Below are positions 1-64,000 of a stretch of 64,000 bases of DNA, one piece after another. Within the stretch, counting starts at the first letter, position 1; every line of letters begins with the position of its first letter. The notes under the pieces were generated by a model, which was not told the origin of the DNA, did not search any database, and saw nothing but the letters and a program-made list of their open reading frames with translations. The stretch is from Emticicia sp. 21SJ11W-3 (GTDB taxonomy: Bacteria > Bacteroidota > Bacteroidia > Cytophagales > Spirosomataceae). Location: the NCBI RefSeq assembly GCF_024138715.1, contig NZ_CP092074.1, positions 4,898,001-4,962,000 on the forward strand, given 5' to 3'. The position numbers were made by a program, and so were the translations under genes.

Positions 1-1
1 C

Positions 2-481
2 CCCAAAGAATCAGCCGAACACGTGATGCTGGTTGATTTGGCCCGCAATGATTTATCGCGCAGTTCAGATTCTGTAAAAGTAGATATTTTTAAAGAAGTG
101 CAGTTCTACAGCCATGTAATACACCTGGTATCTAAAGTAACCGGAAAAATGCACACAGGCACCAACCCGCTGCAGTTGGTAGCCGATACTTTCCCGGCCG
201 GAACTTTGTCTGGTGCGCCTAAACACAACGCCATGACCATCATCAACCGTTTTGAGCCTACCAACCGCAGCATTTATGGAGGGGCCATCGGCTTCATGGA
301 TTTCAAAGGCAATTTTAACCATGCCATAGCCATCCGGACTTTCCTCAGCAAAAACAATACGCTTTTCTATCAGGCAGGTATGGGTGTAGTGGCTAAGTCA
401 GACGTAGAACTGGAAATGAAAGAAATTCACCTGAAACTGGCCGCTTTAAGAAAAGCCATTGAAATGGCAGGGGAAATATGA
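2..481 (+). CDS. trpE: Anthranilate synthase component I, C-terminal part (partial at window edge)
   Basis: This is the last ~159 codons of the chorismate-utilising subunit of anthranilate synthase, which makes anthranilate from chorismate with ammonia supplied by TrpG, the first step of tryptophan synthesis. Visible family signatures are EHVMLVDLARNDLSR near the start, FPAGTLSGAPK, and YGGAIGFMDFKGNFNHAIAIRT, ending in the GMGVVAKSDVELE region; these belong to the chorismate-binding domain. The reading frame is open to the left edge, so the N-terminal half, including any feedback-inhibition site, is outside the window. It heads a plus-strand run of trp genes; trpG follows after about 100 bp. 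The identity as TrpE rather than PabB or an isochorismate synthase rests on the neighbours as well as the motifs. Confidence 0.95.
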   Translation, partial: PKESAEHVMLVDLARNDLSRSSDSVKVDIFKEVQFYSHVIHLVSKVTGKMHTGTNPLQLVADTFPAGTLSGAPKHNAMTIINRFEPTNRSIYGGAIGFMDFKGNFNHAIAIRTFLSKNNTLFYQAGMGVVAKSDVELEMKEIHLKLAALRKAIEMAGEI

Positions 482-529
482 TTTTTTGAAAATTGGAGAA
501 AGAATAGATTTGTTGAAAGTGAATTAAAA

Positions 530-568
530 AATCATTCACTCAATCGCACAATCACTAAATCACTCATT
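530..568 (+). repeat. Short degenerate AATCACT-type repeats between trpE and trpG
   Basis: The ~100-bp gap between trpE and trpG is AT-rich and holds about five imperfect copies of an 8-9 bp unit resembling AATCACTCA (variants contain ATTCACTCA, ATCGCACA, ATCACTAA, ATCACTCA). No hairpin or coding sequence is evident. It could be slipped-strand-derived filler or a spread repeat; one window cannot tell. Confidence 0.35.
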
Positions 569-582
569 AAAAATAGTATATA

Positions 583-1149
583 ATGAAAATTCTGGTTCTT
601 GATAATTACGATTCGTTTGTGTACAATCTGGTCTATATCCTGAAAGATTTAGGCGGAAATGTAGACGTTTTCAGAAACGACAAAATAGCTCTGGAAGAAG
701 TAGCTCAATATGACAAGATTCTTCTTTCGCCAGGCCCCGGTATACCAGAAGAAGCCGGAATCATGATTGACCTCATTAAAGAATATGCGCCCAAGAAAAG
801 CATTTTCGGGGTTTGCCTGGGGCATCAGGCAATTGGTGAGGCCTTTGGCGCCAAGCTACATAACATGGGCGATGTATTGCACGGAGTAACTACTCCGTGC
901 CTGATAACCGACAAAGATGAACTGCTCTTTAGGGGTGTGCCTGAAAAAATAGAAGTTTGCCGTTATCACTCCTGGACAGTGGTACCCGAAACCATGCCTG
1001 CAGAACTGAAAGTAACTGCTATTGATGAAAAAGGATTTGTAATGGCTGAAGCCCATACAAAGTACGATGTGAGAGGGGTGCAGTTCCATCCGGAGGCATA
1101 CCTGACACAGCACGGAGTGAAAATGGTTGAAAACTGGTTAAAAAATTAA
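583..1149 (+). CDS. trpG: Anthranilate synthase component II (glutamine amidotransferase)
   Basis: This class I glutamine amidotransferase releases ammonia from glutamine for TrpE. All 188 residues fit a stand-alone TrpG. Visible are the N-terminal NYDSFVYNL motif, the oxyanion-hole segment LSPGPGIP, the nucleophile Cys78 in FGVCLGHQ, and the His169/Glu171 pair in VQFHPEA, so the catalytic triad is intact. It follows trpE on the same strand and trpD starts 11 bp after its stop, which indicates one operon. In many bacteria the same protein also serves PabB for folate; that cannot be decided here. Confidence 0.96.
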   Translation: MKILVLDNYDSFVYNLVYILKDLGGNVDVFRNDKIALEEVAQYDKILLSPGPGIPEEAGIMIDLIKEYAPKKSIFGVCLGHQAIGEAFGAKLHNMGDVLHGVTTPCLITDKDELLFRGVPEKIEVCRYHSWTVVPETMPAELKVTAIDEKGFVMAEAHTKYDVRGVQFHPEAYLTQHGVKMVENWLKN

Positions 1150-1160
1150 TTTGCCTCAGC

Positions 1161-2147
1161 ATGAAACAATATTTACAGGTTTTGCTTCAAAACCATACAC
1201 TTTCAAGCGAAGAAGCCAAAGAAGCACTATTGAGAATCGGTCGCGGAGAAAGCAACTCATCGCAAATTGCTGCTTTTCTGATGGGTATTCAGATGCGCGG
1301 GGTTACAGTTGAAGAGCTGGAGGGGTTTCAGCAGGCTATGCTGGAACTGGCTGTGCCCATTGACCTGACTGACTTTGACCCGATGGATGTTTGCGGCACC
1401 GGAGGTGACGGAAAAGACACTTTCAATATTTCTACTACCTCTGCCTTTGTAGTGGCCGGGGCAGGGCAGCCCATTGCCAAGCATGGAAATCATGGGGTTT
1501 CATCGGCCGTTGGTTCAAGCACCGTACTGGAATATCTGGGGGTAAAATTTACTAACGACGAAGGTTTCCTGAAACGCAAGCTGGAAACCGCAGGTATCTG
1601 CTATATGCATGCGCCGTTGTTTCATCCGGCTATGAAATACGTAGCGCCCATCCGTAAAGAATTAGGCCTGAAAACCTTCTTCAATATGCTGGGGCCATTG
1701 CTAAACCCCGCCAAAGTACAAAAGCAGCTGACGGGCGTATATGACATGAAAGTATTTGACCTCTACACGCAATTGTTTAACCGTTCAGCAGCACAATTTG
1801 GTATTATTTATGACCTGGGCGGCTACGATGAGATTTCGTTCACGAACGATTTCAACATTGGCACCAGGCATGGGGTGGTAGTGCATTCTCCTACCCATTT
1901 TAGTTTTGACCTGACCGAGCAATCTGCATTGCATGGTGGTAATACGCTGGAAGAATCCGCAGGTATTCTCATCAATATTCTTGAAAACAAAGGTACTGCT
2001 GCTCAAACCAATGTGGTTTTGGCTAACGCCGGTGTAGCTTTGAGCGTAGCCAGAGGTATATCTATTGCCGAAGGAATAGAGCAGGCCAAAGAATCGCTGG
2101 CCAGCAAAAAAGCCCTGAACGCCCTACGAAAACTAATAGAAGACTAA
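1161..2147 (+). CDS. trpD: Anthranilate phosphoribosyltransferase
   Basis: TrpD transfers the phosphoribosyl group of PRPP to anthranilate, the second step of the pathway. The 328-residue protein is of normal length. The N-terminal helical domain is followed by the PRPP-binding glycine loop CGTGGDGKDTFNIS at residues 78-91, then the anthranilate-site segment KHGNHGVSSAVGS and the later FFNMLGPLLNPA. The ATG lies 11 bp after the trpG stop and trpC follows 16 bp downstream, so translation within one mRNA is expected. Nothing unusual is seen. Confidence 0.96.
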   Translation: MKQYLQVLLQNHTLSSEEAKEALLRIGRGESNSSQIAAFLMGIQMRGVTVEELEGFQQAMLELAVPIDLTDFDPMDVCGTGGDGKDTFNISTTSAFVVAGAGQPIAKHGNHGVSSAVGSSTVLEYLGVKFTNDEGFLKRKLETAGICYMHAPLFHPAMKYVAPIRKELGLKTFFNMLGPLLNPAKVQKQLTGVYDMKVFDLYTQLFNRSAAQFGIIYDLGGYDEISFTNDFNIGTRHGVVVHSPTHFSFDLTEQSALHGGNTLEESAGILINILENKGTAAQTNVVLANAGVALSVARGISIAEGIEQAKESLASKKALNALRKLIED

Positions 2148-2163
2148 CCAACAAAACCACAAG

Positions 2164-2952
2164 ATGACCATCTTAGACAAAATAGTTGCACGCAAAGCCA
2201 TTGAGGTAACAGAAGCCAAAGCCCGTATTTCAATAGAAGCATTAAGCAAAGAGACTTTATTTTCTCGTAAAACCAATTCTTTGAAAGCCGCACTTCTGGC
2301 CGATGGCTCATCTGGTATTATTGCCGAGCATAAACGAAAATCTCCATCCAAAGGCATTATTAACGACCAGCTTTCGGTTGCTTCTGTTACGCAGGGCTAC
2401 GCAGCGGCCGGAGCCGCGGGACTGTCAGTACTTACCGACGCCGACTTTTTTGGTGGTGCAAAAGAAGATTTATTACAAGCACGAGAGGCCAATCTGTCTA
2501 CCCCTATTCTAAGAAAGGATTTTATAATAGATACCTACCAGTTATACGAAGCTAAGGCCTGGGGAGCAGACGTAATTCTGCTGATTGCAGCCTGCCTGAG
2601 CCCTGAACAGATACAGCAGCTTAGCGCCACGGCACATGAACTGGGGCTGGAAGTATTGCTGGAAATACACGATGAAGAAGAACTGAACAGAAGCCCGCTT
2701 GGCAACGTTGATATTATAGGAGTTAATAACCGAAACCTGAAAAACTTTGCTGAAAACAATGTAAACGCTTCTTTGGGGCTGACAGATAAAATACCAGACG
2801 GAATTGTGAAAATTTCAGAAAGTTGTATCAGCCAGCCGGATACAATCCGTTTGTTACGGTCGGCCGGATATAAGGGATTTCTGATTGGTGAAACCTTCAT
2901 GAAGGATGAAAATCCGGGAGCAAAACTCGCTGATTTTATTGCTGAAATCTAA
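2164..2952 (+). CDS. trpC: Indole-3-glycerol phosphate synthase
   Basis: TrpC closes the indole ring from carboxyphenylamino-deoxyribulose phosphate. The 262 residues form one TIM barrel and show the family blocks IIAEHKRKSPSKG (catalytic Lys in beta-1), LRKDFIID with the second Lys, LEVLLEIHDEEEL, GVNNRNLKNF with the catalytic Asn, and SESCIS plus the C-terminal GFLIGETFM phosphate site. It is monofunctional, unlike the TrpC-TrpF fusion of enterics; TrpF is the next gene. The gap to trpF contains a TAATTTTG box (2963-2970) that could be the -7 element of an internal promoter, but no matching -33 TTTG was found. Confidence 0.96.
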   Translation: MTILDKIVARKAIEVTEAKARISIEALSKETLFSRKTNSLKAALLADGSSGIIAEHKRKSPSKGIINDQLSVASVTQGYAAAGAAGLSVLTDADFFGGAKEDLLQAREANLSTPILRKDFIIDTYQLYEAKAWGADVILLIAACLSPEQIQQLSATAHELGLEVLLEIHDEEELNRSPLGNVDIIGVNNRNLKNFAENNVNASLGLTDKIPDGIVKISESCISQPDTIRLLRSAGYKGFLIGETFMKDENPGAKLADFIAEI

Positions 2953-3056
2953 TAAAATGTGTTAATTTTGACATCTTTTACAGGTTTTACTGAGTTCATG
3001 CTTTTGTCCTGAGTATGAGTAAAATTAATTTTCCTTTAGGGCATGGAAATATCTTT

Positions 3057-3695
3057 ATGAAACTGAAAGTATGTGGCATGCGCGATGCCGGAAATATCAA
3101 AGCGCTTGTAGAACTGAAACCTGATTTCATCGGCTTTATCCTGTACGATAAGTCACCCAGATTTGCCGGAAATCAACTGGATGTTGATGTTGCACAATCA
3201 ATACCAAGAGAAATAAAGAAAGTTGGTGTTTTTGTTAACGCATCAGTTGACTACATTTTGCAGAATGTCAGAAAGTATGGGTTAAACTATGCGCAGTTGC
3301 ATGGTAACGAAACGCCTGACTTTTGTAAAAGCCTGCGCACAAAGGGCGTCAATATCATTAAGGCATTCCGTTTAGATGAGTCGTTTATTTTCAGCCAGCT
3401 AAACAATTACAAGCCCCACGTTGATTTTTTTCTGTTTGATGCCAAAGGAGACAGTTATGGCGGAAACGGCGTTACTTTCGACTGGAGCATTCTGAAAAAA
3501 TACACAAACGAAAAACCGTATTTCCTGGCTGGGGGTATCAGCCTTGAAAACCTCAATGATTTAGACCAGATTACACCAAAGCCCTATGCCATTGATATTA
3601 ACAGTAAATTTGAAACAGAACCCGCTGTGAAAGATATTGAGAAGTTAGGAGAATTGATTGCAAAATTGCGGGAAAAGAAATCGGAGAATGTATGA
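3057..3695 (+). CDS. trpF: Phosphoribosylanthranilate isomerase
   Basis: TrpF performs the Amadori rearrangement between TrpD and TrpC. The family normally begins at the first beta strand, here MKLKVCGM, so I start at the ATG at 3057; an in-frame ATG at 3015 would add 14 residues with no family match and cannot be excluded. With the shorter start the catalytic Cys is residue 6 and the catalytic Asp is residue 128 in LFDAKGDSYGG. The C-terminal phosphate-binding strand reads FLAGGISLENL. The stop overlaps the start of the next small gene (ATGA at 3692-3695), so the inserted cassette is translationally coupled to trpF. Confidence 0.93.
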   Translation: MKLKVCGMRDAGNIKALVELKPDFIGFILYDKSPRFAGNQLDVDVAQSIPREIKKVGVFVNASVDYILQNVRKYGLNYAQLHGNETPDFCKSLRTKGVNIIKAFRLDESFIFSQLNNYKPHVDFFLFDAKGDSYGGNGVTFDWSILKKYTNEKPYFLAGGISLENLNDLDQITPKPYAIDINSKFETEPAVKDIEKLGELIAKLREKKSENV

Positions 3696-3904
3696 CAGAA
3701 AAATTCAGATTTGACAGAACAGCTTTTTGGGCAGGCAAGCATGAAGACAATGAAAAACGCATAAAGGATTTCTGGTTCGATCAATCCGCATCAGACAGAC
3801 TAAATGCAGCGTGCTACTTAAATAGTGTAGCTTATAATTATAGCATAGATAACCCTCCCAGAGTAGACAAAACCATTTTTTCAATGCGTAAACATGAAGC
3901 CTGA
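3692..3904 (+). CDS. Small conserved protein paired with nucleotidyltransferase (70 aa)
   Basis: The protein has 70 residues, is soluble, and has no signal peptide or membrane segment. It has the pattern FDRTAFWAGK, then a short helix with RLNAACYLNSVAYNYSI, then NPPRVDKTIFSMRKHE. I recall similar short proteins upstream of nucleotidyltransferase-fold genes in Bacteroidota, but no function is established that I can name. It starts inside the trpF stop (ATGA) and ends in a TGATG overlap with the next gene, so the pair behaves as one inserted unit in the trp operon. An antitoxin-like or accessory role is a guess from size and pairing. Confidence 0.75.
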   Translation: MTEKFRFDRTAFWAGKHEDNEKRIKDFWFDQSASDRLNAACYLNSVAYNYSIDNPPRVDKTIFSMRKHEA

Positions 3905-4380
3905 TGGCAAACATTTTCAATGAGGATTTTCGGGATTTTATTCAAGCATTAAACAATCATTCCGTTGATTATTTACTCGTTGGTGGTTACTCTGTAATTT
4001 TACATGGTTATGCAAGAACCACAGGTGACTTAGACTTGTGGGTAAATAGAACAGCTGATAATTACATGAAATTGGTTGCCGCATTTGATGAATTTGGTTT
4101 ACCAGTATTTGATATGACATTCAACAATTTTTTGGATATAACAAAATACGACGTTTTTACATTTGGCAGACCACCCTCATCTATAGAGATATTAACTAAT
4201 TTGAAAGGATTAACTTTCGACGAAGCATTTGCTAACCATATTCTATTCAAAGAGGAAAATTTGCAAATCAATTTAATTAATTATTCTGATTTAATTGAAG
4301 CAAAAAAATCCGCAGGAAGACCAAGAGATTTGAACGACATAGAACAACTAAGGAAAAATGACGAGCATAGAACAACCTAA
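3904..4380 (+). CDS. Nucleotidyltransferase-fold protein (MNT/AbiEii-like), inserted in trp operon
   Basis: This 158-residue protein carries the minimal nucleotidyltransferase core: GGYSVILHGYARTTGDLDLW at residues 27-46 supplies the G-G/S loop and the DxD metal pair (Asp42, Asp44), and a later strand reads SSIEILTNL where the third acidic residue is expected. Such proteins are found in toxin-antitoxin and abortive-infection modules (AMPylation or nucleotide transfer to tRNA or partner proteins) and also as orphan genes. Here it follows a 70-residue partner with a TGATG junction and its last 23 bp overlap the trpB start. The DNA is visibly more AT-rich than trpF or trpB, suggesting acquisition. 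The target is unknown. Confidence 0.8.
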   Translation: MANIFNEDFRDFIQALNNHSVDYLLVGGYSVILHGYARTTGDLDLWVNRTADNYMKLVAAFDEFGLPVFDMTFNNFLDITKYDVFTFGRPPSSIEILTNLKGLTFDEAFANHILFKEENLQINLINYSDLIEAKKSAGRPRDLNDIEQLRKNDEHRTT

Positions 4381-5566
4381 AGAGAAGGAAACAGCATTTG
4401 GTGTGAACGAAAAGGGCTACTATGGCCAGTTTGGAGGCGCCTATATTCCTGAAATGCTCTTCCCGAATGTAGAAGAGCTACAACAGAATTACCTGGATAT
4501 TATCTACCGCCCTGATTTTCAGGAAGAGTTTCATGGTCTGTTGAAAAACTATGTAGGCCGCCCTACACCTTTATATTTGGCCAATCGTCTTTCAGAAAAA
4601 TACAATACCAATATCTATCTGAAACGAGAAGACCTGTGCCATACAGGCGCACATAAGGTAAACAATACCATAGGGCAGATATTGCTGGCCAAACGCCTGG
4701 GAAAAAATAAAATTGTAGCCGAAACCGGCGCCGGCCAGCACGGCGTAGCTACTGCTACCGTTTGTGCACTAATGGGGCTTGAATGTATAGTTTACATGGG
4801 TGAAATCGACATTCAGCGGCAGGCGCCCAATGTGGCCCGTATGAAAATGCTCGGTGCGGAAGTCCGCCCTGCAACCAGCGGGTCTAAAACCCTGAAAGAT
4901 GCAACCAACGAAGCAATGAGGCACTGGATTAATAATCCGGTTGATACCCACTACATTATTGGCAGTGTGGTTGGCCCACACCCTTACCCGGATATGGTTG
5001 CGCGTTTCCAGTCGGTTATTTCTGAAGAAATGCGTTCACAATTGCTGGAACAAACCGGGAAAGAAAACCCAGACTACGTAATTGCCTGTGTGGGTGGAGG
5101 CTCAAATGCAGCCGGCGCTTTCTATCATTTTCTTGACGAGCCGGAGGTGCAGTTAATTGCAGCCGAGGCAGGCGGGCATGGCATTTATTCAGGCTTATCT
5201 GCCGCCACCACTTTTCTGGGCAAACCGGGGGTTTTGCATGGCAGCAAGAGTATTCTGATGCAAACTGAAGACGGGCAGGTGGTAGAACCCCACAGTATTT
5301 CTGCAGGGCTTGATTATCCCGGTATTGGCCCCTTGCATGCACATTTGTGGGAGTCCGGGCGGGCTAAGTTCTTTGCAATCACTGATGATGAATCTATACA
5401 GGCAGGTTTTGAATTAACCAAGCTGGAAGGTATCATACCGGCTATTGAGTCAGCTCATGCACTGGCAACTTTACAATACCTGAAAGCAGGTTCAGATGAA
5501 ACCGTAGTTATAAATCTATCGGGCCGTGGAGACAAAGACCTGGCTACTTACATGAAATACCTGTAA
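4358..5566 (+). CDS. trpB: Tryptophan synthase beta chain
   Basis: TrpB condenses indole with serine, using pyridoxal phosphate, in complex with TrpA. The 402 residues are typical of TrpB1. The PLP-lysine is Lys100 in CHTGAHKVNN; the phosphate-binding loop is VGGGSNAAGAFY; GQFGGAYIPE near the N-terminus and GPLHAHL later are further signatures. The ATG at 4358 lies inside the end of the nucleotidyltransferase gene (23-bp overlap), so translation is probably coupled to the inserted cassette. A shorter start is unlikely because ATAFG-like N-termini ahead of YYGQFGGA are normal in the family. Confidence 0.97.
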   Translation: MTSIEQPKEKETAFGVNEKGYYGQFGGAYIPEMLFPNVEELQQNYLDIIYRPDFQEEFHGLLKNYVGRPTPLYLANRLSEKYNTNIYLKREDLCHTGAHKVNNTIGQILLAKRLGKNKIVAETGAGQHGVATATVCALMGLECIVYMGEIDIQRQAPNVARMKMLGAEVRPATSGSKTLKDATNEAMRHWINNPVDTHYIIGSVVGPHPYPDMVARFQSVISEEMRSQLLEQTGKENPDYVIACVGGGSNAAGAFYHFLDEPEVQLIAAEAGGHGIYSGLSAATTFLGKPGVLHGSKSILMQTEDGQVVEPHSISAGLDYPGIGPLHAHLWESGRAKFFAITDDESIQAGFELTKLEGIIPAIESAHALATLQYLKAGSDETVVINLSGRGDKDLATYMKYL

Positions 5567-5613
5567 ACCAGCCGCCCTATAGTAACATCAGCCAATCAAA
5601 ATTCAAAATAAAA

Positions 5614-5994
5614 ATGAGAACCCTTCTATTAGCAATCGCTTTACTATCATTCAGTTACATGGCAAATGCACAAAAAAAAGAGCCTGCGAAACTACTTCGC
5701 CACGCTGTTTTATTCAAATTCAAAGATTCGAGCAGTCCTGAAGACATCAAAAAAGTAGAAGATGCTTTCAGAGCGCTACCCAAACAGATTAAAGAAATTG
5801 CGGATTTCGAGTGGGGAACCAACAACAGCCCAGAAAATCTGAATCAGGGTTTCACACACCTGTTTTTTGTAAGTTTCAAAACAGAAAAAGACCGTGAAGT
5901 GTACCTGCCTCATCCTGCTCATAAAGCATTTGTTGGCGTACTGGGGCCCCATTTAGACAAAGTACTGGTACTTGATTACTGGGCTGCCAAATAA
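5614..5994 (+). CDS. Secreted Dabb (stress-responsive alpha/beta barrel) domain protein
   Basis: The protein has 126 residues with an N-terminal signal peptide (hydrophobic stretch ending MANAQ at about residue 19) followed by a Dabb dimeric alpha-beta barrel: LLRHAVLFKFKDSSSPEDI, FEWGTNNSPENLNQGFTHLFFVSF, and YLPHPAHKAFVGVLGP, the last being the typical Y-x-x-HPxH block. Dabb proteins include plant stress proteins and small cyclases; the substrate here is unknown. It sits between trpB and trpA on the same strand, 47 bp after trpB, although its export to the periplasm does not suit a role in cytoplasmic tryptophan synthesis. Confidence 0.88.
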   Translation: MRTLLLAIALLSFSYMANAQKKEPAKLLRHAVLFKFKDSSSPEDIKKVEDAFRALPKQIKEIADFEWGTNNSPENLNQGFTHLFFVSFKTEKDREVYLPHPAHKAFVGVLGPHLDKVLVLDYWAAK

Positions 5995-6007
5995 TATACC
6001 GCTTCCG

Positions 6008-6042
6008 GGCGAATGTCTGATTTGTGATCATAAGCATTCGCC
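6008..6042 (+). terminator. Stem-loop between the Dabb gene and trpA
   Basis: GGCGAATG (6008-6015) pairs perfectly with CATTCGCC (6035-6042) around a 19-nt loop, and the DNA that follows is T-rich (CATTTTCTTCTTC then TTTATTTTTTCC). It may act as a weak or partial intrinsic terminator that lowers trpA expression, or as an mRNA-stability hairpin. The T-run is interrupted, hence the limited confidence. Confidence 0.4.
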
Positions 6043-6081
6043 TGCATTTTCTTCTTCGCTTTATTTTTTCCTGATAGCTAT

Positions 6082-6858
6082 ATGAATCGTATTACAAAGC
6101 TTTTTCAAACTAAGCTTAATAGCGTATTGAATCTCTATTTTACTGCCGGATACCCGACTTTAAACGATACCATGCCTATACTGGAGGCATTGCAGGAGGC
6201 CGGAGCCGACCTGGCCGAGATTGGCATGCCCTACTCAGACCCAGTGGCTGATGGCGAAACCATTCAGCAGTCGAACCAGATTGCATTGGATAATGGCATG
6301 AGCCTGAAAGTGCTTTTTGAGCAACTGCAAAACATGCGCCAGAAGGTACAGATACCTGTTATTCTGATGGGCTATATCAATCCGGTTTTACAATTTGGTA
6401 TAGAAAACTTCTGCCGTAAATGCCAGGAGGTTGGTGTTGATGGTCTGATTCTGCCAGACCTGCCCACTGAAGAATACTATGAAGAGTACAAACCTGTATT
6501 TGACAAATACGGCCTGTTAAACATTTTCCTGATTACGCCACAAACCACCGAAGCCCGTATACGCCGTATCGACGAGATATCAGACGGATTTATTTACATG
6601 GTGAGCAGCGCCAGCGTTACTGGTAAAACATCTGGTATTTCAGAAGTAATGGAAGAATACTTTAACCGGGTAAATGCCATGAACCTGAAAAACCCACGTT
6701 TAATAGGGTTCGGTATAAAAGACCACGAAACCTTCACAAAAGCTTCAGAATATGCTGCCGGCGCTATTATCGGCAGCCAGTTTATACGTGTACTTCAGGC
6801 TTCTTCCGACATCCGCAGCGATGTGGTGAAGTATGTGCAATCTGTTAAAGCGGGTTAA
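6082..6858 (+). CDS. trpA: Tryptophan synthase alpha chain
   Basis: TrpA cleaves indole-3-glycerol phosphate and passes indole to TrpB. The 258-residue TIM barrel has the catalytic Glu46 and Asp53 in LAEIGMPYSDPVADG, the substrate-channel segment PVILMGYINPVLQFG, LILPDLPTEE, and the phosphate-binding GFGIKDHE and AIIGSQFIR. It is the last gene of the trp run, and the next gene lies behind an inverted repeat. The hairpin upstream could uncouple its level from trpB. Confidence 0.97.
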   Translation: MNRITKLFQTKLNSVLNLYFTAGYPTLNDTMPILEALQEAGADLAEIGMPYSDPVADGETIQQSNQIALDNGMSLKVLFEQLQNMRQKVQIPVILMGYINPVLQFGIENFCRKCQEVGVDGLILPDLPTEEYYEEYKPVFDKYGLLNIFLITPQTTEARIRRIDEISDGFIYMVSSASVTGKTSGISEVMEEYFNRVNAMNLKNPRLIGFGIKDHETFTKASEYAAGAIIGSQFIRVLQASSDIRSDVVKYVQSVKAG

Positions 6859-6861
6859 TAG

Positions 6862-6967
6862 TAAGGAAATTTAGAATATGGCCTTAATTTTTCTAAAAAA
6901 TGGGCTAAACTTAAAACTCTTTTCGAAAAACTTTTGTTTTTTATTAGAATTATTCTAAATTTCCTTA
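6862..6967. repeat. 17-bp perfect inverted repeat with 72-bp spacer
   Basis: The arm TAAGGAAATTTAGAATA at 6862-6878 is repeated in exact inverse complement at 6951-6967, with a very AT-rich 72-bp spacer. There is no clear target-site duplication outside the arms. It could be the ends of a tiny non-autonomous mobile element (about 106 bp), a large cruciform or a regulatory stem. It lies wholly between trpA and the likely start of the protease gene at 7009. Confidence 0.6.
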
Positions 6968-7008
6968 GGATTTTAATACCGAAACAGATTTACAGAAAGG
7001 CTATAGCT

Positions 7009-8277
7009 ATGGAAAAGTTGTACAAGCTCTGCATCATAGCCCTCTTATTGATAACAAGCCAATTGGCTTTTGCTCAAAAAGACAGGAAGAAAGATACCCG
7101 ATACGGGTATCATTTTAAAGGAAAGCATCAAAAATTTGCCCGGTTTCCGTTTGACCTGCACGCGAATCTCATAGTTTTAAAAGCTACCCTTGATGATTCT
7201 GACACCCTACGTTTTATATTAGACACAGGTGTTACCTCTACCATTATTACAGACCCCCAGCGTGCCAAATCTCTTGACCTGAAGTATATAAGACGCGTTA
7301 AACTAACCGGTGCAGGCGAAGGCGGAGATTTATCGGCCAGCGTATCAGTTGGCCACCGCATTCAGATTGGCGACATCGTAGCATCTCAGCAAAACATTGT
7401 TGTGCTGGACGAAGACGTGCTTAAGCTCTCTGAGTTTCTGGGTGTGCCTATACATGGTATTTTCGGGCACGATATTTTCAGCAATTTTGTGGTAACCATC
7501 AATTTTGAGGAAAAGATGCTCTACCTGACCGACCCTAACAAGTTCAGATACAAAAAGTCTTTAGGAACCATCTACCCTATTGTGCTCACGCAGTCAAAGC
7601 CATACACTGACGCCATTGCCATGGTAAGCAACAATAAAGAGATACCTATGCGCCTGGTTATAGATACCGGTGCCGGGCATGCCTTACTGCTAAGCGCCAG
7701 CGAAAAAGAGCCCATACAACTGCCTCAAAAAGTAATGCGTGCCAACCTGGGCCGCGGGCTAAACGGAGAAATTAACGGCCACATAGGCCGGGTTGATAAG
7801 ATACGTATGGGTACCCTGGAAATGCAGGATATACTGGCTTCTTTCCCCGACAGCCTTTCATTTAGTATGAAATTCCCCCCCTCTAACGAAGGCAGGCAAG
7901 GAAGCATTGGTTGCGAACTGTTAAGACGCTTTACCGTAACGCTTAACTACAGAGACGGCTACATGATTATGAAGCCAATTAAGAACCGGATGAAAGAAAG
8001 TTTTGAGCATGACATGAGCGGCCTTGATGTGCGTGCCAGAGGCGACCACTTCAATGAATACTACGTCAGCAGGGTTCTTGAGCAGTCGCCGGCTTATGAA
8101 GCCGGGCTAAGAGAAGGCGACGAGCTGATTTTTGTCAACAATCAGAATGTTAAAAACCTGGCTATCAGCGAGATTTACAAGATTTTGTCGCGCAAAGAGG
8201 GCAAAGATGTTGAATTGTTTATCAGGCGGAAAGGAGAACTCAAATTTACCAGTTTCAAACTTAGAAGAATGATTTAA
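7009..8277 (+). CDS. Exported retropepsin-like aspartic protease with C-terminal PDZ domain
   Basis: Starting at ATG 7009 the protein is 422 residues with a clean signal peptide (LCIIALLLITSQLAFA). An in-frame ATG at 6934 would place a hydrophobic extension, encoded partly by the inverted repeat, ahead of the signal, so I reject it. Two aspartyl-protease motifs, FILDTGVTSTII and LVIDTGAGHALL, show a duplicated pepsin-like fold rather than one retroviral monomer. A PDZ domain follows at about residues 330-420 (SPAYEAGLREGDELIFVNNQ). Proteins of this build are common periplasmic or surface proteases in Bacteroidota; the substrate is not known. It is a single gene followed by its own terminator. 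Confidence 0.88.
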   Translation: MEKLYKLCIIALLLITSQLAFAQKDRKKDTRYGYHFKGKHQKFARFPFDLHANLIVLKATLDDSDTLRFILDTGVTSTIITDPQRAKSLDLKYIRRVKLTGAGEGGDLSASVSVGHRIQIGDIVASQQNIVVLDEDVLKLSEFLGVPIHGIFGHDIFSNFVVTINFEEKMLYLTDPNKFRYKKSLGTIYPIVLTQSKPYTDAIAMVSNNKEIPMRLVIDTGAGHALLLSASEKEPIQLPQKVMRANLGRGLNGEINGHIGRVDKIRMGTLEMQDILASFPDSLSFSMKFPPSNEGRQGSIGCELLRRFTVTLNYRDGYMIMKPIKNRMKESFEHDMSGLDVRARGDHFNEYYVSRVLEQSPAYEAGLREGDELIFVNNQNVKNLAISEIYKILSRKEGKDVELFIRRKGELKFTSFKLRRMI

Positions 8278-8301
8278 CCTGAACTTATAACCGTATTACA
8301 C

Positions 8302-8336
8302 AGGGGTAATTGCAAATCAATTATCCCTTTTTCTTT
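8302..8336 (+). terminator. Intrinsic terminator after the aspartic protease gene
   Basis: AGGGGTAATTG (8302-8312) pairs with CAATTATCCCT (8318-8328) with one G-T pair and a 5-nt loop, followed directly by TTTTTCTTT. It lies 25 bp after the protease stop. Confidence 0.8.
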
Positions 8337-8423
8337 ATAGCGGTAATGCCTTTATCTTTAATTATTTCAATCAGGCACATCTAATTTTTATTAATTTCGT
8401 GCCAAACTTTACACTTAGCACAA

Positions 8424-9752
8424 ATGACTATTCTTATACTAAATGCCCTGCTGGTAAATGAAGGAAAGATTGAACCACGCGATGTGTTCATTAAAGACGG
8501 TATTATTGAACAGATAGGCAGCGATTTATCAAGCCATAAAGCCAACCGTTTTATAGATGCAACAGGTAAATACCTGCTTCCGGGTGTAATTGACGACCAG
8601 GTACATTTTCGTGAACCCGGGCTTACTCATAAAGCTAACATCTACACTGAGGCCAAAGCCGCAGTTGCCGGCGGCACTACCAGCTTTATGGAAATGCCTA
8701 ATACCGTGCCGAATGCCCTTACCCAGGACCTGCTGGCCGATAAATACCAGATAGCAGCAGAAACCTCGCTGGCCAATTACTCATTTTATATGGGTACATC
8801 GAACGATAATTATGATGAGGTAATGCGCACGGATATTCAGAACGTATGCGGGCTAAAGATTTTTATGGGTAGCTCAACCGGTAATATGCTGGTAGATGAC
8901 GAACACGTGTTATCAAAAGTGTTTGCTAACTTTCCGGCCTTGATTGCTACCCATTGCGAAGACGAAGCCACCGTAAAAGCAAACCTTGAAAAATATAAAA
9001 CCCTATATGGCGACAACCCGCCGTATGATGCCCATGCTATTATCAGAAACGAAGAGGCCTGCTTTAAATCTTCATCAATGGCAGTAGAACTGGCTAAAAA
9101 ACACAAAACCAGGTTGCACATTCTGCATATTTCAAGCAGTGAAGAAATACCACTATTTGAGAAAGGCCCTATAGCCGGCAAACACATTACCTCTGAAGTA
9201 TGCGTACACCATCTTTGGTTTGACGCCGAAGATTATAAACAACTGGGCAACCAGATAAAATGCAACCCTGCCATTAAACATGGGCACAAAGATAAGCTGC
9301 TGCAGGCATTGCTAGACGACCACTTTGATGTTATTGCTACAGACCATGCACCACATACCTGGGACGAGAAACAGCAATCGTACTGGCAGGCTCCGTCTGG
9401 CTTACCTTTGGTGCAGCACTCGCTAAATGTTATGCTTGAGTTTTATAAACAAGGAAAAATTTCTTTGGAGCGTATCGTAGAGAAAATGTCGCACGCAGTG
9501 GCCGACTGTTTCCAGATTGAGCGACGGGGATATATCAGAGAGGGCTATTGGGCAGATTTAACACTGGTTGATTTGAATGCGACTACGCTGGTAGACAAAA
9601 ACAGCTTGTATAGCAAATGTGGCTGGTCGCCGTTTGAAGGAACCGAATTTCAATCAAAAGTAACGCATACCGTAGTTTCGGGCAATATTGTATATGCCAA
9701 CGGCCAGTTTAATGAGCACATAAAAGGACAAAGAATGAAGTTTACCAGATAG
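8424..9752 (+). CDS. pyrC: Dihydroorotase
   Basis: This amidohydrolase cyclises N-carbamoyl-aspartate to dihydroorotate in pyrimidine synthesis. The 442 residues show the class I dihydroorotase blocks: DDQVHFREPGLTHKA at residues 57-71, EMPNT, LKIFMGSSTGN, LHILHISS and ATDHAPHTWDEK. The first metal-binding motif reads Q-V-H (Gln59, His61) instead of the usual H-x-H. I believe the Gln is frequent in Bacteroidota homologues, but this should be checked. All other metal and substrate motifs are present, so I still call it an enzyme. It stands alone on the plus strand. Confidence 0.92.
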   Translation: MTILILNALLVNEGKIEPRDVFIKDGIIEQIGSDLSSHKANRFIDATGKYLLPGVIDDQVHFREPGLTHKANIYTEAKAAVAGGTTSFMEMPNTVPNALTQDLLADKYQIAAETSLANYSFYMGTSNDNYDEVMRTDIQNVCGLKIFMGSSTGNMLVDDEHVLSKVFANFPALIATHCEDEATVKANLEKYKTLYGDNPPYDAHAIIRNEEACFKSSSMAVELAKKHKTRLHILHISSSEEIPLFEKGPIAGKHITSEVCVHHLWFDAEDYKQLGNQIKCNPAIKHGHKDKLLQALLDDHFDVIATDHAPHTWDEKQQSYWQAPSGLPLVQHSLNVMLEFYKQGKISLERIVEKMSHAVADCFQIERRGYIREGYWADLTLVDLNATTLVDKNSLYSKCGWSPFEGTEFQSKVTHTVVSGNIVYANGQFNEHIKGQRMKFTR

Positions 9753-9866
9753 GCATTAACGAATGATTAACAGTTTTATGAAGAGAAGTTTGTAACAATC
9801 CTACAGGTTTGAGCGTTATGCTTGCCAGACACAACGTTTTAATTCTCAACATAAAAATCGCAGACA

Positions 9867-10577
9867 ATGAAACCATTATTTTTTGCTTTCCTGATTTCAG
9901 GCCTGGCTCTTACCGCAACCGCACAAGACAGAACCGACAAAGAACCGGTTAAGAAAATTGAAGTGACGGGTTCGTCTGAAATGGAAATTACCCCTGACGA
10001 AATATACTTTGCTATCTCTTTAAAAGAGTATTTTAAAGACGAAAAAAACCAGAAAGACAAGGTTGCTATTGATGTGCTTGAAAAACAGCTGATAGCATCC
10101 ATAACCAAAGCTGGTATACCGAGAGAGAACCTGACCATTGGCTCGATATCTGGCTATAGAAACTGGACAGGCAAGAAAAAGCCTTTGTATTTTCTGGAAG
10201 GTAAAAGATATATGTTGAAACTGAACAACTTGTATAAGTCTGATGTGATTCTGGACGGGGTTGACGACCGGGGCATTGAGTACGTTTCTATTGACCACGT
10301 TGACCATTCTAAGATTAAAGAATACAGAAAAGAGATAAAAATCAAAGCCTTACAGGCTGCAAAAGAAAAGGCAACCTATCTGCTTGAATCTATCAACGAA
10401 AAAGTAGGTGATGTGCTGACCATTGAAGAACAGGAAGACCAGTATTACTCACCACAACCCATGCTGGCTAACGTAAGAATGATGAAAGCCGATGCCGCAC
10501 CCATGGAAGACAGCAGCCTTGAGTATCAGAAAATAAAGCTCAGCTATAAAATGAAGGCGGCTTTTAGGATAAAGTGA
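9867..10577 (+). CDS. Exported SIMPL-domain (DUF541) protein
   Basis: The protein has 236 residues with a signal peptide (FFAFLISGLALTATAQ) followed by one SIMPL/DUF541 domain, recognised by IEVTGSSEMEITPDEIYFAI near the start and the KALQAAKEKATYLLESINEKVGDVLTIEE block in the middle. Members of the family are periplasmic or envelope proteins of uncertain mechanism, linked to stress tolerance in some bacteria. The gene is monocistronic and faces the S9 peptidase gene, sharing a bidirectional terminator with it. Confidence 0.88.
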   Translation: MKPLFFAFLISGLALTATAQDRTDKEPVKKIEVTGSSEMEITPDEIYFAISLKEYFKDEKNQKDKVAIDVLEKQLIASITKAGIPRENLTIGSISGYRNWTGKKKPLYFLEGKRYMLKLNNLYKSDVILDGVDDRGIEYVSIDHVDHSKIKEYRKEIKIKALQAAKEKATYLLESINEKVGDVLTIEEQEDQYYSPQPMLANVRMMKADAAPMEDSSLEYQKIKLSYKMKAAFRIK

Positions 10578-10593
10578 TGGTTTTGATTAATAA

Positions 10594-10637
10594 CAAAAGC
10601 CTGTTTTAAGCCAGTAAATGCTTAAAACAGGCTTTTG
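10594..10637. terminator. Bidirectional intrinsic terminator (18-bp perfect stem)
   Basis: CAAAAGCCTGTTTTAAGC at 10594-10611 and GCTTAAAACAGGCTTTTG at 10620-10637 form a perfect 18-bp stem with an 8-nt loop. It lies between the convergent SIMPL gene (ends 10577) and the S9 peptidase gene (ends 10655), and the A and T runs in the stem ends suit termination from both sides. Confidence 0.85.
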
Positions 10638-10654
10638 CGTTTAACTCATTCCTC

Positions 10655-13606
10655 TTACTCCGCGCTCATGGCTCGCTTTTCAAGGTGATCGTCCAACCTT
10701 AGGCGGTCGATACCTTTTTCTAACCAATCCGGGGCAGGTTTGCCTTTCAGGTGGTAGTCGAAGAACTCCATCATACGCACAGCGTAATCTTTGCGGTTAG
10801 GTAACTTAGCCAATCCGTGGTTTTCGCCTTTATATTGTATCAAAACCACCGGTTTTTTCAGACGACGCAGGGCATTATAGTATTCAATACCCTGTGTAAA
10901 GTCAACGGCTCCGTCGGCATCGTTGTGTAATAACAACAATGGCGTATTTACTTTCTTTACATGATACAATGGCGAGTTGCGGTTGTAAGCCTCCCAGTTT
11001 TCCCAGGGTGGTAGCAAGCGGCCTTGTGAGGCCTCAAAAATAGCGCCGTTAGATGAACCCGAGTTTTTGTAAATCAGGTTATACATCGAAATCATATCCG
11101 TTAAAGGTGCACCTGCGGCAGCAGCTTTGAACATATTGGTCTGGGTAATTAAGAAACTGGTTTGGTAACCACCCCAGCTATGTCCGTGAATACCCATTTT
11201 GGTTTCATCGATGATTCCGGTTTTGATAGCTGCCTTTACGCCCGGTAAAACACACCATACTGCCGACATACCCGGGTCGTTTAGTTTATAAACAATATCC
11301 GGAATAAATACAGCATAACCGTTTGAAGTATATACACTTGGGTTCCAGCCCCCACCCGGATATGACGGATTAGCAAAGCTGTTAAGGGTTTGAGATAACT
11401 TTTCGTAATAATAAATAATAGTAGGGTATTTTTTACCTGCTTCATAGCCTGCCGGTAAAAATAAAGCACCTTGAAGTTTATCGCCCTTATCGCTTTTGTA
11501 ATCAATCAGCCTTACGGAAGGAGACCACGCATAATTATTCAGCAATGGGGTGTTCTGGCTAAGCTGTTGTGCATTTTCTAAGCCAGCCGTGGTAGAAAGG
11601 TAGTATTCAGGCGAGGCCTTGAAGGTCTGGCGCGTAAACACATAAGCGTTTGCTTTTTTAGCTTTGGTAAGGCTACCTACAGAGGTATCTTCCCACAAAA
11701 GGGTTTTTAATTGTCCGTTTTCAAGCGCAACAAATCCGCTTTTCTTGGTCCATTCTCCGTATGTTCTGATGTATTGCGTTTTTGCAAGATCAATACCTTT
11801 TTCTTCAGGGTCTAGTACATATCTGTTCTGATAACGAATCTGCTCTGCTTTACCATTTTTGGTCAGGTTTTGCGGAGTTGCTGAGCCATCGACAGATAAT
11901 TTCCAGATATCCCAACCATCACCCACGAGTACAAAGCGGCTGTCGTTAGTCCAGCCAAAAACATCATAAGGCGGTTTACGTACGTTATGGTCGTCTTCAA
12001 TATCTACAAAAGAAGTGCCTGCCTTGCTTGAAATATTGAGAGAAGCCTGGGATTCCATATTATAAACCATCCAGCTGCCGTCTTTCCAGTACAAGAACTT
12101 TTTGCCATCCGGCGATGCTATCGGGCTTGCATAAAAGTTGGGCATATAGTGCTTTTCTAATACTTTAGTGCGTTTACCGGTGCCAAGGTCTACCACATAA
12201 ATATCTGCATAATTTTGGCCGTCCAGATTATTATCAAGCTCATAATTGGTTATATCATTCCCTACGCCATACAGTTGCTTGGGCGCCACATTCAGGCTCT
12301 TAAGGCTACTGTCTGTCAGTCTTAAAAACTTTTTGGCGGCAATATCATAATTGGCAATAAAGCTGAAGTTTTTATCCTGATTCTCAAGCACCTGCTGGCG
12401 AGACTGCAAGCGTTTATCCTGCCAGTGCCAGATAGTCATATCGGGCTTTTCTTTATTGGCATCAGCTGGTGCGGCGGCAACTTTTCTGGTAGTATCTGCT
12501 TTTACTTTGCTGATGGCCTTGGCCAAATCTTCAATGGTCTTAATGCTTGTATCGGCTTTTATTTTAGCCAGTTTTTCAGCATCACTCTCTTTTTTTACCG
12601 TGTCTTTTTTAGTTTCGGCTTTTGGTGTTTCTTTCTTGGCGGGCTCGGTTTTGGCAATACCAAAGTATAATCTGCCCAGATCTTCCGACCAATACGGCGT
12701 TCTGTTACCGCTGATAGTCATACCTTTCGGAAAAGCCACCGTATCTTTTTTAGGCTCGTAAGTTACCAGTTCAGGCACTCCGCTAAAGTTTTTCACACCT
12801 AATACGCTGTACAGGTCGTTTTTAAATTTCTCATCTTTTATGCCTTTCAGAAGTGCCAGCCCATCTCCTTTCTCTGTCCAGCTCAGCGATTTATAGCTGG
12901 CCTTGTCATTGTCAAGAATCATTACTACGTTGCTGGTCATATTGCGTAGCCAAAGGCCATTGCCTGCTTTTTCGGCGGCATCTACTGTCAGCGCCAGCCA
13001 GTCTCCTTTTTTATTAAATGCGTAATCGGCAATATTACCGATGTTCTGGGTTTTGCCGGAAGCCAGTTCATAAAGCAATAAATCTGACCCTTTGGCGGCA
13101 TCGGCGTTTGGTGGGCCGGGAGGCGTGGCAGGAGTCAGATGCAAAGCCAGTACTGACGACTGCTCACCATTAAAGTCAAAACTACGTACTCTGTCAAACT
13201 CTGTTTTCTTTTTACTGGCCAGATTTATCAGGAATACTTTATCGGGTAAAGGCTTGGCTGCCGGAGCCTTGGCTGCAGCTTTTTTGTCTTTGTCTTTTGG
13301 GTACACCTTAAAGGCAAGCCATTTTGAGTTGTCAGAGAAACTCATGTTAAAAAAGGTACCTGCCCCAAGCGGGTACTTGATTTTAGTGGTGTCGCTCGTT
13401 TTTCTGACTACCAGTTCGGCATCGCCCTCGTTGGGGTTCAACACATAGGCAAACCAGCTGCCATCAGGCGATAATTGGGTTCCTCCAAATGCAGGGATAG
13501 CTTTCCAGTTGGCTACGTCTTTCCAGGTAAGTGGTGGTTTAGGTTTGTCTTGCGCCAGCCCAACCAATGAGCATAGCAACAAGCTAAAGATAAAGTACTT
13601 TTTCAT
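10655..13606 (-). CDS. Exported S9 family (prolyl-oligopeptidase-type) serine peptidase
   Basis: This is a large 983-residue peptidase with a signal peptide (YFIFSLLLCSLVGLAQ), an N-terminal beta-propeller (about residues 25-690) and a C-terminal alpha/beta-hydrolase domain. The catalytic triad can be placed as Ser810 in GHSWGGYQ, Asp898 in HNDADGAV and His930 in GENHGL. Between propeller blades, residues ~315-390 (DNA about 12440-12660) are an insertion rich in Lys, Ala, Thr and Asp, probably disordered or helical and unusual for the family. Such enzymes cleave oligopeptides in the periplasm, often dipeptidyl-peptidase-like; specificity cannot be read here. It is transcribed alone. Confidence 0.92.
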   Translation of the reverse strand: MKKYFIFSLLLCSLVGLAQDKPKPPLTWKDVANWKAIPAFGGTQLSPDGSWFAYVLNPNEGDAELVVRKTSDTTKIKYPLGAGTFFNMSFSDNSKWLAFKVYPKDKDKKAAAKAPAAKPLPDKVFLINLASKKKTEFDRVRSFDFNGEQSSVLALHLTPATPPGPPNADAAKGSDLLLYELASGKTQNIGNIADYAFNKKGDWLALTVDAAEKAGNGLWLRNMTSNVVMILDNDKASYKSLSWTEKGDGLALLKGIKDEKFKNDLYSVLGVKNFSGVPELVTYEPKKDTVAFPKGMTISGNRTPYWSEDLGRLYFGIAKTEPAKKETPKAETKKDTVKKESDAEKLAKIKADTSIKTIEDLAKAISKVKADTTRKVAAAPADANKEKPDMTIWHWQDKRLQSRQQVLENQDKNFSFIANYDIAAKKFLRLTDSSLKSLNVAPKQLYGVGNDITNYELDNNLDGQNYADIYVVDLGTGKRTKVLEKHYMPNFYASPIASPDGKKFLYWKDGSWMVYNMESQASLNISSKAGTSFVDIEDDHNVRKPPYDVFGWTNDSRFVLVGDGWDIWKLSVDGSATPQNLTKNGKAEQIRYQNRYVLDPEEKGIDLAKTQYIRTYGEWTKKSGFVALENGQLKTLLWEDTSVGSLTKAKKANAYVFTRQTFKASPEYYLSTTAGLENAQQLSQNTPLLNNYAWSPSVRLIDYKSDKGDKLQGALFLPAGYEAGKKYPTIIYYYEKLSQTLNSFANPSYPGGGWNPSVYTSNGYAVFIPDIVYKLNDPGMSAVWCVLPGVKAAIKTGIIDETKMGIHGHSWGGYQTSFLITQTNMFKAAAAGAPLTDMISMYNLIYKNSGSSNGAIFEASQGRLLPPWENWEAYNRNSPLYHVKKVNTPLLLLHNDADGAVDFTQGIEYYNALRRLKKPVVLIQYKGENHGLAKLPNRKDYAVRMMEFFDYHLKGKPAPDWLEKGIDRLRLDDHLEKRAMSAE

Positions 13607-13817
13607 TGTTTTTATGGTATGAATGAAGATTTTGCTAAAAATAGATAAAAGATTTGAAAATCAGAAAAACCGATAGACTAACCGGTATCATATATAGTTT
13701 TCAACTTTTTTTGAGCGTTTCAGGTAGCTCTGTTTTCCTGCTAAAGTGCCATAAAAACAGGCTTTTATGCCTTTTTTTATTTACATTTAAATAATTATTG
13801 GCAAAAACTGAATCATT

Positions 13818-13849
13818 TTTGAAAAACATAAAAATCTTGTTTTAATTTG
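13818..13849 (+). promoter_or_regulatory. Bacteroidota-type promoter upstream of the phosphohexomutase gene
   Basis: TTTG at 13818-13821 is followed after 20 bp by TTAATTTG (13842-13849), a 7/8 match to TAnnTTTG. The start codon is at 13887, giving a short leader. The spacing and position suit the family-specific housekeeping promoter. Confidence 0.45.
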
Positions 13850-13886
13850 CCCAAAACTTTTAAATTTAAAATCATCCGGACTAGTC

Positions 13887-15650
13887 ATGCTAAAAAATCT
13901 TACATTAGATACAACAGCTGAGAAGAATATCAATACCTGGCTTAAAGGCAGGTATGATGAAGAAACCAAAACTGCTATTCAGAAACTTATTGACGACAAC
14001 AACGCAAACCAACTAACCGACTCTTTCTACAAGAATCTGGAGTTTGGAACAGGTGGAATGCGCGGTGAAATTGGTGTTGGCTCTAACCGCATGAACAAAT
14101 ACACTGTTGGAGCTGCCACGCAGGGATTGGCTAACTATCTTAACAAGACTTTTCCGGATCAGGAAATAAAAGTGGCTATTGCGCATGACAGCCGCAACTT
14201 CTCGCCTGAGTTTGCGCGTGTGGCTGCCGATATCCTATCTGCCAACGGTATTACGGTTTATTTATATAAAGAATTACGCCCTACGCCACAGTTATCGTTT
14301 ACGGTACGGCATCTGGGTTGCCAGAGTGGCATTGTGATTACGGCCTCACACAACCCAAGAGAATACAACGGTTATAAAGTGTACTGGGTTGATGGCTCGC
14401 AGGTGGTGTCGCCGCACGATAAAAACATTGTAGCCGAAGTAAACGCCATTACCAACGTAAAAGACATCAAATTTAAAGGTGTAAAGAAACGTATAAAAAT
14501 GATAGGCGAAGCGGTTGACAAAGCCTATCTGAAAGCCGTAAAAAGCATTTGCGTGAATCCGCGCATGATTAAACGCCAGTCAGACCTGAACATCGTTTTC
14601 TCTTCTATACACGGTACAGGTATCACCATGGTACCTAAAGCGCTGGCCCAACTGGGTTTCACGAACGTTAACATTGTTGAAGAGCAGGCTACACCAGACG
14701 GAAACTTTCCGACGGTGGTGTATCCGAACCCCGAAGAGCATGAGGCCATGAACCTGGCGCTGCAAAAAGCCAAAGCGCTGAATGCCGACCTTGTAATAGC
14801 AACCGACCCAGACGCCGACCGCGTAGGTATGGCCGTGAAAGACCCGAAAGGCGAATGGCAACTGTTAAACGGTAATCAGGCAGCCAGCTTAATTATTTAT
14901 TATTTGCTGAAAGCCTGGAAAAAAGCTAAAAAACTAACCGGTAAAGAGTTTGTTGCCAAAACCATTGTTACTACTGATTTGATAGACGAAATGGCGGCTA
15001 AAGCAGGTGTAAACTGCTATAATACCCTTACTGGTTTTAAATATATTGCACAGGTTATACGTGAGCTGGAAGGTGAACAGACCTTCATTGGTGGTGGTGA
15101 AGAAAGCTATGGCTACCTGATTGGCGACAAAGTACGCGACAAGGATGCCATAGCCAGTTGCGCTATGATTGCCGAGCTGACAGCATTTGCCAAAGACCAG
15201 GGCATTAGCTTGTTCGACTTCCTGGCTGAAATGTATCAGAAAAACGGTTTCTATTATGAAGGACTGATTTCTCTTACCAAAAAAGGTAAAACCGGTGCTG
15301 AAGAAATTCAGCAGATGATGGTTGATTTCAGAACCAACCCTCCTAAGAGCATTGCGGGCTCAAAGGTTATACGGATGGACGACTACAAAGCCCTTACATC
15401 AACAGACCTGAAAACCGGCGAAACCACCGCTATAGCAGCTGGCAAGCTGGGCATTGAGGCGTCTAATGTATTACAGTTCTTTACTGTTGACGGCACCAAG
15501 TTTACCTGCCGCCCGTCGGGTACTGAACCGAAAATCAAGTTCTACATTGGTGTAAGAGCAAATCTTAAGAAAAAAGATGAGTTTGATGCCACCCTGATTG
15601 CACTTAAAGAAAAAGTAAAATCAATTCAGACAGAACTGAATCTTGTATAG
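13887..15650 (+). CDS. Phosphoglucomutase/phosphomannomutase-type phosphohexomutase
   Basis: This alpha-D-phosphohexomutase of 587 residues matches the long phospho-sugar mutase group (PgcA/PGM2-like). The phosphoserine is Ser154 in ITASHNPREYNGYK; the metal loop reads ATDPDADRVG; the sugar-binding loop is GGGEESYGYLIGD; the C-terminal phosphate site is CRPSGTEPKIKFYI. All four domains are intact. It interconverts hexose 1- and 6-phosphates (glucose or mannose; possibly also pentose phosphate), feeding cell-wall and storage sugars. It is a single transcription unit with its own promoter and terminator. Confidence 0.93.
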   Translation: MLKNLTLDTTAEKNINTWLKGRYDEETKTAIQKLIDDNNANQLTDSFYKNLEFGTGGMRGEIGVGSNRMNKYTVGAATQGLANYLNKTFPDQEIKVAIAHDSRNFSPEFARVAADILSANGITVYLYKELRPTPQLSFTVRHLGCQSGIVITASHNPREYNGYKVYWVDGSQVVSPHDKNIVAEVNAITNVKDIKFKGVKKRIKMIGEAVDKAYLKAVKSICVNPRMIKRQSDLNIVFSSIHGTGITMVPKALAQLGFTNVNIVEEQATPDGNFPTVVYPNPEEHEAMNLALQKAKALNADLVIATDPDADRVGMAVKDPKGEWQLLNGNQAASLIIYYLLKAWKKAKKLTGKEFVAKTIVTTDLIDEMAAKAGVNCYNTLTGFKYIAQVIRELEGEQTFIGGGEESYGYLIGDKVRDKDAIASCAMIAELTAFAKDQGISLFDFLAEMYQKNGFYYEGLISLTKKGKTGAEEIQQMMVDFRTNPPKSIAGSKVIRMDDYKALTSTDLKTGETTAIAAGKLGIEASNVLQFFTVDGTKFTCRPSGTEPKIKFYIGVRANLKKKDEFDATLIALKEKVKSIQTELNLV

Positions 15651-15657
15651 TCAATAG

Positions 15658-15697
15658 GTGTGTCTGGCCTTGCTTTGAAGCCAGACACACTTTTTTT
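15658..15697 (+). terminator. Intrinsic terminator after the phosphohexomutase gene
   Basis: GTGTGTCTGGC (15658-15668) pairs perfectly with GCCAGACACAC (15680-15690), followed by seven T. It begins 8 bp after the stop codon. Confidence 0.88.
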
Positions 15698-15858
15698 GCA
15701 TTTTGCCTCTTTTTTTCTTCATAAATCTGCTGCATCTGCTCTTCTGGCACCACATTTGCATTGTTTTTAACAAAAAACGGCTCCTGTTTTTAGATTAACG
15801 TTATAACCCGTATTTTTACATCATCAGGTTACTTTGTTCCAAAACACCTATTTTTACA

Positions 15859-17040
15859 ATGCTAAAGCTCCCCCTAAAAATAGTTTTTTTATGTTTTTTT
15901 GTGAGTTATTCGGTTTACAGTCAACAAGCAGGGGCGTCGAAAAATAATAATAATTTTAAAGCAAAAATTACCCATGTTGAAATAGCAGGCAGAGAGGTTT
16001 CGTTAAATAAGAGTTATGTTGTTGATTACGACCACAATGTGCTGCAATTTACTTTTGCTGTAACGCCTCCTGCACGTGATTCGTTAATTTTTAAATATCG
16101 CATTGTTGAAGACAGCTTTGAAGGACCCAAGTCTACTGATTGGTCAATAGCCAAAGGTAATTCAGCAAAAGTTGACAGCCTGAAACCGGCTGCCTATCAT
16201 TTTGAGGTAAAAGCCATTGACACCAACAAGGTAGAAAGCCTGCCAGCCGTAATAGAATTTAAGATTGAGTATCCGTGGTGGCGTTCCTGGTGGTTCTGGG
16301 GTGTTTGCTTTATTACACTTTTTGGTCTTTTTTATGGCCGGGAACGCTTCCTGAAATTCTGGTCTGACGAAGAGCAGCGGCATCACCGGCAGGTAACTGA
16401 GTTAGAGCTCAGAACACTTCAGTTGCAGATGAACCCGCATTTTGTATTTAATGCCCTGAATGCTGTGCAAAGCTTCATATTAAACCGTGACACCATCTCG
16501 GCGAACAATTATTTATCGAAATTTGCAAATCTTATCAGGCTTTTCCTCGACTCGTCTCGTAGTAAGTACATTACACTTGCCGACGAAATAAAGCTTTTGA
16601 GCCTGTATGTTGAAATTGAAATGATGCGATTTGAAAACAAGTTTGAGTTTCATTTACACGTGGCGCCTGATATAGACAGATTTGTTGAAATACCAACCAT
16701 GATTCTGCAGCCATTTATTGAAAATGCTATCAACCATGGGCTCCGGTATAAAGAGGGCAAAGGTAATCTGTATATGAGTTTTTATAACCAGGGCAAGTAC
16801 CTGGTTTGCAGAATAGAAGATGATGGCGTAGGGCGTGATAAAGCCAAACAGATTCAGTCGAAATCAAGGAAAGGTTATAAATCGCAGGGCCTAAAAATAA
16901 CCGAAGAACGTTTGCATACTTTTAATTTAATTGCTGATGCCGATATTCATTTTATGGTTGAAGACCGTCTGAAGCCCCCCTATGAACCCGGGGTAGACAT
17001 TGGCACGACTATTGAGATTAAATTCCCTGAATTCCACTAG
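15859..17040 (+). CDS. LytS-type sensor histidine kinase with periplasmic Y_Y_Y domain
   Basis: The 393-residue sensor begins with a signal peptide (FLCFFVSYSVYSQ), then a periplasmic beta-sandwich of the Y_Y_Y kind (about residues 35-135, with PAAYHFEVKAIDTN), one membrane helix (WWFWGVCFITLFGLFYG, ~141-160) and a cytoplasmic kinase of the LytS/His_kinase family. The phospho-acceptor is His194 in LQMNPHFVFNALN and the ATPase part shows N-box FIENAINHGL and GVGRDKA. The usual upstream propeller repeats of Bacteroidota one- or hybrid sensors are missing, so the periplasmic part is minimal. It precedes its LytTR response regulator. The signal is unknown. Confidence 0.9.
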   Translation: MLKLPLKIVFLCFFVSYSVYSQQAGASKNNNNFKAKITHVEIAGREVSLNKSYVVDYDHNVLQFTFAVTPPARDSLIFKYRIVEDSFEGPKSTDWSIAKGNSAKVDSLKPAAYHFEVKAIDTNKVESLPAVIEFKIEYPWWRSWWFWGVCFITLFGLFYGRERFLKFWSDEEQRHHRQVTELELRTLQLQMNPHFVFNALNAVQSFILNRDTISANNYLSKFANLIRLFLDSSRSKYITLADEIKLLSLYVEIEMMRFENKFEFHLHVAPDIDRFVEIPTMILQPFIENAINHGLRYKEGKGNLYMSFYNQGKYLVCRIEDDGVGRDKAKQIQSKSRKGYKSQGLKITEERLHTFNLIADADIHFMVEDRLKPPYEPGVDIGTTIEIKFPEFH

Positions 17041-17192
17041 ATTCGGTTAATTTATCTTAACGGCCCTGATAAGTAATCGGTAACCAATGCTTTAAAACTT
17101 AGTATCTTTAATTATTTTTGTGGCTTTCAAAATGAGTCCACTTACTTTGCTGGTTTATCTGGCAGAAAGCAAATTAAAAAACATATCTTTTT

Positions 17193-17945
17193 ATGTATAA
17201 GGCTATCATTGTTGATGACGAAAACCGAAGTGTTGAAACCCTGAGCAGTATCATTTATCTTTTCTGTTCTACAGAAGTTGAAGTAATAGGTACTGCCAAC
17301 TCAATACAAGAGGCGTATCAGCTTATTCAGGAAAAATCACCCGATATAGTTTTTTTAGATGTAGAGATGCCGCATGGCAGTGGTTTTGATTTGCTTGAAA
17401 AATTCAGTAACCCCAAGTTTGAAGTAATTTTTACAACCGGGTTTGACCACTACGCTGTTACCGCCATTAAATTCAGCGCCTTAGACTACTTACTAAAACC
17501 AATTAATATTGAAGAGCTAAAGCAGGCAATAGCCAAAGCAAAAGAACGGATAGAGAAAAGAAACAGCCAGCAGAACTTTAATCATCTGATCCAGAATCTT
17601 AGAAACCCCCGCGACAAAACCAATAAAATTCCTTTACCAATACTGAATGGCTTTCAGTTCGTGCCTGTCAATAGTATTATTTATTGCGAAGCCGACGAAG
17701 ACTATACACATATATACCTGAACGATAATCAGAAAATTACGGTCTCAAAAAGTATTAAGGATTTTGAAGATTTGCTGGCAAATTATGATTTCTTCCGTAT
17801 CCATCATTCTTTCCTAGTTAACCGCGATTACATCAAACGCTATACAAAAGGAGAAGGCGGCACCATTACTACTGATCAGGGAACCGAACTGCCGGTATCG
17901 CGCAGGCGTAAAGCTGAGTTCCTGGAGTGGCTAAGCAATATATAA
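17193..17945 (+). CDS. LytTR-family response regulator
   Basis: The 250-residue regulator has a receiver domain (residues ~1-120; phosphate acceptor Asp56 in DIVFLDVEMP, conserved DDE at the start and Lys in LDYLLKPI) and a C-terminal LytTR DNA-binding domain (~145-245, with CEADEDYTHIYL and FFRIHHSFLVNRDYI). It lies 152 bp after the sensor kinase on the same strand and is its natural partner. The targets of LytTR regulators are often cell-surface or autolysis genes; none is evident next to it except the following stand-alone LytTR gene. Confidence 0.92.
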   Translation: MYKAIIVDDENRSVETLSSIIYLFCSTEVEVIGTANSIQEAYQLIQEKSPDIVFLDVEMPHGSGFDLLEKFSNPKFEVIFTTGFDHYAVTAIKFSALDYLLKPINIEELKQAIAKAKERIEKRNSQQNFNHLIQNLRNPRDKTNKIPLPILNGFQFVPVNSIIYCEADEDYTHIYLNDNQKITVSKSIKDFEDLLANYDFFRIHHSFLVNRDYIKRYTKGEGGTITTDQGTELPVSRRRKAEFLEWLSNI

Positions 17946-18286
17946 TGAAGCTGACACCGAAACTGCCCGGTATTATATTTTTTTATCCGAAAAACCACCA
18001 AACGGCTTGCTAAGCAATTCCCTGAACCGGTATTACCAGTTTGGTATTTGATTAAGTGGATATAAATTTGCAAGAAACCTCAACTTTTATATAAAAATAT
18101 CTTAATCAGACCTGTTTTTTTGTGTCGCCAGATACCCCCAAAAACACAAAATTGTATAAAAGCAAGACACAATATCATTCACGCCACTTATCTATTCTTT
18201 TCTGCCATTTACCGAATCGTTGTTGTACCAGTTTCAGCCCCGGTTTAAATTGCCTTATATTTTTAATTTTAAGCTTTCCGTGAAGA
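17946..18286 (+). other. Intergenic region with promoter and long leader before the solo LytTR gene
   Basis: This 341-bp stretch has no credible ORF. It holds one strong promoter (18040-18070) and then about 210 bp of untranslated leader before the LytTR gene. In the leader TTTTGTGT and ACACAAAA could pair across about 20 nt. No terminator with a T-run was found after the response-regulator gene. Confidence 0.5.
18040..18070 (+). promoter_or_regulatory. Consensus Bacteroidota promoter (TTTG - 19 bp - TAAATTTG)
   Basis: TTTG at 18040-18043, a 19-bp spacer and TAAATTTG at 18063-18070 match the Bacteroidota housekeeping consensus in every position. It is directed at the LytTR gene, whose start is 216 bp downstream, predicting a long 5' leader. 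Confidence 0.55.
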
Positions 18287-18757
18287 ATGAGTAAGCTGAT
18301 TTACAAGACACCGTTCAGTACTGAAGGGTTTAAGGTAGTCCAACAGATGGAAAGCCAAACTGCCGTAGAAAATTTATCCATGAGAGTTGCAGGAAAACGC
18401 AACATGGTTAATCTCAGCGATATTTTGTATCTGAAAAGTGCTAAGAATTATACGATATTTAAACTGGCTGATGGTAGAGAAATCATAAGTTCAAAAACTC
18501 TGCGAATTTTTGAAGAAGAATTGAATGAGATTGTCAACTTTGTCAGATTACACCGTTCTTACATTATTAACCTTGAACACGTTAAAGACCTATACTTTAA
18601 TTGTCGTGGTGGGGAAGTATTGATTCAGGACGAAAAAATTGTTATTTCAAGAAGAAAAGCTGCTGATTTCCGGCGAAAATACCGGAAATATCTGAGAACA
18701 ACAGGGCAAAATGTTTCTTCAACCATCAAATTAAAGACGACTATCAGGATGTCATAG
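18287..18757 (+). CDS. Stand-alone LytTR DNA-binding protein
   Basis: The 156-residue protein has no receiver domain. After ~30 variable residues a LytTR domain runs from about residue 34 to 135, seen in DILYLKSAKNYTIFKLADGR, FVRLHRSYIINLEHV and KIVISRRKAADF. Without a receiver it must be controlled by level, partner or ligand rather than phosphorylation. It follows the kinase/regulator pair but has its own promoter and terminator. It may share target sites with that regulator, acting as competitor or co-activator; this is inference. Confidence 0.85.
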   Translation: MSKLIYKTPFSTEGFKVVQQMESQTAVENLSMRVAGKRNMVNLSDILYLKSAKNYTIFKLADGREIISSKTLRIFEEELNEIVNFVRLHRSYIINLEHVKDLYFNCRGGEVLIQDEKIVISRRKAADFRRKYRKYLRTTGQNVSSTIKLKTTIRMS

Positions 18758-18801
18758 TAAGACATCATAAAGAATATTTTTTACTTTTTGGGTTACGATA
18801 A

Positions 18802-18835
18802 TAGGGTGCTGGCTAATCTGGCGCCTTATTTTTTT
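18802..18835 (+). terminator. Intrinsic terminator after the solo LytTR gene
   Basis: TAGGGTGC (18802-18809) pairs with GCGCCTTA (18821-18828) including two G-T pairs, followed by a run of seven or more T. It is 45 bp after the stop. Confidence 0.7.
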
Positions 18836-18973
18836 GTACTATAGGTAACACCGTTGTAAAACTTTTCTTTAAAAAACAGGCTTGCAGGAGAGTACATGAA
18901 GATATCTTCAAAAAATTACCGAAGTTTGCCGGTAAATTATAAGATTTACTGCAACAAAATTTGAAATAAAAGC

Positions 18974-21055
18974 ATGGAAAATACCCTGACATTCAACCAT
19001 GTTAGCTACCTGTGGGACCACAACAAAGCCGCCGAATTAGCCAATAATGAAGTTGACCTCTTCATCTATCGTTCAAACCTGCTCGGAGCCGACCTACGCC
19101 TGACCAATTATGCCGGTGGCAACACTTCATGCAAAATAACCGAAGCCGACCCGCTTTCAGGTGAGCCCGTAGAAGTAATGTGGGTGAAAGGTTCGGGCGG
19201 AGACATAGGCACCCTTACCAGAAAAGGCTGTGCCAATTTGTATGTTGACCGCCTGCACACTCTGAAAATACGTTACAGAGGTCTGGCGTTTGAAGACGAA
19301 ATGGTGGGCTTGTTTGACCACTGCCTTTTTGACCCCAAATGTGCCGCCCCCTCTATAGATACCCCGCTGCACGGTTTACTGCCATTTAAACATATAGACC
19401 ACCTGCACCCCGATGCCCTGATAGCCATTGCGGCCAGCAAAGACGGCGACCAGATTATGAAAGAAATATGGGGCGATACCATAGCCTGGCTGCCCTGGCA
19501 GCGCCCTGGTTTTGATTTAGGCCTTCAACTTGAAGAAACAGTTAAAAGCAACCCGAATCTGAGAGGTGTCATTCTTGGTGGGCATGGCTTGTTTACCTGG
19601 GGTAACACGTCTTACGAGTCGTACCTGAACACGCTTGAGGTTATAGAAATGGCGTCAGTGTATCTGGAGCAGAATTACGGCAAAAAACGCCCTGTGTTTG
19701 GTGGCTCCAGAATAGAGTCAAAAGCAGCAGAAGACAGAAAAACTGCAGCGGCAGAAATTATGCCAGTGCTAAGAGGGCTGGCATCAAGCTACAGACGCAT
19801 GGTGGGTCATTTTACTGACGATGCCCGCGTGCTTGAATTTGTGAACTCAAACGACCTCGAAAGACTGGCACAAAAAGGCACAAGCTGCCCCGACCACTTC
19901 TTGCGTACCAAAATACGTCCGCTGGTACTAAGCGGAACCACCAAAGAAGCAATAGAAGCCCAGTTTGAGGCCTATAGAGCCGACTATACCGCTTATTATG
20001 AACGTTGCAAACATGCCGACAGCCCCGCTATAAGAGATACCAACCCGGTAGTAATTCTGTATCCGGGGGTTGGTATGTTTTCTTTTGCTAAAGACAAGCA
20101 AACCGCACGCGTAGCTGCTGAATTTTATACCAACGCCATAAATGTAATGAAAGGCGCCGAGGCGATATCAGAATACGTGGGCCTTAGCGAACAGGAGGCA
20201 TTTAACATTGAGTACTGGCTGCTGGAAGAAGCAAAATTACAGCGTATGCCCAAGCCAAAATCATTATCTGGCAAAATAGCCTTTGTAACAGGTGGTACCG
20301 GGGGTATTGGCAAAGCCATTTGTGAAGAACTACTGAAGGAAGGTGCCTGTATTATTGCTGCCGACCGTGATTTGCTGGAAGAAACTCAAACCGAACTACG
20401 CAAAAAGTATGGCAAAGACGTGGTATTGACAGTTAAAATTGATGTGACGCAGCCAGAACCTATTGCCGAAGCCCTTAAACAGGGTGTATTGCAATTTGGC
20501 GGGGTAGATATTGTGGTTAACTGTGCCGGTTTGTCTATCTCAAAACCATTGGAAGACCATACGCTAGCCGACTGGAATATCTTGCAGGATGTGCTGGTGA
20601 AAGGCCAGTTCCTTGTATCGCAGGAGTCTGTGAAGATAATGCGCAAACAAGCATTAGATGGAGACATTGTTAACATTGCCAGCAAAAATGCTTTATTTGC
20701 CGGGCCAAACAACGTAGGTTATGGCACAGCCAAAGCCGCGCAGGCGCACATGAGCCGCTTATTGGCAGCAGAACTGGGCAAAGATAAAATACGTGTAAAC
20801 ACAGTTAACCCCGATGCCGTGCTACGCGGTAGCAAAATATGGGAAGGCGACTGGGCCGAAGGCCGTGCAAAGGCTTATGGTATTAAAGTAGAAGACCTGC
20901 CCAAAATGTATGCAGCACGCACACTTCTGAACGAAGAGATATTGACAGAAGACATAGCCAAAGCCGTACGCGTTTTTGTAGATGGCAGCCTGGCTAAATC
21001 GACCGGAAATATTCTGAATGTAGATGGCGGGGTGGCTGTTGCTTTTGTGAGATGA
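18974..21055 (+). CDS. rhaEW: Bifunctional rhamnulose-1-phosphate aldolase / L-lactaldehyde dehydrogenase
   Basis: This is a 693-residue fusion. Residues ~1-400 are a class II aldolase-like domain (GGNTSCKI, VKGSGGDIGTL, DTPLHGLLPFKHIDHLHPDA, GGHGLFTWG with metal-binding His). Residues ~430-690 are a short-chain dehydrogenase with the dinucleotide loop VTGGTGGIGKAI, NCAGLS, and the YGTAK catalytic Tyr-Lys pair. Proteins with this architecture (RhaEW) split L-rhamnulose-1-phosphate to dihydroxyacetone phosphate and L-lactaldehyde and oxidise the latter to L-lactate. The neighbours (rhamnose isomerase, LutABC for lactate) support that reading. No membrane or export signal is present; it acts in the cytoplasm. 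Confidence 0.92.
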   Translation: MENTLTFNHVSYLWDHNKAAELANNEVDLFIYRSNLLGADLRLTNYAGGNTSCKITEADPLSGEPVEVMWVKGSGGDIGTLTRKGCANLYVDRLHTLKIRYRGLAFEDEMVGLFDHCLFDPKCAAPSIDTPLHGLLPFKHIDHLHPDALIAIAASKDGDQIMKEIWGDTIAWLPWQRPGFDLGLQLEETVKSNPNLRGVILGGHGLFTWGNTSYESYLNTLEVIEMASVYLEQNYGKKRPVFGGSRIESKAAEDRKTAAAEIMPVLRGLASSYRRMVGHFTDDARVLEFVNSNDLERLAQKGTSCPDHFLRTKIRPLVLSGTTKEAIEAQFEAYRADYTAYYERCKHADSPAIRDTNPVVILYPGVGMFSFAKDKQTARVAAEFYTNAINVMKGAEAISEYVGLSEQEAFNIEYWLLEEAKLQRMPKPKSLSGKIAFVTGGTGGIGKAICEELLKEGACIIAADRDLLEETQTELRKKYGKDVVLTVKIDVTQPEPIAEALKQGVLQFGGVDIVVNCAGLSISKPLEDHTLADWNILQDVLVKGQFLVSQESVKIMRKQALDGDIVNIASKNALFAGPNNVGYGTAKAAQAHMSRLLAAELGKDKIRVNTVNPDAVLRGSKIWEGDWAEGRAKAYGIKVEDLPKMYAARTLLNEEILTEDIAKAVRVFVDGSLAKSTGNILNVDGGVAVAFVR

Positions 21056-21062
21056 TACTAAC

Positions 21063-21080
21063 GCGGGGGTTCGCTCCCGC
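21063..21080 (+). promoter_or_regulatory. Stem-loop with TTCG tetraloop between rhaEW and the GntR gene
   Basis: GCGGGGG (21063-21069), loop TTCG, CTCCCGC (21074-21080) form a 7-bp stem with one G-T pair. No T-run follows, so it is more likely an RNA-stability or processing hairpin within the operon than a full terminator. The GntR start is 24 bp downstream. Confidence 0.5.
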
Positions 21081-21103
21081 ATGCTTTAAAATTATTCGGA
21101 AAA

Positions 21104-22114
21104 ATGTATAAACTACAACTCAACCCCAATGATAAAACCCCCAAGTACAAACAGATTGTACGGTCGGTCATTGCGGATATTGAGCGAACCGTTTTAAAGA
21201 AAAATGAGCAGTTGCCCTCTATCAGCGAACTAAGTGAAGAATACTACCTGGCACGTGATACCGTAGAAAAAGCCTATCGCGAACTAAAGGAACTCGGCTA
21301 TATAACTGCCGTACAGGGCAAAGGTTTTTACGTAAACGGCAAAGAACACAGCAAGATGCGTATTCTGCTGATATTTAATAAGCTGAGCTCCTACAAAAAG
21401 TTGATTTACTATGCTTTTCTGAGAGCATTAGGCAATAAAGCCACCGTTGACCTGCAGATACATCATTACAACACCCGCATTTTTGAAGAAATAATAGAAA
21501 AGAACCTGGGCAAATACAACTATTACGTGGTAATGCCGCATTTCTTTCCGGAGACCGACAAAGCGCTGGCTTTAAAAACCCTTGAAAAAATACCTGCCGA
21601 TGAACTCGTATTTTTAGACAAAGACCTTCCGGAATACCCACACCCGATATTAAGTGTGTATCAGGACTTCGAAAACGATGTTTTTGATGCGCTAGATTCT
21701 GCCAACGATTTGCTGGCCAAATATGAGCGTCTGGTTCTGATTTTCCCGAGTGACGGTAATTACCCCAGAGAAATTGTCAAGGGTTTTCGTTTCTTCTGTA
21801 TCAACTCCGGGAAAGAATTCAGCATTAAAGAAAATGCCATAGACGAAATTCCCAAACCTAAAACAGCTTATGTGGTGGTTGAGGAAACCGACCTGGCCGA
21901 CTTAATCAAGAAAACCAGGCAGACCAACTATCAACTAGGCCAGGACATCGGTCTTGTTTCTTTCAACGATACCACACTGAAAGAGTTGTTGGAAATAACC
22001 GTAATAACTACCGATTTTGAAACCATGGGGCGTACGGCCGCAGCCCTGCTCCTTGATAAAAAACAGATTAAAGTAAAAAATCCGTTTTATATTATCAGAC
22101 GCCAAAGCCTTTAA
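21104..22114 (+). CDS. GntR-family regulator with periplasmic-binding-protein-like sensor domain
   Basis: The 336-residue regulator has an N-terminal GntR winged helix (residues ~10-78, with YKQIVRSVIADIE, LPSISELSEEY, ARDTVEKAYRELKELGYI and the wing GKGFYV) and a LacI/PBP-like ligand domain (~85-330, ending in GLVSFNDTTLKELLEITVI and AAALLLDKK). Its place between the aldolase fusion and the isomerase marks it as the likely local regulator, with a rhamnose-derived sugar as effector. Regulators of this architecture are common in Bacteroidota sugar clusters. No operator was identified with confidence. Confidence 0.88.
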   Translation: MYKLQLNPNDKTPKYKQIVRSVIADIERTVLKKNEQLPSISELSEEYYLARDTVEKAYRELKELGYITAVQGKGFYVNGKEHSKMRILLIFNKLSSYKKLIYYAFLRALGNKATVDLQIHHYNTRIFEEIIEKNLGKYNYYVVMPHFFPETDKALALKTLEKIPADELVFLDKDLPEYPHPILSVYQDFENDVFDALDSANDLLAKYERLVLIFPSDGNYPREIVKGFRFFCINSGKEFSIKENAIDEIPKPKTAYVVVEETDLADLIKKTRQTNYQLGQDIGLVSFNDTTLKELLEITVITTDFETMGRTAAALLLDKKQIKVKNPFYIIRRQSL

Positions 22115-22141
22115 TCAGATTCAACCTAAAATCTATAAAAA

Positions 22142-23422
22142 ATGCTTACTACAGATATTATTCAAAAACATAATGAAACCCTAGCAGCAGACCACCAGTT
22201 TAAACTGGCCTACATCTCAGAGCTGCTTAGCAGAAAAGGTATTGACCCACAAGAGATAATTGATAAAATCAAGGCTTTTCAGGTAGCTATACCCAGCTGG
22301 GCTTTAGGTACAGGCGGAACCCGCTTCGGGCGCTTTCCGAATGGTGGAGAACCCCGGAATCTGGAAGAAAAAATTGAAGATGTTGGGCTTATTCATCAAC
22401 TGAACGGCTCATCAGATTCTATATCATTACATATACCCTGGGATATCCCCTCTGATGCTCAGGCTATCAAACAACTACTAAAGGCGAATCACCTGACCAT
22501 CGACTCTGTTAATTCCAATACTTTTCAAGACCAAAAAGACCAGCCTTATTCTTATAAATTCGGCTCTTTGTCGCACACCAAAACAGACAGCCAAAGCCTG
22601 GCCATAGAACATAACATTGCCTGTATTGAATACGGTAAACAACTGGACTCAAAGGTACTTACGGTCTGGCTGGCCGATGGCTCCAATTTTCCGGGGCAAC
22701 AGCATTTCCGCCGGGCTTATCAACGCACTGCTAGTGCCCTTTCAACTATTTATGAAGCTATGCCTGCTGACTGGACCATGCTGATTGAGTATAAACCTTA
22801 CGAACCGTTTTTTTACTCAATGGTAATACCAGACTGGGGTACCTCCTATTCGCTTTGCCAGCAAATCGGTAAAAACGCTCAGGTACTGGTAGATTTGGGG
22901 CATCACCTGCCCAATACCAATATTGAACAGATTGTAGGCCGCTTAATGCATTTCGGGCGCCTGGGTGGTTTTCATTTCAATGGGTCCATGTATGGCGATG
23001 ACGACCTTACCACCGGCAGCATTAAGCCGTATCAGTTCTTCCTGATTTTCAACGAACTGGTTGATGGAATGCAGGATGAAGCAGTAAAAAATCCTCCGCT
23101 GGCCTGGATGATTGATGCCAGCCATAACACCAAAGACCCCATTGAAGACCTACTGCAATCGGTCAATGCCATTCTGGCTACTTATGCCAAAGCCTTGCTG
23201 GTAGACAGAGTGGCACTGGCAGACGCCCAGGAAAACAATGATGTGCTACGTGCAGAAGAAATACTGAGAGATACTTTCTTTACAGATGTAAGGTCTTTGG
23301 TTTCTGAAGCAAGCCGCCAGTTGGGTGGTGCGCTCGACCCGGTTGGCACTTTCAGAAATGGTAAGATTCGCGAAGGTCTAATCTCAAAAAGAGGCAAATT
23401 CAGCGTAGCTACCGGTTTGTAA
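22142..23422 (+). CDS. rhaI: L-rhamnose isomerase (RhaI type)
   Basis: The 426-residue TIM-barrel sugar isomerase belongs to the RhaI/L-rhamnose catabolism isomerase group (Pseudomonas-type), not the enteric RhaA family. Visible segments are ALGTGGTRFGRFP near the N-terminus, LHIPWD, VLTVWLADGSNFPGQ, LIEYKPYEPFFYS, VLVDLGHHLPNTNIE, GGFHFNGSMYGDDDL and the Asp/His metal ligands they contain. It converts L-rhamnose to L-rhamnulose in the cytoplasm. It starts 28 bp after the GntR gene and ends just before a hairpin terminator, giving an operon rhaEW-gntR-rhaI. Rhamnulokinase is not in this window. Confidence 0.9.
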   Translation: MLTTDIIQKHNETLAADHQFKLAYISELLSRKGIDPQEIIDKIKAFQVAIPSWALGTGGTRFGRFPNGGEPRNLEEKIEDVGLIHQLNGSSDSISLHIPWDIPSDAQAIKQLLKANHLTIDSVNSNTFQDQKDQPYSYKFGSLSHTKTDSQSLAIEHNIACIEYGKQLDSKVLTVWLADGSNFPGQQHFRRAYQRTASALSTIYEAMPADWTMLIEYKPYEPFFYSMVIPDWGTSYSLCQQIGKNAQVLVDLGHHLPNTNIEQIVGRLMHFGRLGGFHFNGSMYGDDDLTTGSIKPYQFFLIFNELVDGMQDEAVKNPPLAWMIDASHNTKDPIEDLLQSVNAILATYAKALLVDRVALADAQENNDVLRAEEILRDTFFTDVRSLVSEASRQLGGALDPVGTFRNGKIREGLISKRGKFSVATGL

Positions 23423-23455
23423 AATTTCTCATTTAACATTTTAATAGAAAATACT

Positions 23456-23496
23456 CACCAAGTCTTGTCTTTCTTTACAAAACTTGGTGTTATTTT
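23456..23496 (+). terminator. Intrinsic terminator after rhaI
   Basis: CACCAAGTCTTGT (23456-23468) pairs with ACAAAACTTGGTG (23477-23489) with one mismatch, 8-nt loop, then TTATTTT. The right arm covers an upstream in-frame ATG (23484) of the next ORF, which argues for the later start at 23538 there. Confidence 0.7.
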
Positions 23497-23537
23497 GCAT
23501 GGTATCATTATTCATTAATTGCACCCGACTATTTAGA

Positions 23538-24404
23538 ATGAAAAAAATCCTGACATTAACTTTATTTTGTTTGTTTTCTTTTGCGGCTTCATCGCAACAA
23601 ATTGACCCCAAAGAATGGAAGCAACTCTTTAACGGAAAAAACCTTGACGGCTGGCATGTGAAAATCCGTAACTACGACCTGGATGACAACTTTGCCAAGA
23701 CATTCAGAGTGGAAGACGGGCTTTTGAAAGTTCGTTATGACGGCTACGATTCTTTTGCCGAGAAGTTCGGCCATATATTTTATAAAGACAAATACGCTTA
23801 TTATAGAATAGGTGTTGAGTATCGTTTCGTTGGCGACCAGGCAAAAGACGGCCCTGGCTGGGCAACCCGAAACAGTGGAATTATGATACATGGCCAGGCT
23901 CCTGAAACCATGGGCAAAGACCAGGACTTCCCGATTTCTATTGAAGTTCAGTTATTAGGCGGATTAGGAAAAGGCAACCGCACCACTTGTAACCTTTGCA
24001 CACCGGGTACCAATGTTTTTTATCAGGACAAACTCGATAAACGCCATTGCATCAACTCCACTTCGAAAACTTATGATGGCGACCAATGGGTACGTGCAGA
24101 AGTTCTGGTTCTGGGCGATTCGTTGATTCGTCATTTTATCAACGGAGAGCAGGTGTTAGAATATACCAAAACCCAAACAGGCGGCGGAAATGTGAGTGGT
24201 CATAACCCGGGCCTTCTGGTTGAAGGCAAACCACTGGCAGAAGGCACCATATCTCTACAAAGCGAGAGCCACCCGGTTGACTTCCGCAAGGTAGAAATAC
24301 TAAATCTTTGTGGTTGTACAGACCCTAAGGCCAGCAATTATAAATCTTATTATGTAAAGTCTGATAACAAATCTTGTGTATATAAGAAAAAACGCAAGAA
24401 ATAA
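23538..24404 (+). CDS. Exported DUF1080 (3-keto-disaccharide-hydrolase-like) protein with Cys-rich tail
   Basis: From ATG 23538 the protein is 288 residues with a signal peptide (LTLFCLFSFAASSQ) and one DUF1080 concanavalin-like domain (WKQLFNGKNLDGWHVKI, NSGIMIHGQAPETM, SIEVQLLGG, GTISLQSESHPVDFRKVEI). Some DUF1080 proteins hydrolyse 3-keto-glycosides or bind carbohydrate. The last ~30 residues carry GCTDPKASNYKSYYVKSDN, a short Cys motif seen as GCTDxxAxNY repeats in surface proteins of Bacteroidota. A start at 23484 would lie in the rhaI terminator. The gene sits between rhaI and lutA; whether it acts on rhamnose-containing glycans is inference. Confidence 0.85.
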   Translation: MKKILTLTLFCLFSFAASSQQIDPKEWKQLFNGKNLDGWHVKIRNYDLDDNFAKTFRVEDGLLKVRYDGYDSFAEKFGHIFYKDKYAYYRIGVEYRFVGDQAKDGPGWATRNSGIMIHGQAPETMGKDQDFPISIEVQLLGGLGKGNRTTCNLCTPGTNVFYQDKLDKRHCINSTSKTYDGDQWVRAEVLVLGDSLIRHFINGEQVLEYTKTQTGGGNVSGHNPGLLVEGKPLAEGTISLQSESHPVDFRKVEILNLCGCTDPKASNYKSYYVKSDNKSCVYKKKRKK

Positions 24405-24424
24405 GGTGCATCAGTGAGGAAGCA

Positions 24425-25165
24425 ATGAAAGTAGCCCTGTTTATTCCGTGTTATGTCGACCAGTTCTATCCGAATGTAGGTATTAATACTCTGCAATTAT
24501 TAGAAAAACTGGGCGTAAATGTGCATTACCCCATGCAGCAAACCTGTTGTGGCCAACCCATGGCCAATAGTGGATGCGAGCAGGACTCTAAAGAAGTTTA
24601 TCATCATTTTGTAAACACCTTTGCAGACTACGACTACGTAGTTACGCCCTCAGGAAGTTGTACTTATCATGTAAGGAAACATTATGACATTATTGACCAG
24701 ACTACCTCAGTACAGAAAGTAAGAAAAAGTGTATTTGAACTGGTAGATTTTCTGGAAAACATATTGAAAGTAGACGAAATACCGGTCGATTTTCCGCATA
24801 AGGTTGGTTTGCACCTCAGTTGCCACGGCCAAAGGGGTTTAAGGCAAGCCAATGCTTCTGAAATTACCGGAAACCGGGACGGACAAATTCTTACCCTGCT
24901 TAAGAAACTACGTGGTATTGAAATTACCCAACTGGAACGTAACGACGAATGCTGTGGTTTCGGGGGTGCTTTCTGTGTGTCGGAAGAGGCCGTGTCAGCC
25001 CGTATGGGACACGACAGAATTGCCGACCACGTACGACACGGCACGCAGGTACTGACCGGTGGAGATATGTCTTGCCTGATGCATCTGGAAGGCATAGTGA
25101 AACGCCAGCAAATACCTATAAAAGTAATGCATATTGCAGAAATACTGAACGGAAGCCAACCATGA
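24425..25165 (+). CDS. lutA: LutA: L-lactate oxidation iron-sulfur subunit
   Basis: The 246-residue protein has two cysteine-rich CCG domains: one around QQTCCGQPMANSGC and one at NDECCGFGGAFCV, with SGSCTYHV and CHGQRG between. This is the LutA/YkgE subunit of the LutABC complex that oxidises L-lactate to pyruvate with iron-sulfur clusters. It starts 20 bp after the DUF1080 gene and its stop overlaps the lutB start by 4 bp (ATGA), so lutABC is translationally coupled. Next to the rhamnose genes it would remove lactate made from lactaldehyde. Confidence 0.94.
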   Translation: MKVALFIPCYVDQFYPNVGINTLQLLEKLGVNVHYPMQQTCCGQPMANSGCEQDSKEVYHHFVNTFADYDYVVTPSGSCTYHVRKHYDIIDQTTSVQKVRKSVFELVDFLENILKVDEIPVDFPHKVGLHLSCHGQRGLRQANASEITGNRDGQILTLLKKLRGIEITQLERNDECCGFGGAFCVSEEAVSARMGHDRIADHVRHGTQVLTGGDMSCLMHLEGIVKRQQIPIKVMHIAEILNGSQP

Positions 25166-26547
25166 ACCACCCTGCATTAGCTGAAAAATTCAATAAAGAT
25201 TTTAATAGAACCTCCTGGCATGACGAGACCCTCTGGTTTGTGCGTCAGAAAAGAGACAAGGCCATCTATCCTATTCCTGAATTTCAGGAGTTACGACAAC
25301 TGGCGTCGCAAATCAAAGACCATACACTGGGGAATCTGGATAAATATCTGGTTGAGTTTGAAGAAAACGCACTCAAAAATGGTGTGCACGTACATTGGGC
25401 TGCCGATGCCCATGAACATAACGAAATCGTGCTTGGCATCATAAAAAATGCGCCCTCAGTAAAAGAAAAGACAGGCCCGGTAAAGATGGTAAAAAGTAAG
25501 TCGATGCTTACGGAAGAATGCCATTTGAATCCTTTCCTGCAAAAAAATGGAATTGAGGTAGTAGATACTGACCTGGGCGAACGGATTGTGCAGTTTAGAA
25601 ATGAGCCTCCCAGCCATATAGTTATGCCCGCTATACACCTGAAAAAAGAAGATGTAGGCGAGACTTTCCACGAACATCTGGGAACCCCCAAAGGTGAAAA
25701 AGACCCACAGGCATTAACCGAAGCAGCACGCCAGCACCTACGCCAGAAATTTGTGGAGGCTGATATTGCTCTTACGGGTGTTAACTTTGCTATTGCCGAA
25801 ACCGGCAGCGTGGTTGTTTGTACAAACGAAGGCAATGCCGATTTAGGTGTAAATCTGGCTAAAGTACATATTGCCTGTATGGGCATGGAAAAACTGATTC
25901 CTAAAGTAGAGCATCTATCGGTATTTACCCGTTTACTGGCGCGCAGTGCCACCGGCCAGCCGGTTACTACCTATACATCGCATTTTACGGCGCCTCCGGA
26001 GGGCAAAGAAATGCACATTGTAATAGTAGACAACGGCCGGACCCAGCAATTAGGTCGCGCTGATTTCCGTAACTCCCTGAAATGTATCCGCTGTGGCGCC
26101 TGCATGAACACCTGCCCGGTTTACCGTCGTAGTGGAGGACATAGTTATGACTTTACTGTGCCGGGGCCTATCGGAGCCATTTTATCACCGAATATTGACC
26201 TACATAAATACAGCACCCTGCCTTTTGCCAGCACGCTTTGCGGCTCTTGTTCTGATGTGTGCCCTGTGAAGATAGACATCCACGTGCAGTTGTATAAATG
26301 GCGCCAGGTAGTGGCTAAAGAAAATGAGCTACCCACTGCTAAAAAATGGGGAATGAAAGGCCTGGCAAAAATGCTGGCCATGCCAAAGGTTTATGACCTG
26401 GGCGGTAAGCTGGCCAGAGGCGCTTTGCGTGTATTGCCGCATGGGCTGACACACGCCGAAAGCCTTAACCCTTGGGCTAAGGCACGCGAGCTGCCTGATG
26501 CTCCCAAACATAGCTTTAAGGAGTGGTATAGCAAAAACAAGAAGTAA
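25162..26547 (+). CDS. lutB: LutB: L-lactate oxidation iron-sulfur subunit
   Basis: The real start is ATG 25162 within the lutA stop, giving 461 residues (MNHPALAEKF). The open frame to the left (from 24949) overlaps lutA in another frame and has no family match. The N-terminal two-thirds is the LUD domain (ALTGVNFAIAETGSVV and VEHLSVFTRLLARSATG), followed by a ferredoxin-like part with CIRCGACMNTCPVYR and CGSCSDVCPVKI for two 4Fe-4S clusters. LutB is the central subunit of the LutABC L-lactate dehydrogenase complex. lutC begins in the TAATG junction. Confidence 0.95.
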   Translation: MNHPALAEKFNKDFNRTSWHDETLWFVRQKRDKAIYPIPEFQELRQLASQIKDHTLGNLDKYLVEFEENALKNGVHVHWAADAHEHNEIVLGIIKNAPSVKEKTGPVKMVKSKSMLTEECHLNPFLQKNGIEVVDTDLGERIVQFRNEPPSHIVMPAIHLKKEDVGETFHEHLGTPKGEKDPQALTEAARQHLRQKFVEADIALTGVNFAIAETGSVVVCTNEGNADLGVNLAKVHIACMGMEKLIPKVEHLSVFTRLLARSATGQPVTTYTSHFTAPPEGKEMHIVIVDNGRTQQLGRADFRNSLKCIRCGACMNTCPVYRRSGGHSYDFTVPGPIGAILSPNIDLHKYSTLPFASTLCGSCSDVCPVKIDIHVQLYKWRQVVAKENELPTAKKWGMKGLAKMLAMPKVYDLGGKLARGALRVLPHGLTHAESLNPWAKARELPDAPKHSFKEWYSKNKK

Positions 26548-27116
26548 TGACCATGAGTAGCCGAGACAAAATTTTAGCCAGTGTAAAAGCCAACAAGCCA
26601 GCATTTACGGATGCCCCGGCAATACCTGCCTTTGAGGCCGATGGAAGCATAGAGCGCTTTAAAACTGTTTTGGCAGGCATTGGCGGCCTTGCCATAGAAG
26701 CAAGCCATAAGACAGACTGCCAGGAGATAATAAATACGCATTATTCAGACCTTAAAAACGTGGCTTCAAGGCTTGTAAGCAGCTCTGTAACGATTGATGC
26801 CTATACCACTAAAGAGGTATTAGAGCGCGTTGACCTGGCTGTTATAGAGGGCGAAGTTGGCGTGGCAGAAAACGGGGCTATCTGGGTGCCTGAGGCAAAC
26901 ATGATAAACCGCGCCTTACCATTCATAACGCAGCATCTGGTGCTTGTGCTTAATAAGCAAAACGTAGTGGCCAATATGCACGAAGCCTATAAAAAGCTAG
27001 GCTCGATAGGCAATTACGGGGCATTCATTGCTGGCCCTTCTAAAACGGCTGATATTGAGCAGGCGTTGGTGATTGGTGCGCATGGCGCCAGAAGTATGAT
27101 GGTGATTTTATATTAA
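26547..27116 (+). CDS. lutC: LutC: L-lactate oxidation complex LUD subunit
   Basis: This is a 189-residue LUD-domain protein and third subunit of LutABC. Signatures are VEGEVGVAENGAIWVPEAN-like text at residues ~91-110 and the C-terminal FIAGPSKTADIEQALVIGAHG, where the GPSxTADIE block is diagnostic. It starts at ATG 26547 (sharing the A of the lutB TAA); a second ATG at 26553 is also possible. It is somewhat shorter than the Bacillus protein, as is common. A strong terminator follows. Confidence 0.94.
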   Translation: MTMSSRDKILASVKANKPAFTDAPAIPAFEADGSIERFKTVLAGIGGLAIEASHKTDCQEIINTHYSDLKNVASRLVSSSVTIDAYTTKEVLERVDLAVIEGEVGVAENGAIWVPEANMINRALPFITQHLVLVLNKQNVVANMHEAYKKLGSIGNYGAFIAGPSKTADIEQALVIGAHGARSMMVILY

Positions 27117-27130
27117 AACCGAATATTTTA

Positions 27131-27178
27131 GATATTAAAAGAGAGAGACTCGCCAAAGGGTCTCTCTCTTTTAATATC
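27131..27178. terminator. Bidirectional terminator with 19-bp perfect stem
   Basis: GATATTAAAAGAGAGAGAC (27131-27149) pairs with its exact inverse complement at 27160-27178 around a 10-nt loop. A and T tracts in the stem serve both directions. It separates lutC (+) from the convergent DUF4249 gene (-). Confidence 0.85.
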
Positions 27179-27265
27179 AGGTGGGTGAGAAAACCCACTC
27201 GTTATTCTAACAAATGAATATTTTATAATAGGCAGACTGACAACCACCCTGTATCGTATAAACCA

Positions 27266-28180
27266 TTAATCTTTCGGCTTGGCTTTGGTTTTATCAATTA
27301 TTGCTTGAGCCGAACTTACCGCCGATATACCAAAGAAACCCACTGCCTTTTTTGTTGAGTTTGAACGATAGTTAATAATATTGGTTGGCAGATTAGACAA
27401 CGGCGTAGCAAAAAGCCCTCCGTTAGACGAAACCTGCTGAACAGTCTGCAGATAATAAAACTGCTCCTGAGTAATAGAATAAATATCAACCGTCAGGGTG
27501 TCTTTATCAGAATACAACTCTCCCCCCAGCGACTGCCGCACAGGTAAAATAAACAGCAATCCGTCTGTTTTGGAACCAGGGCTAAAACCACCATCGTACG
27601 ACACACTAATTTGTGTAGACTTAGAAAAGTACTTATGGTTTTTAGCCGATTTTATCCAGTAGCAATCTCCTTCGCCGTCAAAATCTCTGGCATAAAACTG
27701 AGGCTGAAATCCATCCTGCGGGCCGTTGTCAGGTTTAATCGGGAAACGCTCTACCTTATAGTTTATCGAATCTATTTTAGGCACACGGTTCAGTTTAGAT
27801 AACGAAACGTATTCTTCTCCCTGATATTTAATATATAAAGCATATTGCTTGCCAATTTTATTCAGGGGTTTTTGTGAAGCATCGTAAACATAATTACCAT
27901 TGTTTTTTATGTCAATAAACTCATGGGCAACACTATCCTGGTCATAAACAATTACCGTTGCCCCAAGTGCAGGCTTAACTGGTGAGTTATCAAAATATGC
28001 CTGCGACAACGTCAGCTTTATGGTCTGCATACCGGCTTTATTAGTAACCAGGGCATCAACTGCCAGCTGCGATACGCCTTCCTGTACTTCAAGATTTACT
28101 ACGTCTTCGCAAGAAAAAAGCGAGAACGATGCAAAGGCAAAAGAAACAATTACAAATATCTTCTTCATTGGTTTTTTCAT
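27266..28180 (-). CDS. DUF4249 outer-membrane lipoprotein partner of a TonB receptor
   Basis: The 304-residue protein has a lipoprotein signal (FASFSLFSCEDVV; lipidated Cys in LFSC) followed by a DUF4249 domain beginning VNLEVQEGVSQLAVDALVTN and ending in IINYRSNSTKKAVGFFGISAVSSAQ. DUF4249 genes regularly lie directly behind a TonB-dependent receptor, as here (17 bp gap), and the pair is thought to form a surface uptake or binding complex analogous to SusC/SusD. The ligand is unknown. A second in-frame Met four residues in is also possible as start. Confidence 0.88.
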   Translation of the reverse strand: MKKPMKKIFVIVSFAFASFSLFSCEDVVNLEVQEGVSQLAVDALVTNKAGMQTIKLTLSQAYFDNSPVKPALGATVIVYDQDSVAHEFIDIKNNGNYVYDASQKPLNKIGKQYALYIKYQGEEYVSLSKLNRVPKIDSINYKVERFPIKPDNGPQDGFQPQFYARDFDGEGDCYWIKSAKNHKYFSKSTQISVSYDGGFSPGSKTDGLLFILPVRQSLGGELYSDKDTLTVDIYSITQEQFYYLQTVQQVSSNGGLFATPLSNLPTNIINYRSNSTKKAVGFFGISAVSSAQAIIDKTKAKPKD

Positions 28181-28197
28181 TTTCAGTGTCGGATTTA

Positions 28198-30558
28198 TCA
28201 GAATTTAAAATTGTAAGTTACTGCAGGAATCACCGTTCCGAAAACGGCATAACGTACAGCTTCTGTCTGGGTCTGGTTGTTTTCGTTCTGACGAACAAAC
28301 ACCGAGAACGGATTTCGACGATTATAAACATTATAAACAGAGAACACCCACTCGCTAGTGCCTTTCTTAAAGAAAGCGTGTTTGTTTTGGCGGGTAGCCG
28401 AAATATCAAGCCGGTGAGAGGCCGGAATCCGGTACGAATTGCGGCTGTCGTAATAGTTATGCGGCAGTGCTATATCTTGCCAAACAAACTTGTTGGTCGG
28501 GAAACTGGCCGGCGTACCGGTACTGAAGGTAAAATTGGTTGAAAACGACCATCTACTGTTCAGGTCATAAATACCCACAATGGCCAGATTATGCAATTTA
28601 TCAATTCTGCTCGGGAACCAGGCATCCTGATTTAAACCCGGAATCTTCCTTTCTGTTCTTGCCAGTGTATAGCTAATCCATCCGTTTAATTTGCCTCTGG
28701 TTTTTTTAGCATAAAACTCGGCACCATAGGCTCTTCCATCGCCAAATAATAAATCTGCCTCTACACTGGGGTTCAGCAATAAGTCGGCATTGCGCACATA
28801 ATCTATCTGGTTATATAGTTTTTTGTAATATACCTCTACCGATGCTTCATACATATTGTCGGCCAGGTTCTGAAAATAACCCAATGCCACCTGATCGGCA
28901 ATTTGCGGTTTAATATTGTTGCTGCTCGGTGTCCAAACGTCCAGCGGCGAAGAAGCAGTGGTGTTTGACAGCAAGTGCAGATACTGCACCAGGCGGTTAT
29001 AACTCAGTTTAATTGAATTGTTTTCTCCTAAACTGAAGTTAGCTGCAAAGCGGGGCTCAAAGTTGCCGTATTTCTGTATAGATTCGCCGCGGCTATAGGT
29101 TTTGCTGCTTACCACCGGGCGGCGTTCGCCGGGGGCAGGCGCCTGCCCCAGTTCAACAGCGGTGCCTTTACCTATGTAATTATATAACGAATACCTGAGC
29201 CCGTACTGGAATGAAATTTTTGAATTGACTTTTTGTTCATTACCCACATACAACGCCGATTCGGTGGCAAATTTATCGTCCAGACCAATAGCCCTTTCAA
29301 CACCTCCTGAGATGGCTACTGCCTGCCCCGGATTGAATGAATAATAAGTCAGCTGCCCACCGAAAGTAATGGTATTGTTGGCATTGGGGTAATAAGTAAA
29401 ATCAGGCTTGATACTGTAGGTAATAATATTTGATTTCCAGCGGAAAGCATCCTGAGTATTTTTCTTTTTCAGGTCAGACTGCAGCGAGTAGTCGTAGTTA
29501 CTGTAAAATACGGTATTGTTCAGGAACAACTTATTATTGAATATGTGATTCCACCTGAAACTGGTGGTGGCATTGCCCCAGTTGAAGCCAAAGTCGGCCC
29601 CGAAAGTATCTCTGCCAAAATAGCCAGATAGAAAAATGGTGTTCTTGTCGTTCAGCCGCACATTACCTTTAGCCGTGAAATCGTAGAAATAGAAGCGGGA
29701 ACCCTTCAAATCATCTTTCAGAAAAGGCTTGGCCAGAATATCAATATAAGAGCGGCGAAGAGCCACTATAAATGACCCTTTATCTTTAAAAAGCGGACGC
29801 TCATAGGTAAATCTTGAAAATATACTGCCTATCCCGCCTGAAAACTGCGGTTTTTTGGCATTTCCCTCTTTCATTCTAACATCAAGAATTGATGAAACCC
29901 TGCCTCCGTATTGTGCAGGTATCCCTCCCTTAATTAATTTAACATCTTTTACGGCATCAGGGTTAAATACAGAAAAGAACCCAAACAAGTGCGACGAGTT
30001 ATATACGGGAGCCTCATCAAGCAAAACCAGATTCTGGTCAATACCCCCGCCACGCACATTAAAGCCGGAGGTACCTTCGCCCACAGAAGTTACACCGGGC
30101 AGATATTGAATGCTTTTAATGATGTCTACCTCGCCCAGTAAAGCCGGCATTTTCTGGATAGTCTTGATATCCACTTTATTGACCGACATCTCAAGACTTT
30201 TAACGTTTTCGTCGGCTTTTTTGGTGGTAACAACCACCTCTTGCAGCACTTTCGAATCATCTTTCATTTCAATATCCAGTTTCAAATCCTGGGTTTCCAG
30301 ATCAATGGCTCTGGTTATTTTTTCATAGCCCACATAGGTAAGTATCATGTTATACTTTCCTTTGGGCAGTGTTAAAGAATAAAAACCATAGGCATTGGTT
30401 TGGGTACCAGATTTTATTTCCTGAACATATACTGAAACACCAATAAGGCCTTCGCCGTTTGAGGCATCTTTTATATAGCCGCTAATAGTGAATTTCTCCT
30501 GGGCATGTAGGTTGGCAAAATAAAACAAACTCAAAACAAATAGGAGTATTTTTTTCAT
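28198..30558 (-). CDS. TonB-dependent receptor with carboxypeptidase-like regulatory domain
   Basis: The ATG at 30558 gives 786 residues; an ATG at 30579 adds seven residues ahead of the signal peptide (KKILLFVLSLFYFANLHA) and is less likely. Domains are a CarboxypepD_reg-like domain (~20-105, FTISGYIKDASNGEGLIGVSVYVQE), a plug (~115-220, with GTSGFNVRGGGIDQNLVLLD) and a C-terminal 22-strand barrel ending in an aromatic F (YNFKF). It imports a nutrient across the outer membrane with energy from TonB-ExbBD. With the DUF4249 gene behind it, it forms a two-gene unit. Two possible -7 boxes lie upstream (30620-30644). Confidence 0.92.
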   Translation of the reverse strand: MKKILLFVLSLFYFANLHAQEKFTISGYIKDASNGEGLIGVSVYVQEIKSGTQTNAYGFYSLTLPKGKYNMILTYVGYEKITRAIDLETQDLKLDIEMKDDSKVLQEVVVTTKKADENVKSLEMSVNKVDIKTIQKMPALLGEVDIIKSIQYLPGVTSVGEGTSGFNVRGGGIDQNLVLLDEAPVYNSSHLFGFFSVFNPDAVKDVKLIKGGIPAQYGGRVSSILDVRMKEGNAKKPQFSGGIGSIFSRFTYERPLFKDKGSFIVALRRSYIDILAKPFLKDDLKGSRFYFYDFTAKGNVRLNDKNTIFLSGYFGRDTFGADFGFNWGNATTSFRWNHIFNNKLFLNNTVFYSNYDYSLQSDLKKKNTQDAFRWKSNIITYSIKPDFTYYPNANNTITFGGQLTYYSFNPGQAVAISGGVERAIGLDDKFATESALYVGNEQKVNSKISFQYGLRYSLYNYIGKGTAVELGQAPAPGERRPVVSSKTYSRGESIQKYGNFEPRFAANFSLGENNSIKLSYNRLVQYLHLLSNTTASSPLDVWTPSSNNIKPQIADQVALGYFQNLADNMYEASVEVYYKKLYNQIDYVRNADLLLNPSVEADLLFGDGRAYGAEFYAKKTRGKLNGWISYTLARTERKIPGLNQDAWFPSRIDKLHNLAIVGIYDLNSRWSFSTNFTFSTGTPASFPTNKFVWQDIALPHNYYDSRNSYRIPASHRLDISATRQNKHAFFKKGTSEWVFSVYNVYNRRNPFSVFVRQNENNQTQTEAVRYAVFGTVIPAVTYNFKF

Positions 30559-30619
30559 AAATTGGATTTTTTCAAGCAATTACCGTTAGTAGTAAATGAT
30601 TTACGCAAAAATTATAAAA

Positions 30620-30644
30620 CAAAACTAAGTTGGCTGCAAAGCTA
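30620..30644 (-). promoter_or_regulatory. Possible -7 boxes for the TonB receptor operon
   Basis: Read on the minus strand, TAGTTTTG (30620-30627) and TAGCTTTG (30637-30644) both match TAnnTTTG and lie 62-86 bp before the start. No matching -33 TTTG at the right distance was found for either. Confidence 0.3.
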
Positions 30645-30784
30645 TTAACGACGGCACACCTTAGAAAGTTTTAATTGATAAACCAGAAGTTTTCAATGAT
30701 GAACGTATAATCTTTTGTCGTAGAAGCACTTAACAGCCAATATCCGGCTAACCAAAACCACAACTAATAAAATAGTTATAAAAA

Positions 30785-30816
30785 TTTGTTGTTTACATTT
30801 TTTAATTCTACATTTG
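30785..30816 (+). promoter_or_regulatory. Consensus promoter of the blaI-M56 operon
   Basis: TTTG at 30785-30788, a 20-bp spacer and TACATTTG at 30809-30816 match the Bacteroidota promoter consensus exactly. The start codon is at 30843. The -7 box lies inside an inverted repeat that looks like a BlaI operator. Confidence 0.65.
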
Positions 30817-30840
30817 TAGAACATTCTCTAAAATTGTAGA
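30807..30840. promoter_or_regulatory. Putative BlaI/MecI-type operator
   Basis: TCTACA-TT-TGTAGA (30807-30820) is a clean dyad built on the ACA/TGT core typical of BlaI/MecI boxes, and a second TGTAGA (30835-30840) with weaker left half TCTCTA follows 14 bp later. The first dyad covers the -7 box and the second the likely transcript start, which suits autorepression by the product of the next gene. Confidence 0.6.
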
Positions 30841-30842
30841 AC

Positions 30843-31217
30843 ATGAAGCTATCGCCAGCCGAAGAAACACTGATGCACCATTTATGGACGGCCCAAAAAG
30901 CCTTTATGAAAGATTTGCTTGAGGCTTATCCGGAGCCTAAACCTGCTGCCACCACTATTGCAACCCTCTTGAAACGGATGGCAGAAAAAGGCTTTGTTGC
31001 CTACAAAGAATATGGAAATTCGAGAGAATATTATCCATTAATTGATAAAAATCAATATTTCACCCAGCATGTAAATGGGTTAATCAAGACATTCTTTAAC
31101 AACTCTGCCTCTCAGTTTGCTTCGTTTTTTACAACAGAAACCAATCTATCGGGCAAGGAATTAGACGAACTGAAAGCCATTATCGAAAAAGAAATTCAAA
31201 AAAAGAAAGAACAATGA
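30843..31217 (+). CDS. BlaI/MecI/CopY-family repressor
   Basis: The 124-residue winged-helix repressor reads MKLSPAEETLMHHLW, then PAATTIATLLKRMAEKGFVAY for the recognition region and YGNSREYYPLI for the wing; a C-terminal helical dimerisation part follows. In the BlaI/MecI system the cognate membrane metalloprotease (M56, BlaR1-like) triggers repressor cleavage when it senses a signal. The M56 gene follows with an ATGA overlap. There is no beta-lactamase next to it, so the regulated genes may be elsewhere; many Bacteroidota carry such orphan pairs. Confidence 0.92.
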   Translation: MKLSPAEETLMHHLWTAQKAFMKDLLEAYPEPKPAATTIATLLKRMAEKGFVAYKEYGNSREYYPLIDKNQYFTQHVNGLIKTFFNNSASQFASFFTTETNLSGKELDELKAIIEKEIQKKKEQ

Positions 31218-32581
31218 TACTCTATCTTTTTAAATCTACCATGTGCCTGGCCATACTGTGGGGCATTTACAAATTATTATTAGAGGCCGAGAAAATTCAC
31301 CGGTTTAACAGGTTTTATTTGCTGGCCAGTCTGGTTTTTGCAATTATTGCGCCGCTCGTAAACATCGAGATTGCCCCTTCAGCTGAAAGTAAAATAGCAG
31401 CAATATCCAGAACCTTAGATGCCCGGCCATCTATTCTAAATACTATTAAACCTGTGCAGGAAATCTCAGCGCAACAGGATACTTCATGGACAAAATACGC
31501 CATTTTGCTAAGCTGCCTGATTTCTGCCTTACTGCTGACCCGGTTTATTTACAATTTATTTTGTATTTACAAAAAGGTACAGAAAAACGAAAGCATCAGT
31601 TACCAGGGTGCAACATTAATATTACTGGAAGAAAACATTCTCCCCTATACGTTTCTTAATTTTATATTTCTCAGCAAAGTACATTATGTAAATGCCAATA
31701 TCGAACCCGAATTACTCAGCCACGAACTGGCGCATGTGAGGCAGAAGCATTCTTTTGATGTACTAGTTGTAGAAATACTCCGCGCTGTATGCTGGTTTAA
31801 CCCTATGCTATACCTTTTCAAGCAGGCCATTCAATTAAACCATGAGTTTCTGGCAGACGAGGCAGTTAATAGCCTTCACAATAATATTACATCTTATCAG
31901 TACTTATTGCTCAGCAAAGCCACTCAGGCCACAGGCAAATCTTTAACAAGCAACTTAAACTTTCAAATAACTAAAAAACGTTTTCTTATGATGACCAAAA
32001 TCACATCAGCTGCAACTGCTTTTATTAAAAAAGCTATTTGCGCTCCACTATTCATTGCGTTGGCCATTTGCCTTGCCAACATTCAATTGACAGCCCAAAA
32101 ACCAGCAAATTTAAAGCTTAGCCCACCACCAATTGAAATTAGCCTGAAACCCTATTTGCTTACCAAAGATGATGTCAATTATCAGAACGCAACTATTTTA
32201 ATCCTCCAGAAAAAAAAGTTTCCGCTACGCAAAAAACCCAGCGAACTAACAGAAGAAGAGAAAAAAATGCCAATGAAAGTTCTGTATTTTGAAAAAGAAG
32301 TACCAACTACAGCGCAAATGAAAAAATGGGAAGACTCTAAAATGTATGGCGTTTGGCTAAACAATAAGAGAATTGCCAATAGCCAACTATCAAAATATAA
32401 GGCCAGCGACATCGCCAATTACTTTACTAGCAAACTAGCCAAAAATGCCATTAATTATGGCAAGCATTATTACCAGATAAATCTGATGACAAACGATTAC
32501 TACGAGAACGTTTACCTGAAAGAAGTGAAAGAGTCACCTATGTTAATTATAGATTTACCTGTAAAAAAGGAAGGCAATTAA
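31214..32581 (+). CDS. BlaR1-like M56 membrane metallopeptidase
   Basis: The 455-residue protein has membrane helices at about 5-23, 33-50 and 95-118, the zinc-protease motif His170-Glu171-x-x-His174 in LLSHELAHVRQKHSFD, a downstream LNHEFLADEAV glutamate, and a fourth helix near 275-295 (APLFIALAICLANIQL). The C-terminal ~155 residues face outward as a sensor part; no penicillin-binding domain motif is visible, so the signal is probably not a beta-lactam. Its start overlaps the repressor gene by 4 bp and its stop overlaps the stop of the convergent LOG gene. Confidence 0.92.
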   Translation: MILYLFKSTMCLAILWGIYKLLLEAEKIHRFNRFYLLASLVFAIIAPLVNIEIAPSAESKIAAISRTLDARPSILNTIKPVQEISAQQDTSWTKYAILLSCLISALLLTRFIYNLFCIYKKVQKNESISYQGATLILLEENILPYTFLNFIFLSKVHYVNANIEPELLSHELAHVRQKHSFDVLVVEILRAVCWFNPMLYLFKQAIQLNHEFLADEAVNSLHNNITSYQYLLLSKATQATGKSLTSNLNFQITKKRFLMMTKITSAATAFIKKAICAPLFIALAICLANIQLTAQKPANLKLSPPPIEISLKPYLLTKDDVNYQNATILILQKKKFPLRKKPSELTEEEKKMPMKVLYFEKEVPTTAQMKKWEDSKMYGVWLNNKRIANSQLSKYKASDIANYFTSKLAKNAINYGKHYYQINLMTNDYYENVYLKEVKESPMLIIDLPVKKEGN

Positions 32582-33159
32582 GTATCGCCTCTTTTGAGCC
32601 ACTTTTTGGTTGGCAAAGGCTTAAAGTTTTCCATTTGTTGCAGTAAATCGTCGATATCGTCAGACACCAGCAGCAAGCTTCGGTTTTCCTGTTTCAGGAA
32701 TCCTTCTTCTACCATTACATCAATCTGCTTCAGCAGGTGATCATAAAACCCATTGACATTTAATATGCCGATGGGTTTTTCATGCAAACCCAGTTGCGCC
32801 CAGGTTAATATCTCAAATAGTTCGTCAAAAGTACCAAAACCGCCGGGTATGGCCATAATCCCATCGGTCAGCTTTTCCATCAACGCTTTGCGCTCATGCA
32901 TTGATTCAACCGTGTGCAACTCCGTTAAACCCTTATGCCCTACCTCCATTCTTATCAGAAAATCAGGAATCACACCAATTACATATCCACCTGCTTCCAG
33001 CATGGTGTCTGCCACTACACCCATCAGGCCTACACTACCACCACCATAAACCAACCTAATGTTTTTTTTAACTAATATACTACCCAAAGCACGAGCCTTT
33101 TCTTTGTATATGGGTTTATTTCCCTCGTTTGCGCCGCAATAAACTAAAATGCTTTTCAT
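32578..33159 (-). CDS. LOG-family nucleoside 5'-monophosphate phosphoribohydrolase (TIGR00730)
   Basis: The 193-residue Rossmann-like protein has the LOG signature PGGFGTFDELFEILTWAQLG (residues 105-124) and RLVYGGGSVGLMG near residue 35-47. LOG proteins hydrolyse adenosine monophosphate-type cytokinin nucleotides or related NMPs to base and ribose 5-phosphate; many are mis-named lysine decarboxylases. The bacterial role is often unclear. It converges on the M56 gene with stops overlapping by 4 bp, and no terminator separates them. Confidence 0.9.
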   Translation of the reverse strand: MKSILVYCGANEGNKPIYKEKARALGSILVKKNIRLVYGGGSVGLMGVVADTMLEAGGYVIGVIPDFLIRMEVGHKGLTELHTVESMHERKALMEKLTDGIMAIPGGFGTFDELFEILTWAQLGLHEKPIGILNVNGFYDHLLKQIDVMVEEGFLKQENRSLLLVSDDIDDLLQQMENFKPLPTKKWLKRGDT

Positions 33160-33209
33160 TGATTTTGAAGAAATACTTTTACGATGCGTAAAGCTAATAA
33201 AAAATAAAA

Positions 33210-33226
33210 CCCAACAAGTTGTTGGG
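33210..33226 (-). terminator. Short hairpin with T-run, probable terminator of the DUF72 gene
   Basis: CCCAACAAGTTGTTGGG (33210-33226) is a near-perfect palindrome (stem of about 6-7 bp), and on the minus strand it is followed by TTTTATTTTT. It lies about 155 bp beyond the DUF72 stop and just upstream of the LOG start. Confidence 0.5.
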
Positions 33227-33381
33227 CTTATTTGTTCGCTAAATTTGTCAGGAAAAAAAATCTTTGATTTTCAATGGCTTTTCTTGCTTGTGTCATGTAC
33301 GTATATACATAAATTTTGATTACAATTTTAGCGAAACTTTGTGCAATATATAGATTTAATAGTAATAATGCAAGATTTTTT

Positions 33382-34290
33382 TCAGAATAGGCTACCCTGA
33401 ACACTCTGCGGCCTCAGTCTGGGTTCCTGTATACGTAAATTACCCGAATCATTGAGTTTTTTTATCCAGTAAAGCGCCAGTTCGGGTGCAAAAGAGTTAT
33501 TTTGGCAGTGTATGAAAACATAAATGTTTTTCAACCCCAGGTTAATCCAGCCAACTATTCTTTCGCACCAGGCATCTGCTCTTGTATAATCGGTGGGGTG
33601 TAAATCATTTCCCATAAAACGAAGCATCAGATGGTTAGTAGTAAGGGTCATGTGTAGTACGTCTCTTCTGCCGGCCACATCTGAAATGACCGTCCCTACA
33701 CCCAATGAATGCAGCATGGCGCAGGTTTCTTGCCAGATACCCGCATCGGCAAACCATTGCTCATGCCGTAACTCTACCGAAACAGGCAATTCAGGAGGTA
33801 AAGACTTAAGATATTTTTCCAGGTTTTTTAGCTGACCCGGTTGGTATGCCGGTGAAAGCTGCAGGAATACCCTGCCAAGGCAATTGCCCAAAGACAGCAC
33901 GGCCTCACAAAACTGTGCTGTGGGTTCGGCAGCACCTATAAGTTTTCTTTCATGACTAATACTCTGATGAAACTTCGGAAAAAACTTAAATCCGTCTGGG
34001 CAACTGTCTTTCCATTCACGCATGGTTTTTACATCTGGCATTTTGTAGAGCGACTGATTCAATTCTATACAATTAAATTGCCGGGCATAATAATACAGAA
34101 ACTCATTATCTTTTGCGTTTTGTGGATACAACTTACCTTTCCAGGTCTTGTCTGCCCAAATGGGCAGGCCAATACAAACCTGTAATGGCATTGCGTTGTC
34201 TCTTGCCGATATCACATTTGTTGTTAACGGATTATCGTCAGGCAGCGTAAAATCAACGTCTGACAAATCCTCTAGCTTTCCGAAAGTCAT
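33382..34290 (-). CDS. DUF72 family protein
   Basis: Starting at ATG 34290 the protein has 302 residues (MTFGKLEDLSD); the upstream ATG at 34362 adds a hydrophobic, family-unlike extension. The fold is the DUF72/YecE TIM barrel: PLQVCIGLPIWADKTWKGKLYP, QFNCIELNQSLYKMPDVKTM, FKFFPKFHQSISHERKL, SVELRHEQWF and NIYVFIHCQNN. The C-terminal tail ends LRLRPQSVQGSLF-like. DUF72 proteins are widespread, probably enzymes, but without an assigned reaction. It stands alone on the minus strand. Confidence 0.88.
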   Translation of the reverse strand: MTFGKLEDLSDVDFTLPDDNPLTTNVISARDNAMPLQVCIGLPIWADKTWKGKLYPQNAKDNEFLYYYARQFNCIELNQSLYKMPDVKTMREWKDSCPDGFKFFPKFHQSISHERKLIGAAEPTAQFCEAVLSLGNCLGRVFLQLSPAYQPGQLKNLEKYLKSLPPELPVSVELRHEQWFADAGIWQETCAMLHSLGVGTVISDVAGRRDVLHMTLTTNHLMLRFMGNDLHPTDYTRADAWCERIVGWINLGLKNIYVFIHCQNNSFAPELALYWIKKLNDSGNLRIQEPRLRPQSVQGSLF

Positions 34291-34446
34291 CTTAAAACTG
34301 TTTGTTTTAATGTAATAAAATGTGCACCCCCAAAATATACAATAGCCGTTGGCAATTATCATTAAAATTCAACTACAAAATTACCATTCATCATTCGGTT
34401 GGCATGTTCAATCATTTAAACATTATTTTTTGAAACTTTTAAGGCC

Positions 34447-34454
34447 TAATTTTG
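34447..34454 (+). promoter_or_regulatory. Possible -7 box for the ECF sigma factor gene
   Basis: TAATTTTG is a full TAnnTTTG match 113 bp before the start; the nearest upstream TTTG is only 14 bp away, shorter than the usual spacer. Confidence 0.3.
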
Positions 34455-34567
34455 TAAGTACATCAGTAAATAAATTCAGGATATTCCAACCAATTGGTAC
34501 AAAAAGTAATCTTATAAATAAAAACCCTTTTCTGTCCAGACTGTTTGGATAAAAACTTACCCTTTTC

Positions 34568-35134
34568 ATGCACCGCGAATATGATTTAGTGCAGGCTTGT
34601 ATTCGGCAAGAACGAGTGGCGCAGCGACAACTCTATGAGATGTTTGCGTCTAAGTTACTTGTTACTGCTATGCGGTACATGAAAAATAAGCCCGATGCCG
34701 AAGACGTATTGCAGGATTCGTTCATGAAAATTTATCAGAAGCTGCCTACTTTTCGGTTCGATTGCCCTCTTGAGGCCTGGTTAAGAAAAATTGTGGTTAA
34801 TACAGCTCTGAAAGAATTGCAGAATCAACCCAACTGGATGCAGCATACAGACAGTGAACTGGTGAGCGACAAAATTGAAGACAGCGATTTTACGCTTTCG
34901 AACTTTCAGTTTTCTCAGCTGATGGAAATGGTAAACAGCCTGCCTGACGGTTGCAGAACCATCTTTAACCTATATGCTATTGAAGGGTATCAGCATAATG
35001 AAATTGCCGCCCTGCTGGGTATATCAGAGGGGACCTCAAAGTCTCAGTACTCAAGAGCCAGGAGTTTATTGCAACTGAAACTTGGAGCAGGCACCAAAAA
35101 GACAGATAGTAAAGCTCCTGTCAGTAAAATTTAA
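34568..35134 (+). CDS. ECF-type RNA polymerase sigma factor
   Basis: The 188-residue protein has sigma region 2 (QLYEMFASKLLVTAMRYMK then DAEDVLQDSFMKIYQKLPTF; the AEDVLQDSF block binds core RNA polymerase) and region 4 (LPDGCRTIFNLYAIEGYQHNE, followed by IAALLGISEGTSKSQYSRAR, a helix-turn-helix). It lacks regions 1 and 3, so it is an extracytoplasmic-function sigma. The next gene, 47 bp on, encodes a membrane-anchored protein that is its likely partner or anti-sigma. Confidence 0.92.
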   Translation: MHREYDLVQACIRQERVAQRQLYEMFASKLLVTAMRYMKNKPDAEDVLQDSFMKIYQKLPTFRFDCPLEAWLRKIVVNTALKELQNQPNWMQHTDSELVSDKIEDSDFTLSNFQFSQLMEMVNSLPDGCRTIFNLYAIEGYQHNEIAALLGISEGTSKSQYSRARSLLQLKLGAGTKKTDSKAPVSKI

Positions 35135-35181
35135 CTGTAAACACATACAACACGGACACGATAGTTACGTGATATAAAAAA

Positions 35182-36684
35182 ATGAAAGTTGAAGAACAAA
35201 ACAATTTTGAAGAAGAATGGAGAAAAGCGTTTGAAAACGCCGCAATGACTCCTTCTGAGGAATTGTGGGGACGCATTGAGTCGGAGCTGGATAAGAAGAA
35301 GAAGCGTCCGTTTTTATTTTTCCTTAAACCGTCACTAATGGCTACAGGGCTGGCAGCCGCATTAGCTTTAGTGTTGGGAGGTATTCTATTCTTTAATGAG
35401 ACCCCCAAAGCTGATATAGCCCAAACTAACGATAGAATTGTAAAAGACCAAAATGCCTCTGGAACCATGCCGGAAAACCGGCTTGGCGTATCACCTACTG
35501 GCAAAGCCACCACGAATAATCCATCATTAATAGCCACAAAAGAAAGTAAAACAAGCGGAACAGGGACTCCTGATTTAAAAAATTCCAGAATTACAATTGC
35601 TGCTAATAGTAATATAGCGGCAAGTAAACGACCAGAGACTTCTGTTGCAGTTTATTTACTTCCAACGGACGGCGCTGGCAAATCGGGCATTGCCGGATTA
35701 GCCCGTAACACTAACGAAAACTCAGTAGCAGTTACCGCAGAACCACTACTGGCCAGCGCCCATAATTTGGGTAGTCCTGAAAAGCTGGACAGCAAAAAGT
35801 ATAGCCATTTTGGCAGCAGGTATACCATGAAGAGAAATAAACTGGCTTTTGATGCTGAAACCGATGAAGAATCACCAAATACTGCTCTGGCTGCCAATGA
35901 ATCAAAGTTCTGGGTTGGGCTGCAATCAGGGGTTGCGCCTTTTGATCCAAACATGAAACTGGGTAATTTGAATTCAATGGCTTACAGTGCAGCAAGCGAC
36001 TATGCCCAGTTGACCAACGCCAGCAATTCTCCGAGCGATAAAGGATCTTTGTCTGTTTCAAGACCCCGGAATGATGTAAAAAATGGCGTGGCCATTAACA
36101 GTGGTATAGCCTTTGGCGTCAGGGTTTCTAAAAAATGGCATATAGAAAGTGGTGTCAGGTATTTAAGAGGAAACTCAACCCTTGAGACCAATACTTATGC
36201 GTTTCAGAATAACGGATATGTAAATACTTTTCTGGGCAATTATTTGTTGCAAAATTCGGCGCAGAACTATTCTCAGGTTAAAAACAGCAATACTGTTGTG
36301 GCCGATGCCTCTCAGTTTGGCAACAGATATGAATACCTGATGATACCCATGCAAATGGCCTATGAAGTTGGGCTTACCAAAAAAATGAGCCTTAACCTGC
36401 TTGCCGGGTTTTCGACAGACATCTTTTTGCAGAACAGTATTTTTACAGACAAAGGGCTGGTAAGAGGGAAAAACACTATTAATAGCGAAAATAACATTTA
36501 TAAACCTGTTAATTTCAGCGGGCTGGGTGGTGTAAGAGCCAGCTATATGCTTAACAGACACTGGCAGGCTAATATTGGTACGTCGTATCAGAGAGCGCTG
36601 TTTTCGGGCATGACCAGCGCCGTTAATATCAATATGCAAATGCAGATGTTTGGCATCAACTATGGCTTTAATTACAGATTTTAA
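35182..36684 (+). CDS. Membrane-anchored protein with outer-membrane beta-barrel-like C-terminus, sigma-factor partner
   Basis: The 500-residue protein has no signal peptide. Residues 1-45 are charged and cytosolic (EEEWRKAFENAAMTPSEELW, a pattern typical of anti-sigma-like N-termini), residues ~50-71 one membrane helix, ~75-240 a low-complexity Ser/Thr/Asn-rich linker, and ~245-500 a beta-rich domain (FWVGLQSGVAPFDPN, GIAFGVRVSKKWHIESGVRY, ending INYGFNYRF with terminal Phe) like small Bacteroidota OM barrels. A helix in the inner membrane plus an OM-type barrel in one chain would have to span the periplasm. It follows the ECF sigma gene and probably regulates it. Confidence 0.82.
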   Translation: MKVEEQNNFEEEWRKAFENAAMTPSEELWGRIESELDKKKKRPFLFFLKPSLMATGLAAALALVLGGILFFNETPKADIAQTNDRIVKDQNASGTMPENRLGVSPTGKATTNNPSLIATKESKTSGTGTPDLKNSRITIAANSNIAASKRPETSVAVYLLPTDGAGKSGIAGLARNTNENSVAVTAEPLLASAHNLGSPEKLDSKKYSHFGSRYTMKRNKLAFDAETDEESPNTALAANESKFWVGLQSGVAPFDPNMKLGNLNSMAYSAASDYAQLTNASNSPSDKGSLSVSRPRNDVKNGVAINSGIAFGVRVSKKWHIESGVRYLRGNSTLETNTYAFQNNGYVNTFLGNYLLQNSAQNYSQVKNSNTVVADASQFGNRYEYLMIPMQMAYEVGLTKKMSLNLLAGFSTDIFLQNSIFTDKGLVRGKNTINSENNIYKPVNFSGLGGVRASYMLNRHWQANIGTSYQRALFSGMTSAVNINMQMQMFGINYGFNYRF

Positions 36685-36721
36685 ACTAAGGCCGGAACGC
36701 CCCTTGAGTTCGGCCTTAGTT
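36684..36721. terminator. Bidirectional terminator between convergent genes
   Basis: AACTAAGGCCGGAAC pairs with GTTCGGCCTTAGTT with one bulged G; it overlaps the stop of the beta-barrel gene and the end of the cytochrome gene. Confidence 0.75.
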
Positions 36722-37570
36722 GAGTTTATTCTTACGCATATACTCCAGGTATCTGATAATTTCTTCTGCTTCTTTCGGTTTTATTCCTAAATTAGGCATT
36801 TTAACATCATTGCGATAGGCCTCCGGATTCTGAATAAAAGCTTTCAGGTCTTCGATTTTCCAGTATTCGGTCACATTTTTCGGAAAATTCAGCTCAGGCC
36901 CCATTTTACCGCCTATTTTGTTTATGCTGTGGCAGGTCTGGCAACGGTTCTTGAACAGCTCATACCCGGCCATAGCCAATTCTGACCTGGGTACAAGAAC
37001 GGCATCGTTTTCATGCAATGGCGCCAGATGAATCTTTACCAGATTATAAGGCCATTTGTAATTTACGTCATCGCCCGCTACGCCCTCATAAATTACATAA
37101 AAGGGGGCTATTTTTATTTCTCTTCCTTTTTCTTCCAGCGGCTCCCATTCTTTGTCTTCAGGCGCGTCTGCATCGCTCACTGCCAGATACGCCTTTGAAG
37201 CCAATAGTTTTTCAAGAGACATTTCAGGTTTGTATCCGTCTTCACATTCAAAAACAACCTTTGTTTCTGCTGCATTTTGTTTTTTTGCCGACGAATACTT
37301 CTCTAATATATCTTTGAGCGCTATTGCGTTATACCTTTTTTTCTTCATATAAACCGGGTCTTTGCTTAGTGTAATCAGCCGGGTATTTTCAAGAAGGCCT
37401 TTTTCTTTAAGCTCTACCAAATCAACAGAAATCGAGTCTGTTGAGCTCAGCAAAACCGGTTCAGGCTTAGCTACCTGCAGGGAGTCGGCACCGGAAGAGG
37501 GAGATTGATTGCAGGAAAGATAAATAACAGGTATTGACAAAAACAGTAGAACCTTTTTCATTGGCCGCAT
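36716..37570 (-). CDS. Lipoprotein c-type cytochrome with N-terminal oxidoreductase-like domain
   Basis: The 284-residue protein starts with a lipoprotein signal (SIPVIYLSCNQ); ATG 37561 is an alternative start. Residues ~45-190 (SISVDLVELKEKGLLEN, ITLSKDPVYMKKKRYNAIAL, FECEDGYKPEMSLEKLL) resemble the molybdopterin-oxidoreductase/sulfite-oxidase-like fold without obvious cofactor Cys. The C-terminus (~200-284) is a monohaem cytochrome c with Cys210-x-x-Cys213-His214 and a later KMPNLG methionine. It probably passes electrons at the periplasmic or outer membrane; the redox partner is not adjacent. Confidence 0.82.
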   Translation of the reverse strand: MRPMKKVLLFLSIPVIYLSCNQSPSSGADSLQVAKPEPVLLSSTDSISVDLVELKEKGLLENTRLITLSKDPVYMKKKRYNAIALKDILEKYSSAKKQNAAETKVVFECEDGYKPEMSLEKLLASKAYLAVSDADAPEDKEWEPLEEKGREIKIAPFYVIYEGVAGDDVNYKWPYNLVKIHLAPLHENDAVLVPRSELAMAGYELFKNRCQTCHSINKIGGKMGPELNFPKNVTEYWKIEDLKAFIQNPEAYRNDVKMPNLGIKPKEAEEIIRYLEYMRKNKLN

Positions 37571-37727
37571 AATGGTTGGTATTGTGGTTTAAAATTACCC
37601 CAAATTAATGGGGGCTTAAAATCTAATCCGACTTTTTTTTGAACGATTCCACGTTAAGGAATCGTTCACTATATCCCACAAAAATCAACTATTAAAACCG
37701 GGCAGGTATTCTTTATAGAAAATGCCT

Positions 37728-39218
37728 TTAGAATTTTCCGGCGCCTATTTCTACGGCTTTTCCGTTTTCAAGTCTGATCACCTTATCTACACAGGCCGGA
37801 ATCTCGTCTGTATAATGTGTTACGTAAATAAGTGTTTTATCAAGCTCCTGTACCAGTTCATTCACCATGTCGCGGAAATCCACCATGTGATTATAATCAA
37901 GGCCCTGGCAGGGTTCGTCCAGCAATAATAACGACGGGTTTTTAACCAGGGCTCTGGCCAGAAATACCTGACGCTGCTCGCCTGATGAAAGCTGCGTTAT
38001 CTTCCTGTGTGCCAGATGTTGAATTTGAAGCAACACCATGTATTCTTCTACCAAGGTTTGTTCTTCAGGGCTTAACTTTTTAAACAGGCCTGCCGAATCA
38101 AACAACCCTGAAGCTACTGCTTTCCAGACCTCGGCATGGCGGTTAAAATACAGATGCAGCTCTGGCGAAACGTAGCCTATTCGTTTCTTGATATCCCAGA
38201 TACTCTCTCCTGACCCACGTTTTATGTCGAACAAATCATAATCGTTCTGGTATCCTTGCGGATTATCAGCCGTAATCAGGCTAAGCAAAGTGCTTTTACC
38301 TGAGCCGTTATGGCCCATTAAAGCCCATTTGTCGCCCTTTTTTACTTTCCAGCTTACATTATCTACAACGTTTTTTTCTTTATAGACAACTGTAATGTTG
38401 CGCATATTCACTGCGTATTCAAAGTTACTTTCGGGCGGGTGCTGTTTGAGCTTTTCCAACATGGCCGGATACAATAGCTGGCCAGAGCCTTTGCCCGCAT
38501 CCTGAAAAACGAAAGGCCTTTTTTGCGAACGCACTATTGTGCCTTCGTTCAATTCAAGCAGATGGGTTATGCAATCGGGTATTTCTTTGGCAGAACTAAC
38601 CAGAATTAGCTGAATGCCCGACTGTGCTATCTGGTTCAGTACCTCATGTAGTATTTTACGGCTTTCAATATCCAGCCCTACAAATGGGTTATCTAAAACC
38701 AGGTACTGCGGTTTTTTTAATAACGCTAATACAATAAGCGTTCTGCGGGTTTCACCATTTGACAACGTAGCAATGCTACGGTTGAGCAGATGGTTGACAT
38801 TTAAAAGGCTGGCTGTATGAATTATTTCTTCCTGGGTAAACTCAGGCGGGGGTAATTGTACCGACGCCTCGTCGACGGTTCCTACCGGCTTGATTCTGTT
38901 CTGGAGAATCTCCATTACCGTTGGAGCAATTTCAGCATCTATTGAGTTAAATCTTTGCTGATAATAAAGTGTAGCCGACTGCACAATGCGGTTAAAGCTA
39001 TAATCTCTGGCCACAAAGGCAATGTTAGAATAGTGTGGTATAACTGCACGGCCTGTGAAGGGGAAAATCTTTCCGGCCAGCACTTCCAGCAAGGTGCTTT
39101 TACCGGCGCCGTTTCCGCCTGTAATTACCCAGTTTTCATTTGCTGCCACCCGCCAGCTGATATCATGCAAGACCATCCGGTCTCCTTTCTGTATAAATAT
39201 TTTATCTAGTTCAATCAT
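37728..39218 (-). CDS. ModF-like duplicated ABC ATPase
   Basis: The 496-residue protein has two ABC nucleotide-binding domains: Walker A GGNGAGKST (~residue 34) and GHNGSGKST (~306), signature motifs LSNGETRR and LSSGEQRQ, Walker B LVLDNPF and LLLDEPC. There are no membrane segments and no transporter subunit nearby, matching ModF/PhrA-type soluble proteins sometimes linked to molybdate genes. The first Walker B has Asn in place of the catalytic Glu (DNP), so the N-terminal site may hydrolyse ATP poorly. Its start overlaps the AraC gene by 4 bp, forming an operon. Confidence 0.88.
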   Translation of the reverse strand: MIELDKIFIQKGDRMVLHDISWRVAANENWVITGGNGAGKSTLLEVLAGKIFPFTGRAVIPHYSNIAFVARDYSFNRIVQSATLYYQQRFNSIDAEIAPTVMEILQNRIKPVGTVDEASVQLPPPEFTQEEIIHTASLLNVNHLLNRSIATLSNGETRRTLIVLALLKKPQYLVLDNPFVGLDIESRKILHEVLNQIAQSGIQLILVSSAKEIPDCITHLLELNEGTIVRSQKRPFVFQDAGKGSGQLLYPAMLEKLKQHPPESNFEYAVNMRNITVVYKEKNVVDNVSWKVKKGDKWALMGHNGSGKSTLLSLITADNPQGYQNDYDLFDIKRGSGESIWDIKKRIGYVSPELHLYFNRHAEVWKAVASGLFDSAGLFKKLSPEEQTLVEEYMVLLQIQHLAHRKITQLSSGEQRQVFLARALVKNPSLLLLDEPCQGLDYNHMVDFRDMVNELVQELDKTLIYVTHYTDEIPACVDKVIRLENGKAVEIGAGKF

Positions 39219-40060
39219 TTTGCAAGTGTCAGTCTGTATTCACGAGGGCTCTTACCCTTCAGCTGTTTAAACGTTTTATTAAAATGAGAAATATTATTGA
39301 AGCCGACTTCAAAGCAGATATCAGCAATGGAATAATTCTGAATCAGCAACCTGCAGGCCTGATTAACCCTGTATTCGTTTACGAAGTCAGTATAGGTAAT
39401 ATGCGTAATTTTCTTAAAATACCTGCAAAATGAAGGCACAGTAAGGCTGATTAAATCGGCAACGGCTTGTATATCAATGGGCTGTTGGTAGTTATGCTCT
39501 ACAAATTCATAAACCTTGTTAATCCGGTCTTCATCTTTATGGCTGAAGTCGAACGAGAGATCAGATGAATTAAGCAAAGAATACTCGGTAGTAGTGGCCA
39601 ATACCTGAAAAATGTTCAATAGCTCAACCAGCCTGTCAAAATGAGATAAATGGAGCATTCGTTGTAGTTTGGCAGCTACCTGTTTCTGGGCTTTGCCATG
39701 AAACGAGAGTCCCTGACGGGCTCTCTCAAACAAAACCTTTATTTGTTGCATTTCGGGGGTTTCCATAAATCGTTCACCCAGAAAGTCAGCCCTTAGTTGC
39801 ACTACAATTTCTTCATGCTGCCCTATTACACCATAGCCAAAGCCGGTATGCGGTAAGTTAGGCCCTATGAATACAAGTTCTCCCTCCTCGTAGTTGGTAA
39901 GGTGGTTCCCGATATGCAGTTTTCCTGAACCCTTACGGACAAAGACTATTTCATATTCGGGATGATAATGCCAGAAAAAGCGGTCGTTTTGTGATTTCCA
40001 ATGAATGAAACGGAAAGAACTGCCCGTATCAGGAGAGATTTTCTCGTATTCAACTTTCAT
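39215..40060 (-). CDS. AraC-family regulator with N-terminal cupin
   Basis: The 281-residue regulator has a cupin-like sensor (residues ~1-100, FFWHYHPEYEIVFVRKG-type start, HPEYE and GPNLPHTGFGYG) and two C-terminal helix-turn-helix motifs (~185-280, IDIQAVADLISLTVPSFCRY and YSIADICFEVGFNNISHFNK). The ligand is probably a sugar or other small molecule. It is transcribed with the ModF-like ATPase behind it. It is clearly a paralogue of the AraC gene at 61133. Confidence 0.9.
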   Translation of the reverse strand: MKVEYEKISPDTGSSFRFIHWKSQNDRFFWHYHPEYEIVFVRKGSGKLHIGNHLTNYEEGELVFIGPNLPHTGFGYGVIGQHEEIVVQLRADFLGERFMETPEMQQIKVLFERARQGLSFHGKAQKQVAAKLQRMLHLSHFDRLVELLNIFQVLATTTEYSLLNSSDLSFDFSHKDEDRINKVYEFVEHNYQQPIDIQAVADLISLTVPSFCRYFKKITHITYTDFVNEYRVNQACRLLIQNYSIADICFEVGFNNISHFNKTFKQLKGKSPREYRLTLAK

Positions 40061-40084
40061 ACTTTATTATCATTATAAGTAAAA

Positions 40085-40116
40085 CAAAATTATATAATAT
40101 GTTAATAAAGTACAAG
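40085..40116 (-). promoter_or_regulatory. Probable promoter of the araC-ABC operon
   Basis: On the minus strand TAATTTTG (40085-40092) fits the -7 box, and CTTG (40113-40116, 3 of 4 to TTTG) is 20 bp upstream. The start codon is at 40060, so the leader is short. Confidence 0.4.
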
Positions 40117-40172
40117 TATTTGATAATGATGGAATAGTTTATTGCAGAAAAATAGCCCAATTTTGTACCTGT

Positions 40173-40259
40173 AATGCCTCAGGGCATTTGCCTTTCTACA
40201 GACAAATATACTTTACCTATGATAATTAAATCAGCGAGGCCTATGCTTCGCTTTTTTTG
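40173..40259 (+). ncRNA. Candidate small RNA: two hairpins and a T-run with no gene upstream
   Basis: In the gap between two minus-strand genes, AATGCC-TCAG-GGCATT (40173-40188) forms one hairpin and AGCGAGG/CTTCGCT (40233-40252) another, followed by seven T on the plus strand. No plus-strand gene precedes them. This could be the end of an independent plus-strand small RNA. No consensus promoter was found, so the call is weak. Confidence 0.3.
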
Positions 40260-40311
40260 TTTTAGGGTACACCTTGCATAACCAATGCCCACTAATGCCC
40301 TATTTATAGCT

Positions 40312-40896
40312 CTAAAGTACTGGTAATGCCTCTAAAAATTCTATCAGCTTTGCCACAGCCACACCGCGATGACTGATTGGATTCTTTTGTTCGGGTGTCA
40401 TTTCTGCAAAACTCTGATTGTAGCCTTCCGGAATAAACAGAGGATCGTAGCCAAACCCCTTGATGCCTTTAGGCTCCTGAGCAATGGTGCCGCGAATGAT
40501 GCCATCAAACTGGTGGATGTCATCGCCCAGAATGAGGGTAATTACACATCTGAACTGAGCAGCCCGATTGGTTATGCCTTCCAGATTTTTCAGAAGAAGC
40601 TCATTATTTCTGGCATGATTGCCATGTTCTCCGGCATAACGGGCCGAAAACACACCCGGTTCTCCGTTTAAAGCCTCAACTTCCAGTCCGGAGTCATCGG
40701 CGATACAGTTAACGCCAAACCTTTCTCTGATAAATAGTGCTTTCTGCCGCGAATTACCCTGAAAAGTATTTTCTGTTTCAGGTATCTCATCTGAGCAGCC
40801 GATATCAGCCAGCGTCTTCAGCTCATACCTGCTACCTAGCATGGCCTGTAATTCTTCTACTTTATGCTGATTGTTAGTTGCGAGACAAAGTATCAT
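40312..40896 (-). CDS. rdgB: Non-canonical purine NTP pyrophosphatase (RdgB/HAM1)
   Basis: The 194-residue enzyme hydrolyses ITP, dITP and XTP to monophosphates, protecting nucleic acids. Motifs are LATNNQHKVEELQAML at the N-terminus, ADDSGLEVEALNGEPGVFSA with the metal-binding DDSG, FGYDPLFIPEGY and SHRGVAVAKL. The length is normal. It lies downstream of prfA on the minus strand with a 14-bp inverted repeat between them. Confidence 0.95.
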   Translation of the reverse strand: MILCLATNNQHKVEELQAMLGSRYELKTLADIGCSDEIPETENTFQGNSRQKALFIRERFGVNCIADDSGLEVEALNGEPGVFSARYAGEHGNHARNNELLLKNLEGITNRAAQFRCVITLILGDDIHQFDGIIRGTIAQEPKGIKGFGYDPLFIPEGYNQSFAEMTPEQKNPISHRGVAVAKLIEFLEALPVL

Positions 40897-40944
40897 AGTT
40901 ATAGAGAAAGGTAAATGTATAAATTGGATGAATACCCAACTGGA

Positions 40945-40997
40945 GAGCGGAACAAAGCAGATGCAATACTTTTATTTCCTTTAGCTTTGTTCCGCTC
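40945..40997. repeat. 14-bp perfect inverted repeat between prfA and rdgB
   Basis: GAGCGGAACAAAGC (40945-40958) and GCTTTGTTCCGCTC (40984-40997) form a perfect stem around a 25-nt loop. It lacks an adjoining T-run on either strand, so it is not a standard terminator; it may still terminate prfA or stabilise its 3' end. Confidence 0.55.
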
Positions 40998-41007
40998 CTG
41001 GTTTTCT

Positions 41008-42081
41008 TTAAGCGTAGCCTTCTTTCATTTTTTCTGCATTATCTGCAATCCGGAGTTGTTCAATAAAACCGTCTATCTCGCCATCCATCACACTGGGCAG
41101 GTTATAGACTGTATAACCGATTCTATGATCAGTAACACGGCTTTGCGGATAATTATAGGTACGTATCTTATCTGAACGGTCGCCGGTACCTACTAAAGAC
41201 TTGCGGGCATCTGCTATGGCGGCGTTGTGCTTGGCGAGTTCCATCTCGTAAAGCCTGGAACGTAACACCGAAAGCGCCTTTTCACGGTTCTTTATCTGCG
41301 AACGCTCGTCCTGACAAGACACCACAATGCCTGACGGAATGTGGGTCATCCGTACGGCAGAATAAGTTGTATTTACCGACTGCCCGCCAGCGCCTGAAGA
41401 GTTAAAGGTATCGATTCGTATATCATTCATGTTCAGCTGTATATCAACTTCGTCGGCCTCTGGCATAGCGGCAACAGAAGCCGCAGACGTGTGCACACGC
41501 CCCTGCGACTCAGTGGCAGGCACACGCTGTACCCGATGTACTCCTGACTCGAATTTCAGTTTACCGTATACGTCTTCGCCTTCAACCTGTAATATAATCT
41601 CTTTATACCCTCCAGCCGTGCCCTCATTATGGTCTAGCAGAGTCATCGTCCAGCCTTCCTGGCGTTCAATATAGCGTTGATACATTCTGAATAGGTCGCC
41701 GGCAAAAATAGAGGCTTCATCGCCACCGGTACCCGCACGTATTTCAAGAATCACGTTTTTGCTGTCGTTCGGGTCTTTGGGTATCAGCATTTCTTTCAGA
41801 ATAGCCTCTGCCTGATCTCTTTGTGGCAATAGAATATCCAGTTCTTCTTTTGCCATATCGCGCATTTCTTCGTCTTTCTCGTTGGCAATAATGTCTTTTG
41901 CGCCATCAATATTAGACAAGATATTCTTATAGGCATTAAACTGACTGACAATCTTCTCCAGGTCTTTATACTCTTTGCTCAGACGCTTAAATTTTGCCAT
42001 GTCTGACACCACCTCGGGCATCGTAATCTGTTGAGATACCTCTTCAAACCTTTCTTTTATGGCCTCTAACTGTTCTAACAT
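41008..42081 (-). CDS. prfA: Peptide chain release factor 1
   Basis: RF1 releases the finished peptide at UAA and UAG. The 357 residues include the Pro-Ala-Thr stop-codon reading motif (residues 188-190; PAT rather than PxT variants is allowed in RF1) and the GGQ peptidyl-transferase motif at 232-234 in SSGAGGQSVNTTYSA. The N-terminal coiled region with RAGTGGDEASIFAGDLFRMY is intact. No programmed frameshift (which occurs in RF2) is present. Confidence 0.96.
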   Translation of the reverse strand: MLEQLEAIKERFEEVSQQITMPEVVSDMAKFKRLSKEYKDLEKIVSQFNAYKNILSNIDGAKDIIANEKDEEMRDMAKEELDILLPQRDQAEAILKEMLIPKDPNDSKNVILEIRAGTGGDEASIFAGDLFRMYQRYIERQEGWTMTLLDHNEGTAGGYKEIILQVEGEDVYGKLKFESGVHRVQRVPATESQGRVHTSAASVAAMPEADEVDIQLNMNDIRIDTFNSSGAGGQSVNTTYSAVRMTHIPSGIVVSCQDERSQIKNREKALSVLRSRLYEMELAKHNAAIADARKSLVGTGDRSDKIRTYNYPQSRVTDHRIGYTVYNLPSVMDGEIDGFIEQLRIADNAEKMKEGYA

Positions 42082-42137
42082 ACGTTTATTACACTATTAT
42101 AAAACTCTATTGCTGAGCGTTGCCTTTCGGGCTGAAA

Positions 42138-42983
42138 TTATTTTTTGCATTGCGCAAAAACAGCCTGATTCAACTTAATGTAAGCGTCATCACCGGCTTT
42201 CTTTGCCAACTCCATCGATTTCTCGGCATTGGGTAATGCTACTGCACAATTACCCTGTTTTGCAGCTACACGAGCCACCAGCTGATACGCCCAGTATTCT
42301 TTATTTTGCTCAATTACTTTATTGGCCCAAACCAAAGCCTTATCTAAATAAACACCTTTCTGATAGTAATAGTCTGCGGCTGCAAAATAGGTGTCAATAC
42401 TTACGTCTGGTTTTGATGTCTTTTCTGCTATTTCAGCCATAATTCTGGCATCAACCTCTTGCTCAACTTTAAATCTGGCCTCGGTGTTTTCCCATTTAAT
42501 TACAATATGGGCAGTAGTAGGGTTTTTGCCCTCTATTTCAATGGCCATCTGCTCTACAAAATATTTAGTCTTTGCCGGTTTTACTTTGAAACGATACACG
42601 TCTTTTTTTTCATCGTAGCCATAAGAGCCCCACTGCTTGTCGTCAGTATTCAGAATGACAGTCCATTCTGTGGCGTTAGGTATGGTATACAAGCCATAAC
42701 TACCCGCCTTGATGGTTGTTCCGTTTACTATTACCTCATCATCAAACTTTATAGAAGTAATTTTGTTTGCACCGGTTCTCCAGACTTTACCAAATGGCAC
42801 TAAATCGCCAAATATTTTACGTCCCTTTACCGACGGGCGGCTGTAATCAATCGTTACTTTAGTAAGACCCACCCCCTGCGTAATGGTTGCCGAAGGGCTG
42901 GCTGGTGGTGTATTGATTTGTGCAAAGCCTGAAATAGAAACAGCTATGAAAATAATGAATAGCTTTAAGTTAAAATGTTTCAT
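42138..42983 (-). CDS. Exported DUF2911 protein with C-terminal helical repeats
   Basis: The 281-residue protein has a signal peptide (LFIIFIAVSISGFAQ), a DUF2911 domain (~25-170, VTIDYSRPSVKGRKIFGDLV, WRTGANKITSIKFDDEV, GSYGLYTIPNATEWTVIL) and a C-terminal ~90-residue helical part (YFAAADYYYQKGVYLDKAL, YWAYQLVARVAAKQGNCAVA) that looks like two or three TPR-type helices pairs. The function of DUF2911 is unknown; such proteins are common in Bacteroidota and often predicted periplasmic. It lies upstream of prfA on the same strand but is probably separate. Confidence 0.87.
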   Translation of the reverse strand: MKHFNLKLFIIFIAVSISGFAQINTPPASPSATITQGVGLTKVTIDYSRPSVKGRKIFGDLVPFGKVWRTGANKITSIKFDDEVIVNGTTIKAGSYGLYTIPNATEWTVILNTDDKQWGSYGYDEKKDVYRFKVKPAKTKYFVEQMAIEIEGKNPTTAHIVIKWENTEARFKVEQEVDARIMAEIAEKTSKPDVSIDTYFAAADYYYQKGVYLDKALVWANKVIEQNKEYWAYQLVARVAAKQGNCAVALPNAEKSMELAKKAGDDAYIKLNQAVFAQCKK

Positions 42984-43201
42984 TGTCTTTTGTATCTGAT
43001 ATTAGAGTGCGAAGTTAAGATTTATCTTCCTTTGGAATGTGCTTTTTGAATAGTTTTTTAGTACTACTACTAAATAATGAGGGTACAACACTCATATAAT
43101 CAAAATACATTATCTAAAAATGGTTCAATTTATAGCCAAACAATTCTTTTCAGAGTACTATATAATCTATAAATTGCACAATCAATAAACCCTGTTACAC
43201 T

Positions 43202-44752
43202 ATGTTTAACCTATCAACCATTCTTGAACATCACGCCCGCTCAACACCCAACAAAGAAGCCCTTATTTTTGCCGATAAACGGATAACTTTTGCCCAATTT
43301 GATGCAGCCAGCAACCAGATTGCCAATGGTTTGGCTGCTTTGGGGGTGGGGCATGGCGATAAGGTAGCTCTTACTTGCCCAAACCTCCCCTATTTCCCGA
43401 TGATATACTTCGGCATTCTGAAAACAGGGGCGACAGTGGTGCCTCTGAGCGTGTTGCTCAAGCGTCAGGAAATTGCTTTTCACTTGCAGGACTCAGACGC
43501 CAAAGCCTATTTTTGCTTTACAGGAACACCCGAAATGCCCATGGGGCAGGAAGGCTTTGCCGGTTTTGAAATGACAGAAACCTGTAAAGATTTTTTTATG
43601 ATTACCCCGTCTTTTACTGATGCCTCTCCTATTGACGGGACCCAAACACTGGGCATGCTCATGGCAGGACAATCGCCGGTGTTTCAAAGTTATTTTACCT
43701 CGCCAGACGATACGGCAGTAATCATCTATACATCGGGCACCACAGGCAAGCCCAAAGGCGCTGAACTGACTCATTCTAATTTGCTGCTTAATGCCATACT
43801 GAGCAAAGACCTTCAGGACTTAGGCGCTGACGATAAATCGATGCTGGTGTTACCGTTGTTCCATATTTTTGGCCAGACGGTCTGCATGCTGGCAAGTATA
43901 TATAAAGGAACCACCGCTGTGCTGGTACCCCGCTTTGACGCAGAAATGGTACTTACCCTTATGCAAAACGAGAAAATAACACATTTTGCCGGCGTGCCTA
44001 CCATGTATTGGGGGTTACTAAGCTACCCCGACACACATAAGTTTGATATGGCCGCTATCAAGGATAATCTGAAAATCTGCATGTCGGGTGGGGCGGCTTT
44101 ACCGGTACAGGTATTACATGATTTTGAGCAAAAGTTTGATGTGCCGATTCTGGAAGGATATGGTATGTCTGAAGGGTCGCCGGTTGTTACATTTAACCAG
44201 AAAGGAAGGCCACGCAAACCCGGTTCAATAGGCTGGCCGGTATGGGGCGTTGAAGTTTGTATAATGGATGAAAACGGGAATCAGCTGGGTGCAAATGAAA
44301 AAGGCGAAGTTTGCTACCGGGGCCATAACGTAATGAAAGGTTATTATAAACGCCCTGACGCCACTGCAGAATCAATAATAAATGGCTGGCTACACTCTGG
44401 CGATGTAGGTTACCGGGACGAAGATGGCTATTTCTACATTGTAGACCGTACCAAAGACATGATTATCAGAGGGGGTTATAATGTATATCCGCGTGAGGTA
44501 GAAGAACTGATGATACAGCATCCGGCTATATCAATGGTAGCAGTAATTGGTGTACCTAATAATGAATATGGCGAAGAAATAAAAGCTTGTGTGGTGTTGA
44601 AACCCGGCACAGAGGTAACAGACAAGGAACTGATACGCTGGACCAAAGACCGCATTGCTTCCTACAAATATCCGCGCATTATAGAATTTATGAGCAGCCT
44701 GCCCATGGGGGCCTCGGGTAAGATATTGAAGCGGGAGTTGAGAGCCAGATAA
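43202..44752 (+). CDS. Long-chain acyl-CoA ligase (AMP-forming)
   Basis: This 516-residue ANL-superfamily enzyme has the AMP-binding P-loop IIYTSGTTGKPKGAELTH (~residues 179-196), the A5 motif EGYGMSEGSPV, the A7/A8 block WLHSGDVGYRDEDGYFYIVD and RGGYNVYPREVEELM, and the catalytic Lys in PMGASGKILKRE near the C-terminus. It activates a carboxylic acid, most likely a medium or long-chain fatty acid, as acyl-AMP and then acyl-CoA. Substrate choice cannot be read with certainty. It is monocistronic and ends at a strong terminator. Confidence 0.9.
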   Translation: MFNLSTILEHHARSTPNKEALIFADKRITFAQFDAASNQIANGLAALGVGHGDKVALTCPNLPYFPMIYFGILKTGATVVPLSVLLKRQEIAFHLQDSDAKAYFCFTGTPEMPMGQEGFAGFEMTETCKDFFMITPSFTDASPIDGTQTLGMLMAGQSPVFQSYFTSPDDTAVIIYTSGTTGKPKGAELTHSNLLLNAILSKDLQDLGADDKSMLVLPLFHIFGQTVCMLASIYKGTTAVLVPRFDAEMVLTLMQNEKITHFAGVPTMYWGLLSYPDTHKFDMAAIKDNLKICMSGGAALPVQVLHDFEQKFDVPILEGYGMSEGSPVVTFNQKGRPRKPGSIGWPVWGVEVCIMDENGNQLGANEKGEVCYRGHNVMKGYYKRPDATAESIINGWLHSGDVGYRDEDGYFYIVDRTKDMIIRGGYNVYPREVEELMIQHPAISMVAVIGVPNNEYGEEIKACVVLKPGTEVTDKELIRWTKDRIASYKYPRIIEFMSSLPMGASGKILKRELRAR

Positions 44753-44768
44753 GTAAATCTAAGTGTTA

Positions 44769-44810
44769 TATTTCAGCCACTTTAGCGAAACAACTAAAGT
44801 GGCTGAAATA
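44769..44810. terminator. Bidirectional terminator with 17-bp perfect stem
   Basis: The arms 44769-44785 and 44794-44810 are exact inverse complements (core TTTCAGCCACTTTAG) with an 8-nt loop CGAAACAA, placed between the convergent acyl-CoA ligase and the following minus-strand gene. Confidence 0.8.
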
Positions 44811-44831
44811 AAAGATTTACTTGCTCTTATG

Positions 44832-46079
44832 TTATATACTTTTCTTTTTTCTTAAGAATTGGTAAGATATGCAAAGTTCGTTGGTAAATCTGCTTACGCT
44901 TACAGTATTCTGGTGCAAAAGTAAAGCGTGTGTCTCTGAAGGATTAAAAAACTTATACCGTAATCGGTTAAATAGCTGAAATCTGTTTAATTCAAAACCT
45001 ACCTCTACCAAACCATCAACGGACATCTTGGTATAATTAATTACATACCATTTACCATTAGGAGCTGTTAAGTCTGTAAATTTAAGGCCTGTTGAATGTC
45101 TATAACTGAGACCCATCCCGACACCACCAAATAGTTTGAATCTTGAATAGCTTATAAAGTATTTACGGTAGAGTTCTGATAGTGTAAAATTCAGAAATCC
45201 GGTCTGATAGTATTTATTTTCTACATCAGTCTTTTTTATTAAAAGCTCAGTATAAAAAATGTTAGAACCCCTTGAACGCTTCGATGAAACAGATGCACCT
45301 ATGCCAAACGTTAAACTAGTTTGCAACGATTTGTCTTCAAATACCTTAGTATCTTTCTCCATTAAATTTTGATTTACCGTGTTTAAATCAAAACCCGCAA
45401 TCAAATTTAATGCAACCGTATTTTTATCATCTGTTTTCTTGACATAACAGGTTGAGGTGCATCCGAGACAATCATTAAATTGCGTAAAAACATCCACCAT
45501 ATCTTCTATTATATATCTTACCGATTTAGTCTTTAGTTTCTTTGAACAAGCTCGAAAGAGTGTATCTAACTGATTCAGATAAACCTTATTATGAACAAAA
45601 TAAGTATCCCAATTTACAGGCTGTAAAAATTTATGATCAATTAGCTCTTTGGTCTCAGATTTATTCTGATAGAAGAAGTGAGTCTTACCCTCTCTGTCAG
45701 CTAAATAAGATAGTTGATGGTCAGCTTTAACTAAAACCATCAAAGCGATAGTTGTATCTTTTTTTATAATAATCTGTGGCGTTTTTAACAATAATTCTAA
45801 CTGAGATGGGGTGATGTCCAAATCAATTGTCTTAACTTCATAATACTCTTTATTATAAATACCAAAAGCTTTTAATTCATTGGTTTTATATGTTTTCTCA
45901 CCGGTAGAAACACTTACAAAATTTACAGAGACAGGGTTATACTTCCAGTCAAGGTCATCTATTTTGCCTTTCACTGTATCACTTGTACCCTTCAGTATAA
46001 TGTAACCATCAACAAGTTTCTTTTGAGAAAATGCTGCATTAAAAATGAAAAAGAAAAAGATGAAAAATTTTAATTTCAT
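44832..46079 (-). CDS. Secreted or outer-membrane protein of unknown function
   Basis: The 415-residue protein has a signal peptide (FFIFFFFIFNAAFSQ). Residues ~20-110 contain GYIILKGTSDTVKGKIDDLD and GEKTYKTNELKAFGIYNKEYY, a beta-rich N-terminal motif that recurs in Bacteroidota surface proteins. Residues ~130-220 have several Cys (FRACSKK, FNDCLGCTSTCYVKK). The C-terminal half alternates short beta strands (LNLIAGFDLN, TFGIGASVSSKRS, GVGMGLSYRHSTG, VGFELNRFQLFNRLRY) like a small outer-membrane barrel. I do not recognise a specific family or function. It is alone on the minus strand. Confidence 0.75.
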   Translation of the reverse strand: MKLKFFIFFFFIFNAAFSQKKLVDGYIILKGTSDTVKGKIDDLDWKYNPVSVNFVSVSTGEKTYKTNELKAFGIYNKEYYEVKTIDLDITPSQLELLLKTPQIIIKKDTTIALMVLVKADHQLSYLADREGKTHFFYQNKSETKELIDHKFLQPVNWDTYFVHNKVYLNQLDTLFRACSKKLKTKSVRYIIEDMVDVFTQFNDCLGCTSTCYVKKTDDKNTVALNLIAGFDLNTVNQNLMEKDTKVFEDKSLQTSLTFGIGASVSSKRSRGSNIFYTELLIKKTDVENKYYQTGFLNFTLSELYRKYFISYSRFKLFGGVGMGLSYRHSTGLKFTDLTAPNGKWYVINYTKMSVDGLVEVGFELNRFQLFNRLRYKFFNPSETHALLLHQNTVSVSRFTNELCISYQFLRKKKSI

Positions 46080-46400
46080 ATACAGGTCAATAAAATGTAA
46101 GATAATATGTGCAATGATTAATTAAAACTAAGCGAATTGTCAAAAGAGCTGTTGCGCATATAATACTTAGTAGAATTTATCCTGTTTTAGTAGATAAATA
46201 AAGATTAAAGTCACAAGGCATCTAGTGTTAGGGGGCAATATACGTAAAATCAAACAATCAATAAAGAGAAATAGTCTCCGGGCATACTCTTTTCTACAGA
46301 ACCATGATAAGTATCACTAACTATGAAAGTAGAATCAAAAAATAAAAGAGGCATAATAGATTATCTCTGTTATGCCTCCTAAACTATAAGACTTAAACTA
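46080..46400. other. Intergenic region (321 bp) with terminator only
   Basis: The stretch between two minus-strand genes has no credible ORF. It contains the terminator at 46337-46378; the rest is AT-rich with no clear promoter consensus for the gene at 46079. Confidence 0.5.
46337..46378 (-). terminator. Intrinsic terminator of the Gfo/Idh/MocA gene
   Basis: GAGGCATAA (46348-46356) pairs with TTATGCCTC (46370-46378); on the minus strand the stem is followed by a T-rich tract (plus-strand A-run 46337-46347). It is 23 bp beyond the stop. Confidence 0.8.
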
Positions 46401-47735
46401 TCAATATTTAAATGGTTTGCCGCCGGCTAATACTTCCTGCGTTTTCTCGTCGAAAGTAACTTTCAAACCAGTACGGTATGCCGCGTTCGACATGATAGTA
46501 GCAATTGAGTGCGAATAACCTGCTTCAATTGGGGCATGAGGGGTTTTACGGCTGCGTACACACTCCATCCAGTTTTTAATGTGCGCAAATGTAAGTGAGT
46601 CTCCACCTGTGTTGGCGCCAGCTTCAACCTTTGTGCCTTCAAGCTTAACTGTTGGTAAAAGATTAGCTTTTAAGCCCATTGCAGATGCTTCACGCTCGCG
46701 AAGCCCTCCGGTTGGAGTAATTTCGTTGGTATCAAGGTTAATCATACCACCGTTAGAGTAGTATAATTCTTTGGTATCACCGGCTGAATTTGAGAAACGA
46801 GAAGTAAACTGCACCTGGAAGCCAGATGATTTATCGTTCAATGGGCCGTAATCAAACACTACGGTAAGTGTATCGGCGTTGGTTCTGCCGTCTTTCCATT
46901 GGTAGATACCTCCGTTGGCAACTACCGAACGAGGATGCGGCAAGCCAGAGAACCAGTGTACGGTATCAATCTGGTGGCTCATCCATTGCCCCGGAATACC
47001 AGAAGAATAAGGCCAGAATAAACGATACTCAAGATATTTACGAGGGTCAAACGGAACCATCGGACGGTTCATCAGATAACGTTTCCAGTCAACGTCAGAC
47101 TCTTTCAAATCTTTAGTCAATTCAGCTCTTCTCCAACGGCCGGGTTGGTTTACGTTCCACATCAGTTCAACCATTACAATCGGGCCAAACTTGCCAGATT
47201 TGATGAAGTCTTCTGCTGCAAAATAGTTTTCACCACTACGGCGTTGCGAGCCAATCTGTACTATTTTACCTGAGGCTTTCACGGCTTTCAATACGGCGCG
47301 GTTGTCTTCCATGGTTTCGGCCAATGGTTTCTCGGTATAGGTGTCGCAACCTGCTTTTACGGCCTCAATGGTATGTAAAGCGTGCTGGAAATCAGCAGTA
47401 GAGATAAACACCGCGTCTACCATTTTAGAAGCATAAAGCTCATCATTGTTACGGAAAACTTTTACGTCGCTTCCCAATTGCTTATCTAAATAGGCTTTTC
47501 CTTCTTCACGGCGGCGGTTCCAGATGTCTGAAAGGGCAACCATTTCAAAATTCATCTGTTTTTGTAAAGCTTTGAACGGGCCAACATGAGAAGAACGGTG
47601 GCGGTCAGAGAACCCCACACAAGCTACGCGTACGCGGTCGTTTGCTCCTATGATTTTGCCATAACTCTTTGCCGAAAAACCAGTGGCTGCTGTAGCCAGA
47701 ACTGATTTAATAATAAAATCTCTGCGGGTTGTCAT
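46401..47735 (-). CDS. Tat-exported Gfo/Idh/MocA oxidoreductase
   Basis: The 444-residue oxidoreductase begins with a twin-arginine signal (TTRRDFIIKSVLATAATGF) and so is probably folded in the cytoplasm and exported to the periplasm. The NAD-binding start is VACVGFSDRHRSSHVG, and the conserved TEKPLAETMEDN segment lies at about residue 135. The C-terminal domain has ARGxx-like SGIPGQWMSHQIDTVHW with the catalytic-type His. In Bacteroidota such enzymes oxidise sugar C3 positions or reduce keto-sugars. It heads the 3' end of a sugar cluster with GH3, DUF1080 and a sugar isomerase. Confidence 0.9.
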   Translation of the reverse strand: MTTRRDFIIKSVLATAATGFSAKSYGKIIGANDRVRVACVGFSDRHRSSHVGPFKALQKQMNFEMVALSDIWNRRREEGKAYLDKQLGSDVKVFRNNDELYASKMVDAVFISTADFQHALHTIEAVKAGCDTYTEKPLAETMEDNRAVLKAVKASGKIVQIGSQRRSGENYFAAEDFIKSGKFGPIVMVELMWNVNQPGRWRRAELTKDLKESDVDWKRYLMNRPMVPFDPRKYLEYRLFWPYSSGIPGQWMSHQIDTVHWFSGLPHPRSVVANGGIYQWKDGRTNADTLTVVFDYGPLNDKSSGFQVQFTSRFSNSAGDTKELYYSNGGMINLDTNEITPTGGLREREASAMGLKANLLPTVKLEGTKVEAGANTGGDSLTFAHIKNWMECVRSRKTPHAPIEAGYSHSIATIMSNAAYRTGLKVTFDEKTQEVLAGGKPFKY

Positions 47736-47802
47736 AGTTTTATTTGGATTGAATAATACTTACTTTAACTTTTATTAAAATATGGTGAAATACTTCCGAT
47801 AG

Positions 47803-49839
47803 TTATTTTCTATTAGGTTTATTGTAATTAAGCCCGTCGCCAAATTTAAACAGGGCATAATTGGGCTCCATGAATCCCGGAACATCTGATTTGTTTTCAT
47901 CTGCTGCTTTCTGAGAAACAGGCGTTGAAAAGGGCATTTTACCCACAGGACCAAACACGCCACTAATGACATCTAAAAGGGCATCTTGTGTGGTTCCAAA
48001 AGTGGCCAGAATTGTTTTTGCATTTCCTTTATCAATCTCATCAATTACCCAGGGATTGGTATAATTAATAACCACAATGGTTGGTTTGGCATTGATAAGC
48101 GCATTTACATGGGCCACATTGATTTTGTTTTTTGATAAACTCAAATCTATTGGTTTGCCTTGAGAGCTAAACAATCCCCCACCGGTAGGAATCAGCCATA
48201 CCAGGTTAACATCTGCGTCGTCCTTGTTTGTTACAAACTCAATGTTCCATTTATTATCCTTAGGAACACTTACAGAAACAGGATTGGGCGCCTGCGTATT
48301 AGGGGCGCCTCCCCTTTCATAGTACGTTTCAAAATAGACTTTTTTCTTTTGTGTTAACGGCAGCAATTGGGCATCGTTTCTCAATAAAACAATTGATTTT
48401 CTGAAAGCAATATCCGCCTTTTTCTGAAATTCTGCATTGCCGACAGTTTTTACTGCTACATCCACATCAACAAAAGGATTTTCGAACAAGCCCAATTCAA
48501 ACTTTTCTTTCAGGAGCCTTGTAATAGATTCGTTTATTCTGGCTTCAGAAACCAATCCCTGCTTAACAGTTTCCAGTAAAAGAGCCGGGTCTGCACCACC
48601 AGAGAACAAATCTACACCTGCATCTAATGCCTTTTGGTAACGCTGCACAATTGTCAGGCTTTCGACGCCCCAGGGCATCATATCAATAGGGCCTGTGTCA
48701 GAATTGATGATACCATTAAAGCCTAGTTTTTTACGCAATAAATCCTGAATTACTGCTTTATTGTATGAGAAACCCACCTCTTCCATATTTTTATCTTTCG
48801 GAGCCGAATAATAAGGCATGATAGATGAGGTACCCGCTTTAATGGCAGCTATAAAAGGCTTTACATGATAATCGAACATACCTCCAGGATAATGCGCATA
48901 TTTGCCCCAGTCAAAATGGGAATCCTGCCCACCTACCTGCGGACCACCCCCGGGGAAGTGCTTCGTAGTCATTGCCACCGAATTCCTGTTTAACTTCGGT
49001 CCTTGAAAACCCAGTACAATTTCACGAATCATATTGGAAGCTAAATCGGCATCTTCGCCAAAGGTACCTTCAATGCGTTGCCATCGGGGCTCGGTTGCCA
49101 AATCGGCCATATACATATAGCCTTTTCTTAATCCTACCGACGACCACTCTTTTGCTGCTATTTCAGCAAATTCACGTGTCAACTTCAGGTCTCTCATGGC
49201 TGCCATGCCTAGTTCGCCGGGCCATCTTGAAAAAACTGTTGTTCCTACGCTCAAACCAATGGCCGCATCAACGGTGATATGATTTCGCGGATTTGAAGCA
49301 ACGATTGCCGGAATACCAAGACGCGAACTTTCGCACAAAGCCTGCAGATTGTTAGACCATTCGGCTAAAATCTTTGCATTGGTATTAGCTCTCAGAATAA
49401 AATGACGCAGGTTATATACCATTACCCCTTTTGTTGTACCCGCTGCCGACATCATAGGTACGGGCAATGGTTTGCGGGTAAACATATTAATGGGCTGCAT
49501 CAGGTCTTCTTCATTAAAGCCTGAGGAAATTTCGCCTCTCGGCGCATTGGCCTGAAACGAATTATCTCCTGCCAGCCGGGTAGTGCTGATTAGCATAAAG
49601 CCAATCTTCTCCTCAAGCGTCATTTGAGCCAAAAGGTCTTTTACTCTAACATCAACAGGTAGCCGCCAGTCTTCATATTTATCTAGCTTGTTATTCTTGT
49701 TGAGGTCTTTAAACTCAAGATTACCTTCTTTCAGAATTTTAACCGAACGGTAGCCCAGATTGGCCTGTTTAACCTTTTGGGCGAAGGAGTCAGCTCCTGC
49801 GCCCATAAACATCAGAATAATTAAGTATGTTAATCTCAT
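47803..49839 (-). CDS. Exported GH3 glycoside hydrolase with EF-hand-like segment
   Basis: The 678-residue protein has a signal peptide (ending ADSFAQ), then residues ~40-60 with DLNKNNKLDKYEDW, an EF-hand/dockerin-type calcium loop, and a GH3 N-terminal barrel (DLLAQMTLEEKIGFML, TKHFPGGGPQVGGQDSHFDWG) with the nucleophile Asp in NSDTGPIDMMPWGVE. The C-terminal GH3_C domain runs from about 460 (FRKSIVLLRND) with VVINYTNPWVIDE; no fibronectin tail is present. It is likely a beta-glycosidase on a plant or microbial glycan. It is cotranscribed with the neighbouring DUF1080 gene. Confidence 0.88.
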   Translation of the reverse strand: MRLTYLIILMFMGAGADSFAQKVKQANLGYRSVKILKEGNLEFKDLNKNNKLDKYEDWRLPVDVRVKDLLAQMTLEEKIGFMLISTTRLAGDNSFQANAPRGEISSGFNEEDLMQPINMFTRKPLPVPMMSAAGTTKGVMVYNLRHFILRANTNAKILAEWSNNLQALCESSRLGIPAIVASNPRNHITVDAAIGLSVGTTVFSRWPGELGMAAMRDLKLTREFAEIAAKEWSSVGLRKGYMYMADLATEPRWQRIEGTFGEDADLASNMIREIVLGFQGPKLNRNSVAMTTKHFPGGGPQVGGQDSHFDWGKYAHYPGGMFDYHVKPFIAAIKAGTSSIMPYYSAPKDKNMEEVGFSYNKAVIQDLLRKKLGFNGIINSDTGPIDMMPWGVESLTIVQRYQKALDAGVDLFSGGADPALLLETVKQGLVSEARINESITRLLKEKFELGLFENPFVDVDVAVKTVGNAEFQKKADIAFRKSIVLLRNDAQLLPLTQKKKVYFETYYERGGAPNTQAPNPVSVSVPKDNKWNIEFVTNKDDADVNLVWLIPTGGGLFSSQGKPIDLSLSKNKINVAHVNALINAKPTIVVINYTNPWVIDEIDKGNAKTILATFGTTQDALLDVISGVFGPVGKMPFSTPVSQKAADENKSDVPGFMEPNYALFKFGDGLNYNKPNRK

Positions 49840-49855
49840 GTTTTTATTCAGGTTA

Positions 49856-51205
49856 TTATTTTAATTCTCTAATCTTCAGATTCTTAAACGACACATTATT
49901 GCCGTGGTCCTGCAACAGAATGTTGCCTTTATCACCTGCTCCAAAGTTATTATACTTGGCATATTTACTTCGGGCTACTAAAGCATTGTAAATATTACTT
50001 TTTCTTTCGTACTCCAATACTTTGAAGCCATTCAGCCAGTGCTGAACAATGTTGTTAGGGTACACCACCAGGCGTGCCTGATTCCAGTCGCCGATTTTAC
50101 GTTGGAAACGTCTGTCTAACTTATAAGATGGTATCAAATCATACAAACTTGCCAATGTGCGGTTGCCTACTACACCCATTTTGGCATCCGGGTGGCGCTC
50201 ATCATCTAATACCTGATACTCAAGGCCAATGCCCGATTTACCGCCTGAATCAAAGGCTTCATTTACAAAGTATTTCAAGCCGGAGTTTGCCCCTTCTGTC
50301 AGTTTAAACTCAAAGGTCAGTTCAAAGGCGCCAAACTGTTCGTCTGTTACAATATCATTGCCGGTTTCTGAGCCGTCAGATGGGCTTACGTTAATGGTGC
50401 CATCTATTACGGCCCAATGCTTATCGGGCATTTTGGTTTGGTGTACCCCTCTCCAACCGGTAAAGTCTTTGCCGTTGAAAAGCAACTTGAAGCCCTGGGC
50501 TTTTTCTTGCGGCGACAGGTTATTCAACAACAGATTTACTACCGGTGTATTGTCTGTCGGGCTGGGTTTCAGGTTTTCAGTCTGGATTCTGATATTTCTC
50601 CAGCGAATCTGCTTGCCCGGTTTATCATCCTTGCCAATAGCATGTACTTGCAGCGCGATAAAGCCTTTAGGGGTTAGGTCGTCTACCAGATAAGCCACAG
50701 GCACACCATTTACCCAGGTACGAATAATGTTTCCGATAGCCTCTATGCGGTATTTGTTCCACTCGCCTTTTTTAAATGCTTTTTTGCTTTCAGGGTTTGC
50801 ATTGGGGATGTAGAGCCAGTCGCGGCGGGCTTCGTCGTATATACCACCAGACCATGCACGGTCTGAAGGGTCAACTTCCATCTGATAGCCATGCACACGG
50901 CCATCTTTGTAGTCGGGTTTTGATAAACTACGGAACTGTATACCCGAGTTCATAGAGTTATCTACCTTCAATTCTAATTCCAGAATGAAATCGCCGTAGT
51001 CTTGCTCGGTTGCCAGAAAAGAATTGGGGGTGTCTGCCACCGTAGTACCAACAATTTCGCCGTTTTCTATGGTATATCTGGCCTTGCCATTGAGTTGTTT
51101 CCAGCCCTTCAGATCTTTGCCGTTAAACAGGCTTGTCCATTTCTGTGCAGTTGCTGAAAACAGAAACGAATGCACAAGTAAGAATCCAATAATTACTTTT
51201 TTCAT
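49856..51205 (-). CDS. Exported protein with two DUF1080 (3-keto-disaccharide-hydrolase-like) domains
   Basis: The 449-residue protein has a signal peptide (IIGFLLVHSFLFSATAQ) and two tandem DUF1080 domains: ~22-212 (WTSLFNGKDLKGWKQLNG, NSGIQFRSLSK, HGYQMEVDPSD) and ~235-445 (FKLLFNGKDFTGWRGVHQ, NSGLKYFVNEAFD, GLEYQVLDDE). Some members of the family cleave 3-keto-glycosides. Together with the Gfo/Idh/MocA gene and the isomerase on either side, it supports a keto-sugar route. The reason for two domains (two active sites or binding plus catalysis) is unknown. The GH3 gene follows 16 bp downstream. Confidence 0.87.
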   Translation of the reverse strand: MKKVIIGFLLVHSFLFSATAQKWTSLFNGKDLKGWKQLNGKARYTIENGEIVGTTVADTPNSFLATEQDYGDFILELELKVDNSMNSGIQFRSLSKPDYKDGRVHGYQMEVDPSDRAWSGGIYDEARRDWLYIPNANPESKKAFKKGEWNKYRIEAIGNIIRTWVNGVPVAYLVDDLTPKGFIALQVHAIGKDDKPGKQIRWRNIRIQTENLKPSPTDNTPVVNLLLNNLSPQEKAQGFKLLFNGKDFTGWRGVHQTKMPDKHWAVIDGTINVSPSDGSETGNDIVTDEQFGAFELTFEFKLTEGANSGLKYFVNEAFDSGGKSGIGLEYQVLDDERHPDAKMGVVGNRTLASLYDLIPSYKLDRRFQRKIGDWNQARLVVYPNNIVQHWLNGFKVLEYERKSNIYNALVARSKYAKYNNFGAGDKGNILLQDHGNNVSFKNLKIRELK

Positions 51206-51319
51206 TTAATAAAATAGAGTTGAATAATTTCTATCAAAATTAAGTGCTAAGTATCAATCTGTCTAATATCTATTTAGCGAAAAATTCATAAAATTTGACA
51301 AACATTCAACCTTTATAGG

Positions 51320-52204
51320 TCAAAATTTCACATTTATTGTCTCCAGATACTTTTTGCTGGTTTGCCCGCTTTCTAAAGCAGTGCGACCTTTCACAGGTAC
51401 AGAGTCTAATTCAATTATATTCCAGCCTTTAAATTTAATCTTCTCTAAGGCTTTAAAGATAGCCGGAAAATCAACACGCCCCTGCCCTAATTCTACAAAT
51501 TGGTAGCCCGATTTGCTCTCTACAGGTTTAGTGTCTTTTATGTGTGTGGCATGCAAAATGTGTTTATATTTAATTACAGCCTCGGCTGGGTTTCCGCCTC
51601 CTTGTGTATAATGAGCTACATCCAGTTCCAGCTTAATATATTTAGTGTCCATTTTTGTAGCTATAATTTCTACTTCTTCGGGTGTTTCGCCCAATTGGTT
51701 CATGTGGTTATGCCAGGCTGGCTGTACGCCTGTTTCCTGCAATACCACTTTGGCTACCTCCGACATATTTTTGGCATATTTATTCAATTCTTCAGTTGTG
51801 GGTACTCTGTCTTTCGGACGAGAATTGTTGGTTATCTGTAGCGATTTCCCGCCTAATGCCTTTACAAACCGGGCATGGTTAAGATGGGTCTCTATATCTT
51901 TCGAAATATCATCCTGTATTCCCACATTTCCGCTTGAGAACATGGCCAGTGTCAGGCCATTCTGGTCTAACAGGTCTTTAAGGTCTTGGGGTTTGTCTTT
52001 AAACGGGGCGTAGCTGTTGGCTCTCAGTTGTATACCCTTAAAACCTAAAGCGGCAATATCTTTGATAGCTACGAGGTCGTTGCCGTTCCAGGTAATAGCT
52101 GAATAGGCCATTTTATGTTTGCCTTTGGCTGCCAGGCTGTCAAATGAAATAAGTGAAGATGTTGTGAGTAATGATGCCTGAGTCAGGAAATCTCTACGGT
52201 TCAT
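51320..52204 (-). CDS. Sugar phosphate isomerase/epimerase-like TIM-barrel protein
   Basis: The 294-residue protein begins with a short signal-like stretch containing MNRRDFLTQASLLTTSSLIS, consistent with Tat export. The AP-endonuclease-2/xylose-isomerase-type barrel shows ITWNGNDLVAIKDIAALGFKG near the start, KSLQITNNSRPKDR, PAWHNHMNQLGE (metal His), YIKLELDVAHYTQGGGNP and ILHATHIKDTKP with typical metal ligands. These proteins isomerise or epimerise sugars or keto-sugars. It is the most upstream gene of the minus-strand sugar cluster. Confidence 0.87.
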   Translation of the reverse strand: MNRRDFLTQASLLTTSSLISFDSLAAKGKHKMAYSAITWNGNDLVAIKDIAALGFKGIQLRANSYAPFKDKPQDLKDLLDQNGLTLAMFSSGNVGIQDDISKDIETHLNHARFVKALGGKSLQITNNSRPKDRVPTTEELNKYAKNMSEVAKVVLQETGVQPAWHNHMNQLGETPEEVEIIATKMDTKYIKLELDVAHYTQGGGNPAEAVIKYKHILHATHIKDTKPVESKSGYQFVELGQGRVDFPAIFKALEKIKFKGWNIIELDSVPVKGRTALESGQTSKKYLETINVKF

Positions 52205-52524
52205 GGTTTATAGGGTTAAATATGTAAAACTTTAATTTATAAAAATAGCAATAAAAAGTCAATCAGGAACCTATCGGCCACCATAATTTTGCAACTGCTT
52301 TATAATGTATGGGATTCAGATACCACAAAATCACTTAAAAGAACAAAGTCGCCACATTTGTTTATGCGTGGTTATGCGCATAAAAATAAAAAAAGGCCCC
52401 CTATGCTTCGGCAAAAGCTCAGGGTGCCTTTAGATAAAACCGATTCTACTCATAGCTTACTTGTCTGAACCATGACAAGCCGGGTACCGCCAAGCAAAAC
52501 AGGGTTTTAGATTTATGAGCATTA
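52205..52524. other. Intergenic region (320 bp)
   Basis: There is a terminator at 52392-52431; the rest holds no credible ORF and no clear promoter for the isomerase gene. A 21-codon ORF near the end of the peptide gene is not supported. Confidence 0.45.
52381..52431 (-). terminator. Probable intrinsic terminator after the GG-leader peptide gene
   Basis: AAAGGC...CCCT...GCTT pairs imperfectly with AAGC...AGGG...GCCTTT (52392-52431), and the minus-strand transcript continues into TTTTTTTATTTTTA. It lies about 95 bp past the peptide gene. Confidence 0.5.
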
Positions 52525-52806
52525 TCAGTGATAGCCCGGTGTGCCACAAGGAGCCCAGTCGTAGTATTCGGTATAGTAGGTAGAGCCGGTAGCTGGGTCG
52601 GTATAGCTTTTAGTTGTTATTTTTGTGCAGCCACCGCCTGGGTGCCCGGGGTTAGCCGGTGTGGGAGGCGTTGACGACCCGCCAGAACAATCGTGGCAAC
52701 CATAGGTAATGGCATTGTAATCTTCCCACCAGTCTCCACCAACTACACCTTTCATTTGCTCTTTTGAAAGCAAATTGTCTGCAAATTTTAACATCAATTT
52801 TTTCAT
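52525..52806 (-). CDS. Candidate RiPP/bacteriocin precursor with double-glycine leader
   Basis: The ATG at 52806 gives 93 residues; an upstream ATG (52854) adds a non-leader-like extension. Residues 1-24 look like a double-glycine leader: helical and basic at the start (MKKLMLKF) and ending LLSKEQMKGVVGG. The 69-residue remainder begins DWWEDYN, has Cys at core positions 13, 16, 36 and 63, and is rich in Gly, Pro, Ser, Thr and Tyr, with a Pro/Gly/Ser-rich centre and an aromatic tail (STYYTEYYDWAPCGTPGYH). Such a layout fits a secreted, disulfide-bonded and possibly modified peptide. It is the last gene of a run with a glycosyltransferase and a VKOR fusion upstream. Confidence 0.75.
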   Translation of the reverse strand: MKKLMLKFADNLLSKEQMKGVVGGDWWEDYNAITYGCHDCSGGSSTPPTPANPGHPGGGCTKITTKSYTDPATGSTYYTEYYDWAPCGTPGYH

Positions 52807-52842
52807 TTTTGTACTGTTTAAACGGTTGAAAATTAATTTATG

Positions 52843-52853
52843 TGATCTGATCA
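52843..52853. promoter_or_regulatory. Short dyad upstream of the peptide gene
   Basis: TGATC-T-GATCA (52843-52853) lies ~37 bp before the preferred start codon of the peptide gene. It might be an operator, but it is short enough to arise by chance. Confidence 0.25.
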
Positions 52854-52906
52854 AATCCTTTAAAAAAGAAACTTACTTAAACACAGCCGGGCCACTGCTC
52901 AGATGC

Positions 52907-54199
52907 TTAACTGAAAATATCAACCTCTACATCTGTAGAACTTATGATGGGTTTATACTTCATTTCAAATACTTTTTTGAGTTTCAGCTCAATTACCGGC
53001 ATGGTATCTTTTGATATATTGCCTGCTAAGCCCAGGCCTTTAGCTTGCACACGGGCGCCATTGCCGGGCTGGTCCATTTTTTTGTCTAACGGATACACCA
53101 ACATTGGCACACCCGACTGAACACACTCTTTAATGCTGCCCATTCCTCCATGGGTTATCATGGCATCGGCATATTTTAAAAAATCCAGCTGCGGCACAAA
53201 AGGCAATATTTTTACATTTTCAAGTGCTGGCGGACTAGTTCTGATACCTACCAGAGAAATCATGAAAAACCATTGCGGGTACTTTTGGGCTATCATGAAT
53301 AAACTGTTTAAAAATGTTGCAATGCGTTTAATCTCACTTTGCCCGATGGTGCCGAATGAAACATAAATTACTCTGGTACTGCTCTGTTTTTTTAAATCAA
53401 TAACCTGCTGGCGTAATGCCATATAGTGGTCTGAAATAGCCATTGATTCTTCTCTTTTAACCGGCAGATTTACGTAGTATTCATTACTGAAAGTGCGTTT
53501 GTGCGCAAATTCTAAATGCTGAAGACCCAGTATCACTCTTGGAATTTCGCTGACACTGTTAAACAGGCCGTTCTTTTTATCTATTAATTTCAGGGTGCCC
53601 GTTTCTCTGGCCCAGTTGTATAAAAACCTGTTCCGGTCTTTTCTCAGGTATGCTGCTGCTTTTATAAACGCCTGTGCTCTTCTTCTGAACAAGTGGCTGG
53701 CCCACAACAATTCACAATACCATCTTGAAAACACAGACCCGGATGGTATAAACGATGAGTTCAGCGGAGGAATACCGGCCGACTTCTGAGTAGATAGTTT
53801 TGTGTTGAGTATGGCAATATTTGGGGTAACCGGCGACAGGTAAAAATAAAGATACGTAAGATGGGCATCAATAAATGTAGCATAAGGCTGATACTTTTCT
53901 ATAAAGCTTAATGCTGATTTTATACTTGATTGCCAGGCATTAAAGCGAATTTCTGCATTTTCTTTAGAGAAGATTGACGTCAGTAAAATTCCAGCAAAGC
54001 CTCTGACTGTTTTAACCGGATGTTCTACAGAATAGCTTATTTCCTGAAACTGAAAGCCCTGCTTTTGAACCAGGTCTTTCTGGGGCGCCAATCCGGCGTA
54101 AACCACATTATATCCCTTGTTTTGCCAGGCTTGCGCATAACTAAAGGTGTTGGTATAATGGCTGGGATACGGCAACATTATAAAAACTACGTTTCTCAT
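52907..54199 (-). CDS. Family 1 (UGT/MGT-type) glycosyltransferase
   Basis: The 430-residue protein starts VVFIMLPYPSHYTNTFSYAQA, the glycine/His acceptor region of GT1 enzymes, and has the C-terminal donor-binding block THGGMGSIKECVQSGVPMLV followed by YPLDKKMDQPGNGARV. No signal peptide or membrane helix is evident, so it acts in the cytoplasm with a nucleotide sugar. GT1 enzymes glycosylate small molecules (macrolides, flavonoids, lipids), and only some peptides. Placed between the VKOR fusion and the GG-leader peptide gene, the peptide core is a plausible acceptor; this is inferred from position. Confidence 0.88.
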   Translation of the reverse strand: MRNVVFIMLPYPSHYTNTFSYAQAWQNKGYNVVYAGLAPQKDLVQKQGFQFQEISYSVEHPVKTVRGFAGILLTSIFSKENAEIRFNAWQSSIKSALSFIEKYQPYATFIDAHLTYLYFYLSPVTPNIAILNTKLSTQKSAGIPPLNSSFIPSGSVFSRWYCELLWASHLFRRRAQAFIKAAAYLRKDRNRFLYNWARETGTLKLIDKKNGLFNSVSEIPRVILGLQHLEFAHKRTFSNEYYVNLPVKREESMAISDHYMALRQQVIDLKKQSSTRVIYVSFGTIGQSEIKRIATFLNSLFMIAQKYPQWFFMISLVGIRTSPPALENVKILPFVPQLDFLKYADAMITHGGMGSIKECVQSGVPMLVYPLDKKMDQPGNGARVQAKGLGLAGNISKDTMPVIELKLKKVFEMKYKPIISSTDVEVDIFS

Positions 54200-54255
54200 T
54201 CAGTCACAACATTAAGTCTAAAAAATAAAGTATTGAAATCTACCGCTGTCGCGTG

Positions 54256-55869
54256 CTAGGCAGATTTATTTTGCATTTGTGCAGTCAAAAGTTTCAGATC
54301 TTTCAGGCTATACATTTCAGGCACCAGGTAGTTATCAAAAAAAAGCGTTGGTGTTGTTTTTATCCGGTTTATTTCGCACCAGACATTTTGTCTTTCCAGA
54401 TACATACGTGCCTTTTCAGTTTTTGATGCTGATAGAGACCGTCCGAAGTCAACGGGGTCGGTATTATCTTTTTCATACCAACTTTTAATAGCTTCCATTT
54501 GCCCGTTAGGCGGTAAGTGCAAAACATAAAGCGCTAAATGCTGTTGTTCGGGGCTTTGAAAAGAGGTTAAAAATATAATCCTGAAATTAACGTCTGCTGA
54601 GCTGCGAGCTATTTTTTCTAACTCAAGAAACTTACTACTGCAGGCTTTGCAGAAAAGATTTGCTACAAGCGTAACCGTATGTCCGGCATCCGGATTGCCC
54701 AAATGAATGGCTCCGATATCTTCCGGCAATTCTGCTATTCTGGGTTGCTGGTAAAGTAAAACCCTGAAAACTTCAGAGTTTCTTTTAAAAATATTTAATT
54801 CAGCTGCCGATTTACCGCCGCGCGTAGCATTTACTAATATAGGCTTAACAACTAACCATACAAGCAAAACAGACCCAAAACCAGAAAAAATGGCCGACAA
54901 CCCTTTTACACTTACATGAATTACTGCCTGGTGGTTCATTGATAAAACCAGCAGAAACTCTATGATAAGCAAAGCCTGGGTAATCAGGCAAAGAGTACAC
55001 CACTGCCTGATGACCCGCCATTGGGTATAGATTGACCAGAAGGTAAAAGGTAAGGCTACTACGGTGAGCATCTGGAGATATGGTAAACTTTCTGCAATAT
55101 GCTTTGCAATGGCTATTGTAAAAAGCCCCCCTGCAAAATATAGCAGGCCGACCTCAGACCAGGTGAAAACCCTGAGGATTCTGGCAGATGGAGAAAAAAT
55201 AACCGAGGCGCAATCTGACTTTTGGCTAATATGGCAAATTTTATTCAGAAACGCACTTACCTTTCCATATTGATTAATGACTAGCAAAACACTTACGAAT
55301 GTTCCTGCTGTTTTAGTAAAGGTGTATGCATAAAAAAGCCAGGGCAGACTACCTTCAAAGCTGGCAATGCCTGTTACCAGTACCAAAAGCGCAAGAATAA
55401 CTATGGTAGGTATACGTAAGGTATTAAGTAAAGACACCCGGCGTTTTAATCTGTAATCTTTTTCGCCTGAATTCTCATCAGGCTCGGCAATCAGCACATA
55501 GCCAGACCAGACTTTGTAAAACTCTTCAGGTGTCTGGTTATAAAATCCCTTGGCCGGGTTGTAAAGAGATATAGTATTACTATTCTGCGAAATAACCAGA
55601 ACAAAATACCCGTTATTGACGGTGGTGTGCGCAATAAACGGATTTTCTATTTCAGCCAATTGCTGCCTGCTTAGCCTGAAAACGCCATTTTCAACATTAA
55701 ATTCGCTAAGGGCATCGCTTAAACTTCCGATTCCGGGATACCCCGGATGGCTCCTTAGTGTTTCGGTCAGGGTAGCATTTGTCACAGAAACATTTATCAC
55801 TCTTAGCAATTCAGACAGTACTGCAATTGTATTGTCTTGGGAGGTACCAAACATTGGTCTCTTAATCAC
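54256..55869 (-). CDS. Membrane VKOR-thioredoxin fusion with degenerate C39-peptidase-like domain
   Basis: The 537-residue protein has three parts. Residues ~1-130 resemble a C39 peptidase, but the Cys-site segment reads QDNTIAV (Asn13 at the Cys position), the His position is Tyr88 (GYFVLV) and the Asp position is Asn104 (YNPAKG), so it is catalytically dead. Residues ~148-350 form a VKOR domain with four or five helices, loop cysteines Cys212 and Cys220 and the CTLC active site (291-294). Residues ~365-535 are thioredoxin/DsbA-like with Cys407-Lys-Ala-Cys410 and cis-Pro in TTPT. It would make disulfides with quinone as acceptor. It heads a three-gene run with a GT and a peptide gene. Confidence 0.85.
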   Translation of the reverse strand: MIKRPMFGTSQDNTIAVLSELLRVINVSVTNATLTETLRSHPGYPGIGSLSDALSEFNVENGVFRLSRQQLAEIENPFIAHTTVNNGYFVLVISQNSNTISLYNPAKGFYNQTPEEFYKVWSGYVLIAEPDENSGEKDYRLKRRVSLLNTLRIPTIVILALLVLVTGIASFEGSLPWLFYAYTFTKTAGTFVSVLLVINQYGKVSAFLNKICHISQKSDCASVIFSPSARILRVFTWSEVGLLYFAGGLFTIAIAKHIAESLPYLQMLTVVALPFTFWSIYTQWRVIRQWCTLCLITQALLIIEFLLVLSMNHQAVIHVSVKGLSAIFSGFGSVLLVWLVVKPILVNATRGGKSAAELNIFKRNSEVFRVLLYQQPRIAELPEDIGAIHLGNPDAGHTVTLVANLFCKACSSKFLELEKIARSSADVNFRIIFLTSFQSPEQQHLALYVLHLPPNGQMEAIKSWYEKDNTDPVDFGRSLSASKTEKARMYLERQNVWCEINRIKTTPTLFFDNYLVPEMYSLKDLKLLTAQMQNKSA

Positions 55870-55920
55870 GGCAAAAATTTAGTGAATTATAAAAAAGTAC
55901 AGTTTACAATTGGATATGTA

Positions 55921-55928
55921 CAAATATA
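55921..55928 (-). promoter_or_regulatory. Probable -7 box for the VKOR-glycosyltransferase-peptide operon
   Basis: Read on the minus strand TATATTTG matches TAnnTTTG, 52 bp before the VKOR start codon. No good -33 TTTG was found at the expected distance. Confidence 0.4.
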
Positions 55929-55955
55929 ACAATTGTTGATGTATAATTTTAAGAA

Positions 55956-55991
55956 GTTACAGGTTTTATTTTGCAGGATAAAACCTGTAAC
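55956..55991. repeat. 13-bp perfect hairpin upstream of the VKOR gene
   Basis: GTTACAGGTTTTA (55956-55968) and TAAAACCTGTAAC (55979-55991) pair perfectly with a 10-nt loop. It lies just upstream of the -7 box of the VKOR gene and 20 bp beyond the SusD terminator stem, so it may be a second terminator or an operator-like element. Confidence 0.5.
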
Positions 55992-56011
55992 ACGTGTCTT
56001 AAAATTTAAAT

Positions 56012-56039
56012 AAAAAGCTCTCCAACAGAAGAGCTTTTT
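56012..56039 (-). terminator. Intrinsic terminator of the SusC/SusD operon
   Basis: AAAAAGCTCT (56012-56021) and AGAGCTTTTT (56030-56039) pair perfectly around an 8-nt loop, followed on the minus strand by T-rich sequence. It is 30 bp beyond the susD stop. Confidence 0.8.
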
Positions 56040-56068
56040 GATATTCTACTATGATGAAACAAAACTAA

Positions 56069-57766
56069 TTAATATCCAGGGTTTTGCGCAAAAGCCCCTT
56101 TGGTTGACCTGTCAATCTGGGTCTGAGGAATTGGGCGCAAATAATGTTTGTCTGCCACGTTTGGAGCAGCCTGAGGGTTATATTTTTTCACTCTGTCTAC
56201 CAATAATCCCCAACGTTTCAGGTCTAGCCAGCGCATTTGCTCTCCGGCCAGTTCTCTTGCTCTTTCCTCTATAATCAATTCAAAGTTCATTTGGGCGTCG
56301 GTAATCAACATGGCGTCTTTTTTGCCCGGCCATCCGGCTCTGTAACGCACCGCATTCATTGCTTTGGTGGCTTCTGATATATTGCCAGACTGCAACTGAG
56401 CCTCGGCCAGCATCAGGTACACATCAGCCAGACGGAATACGAAGAAATCGCGGCTACCTGCTTCATAAGTCAAATCAGGGCGTTTGGTATCAAAGAATTT
56501 CATCAGAGTCGGAAACAAGGCTTCGTTATAAGCGCTCGGTACCAACACCTGGTATTTCTTCTTGGCGCGGTCTGCCTTACTCATTTCATAGCCCGGGATA
56601 AAGATGGCGGTGTCGCCGGCGGCAAATGTCAACTTTGTTTTTGAGTCGTCAAAAGAGGCATTCAGGTTAGTACCCGGGTTATTGCTCAACCAGGTATCTC
56701 TGAAAGTCTTCTTATAACGAGAATCATTGGTTCTGTCTGCAAAAACGGTATTTAAGAAATACGAAGTTGGACGGAGACGCTTGAACGGACGGCCGTAGAA
56801 AACGTCACGTTTCATACCCGGTTGTACGTCATACTGCATACCAAACAAAAGGTGCAGGTTATTACCGCCATTTACGGCACCGGTGTTGTTGGTAAGGTTT
56901 GTCAATGGGTCTGATGTGTACTGCACTGCAAATACAACTTCAGAGTTAACCTGGTTGTTTTCGTCATGTACCTGAGCAAAATCATCCAACAATTTAAAGG
57001 TGTAATTGTTAATAACACCGCTACACAACTGTGCTGCTTTGGTGAAATCATCGGCAGCCCTCTGGGCTGAGTAAGCCTTAACCAGATATACTTTAGCCAG
57101 AAGCGTTTCAGCGGCAGGCTTAGTGGCACGGCCGTAGTCGGTTGACTGCGACTTTGCTTCAAGATTAGGTATTGCCTCGGTTAGGTCTTTGATAATGGCA
57201 TTAAACATTTCTGCATCCGTAGCTCTTTTGGTATCCTTAGTTGGCACAAGGGTTTCTGTGAGGCGTAAATCTACCCCACCAAATTGCTGATGCAACAAAT
57301 AGTAGTAGTGGGCTCTCAGAAATTTTGCTTCTGCCACCCTTTGCTTAAGAACGGCCTCCGAAAGCGTAACTTTGGGTGCTCTTTCTATAATGGCATTACA
57401 AATGTTAACTCCTCTGTATAGCTCGTCCCAAAGTGCCGCAAGCAAGTCGCCGGATGCCGAGCCTACCCCACCCTGCAACTGGGTATCATAAAAATGGAAA
57501 CCCTTAAAGCTACCATCAGCGCCGGTGGCATAGATATCAGTACCGTATTCGGTAATGGTAAGGCCGGGTTGTGTACCATAGTAGTTTCTCAATGAAGAAT
57601 AAGCAGATTTAACAGCATCTTCAAAGCCTTTGGGGGTATTCATATAGTCGTTACCAATACCAGAAACTACCTTTTCAACCAGTAAATCTTCACAAGACTG
57701 AGAGGCAAGCATTACAGACATCATGCCTAATATCTTGATTGGTTTTAATATATTTCTTAATTTCAT
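56069..57766 (-). CDS. SusD/RagB-family surface nutrient-binding lipoprotein
   Basis: The 565-residue lipoprotein has a signal with lipobox (SVMLASQSCEDLL) and SusD-type helical TPR organisation: FEDAVKSAYSSLRNYYGT, AKFLRAHYYYLLHQQFGGVDL, YGRATKPAAETLLAKVYLVKAY and the C-terminal RERAREL-type ERARELAGEQMRWLDLKRWGL. It captures a glycan or other ligand at the cell surface and hands it to the SusC partner upstream (40 bp gap). The ligand cannot be read from sequence; no glycoside hydrolase is directly attached, although a GH3 cluster lies 6 kb away. Confidence 0.93.
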   Translation of the reverse strand: MKLRNILKPIKILGMMSVMLASQSCEDLLVEKVVSGIGNDYMNTPKGFEDAVKSAYSSLRNYYGTQPGLTITEYGTDIYATGADGSFKGFHFYDTQLQGGVGSASGDLLAALWDELYRGVNICNAIIERAPKVTLSEAVLKQRVAEAKFLRAHYYYLLHQQFGGVDLRLTETLVPTKDTKRATDAEMFNAIIKDLTEAIPNLEAKSQSTDYGRATKPAAETLLAKVYLVKAYSAQRAADDFTKAAQLCSGVINNYTFKLLDDFAQVHDENNQVNSEVVFAVQYTSDPLTNLTNNTGAVNGGNNLHLLFGMQYDVQPGMKRDVFYGRPFKRLRPTSYFLNTVFADRTNDSRYKKTFRDTWLSNNPGTNLNASFDDSKTKLTFAAGDTAIFIPGYEMSKADRAKKKYQVLVPSAYNEALFPTLMKFFDTKRPDLTYEAGSRDFFVFRLADVYLMLAEAQLQSGNISEATKAMNAVRYRAGWPGKKDAMLITDAQMNFELIIEERARELAGEQMRWLDLKRWGLLVDRVKKYNPQAAPNVADKHYLRPIPQTQIDRSTKGAFAQNPGY

Positions 57767-57806
57767 TTTATTTAAATTTTAAAATTCCTGAATAATTGTT
57801 TTCGAC

Positions 57807-60800
57807 TTAGAATCTGACATTCAGACCAAAAGTTGTAACCATAGTGGCAGGTGTAACACCAGAGCCCACATTAGTAGTACCGTTACCAGATGATGTAATG
57901 GTGGCTTCAGGATCTATGCCATTATATTTGGTACGGTATTTTGACCAGATTTTAGGTTGCTGAATACTTGAGAATAATCTAAGTGACTCCATACCCAGTT
58001 TTTTGGCAATTTTAGGTGAAAAAGTATATCCGAAATTAATATTTCTTAGTTTCACGAAGGTGCCATCAAAGTAAATAAGGGTGGTGTTATTAACCGGGAA
58101 CTCTTGTGTGCTCTTTGGTCTCGGAAATTCATTGGTAGGGTTGTTGGGTGTCCAATAATCTACTTTAATTTGCTGGTAGCGACCTGCCAATGCGTTGTTA
58201 TTCTGATGGAAACCACTCACAATCATATTGCCAAAACGACCAAACAAGAAGGCCGACAAGTCAAAACCTTTAAATTCGAAACGAGTAGTGAACCCGGCAC
58301 TGAAATCTGGAATATCAGAACCCAAAAGCACGCGGTCGTCAGCATTGATTTTACCATCATTATTGGTATCCTGTACTTTTATTTGGCCAACCTCGCTGCC
58401 ATAAGATTTGGCAAGGCTTTCTTCACTGGTTTGCCAGATGCCTATTTTTTTCAGGTCAAAGTATGAATTCAGTGGCTGGCCAATAAACCAGCGGTTGCCG
58501 AGGTCATCTACTTTTCCGTTATAAAGAGATACGATTTCCTCCTTGTTTTTGGTAAACGTAAAGTCGGTAGACCACTTAAATCCGTTTGAAGAGTTGATGT
58601 TTATGGTAGTGAAACCCAGCTCAATACCTTTGTTACGTGTATGGCCTACGTTTCTTGTTACTGCACTAAAGGCTATTGAGCCTGGTAGCTGGTCAGACAA
58701 TAACAAATCGGTAGTGTTGGTTTCATATAATTCTAATGACCCTTGTACTCTGCCACGAAGCAAGCTGAAATCCAAGCCGATATTGGCTGTAGATGATGAC
58801 TCCCATTTCAAATCAGGGTTACCAATTGTGTTAGGTCTATACCCAAAGGCTGCCACAGTACCCCAGGCGTATGCCGTTCTTGACAACAAGCCCTGTGTCT
58901 GATATGGTGCTACCCCCTGGTTACCCACCACACCCCAACCTACTCTCAACTTCAGTAAGTCTAACCAGGTAATCTGTTTCATGAATGGCTCGTTGCTTAT
59001 GTTCCAGCCAAGAGCAACTCCAGGGAAATTACCATATTTGGTATTGGCACCAAAACGGCTTGAACCGTCTCGGCGTAAAGTAGCTGTCAATAAATATTTA
59101 TCATTGAAGTCATAATTTACACGAGCCATATATGAGTTAATAGTCCATTGTGTTAAATTACTACCTACCCCCAAAACAGAACTGGCATTACCTAAATTAT
59201 AAAACTGTTGCGTTTCGGCCGGTACGCCTTGCACTTCTGTTCGGTACGTCTGAAAATCGTCTTTCTGAATTGAGTGAACCAATGTTATACCAACATTGTG
59301 CTTGGCTTTATAGGTTTTGTTGTAGCTCAGAATGTTCTCGAGTGTCCAGTTGAAACCAATGTTATTTTGCGTTGTTGCCTGAGGGTCTCCCATTTTACGG
59401 GCATTGGTGGCAGCGCCGATAAATCTACCCCATCTTGAGATTGTGAAGTCGGGGCCGAAGTTTACACGATACTTTAAGCCCTCAATAATTTTAACTTCTG
59501 CATAAAGGCTGTTGAACAGGCGGTATTTCCTGGTTTGATCTATTTGTGCGCCGGGTACAATTTCAGCCAGGGGGTTGGTTAACAAGGCATCGTTGGTTGG
59601 CGAGAAAATGATATTCCCTTTATCATCATAAGGTGAAGCCAAGGGGTTCTGCTGAATTGTGAACGAGTAAGGGTTCAAGTTTTCACCATTTCTGATGCTA
59701 TACATGGTGTAAGATGAAATACCTACTTTCAGGCGGTCGTTAATGCTATGGTCAAGATTTACCCGCAGAGACATACGGGTGTAATCAAGCCCGTCTGAAA
59801 TTCCTTTATCCTGAAAATAACCTCCTGAAATGAAAAACTGGGTTCTTTCACTTCCACCCTGTATACCTATCGAGTGATTTTGCATAACACCGTTGTGCAG
59901 AATCAAATCCTGCCAGTCTGTATTGGTTCCGTTAGCAATACCTTTGGCCACGGCCGGGTCACCCCCAAGAACTGCAACTTTGGCATCTGCGGCGGCGTCG
60001 CCCACACCGGTTGGTACAGGGTTGCCGTTAGCATCTTTATACAGGTTAGTGGCACGATACGCCTCACGGACATATTCAAGAAACTCAGGGCCACTAAACA
60101 GCTTAATCTTGTCTAAAGGGGTAGATACGCCGCCGTAAGTATCAAAACTTACAGTGGTTTTTCCTTTTACTGCGCCTCTTTTGGTAGTAACCAATACCAC
60201 CCCGTTGGCGCCACGCGCCCCGTAAATGGCGGTAGCAGTAGCGTCTTTCAGTACTTCCATAGACTGAACATCGCTAGGGTTCAGGTCTTCATAGCCGGCA
60301 GAAAGCGGAATACCATCTACTACATAAAGAGGGTCGTTACCGGCATTGAACGAACGACGGCCACGGATAAGGATTTTTGGCACTGAGCCTGGTTTAGAGC
60401 CAGACTGCGAAACATCAACCCCTGCCACACGGCCCTGCATGGCCTGGCCTAAGCTGGTGATGGGCATTTCCTGAATCTGCTTGGCACTTACCTGCGAGAT
60501 AGCGCCCGTGGTCTGGCTTTTTTTCTGAGAACCATAACCAACCACAATTACTTCGCTCAAGGCCGCGGCATCTTCTTCTAAAGTAACATTTAATGTGGTT
60601 TTGCCACTTACATTGATTTCTAATGCTTTGTAACCAATGTAGCTAAATACCAGAACGGCATTGTTAGCAGCCTGCACCGTAAACTTACCATCAGAATCAG
60701 TAATTGAACCTTGCGTAGTACCTTTTACTGTAACACTAACACCCGGGAGGGCCATACCGCCTGCATCAGATACTTTTCCTGACACACTCCGGCCTTGGGC

Positions 60801-60866
60801 ATGTACATACTGTATGCTAAGGCATATAGTAAATACCAGCAACATTTTTTGTAGTAATTGTTTCAT
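57807..60866 (-). CDS. SusC/RagA-family TonB-linked outer membrane transporter
   Basis: The 1019-residue receptor has a signal peptide (LVFTICLSIQYVHAQ), a carboxypeptidase-like domain (~25-105, VSGKVSDAGGMALPGVSVTV), the SusC-type TonB box region EVIVVGYGSQKKSQTTGAIS, a plug with YVVDGIPLSAGYEDLNPSD and GARGANGVVLVTTKRG, and a 22-strand barrel ending in FGLNVRF. It forms a complex with the SusD protein encoded next and imports an oligosaccharide or similar nutrient. A -7 box TAGTTTTG (60938-60945, minus) lies 72 bp upstream. The AraC regulator at 61133 is divergently placed and may control it. Confidence 0.95.
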   Translation of the reverse strand: MKQLLQKMLLVFTICLSIQYVHAQGRSVSGKVSDAGGMALPGVSVTVKGTTQGSITDSDGKFTVQAANNAVLVFSYIGYKALEINVSGKTTLNVTLEEDAAALSEVIVVGYGSQKKSQTTGAISQVSAKQIQEMPITSLGQAMQGRVAGVDVSQSGSKPGSVPKILIRGRRSFNAGNDPLYVVDGIPLSAGYEDLNPSDVQSMEVLKDATATAIYGARGANGVVLVTTKRGAVKGKTTVSFDTYGGVSTPLDKIKLFSGPEFLEYVREAYRATNLYKDANGNPVPTGVGDAAADAKVAVLGGDPAVAKGIANGTNTDWQDLILHNGVMQNHSIGIQGGSERTQFFISGGYFQDKGISDGLDYTRMSLRVNLDHSINDRLKVGISSYTMYSIRNGENLNPYSFTIQQNPLASPYDDKGNIIFSPTNDALLTNPLAEIVPGAQIDQTRKYRLFNSLYAEVKIIEGLKYRVNFGPDFTISRWGRFIGAATNARKMGDPQATTQNNIGFNWTLENILSYNKTYKAKHNVGITLVHSIQKDDFQTYRTEVQGVPAETQQFYNLGNASSVLGVGSNLTQWTINSYMARVNYDFNDKYLLTATLRRDGSSRFGANTKYGNFPGVALGWNISNEPFMKQITWLDLLKLRVGWGVVGNQGVAPYQTQGLLSRTAYAWGTVAAFGYRPNTIGNPDLKWESSSTANIGLDFSLLRGRVQGSLELYETNTTDLLLSDQLPGSIAFSAVTRNVGHTRNKGIELGFTTININSSNGFKWSTDFTFTKNKEEIVSLYNGKVDDLGNRWFIGQPLNSYFDLKKIGIWQTSEESLAKSYGSEVGQIKVQDTNNDGKINADDRVLLGSDIPDFSAGFTTRFEFKGFDLSAFLFGRFGNMIVSGFHQNNNALAGRYQQIKVDYWTPNNPTNEFPRPKSTQEFPVNNTTLIYFDGTFVKLRNINFGYTFSPKIAKKLGMESLRLFSSIQQPKIWSKYRTKYNGIDPEATITSSGNGTTNVGSGVTPATMVTTFGLNVRF

Positions 60867-60937
60867 ACAAAATTTATAAGGTTAATATAAAATTAGGCTT
60901 CCGCTAAAAATATGAAAATTTATTATTGGAATAGTTA

Positions 60938-60945
60938 CAAAACTA
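60938..60945 (-). promoter_or_regulatory. Probable -7 box for the SusC/SusD operon
   Basis: On the minus strand TAGTTTTG is a full TAnnTTTG match 72 bp before the susC start codon; no clear -33 TTTG is present, which would suit a promoter that needs an activator such as the divergent AraC protein. Confidence 0.4.
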
Positions 60946-61132
60946 CAAATCAGTATAGGCTTTTACCACTAAAATTTAGTCATTTTCTAATATTTTTTTG
61001 ACCTTTAATGCAAACATTTAAGCCATGGAACATCAGGTTAACAGATTTTGATACTATATTTACATGTTTTTTAAAAATTGCTATAAAAAGACTTAGAGCG
61101 TAGACTGAACCGGCATTAATAGCGACCAAATA

Positions 61133-61996
61133 ATGAAGCCCCAATTACTGAAAATATCTAATCCTGCTGACTATTCTTTTAACCTGTATGTGCAGGAGTG
61201 TCCGTTCTTTCCAACCCCCTGGCACTATCATCCCGAATACGAAATCGTATTGATTCTTGAAAGCACCGGCAAGAAATTTATAGGCAGCAGTATCACTGAC
61301 TACGGCCCCGGAGACCTGTGCATGATTGGCTCGTACCTGCCGCACTATTACAGAAATGATGATGAGTTTTATGCCAAAAACTCCGGCCTGAAGGCGAGGT
61401 CACTGGTGATTCATTTTCTGGAAGATTTTCTTGGCGAAAAGTTTCTGGAGATACCTGAAAGCCAGGCCATAAAGGCATTGCTTGAGCGCTCTAAAAGAGG
61501 GCTAACATTTGGGGCTAAAACTGTTCAGAAGGTAGAACCCAGGTTCAAGAATCTGCCGAATCTGAGTGGTATGAGCCGACTGCTGGAAATGATTGCCATA
61601 CTGATTATTCTGAGCGAGAGTGAAGACAAACAGGATTTAACAACAAACCCGATATCGCTTAGAAATGAAGTAGATTCGGCCAGAATGAACAAGGTATTTG
61701 AATATGTAATGCTGAAATACCAGGAAGAGATTCAATTGAGTGACGTAGCTGAACTGGCCAACATGAGCGAGTCTGCCTTCAGCAGATATTTTAAGAAAAG
61801 AACCAGACGTACGTTCTCTCAGTTTCTTGCCGAAATACGCATTGAACATGCCTGCAAATTATTGATGGCCGACAAAATGAGTGTGGCCGAAATATCTTTT
61901 GAAAGCGGGTTTAACAACTTGTCTAACTTTAACAGGCAGTTTAAAGCTATAAAGAAGATAACACCGCTCAACTACCGCACCAAGTTTCTGGAGTAG
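61133..61996 (+). CDS. AraC-family regulator with N-terminal cupin
   Basis: The 287-residue regulator has an N-terminal cupin (residues ~1-110: PTPWHYHPEYEIVLILESTG, FIGSSITDYGPGDLCMIGSYLPH) and a C-terminal AraC DNA-binding domain (~190-285: IQLSDVAELANMSESAFSRY and MSVAEISFESGFNNLSNFN). It resembles the AraC protein encoded at 39215 along its whole length (for example WHYHPEYEIV and FLGE-F in both). Divergent from susC, it is a reasonable candidate to control that operon in response to a sugar, but no operator was found. Confidence 0.9.
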   Translation: MKPQLLKISNPADYSFNLYVQECPFFPTPWHYHPEYEIVLILESTGKKFIGSSITDYGPGDLCMIGSYLPHYYRNDDEFYAKNSGLKARSLVIHFLEDFLGEKFLEIPESQAIKALLERSKRGLTFGAKTVQKVEPRFKNLPNLSGMSRLLEMIAILIILSESEDKQDLTTNPISLRNEVDSARMNKVFEYVMLKYQEEIQLSDVAELANMSESAFSRYFKKRTRRTFSQFLAEIRIEHACKLLMADKMSVAEISFESGFNNLSNFNRQFKAIKKITPLNYRTKFLE

Positions 61997-61997
61997 C

Positions 61998-62210
61998 CTA
62001 GTGCCTGGGGCAGTCGCATTGGTTTTTGCTTTTAAACAAGCCCCACATAAAACCCTTTTTCTTTTTGTAGCGTCCACTTTTTTTTCTGCGGCCTTTGCCG
62101 AGTTCTTCTTTTACGTTCGCTGTGCTTGGGGTGGCTGCACTAGCGGCTTGCGAAAACTCAGGAGTTACGGTTAAAACCCCGGCAATAAATAGTATTATCA
62201 GTTTTTTCAT
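61998..62210 (-). CDS. Small exported basic protein, unknown function
   Basis: Starting at ATG 62210 (70 residues; ATG 62228 is an alternative), a signal peptide (LIILFIAGVLTVTPEFSQA) is followed by a short Ala-rich stretch and a very basic tail GRRKKSGRYKKKKGFMWGLF, ending with CDCP. Similar short basic proteins with a C-terminal Cys pair occur in Bacteroidota, but I know no function. Its stop codon lies directly after the AraC stop on the other strand. Confidence 0.6.
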   Translation of the reverse strand: MKKLIILFIAGVLTVTPEFSQAASAATPSTANVKEELGKGRRKKSGRYKKKKGFMWGLFKSKNQCDCPRH

Positions 62211-62253
62211 TGATTGAGTCTGTTTCAATTGGAACGAACCGATTCCGGCAAAA

Positions 62254-62547
62254 TTACACTACCATTACACTTTCAACAGAAAAAGCCAGCGGGCTATCGG
62301 CAAAAAGTGCTTTTGTATGGGCCCATACGGTTTTAAAGAGCGCCGTCTGCCTGTAATTATTCAGGGCTTCTTCACACTCCCAATGGCTGTGGGTCATAAA
62401 AATGTTAGGCTGGTTCAGGTCTTGCATCAGTTCAAGATAACTACACCCGGGCATTGCTCTAATCTGCTCTTTTGAGCCATTGAAAATATGCAGGAACTCC
62501 GGCACTTTTTCTTCCTGGAAAGTCATTCTTACGTATCTTACAAGCAT
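62254..62547 (-). CDS. Antibiotic biosynthesis monooxygenase (ABM)-domain protein
   Basis: From ATG 62547 the protein has 97 residues (MLVRYVRMTFQEEKVPEFLH), a short ferredoxin-like ABM fold with CSYLELMQDLNQPNIFMTH and SHWECEEALNNYRQTALF, the pattern of small dimeric monooxygenases such as quinol or haem-modifying types. The upstream ATG at 62583 adds 12 residues and is less likely. The actual substrate is unknown. It follows the basic protein gene in the same direction and may be cotranscribed. Confidence 0.85.
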   Translation of the reverse strand: MLVRYVRMTFQEEKVPEFLHIFNGSKEQIRAMPGCSYLELMQDLNQPNIFMTHSHWECEEALNNYRQTALFKTVWAHTKALFADSPLAFSVESVMVV

Positions 62548-62861
62548 TGGGTAGTTTTTCACAAAAATATAAAAATTAAACATTCCTGCTTGTTAATCAG
62601 CCTATATTCTGTAATAATAAACGCCAGTGATAGTACTTTTTTACTAAGCAGAGTAATGTTTATACCAGGTAAGTGCAGCAGGTCATTAATTTTTAAAATG
62701 TTTTGCGATTTTCTGATATTATTGGGTTAAAATTAACTGTTTTTGCAATTTGCAAGGTTCGTTAACGTATTGGTATAAAATAGCCGAAAGAATATTTTTA
62801 CTCTACATACGTTTTCTGGATAGCAATACCGCAAAAACTTTAAACCTGATTTTATTAACCT
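62548..62861. other. Intergenic region (314 bp) upstream of the PIG-L gene
   Basis: The divergent region between the ABM gene (-) and the PIG-L gene (+) is AT-rich, with no credible ORF. It should hold promoters for both, but no TTTG/TAnnTTTG pair with correct spacing was found; TACGTTTT at about 62808 is the closest match on the plus strand. Confidence 0.45.
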
Positions 62862-63755
62862 ATGAAAAACGCCATTCAGACCCAGCTCATTTTCTTTGTG
62901 CTTGCTTTTTTAACCTTGAACGCTTTCAGCCAGGGGCCAAAAGTATTGATAGTAACGGCACATCCGGACGACGAAACCATGTTTCCGGTTACGGTTTTCA
63001 AAATAACCCATGAAATGAAAGGCACCGCCGACCTGGCATTGATAACCGATGGCTCAGGTGGTTATAACGGGCTGGTGGCATCGAGCTATTATGGCAAAAA
63101 CATGACCGACTCGGCAACCGGACGCACCTACCTGCCGCTCATCCGGAAAAAAGAACTTATGTGTTCAGGCGAGGTGATGGGCATCCGGAATTTTTATTTC
63201 TTCGACCAGATTGATGATTTTTATCAACTGAACCCCGAACCGTTTTTATCGGGCGAGCGCTGGGAGATAGCATTTATTGAAAGAAAACTGGATAAGATTC
63301 TGGAACAGGGCCAGTACGATTACATTTTTTGTCTGGTTCCTGATGCGGGCCAGCATGCGCACCACAAATCGGCCACAATTATGGCATTGCGTGCAGCCCA
63401 ACGCATGAAAGGCGGAAAAAAACCGATTGTTCTGGGTGGCCTGGCAACCACGCGTGACTACACGTTTAAGTTCAGCGGCTTAGATAATTATCCTGAAACA
63501 AAGATTCTGGAATCGGCGCCGGTGTTTTATTTTGACAGGGCATACGGCTTTGGTGAAAACAACAAACACAGCTACATGATAGTGGCCGATTGGGTGAAAG
63601 CCTGCCATAAGTCGCAAAGCGGAGACATGAACTCGGCCATGCATAAGGGCGAACTGGAAACTTTCTGGTATTTTGCCATTAATAGTGAGCAGAATTTAGA
63701 GAAGACCCGCCTGTTTTTTGACCAGCTGAAGAGCAGTGGTTTCCCTACTAAATAA
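62862..63755 (+). CDS. Exported PIG-L (LmbE-like) deacetylase
   Basis: The 297-residue protein begins with a signal peptide (LIFFVLAFLTLNAFSQ). The zinc motif AHPDDE is at residues 33-38 (VTAHPDDETMFP), followed by VPDAGQHAHHKSATIMALRA with the third metal His. PIG-L enzymes remove acetyl groups from N-acetylglucosamine-containing substrates. A probable glucosamine-6-phosphate deaminase gene starts 176 bp downstream, suggesting amino-sugar metabolism. The exact substrate is unknown. Confidence 0.88.
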   Translation: MKNAIQTQLIFFVLAFLTLNAFSQGPKVLIVTAHPDDETMFPVTVFKITHEMKGTADLALITDGSGGYNGLVASSYYGKNMTDSATGRTYLPLIRKKELMCSGEVMGIRNFYFFDQIDDFYQLNPEPFLSGERWEIAFIERKLDKILEQGQYDYIFCLVPDAGQHAHHKSATIMALRAAQRMKGGKKPIVLGGLATTRDYTFKFSGLDNYPETKILESAPVFYFDRAYGFGENNKHSYMIVADWVKACHKSQSGDMNSAMHKGELETFWYFAINSEQNLEKTRLFFDQLKSSGFPTK

Positions 63756-63806
63756 ACCAGCTCTATGTTCAGAAAATCAGATTCCTAAATTAAGTGTGTG
63801 TTTTAC

Positions 63807-63838
63807 ATTTTTAAAAAAATTTAAAAATTAGTTTTTTT
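63807..63838 (+). terminator. Possible AT-rich terminator after the PIG-L gene
   Basis: ATTTTTAAA (63807-63815) and TTTAAAAAT (63820-63828) can pair, followed by GTTTTTTTG. The stem has no G-C pairs, so it would be weak. Confidence 0.35.
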
Positions 63839-63855
63839 GAACAACAAAAAAATAC

Positions 63856-63883
63856 TTTGGTAATAAGAAAAGCCTTAAATTTG
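63856..63883 (+). promoter_or_regulatory. Possible promoter of the edge gene (nagB candidate)
   Basis: TTTG (63856-63859) and TAAATTTG (63876-63883, full match) are 16 bp apart, slightly shorter than the usual spacer. The start codon is at 63932. Confidence 0.4.
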
Positions 63884-63931
63884 CCGAATCTTACTACATG
63901 CTATTGCCTCTAATAACAAAACTACATTATA

Positions 63932-64000
63932 ATGGAACAGCAGATTATAACGAATGAACCTATTGCTTACGAGAAGATTCCTACCAAGATTTTTAAAGAC
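63932..64000 (+). CDS. nagB: Probable glucosamine-6-phosphate deaminase, N-terminus (partial)
   Basis: The first 23 codons (MEQQIITNEPIAYEKIPTKI and on) run to the window edge. The YEKIPTKIF segment is typical of the start of long Bacteroidota NagB proteins, which carry a PIG-L-like domain at the C-terminus. With the PIG-L deacetylase gene before it, a role in glucosamine use is plausible. Only a short piece is visible, so the call is tentative. Confidence 0.5.
   Translation, partial: MEQQIITNEPIAYEKIPTKIFKD

Follow-up and report, generated by a model that had tools for sequence, protein, structure and literature searches.

Glycocins are modified by a glycosyltransferase of the SunS-type GT2 family, and in sublancin an extra cysteine is S-glycosylated. 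Bacteria also possess VKOR-thioredoxin fusions, in which a four-cysteine VKOR domain is followed by a CxxC thioredoxin domain. Small proteins whose leaders end in a double glycine (GG), as does that of the peptide described here, are grouped in TIGR04149, NF047798 (bacteriocin-like protein) and NF047792 (CCPGW putative bacteriocin). According to part of PMC12457901, the glycocins sublancin, glycocin F and Thg have a GG-leader peptide and a C39 exporter together with a glycosyltransferase and thiol-disulfide oxidoreductases, and ThgA has seven cysteines. The bacteroidetocins (class IIf) are, like our locus, from Bacteroidota; their regions, as described in part of PMC6671954, encode a four-cysteine peptide with a 15-aa GG leader, a thiol oxidoreductase, a separate five-TM protein and a peptidase-containing ABC transporter (PCAT).

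The window, a stretch of 64,000 nucleotides, carries a trio of minus-strand genes whose coordinates and order, as given by the first-pass annotation, agree with the sequence. The features are as follows.

52245..56047, no strand: inserted segment with the trio (susD-isomerase spacing and DNA similarity breakpoints)
56012..56039, minus strand: terminator-like hairpin in the gap separating the trio from susD (12-bp stem and T-run; weak)
54256..55869, minus strand: pseudo-C39/VKOR/thioredoxin (BdbD/ScsC-like) membrane fusion (Pfam, conserved cysteines, AlphaFold2 model)
52907..54199, minus strand: GT1-type (GT-B) glycosyltransferase (Pfam/NCBIfam, PDB matches, kept residues)
52525..52806, minus strand: precursor peptide of 93 aa (sequence; TIGR04149-like leader below cut-off)
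52385..52445, minus strand: terminator-like hairpin 3' of the peptide gene (-21.4 kcal/mol, z -2.68, followed by a T-run)

The insert, of ca. 3.8 kb, lies within a susC-susD-isomerase-DUF1080-GH3 carbohydrate-use locus. In the other searched genomes of the genus (10/10), the gap between susD and the isomerase gene is 113-816 bases and the trio is absent, as judged from these distances among matches with more than 40% identity. DNA similarity to other genomes of the genus ends at 56047/56048 and restarts at 52204-52244, depending on the genome. A foreign origin could not be argued from composition, since the insert, with a GC content of 0.40-0.41 per kb, stays inside the range of the window. 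The hairpin scan gave 7 terminator-like sites in the region against 4.3 expected, and a clipped piece of the hairpin at 56012..56039 folded no better than shuffles (z -0.58). The hairpin at 52385..52445 is missing from the list of the simple terminator scan. No structured RNA reached Rfam gathering scores at positions 45000-62000, and no radical SAM gene was found among the window neighbours that were identified.

The likelier start of the peptide is the ATG at 52806, giving a 24-aa leader ending in GG (MKKLMLKFADNLLSKEQMKGVVGG), longer than the 15-aa leader reported for bacteroidetocins (PMC6671954, in part), and a 69-aa core with four cysteines. A 109-aa ORF starting at a TTG was set aside in favor of this ATG because the leaders of relatives start in the same way. 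The leader matched TIGR04149 below the cut-off (E=8.3e-4; 19.2 bits versus 25), and every match of the scanned peptides to this family, NF047798 or NF047792 likewise fell below the cut-off. The peptides at two other fusion loci (L094 and L081) have 17 of the 24 leader positions in common with it but different cores. When we scanned for leaders combined with cysteines, this peptide was the sole match in the 64-kb window, and 40 loci (617 kb) gave 30 real matches versus 0 in shuffles. The scan found no match in 16 GT1-only loci (234 kb) and one, which looks like chance, in 10 carbohydrate-locus controls (99 kb). Matches were more frequent near fusion genes than farther away (1.17 versus 0.22 per 10 kb), and the peptide is more than a chance match.

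The number of cysteines is even in 155 of the 162 distinct cores with at least 2 cysteines each (under a looser count of 165 cores, 154 are even, 9 odd and 2 lack cysteine), suggesting from sequence that all core cysteines are paired. This nearly constant parity differs from what is seen in glycocins, and S-glycosylation of an unpaired cysteine was set aside because of it. The motif [YW]CCxx(x)C occurs in 9/30 cores accompanied by GT1 and in 5/132 of the others, and is absent from the window core; no motif common to all GT1-accompanied peptides was found among the distinct cores, which counts against our explanation. The cores are highly variable and Cys-rich, and some genomes have several, which suits weapons better than signals. 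The presence of XRE-type regulators beside many related clusters would fit a signal peptide rather than an antimicrobial, a reading that we consider very improbable.

The fusion gene starts with GTG, with an in-frame ATG at 55854 as an alternative, and its product matches Peptidase_C39 (E=2.2e-15), VKOR (E=1.5e-14) and Thioredoxin_4 (E=5.1e-5). A single-protein scan of genome contigs found no relative, whereas an alignment-based scan did. In an alignment of 33 full-length relatives, 32-33 keep each of the six redox cysteines (C212, C220, C291, C294, C407 and C410), and the predicted protein has the VKOR domain with CxxC, the loop cysteine pair and the thioredoxin partner expected of a bacterial VKOR. 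It differs from the known VKOR-thioredoxin fusions by an additional N-terminal C39 domain that appears inactive. In the window protein the C39 triad columns read N/Y/N, so that, judged by its residues, it would not qualify as a C39 peptidase for lack of a Cys-His-Asp triad. The full triad is found in none of 145 fusions (C in 1, H in 2) versus 107/107 PCAT exporters, which indicates that the N-terminal domain is probably a leader-docking pseudo-peptidase. In the AlphaFold2 model (mean pLDDT 81.4, pTM 0.49), the predicted domains resemble BdbD/ScsC and the peptidase domains of PCAT1/ComA. We propose that the fusion may be a leader-docking, disulfide-forming enzyme. Bacteroidetocin regions have a separate five-TM protein and oxidoreductase gene (PMC6671954, in part), and neither a five-TM protein nor a PCAT adjoins the trio.

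We identified 147 distinct fusion genes, with a GG peptide (regex) near 106, a PCAT near 95 and a GT1 near 24. This set excludes L144 (overlapping L070), frames shorter than 450 aa and copies sharing an identical 100-aa block, and some loci contribute two genes; the neighbour counts are lower bounds, since flanks are short (<4 kb downstream for 25 genes, <2.6 kb upstream for 16). No regex-matching peptide was nearby in 41/147. Four GT1-bearing loci fall outside the 24: L083, where the GT1 is just past the limit, and L094, L099 and L101, where the fusion frame is split. GT1 was not found at 123/147 fusion genes and is thus an accessory, which counts against our explanation.

No regulator, TlpA, PCAT or HlyD was found at the trio locus. 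The first-pass annotation had taken the lack of an active peptidase or exporter as one trait of a possible separate class, which is ruled out because 95/147 relatives have a PCAT nearby, a likeness to the glycocin clusters of PMC12457901 (in part), and because the same genome encodes one ca. 174 kb from the trio with intact C, H and D motifs. The absence is a trait of the window copy; the trio represents a larger system in reduced form. It could even be a remnant, i.e., a fragment of a larger peptide cluster that moved into the locus and whose product is no longer made. This counts against our explanation, and it agrees with the trio being an insertion and, unlike many relatives, devoid of these genes. 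We judge it improbable, given that all three reading frames are intact with key residues kept, that a hairpin lies 3' of the peptide gene, and that an exporter is available in trans. The trio is better described as a GT1-bearing branch of a wider Bacteroidota pseudo-C39/VKOR peptide system.

The window glycosyltransferase matched UDPGT (E=9.6e-13) and the macrolide-GT subfamily TIGR01426 (E=1.7e-19, yet far under the cut-off), and in the PDB it resembles mainly macrolide GTs, YjiC-type enzymes and UDP-glucuronosyltransferases. No match to the SunS-type NCBIfam was listed for it or for six other GT or putative GT proteins of the clusters. The trio thus shares with glycocins a GG-leader Cys peptide and a thiol-disulfide oxidoreductase, but its glycosyltransferase is of the GT1 (GT-B) rather than the SunS-type GT2 family, and it has a single membrane fusion with pseudo-C39, a Bacteroidota host and no C39 exporter at the locus; the expected difference from Firmicutes glycocins in GT family and fusion was therefore confirmed. 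Residues H14, D111, H350, E358 and D376 are present in all 25 full-length VKOR-adjacent GT1s. Across 118 genomes, coordinates show 41 places with a GT1, of which 21 adjoin a fusion gene; 16 of the 20 places away from fusion genes were taken into the analysis. In the GT1 tree, 25/38 members are VKOR-adjacent and form two lineages, one downstream and the other upstream of the fusion gene, with at least 3 changes of the adjacency label. The tree has no GT1 from L113 or L114; coordinates place the GT1 genes at both loci near PCAT genes too. GT1 relatives are also present in other peptide clusters. Of the full-length GT1s, 13 distinct ones have no fusion beside them, and six of these adjoin intact-triad PCATs, in grasp-with-spasm or bacteroidetocin-like clusters. 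The other seven (L108, L109, L110, L112, L115, L119 and L122) have no intact PCAT alongside, which counts against our explanation. GT2, GT32, GT25 and PLOD-type families, and the putative GT families DUF6625 and DUF6734 (the latter a probable glycosyltransferase family), also recur in the clusters, at frequencies that are partly circular because the detection profiles were built from these same clusters.

Small molecules are the usual substrates of GT1 enzymes of this kind, which counts against peptide glycosylation. The product might simply be a disulfide bacteriocin (of class II, of a bacteroidetocin-like kind or of the NCBIfam "bacteriocin-like protein" type), with GT1 acting on another target, perhaps a surface glycan, a lipid or a small molecule, perhaps for self-protection. 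The many fusion genes without GT1 and its mainly small-molecule PDB relatives agree with this, as do the leaders of two relatives, which match NF047798 below the cut-off. So do the bacteroidetocin regions, made of peptide, thiol oxidoreductase and PCAT, with no word beginning with glycosyl- in the main text of PMC6671954. We nevertheless regard it as rather unlikely, because two GT1 lineages adjoin both fusion and peptide, GT1s of the same family lie in other GG-peptide clusters and the same clusters repeatedly include several GT families unrelated to one another, a pattern most easily explained if the peptide is the shared substrate. As the first-pass annotation had anticipated, the combination of a GG-leader Cys peptide and a glycosyltransferase recurs with varied cores. 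That annotation also held that peptide homologues regularly lacking the GT or VKOR gene would speak against it; this is the case for the GT, while the link to the fusion stands.

Our best reading is a glycocin-like disulfide peptide outside the glycocin family, probably glycosylated on a residue other than cysteine. We slightly favor the view that the product of the trio is a secreted peptide with disulfide bonds and probably a sugar decoration. In the cytoplasm, GT1 would glycosylate the core, probably at a side chain other than Cys, and the inactive C39 domain would bind the GG leader and tether the precursor to the membrane. Next, a C39 ABC exporter, probably the distant one, would cut after GG and export the core, whose cysteines would be oxidized to disulfides by the VKOR and thioredoxin domains, presumably at the outer face of the inner membrane. 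The likely role would be bacteriocin-type competition. Against this scheme, if PCAT-HlyD carries the peptide directly across both membranes, the core would escape oxidation in the periplasm. More tentatively, and with somewhat less confidence than even odds, we propose a separately evolved class of glycosylated disulfide peptides, widespread in Bacteroidota and distinct from glycocins, in which a dead C39 peptidase fused to the VKOR-thioredoxin disulfide machinery would be the leader-docking subunit passing GG peptides to oxidation and export, and interchangeable GTs (the two GT1 lineages, GT2, GT32, DUF6734 and others) would decorate non-Cys residues.

The general disulfide machinery is missing in Bacteroides (PMC6671954, in part). 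The pseudo-C39/VKOR fusion makes a general question testable, namely, how peptides with a double-glycine leader reach an oxidase dedicated to them. If glycosylation is confirmed, the system would be the Gram-negative counterpart of glycocins, with another kind of enzyme attaching the sugar, and would offer disulfide peptides of great diversity.

The first-pass annotation had placed three minus-strand genes in a row, and the window sequence reproduced their positions and order. Family searches assigned C39, VKOR and thioredoxin domains to the first gene, a GT1/UDPGT-type glycosyltransferase to the middle one, and a peptide with a double-glycine (GG) leader to the last:

54256-55869, minus strand, fusion gene (pseudo-C39/VKOR/thioredoxin membrane protein)
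52907-54199, minus strand, GT1 glycosyltransferase gene
52525-52806, minus strand, GG-leader peptide gene

The best start for the peptide is ATG 52806; translation from there yields 93 aa, of which 69 form a core containing 4 Cys. It was the sole match of a leader-plus-Cys scan of the window; in 40 loci, such a scan gave 30 matches in real versus 0 in shuffled sequence.

The catalytic columns of C39 exporters held C, H and D in 107 of 107 sequences, and a complete triad was found in none of the 145 fusions, where the Cys column was Asn in 95 and Cys in 1 and the His column was His in 2. The six redox Cys were retained in 32 or 33 of the 33 full-length fusion relatives. Domains of an AlphaFold2 model of the fusion (mean pLDDT, 81.4; pTM, 0.49, which leaves domain placement unsure) matched the peptidase domains of PCAT1 and ComA, and BdbD/ScsC. 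Since C39-like domains that have lost activity bind substrate in other exporters (HlyB), the dead C39 domain joined to an oxidase is best explained, by analogy, as a putative leader-binding site. The nearest experimental support for the proposed oxidase role comes from PMC6671954, in which deletion of a thiol oxidoreductase gene attenuated bacteroidetocin activity.

Cores near fusions were highly varied, and their leaders share a common pattern: the window leader is identical to those of two related loci (L094 and L081) at 17 of 24 positions, and the cores are dissimilar. Counting distinct cores with two or more Cys, the Cys number was even in 155 of 162, both with a GT1 nearby (28/30) and without (127/132); under a looser count, 154 of 165 cores had an even number, 9 an odd number and 2 no Cys. 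These even numbers suggest that all core Cys are paired, so that a sugar, if any, would probably sit on a non-Cys residue. The motif [YW]CCxx(x)C was enriched in cores with a GT1 nearby (9/30 versus 5/132, relatedness not corrected for) and is absent from the window core.

Among 118 related genomes, the fusion occurred in 30 and GT1 in 28, and by coordinates a fusion gene adjoined 21 of 41 GT1 places. Matches were found in 41 of 395 genomes sampled across the phylum. The best 79 of 415 relative-encoding loci, kept from a scan of named genomes, included Pedobacter, Mucilaginibacter, Runella, Sediminibacterium and Hymenobacter, as well as one MAG labelled Endomicrobiellum (L256), for which reason the family may extend beyond Bacteroidota. 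In these 79 loci, GT1 was present in Runella, Arcicella, Fibrella, Telluribacter, Emticicia, Hymenobacter, Xanthocytophaga and one Cytophagia MAG, and was not found in the displayed stretches of Pedobacter, Mucilaginibacter and Chitinophagaceae loci.

Around 147 distinct fusion genes, we found a regex-matching GG peptide near 106, a peptidase-containing C39 ABC exporter (PCAT) near 95, any GT or putative GT near 49, and GT1 near 24; an earlier count gave HlyD near 88 and TlpA-like genes near 68. One frequent order is XRE regulator, fusion, GT1, peptide, TlpA-like, PCAT, HlyD; another begins GT1, fusion, peptide. At one locus (L100:7708-16600), fusion and GT1 adjoin a DUF4135 protein of LanM-dehydratase type and five similar proteins of 116-133 aa. 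GG motifs occur in some of the five, which may be nitrile-hydratase-type leaders.

Residues H14, D111, H350, E358 and D376 were kept in 25 of 25 GT1s adjacent to a fusion gene, consistent, given the roles of these residues, with an active enzyme. In a tree of 38 GT1s, these 25 split between two separate parts, an exclusive upstream lineage of 15 and a downstream lineage of 10, including that of the window, that also holds four VKOR-free rows. The tree needs at least three changes between VKOR-adjacent and VKOR-free, and GT1 turnover was also visible in a fusion tree made by a quick method. PCATs with an intact triad adjoin 6 of the 13 distinct full-length VKOR-free GT1s. Two of these loci (L111, slightly below the cut-off, and L120) have a grasp-with-spasm ATP-grasp protein, and four (L116, L117, L118 and L121) have a bacteroidetocin-like set, judged on gene content and size only. 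No intact-triad PCAT was found beside the VKOR-free GT1s of L108, L109, L110, L112, L115, L119 and L122.

An additional GT or putative GT family accompanied 11 of 24 fusion genes with GT1 versus 25 of 123 without (Fisher P = 0.017, relatedness ignored). DUF6734 (PF20508) genes recur near fusion genes (L071, L073, L090, L095, L096, L106, L207 and L258). HxDxD is invariant across 9 aligned members, and the top matches of a predicted structure (pTM, 0.67; mean pLDDT, 72) were glycogenin and other GT-A enzymes (E near 3e-5; highest target TM, 0.60); DUF6734 is probably an unrecognised glycosyltransferase family.

The trio system would operate along the same broad lines as a glycocin cluster; on the tested features, it is not part of the glycocin family. 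In the open-access literature, which leaves most subscription journals and preprints outside, searches found no paper linking VKOR with bacteriocin and glycosyltransferase, or vitamin K epoxide reductase with peptidase C39 and thioredoxin. PMC10352776 describes glycosyltransferases in two Bacteroidales clusters and contains no word starting with thioredoxin, epoxide or disulfide.

The locus split by the trio lies on the minus strand and carries susC-, susD-, sugar isomerase-, DUF1080-, GH3- and Gfo/Idh-like genes; an AP_endonuc_2 match names the isomerase, and the others are named by sequence appearance alone. Homologs of susC, susD, isomerase and DUF1080 were present in 10 of 10 other searched genomes of the genus. 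In all 10, the susD-isomerase gap was 113 to 816 bases, and DNA similarity to genus relatives ends at 56047/56048 and restarts at 52204-52244, which marks the trio as a ~3.8-kb insertion in this lineage. Its GC is ordinary, and a terminator-like hairpin stands on each side, the upstream one weak. The surrounding carbohydrate-use locus (window 46401-60866) is kept without the trio in the 10 other genomes.

The host genome (5.18 Mb, one contig) has five C39 matches: two fusions, two exporters and one 158-aa frame. One exporter, with intact motifs (about 4,774,347-4,776,572), adjoins HlyD ~174 kb from the trio, in a sister cluster that encodes a separate fusion along with GT1, GT2 and two GG peptides; the other exporter sits in a grasp-with-spasm-type cluster. 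The sister cluster (L070/L144, ~4.774-4.793 Mb) also carries several TlpA-like genes and two short fusion fragments beside its PCAT and HlyD. Glycosylation, leader docking and activity of the trio system are predictions. The pseudo-C39/VKOR peptide system itself is real and recurrent, and its copy in the window is an insert, and a reduced one.
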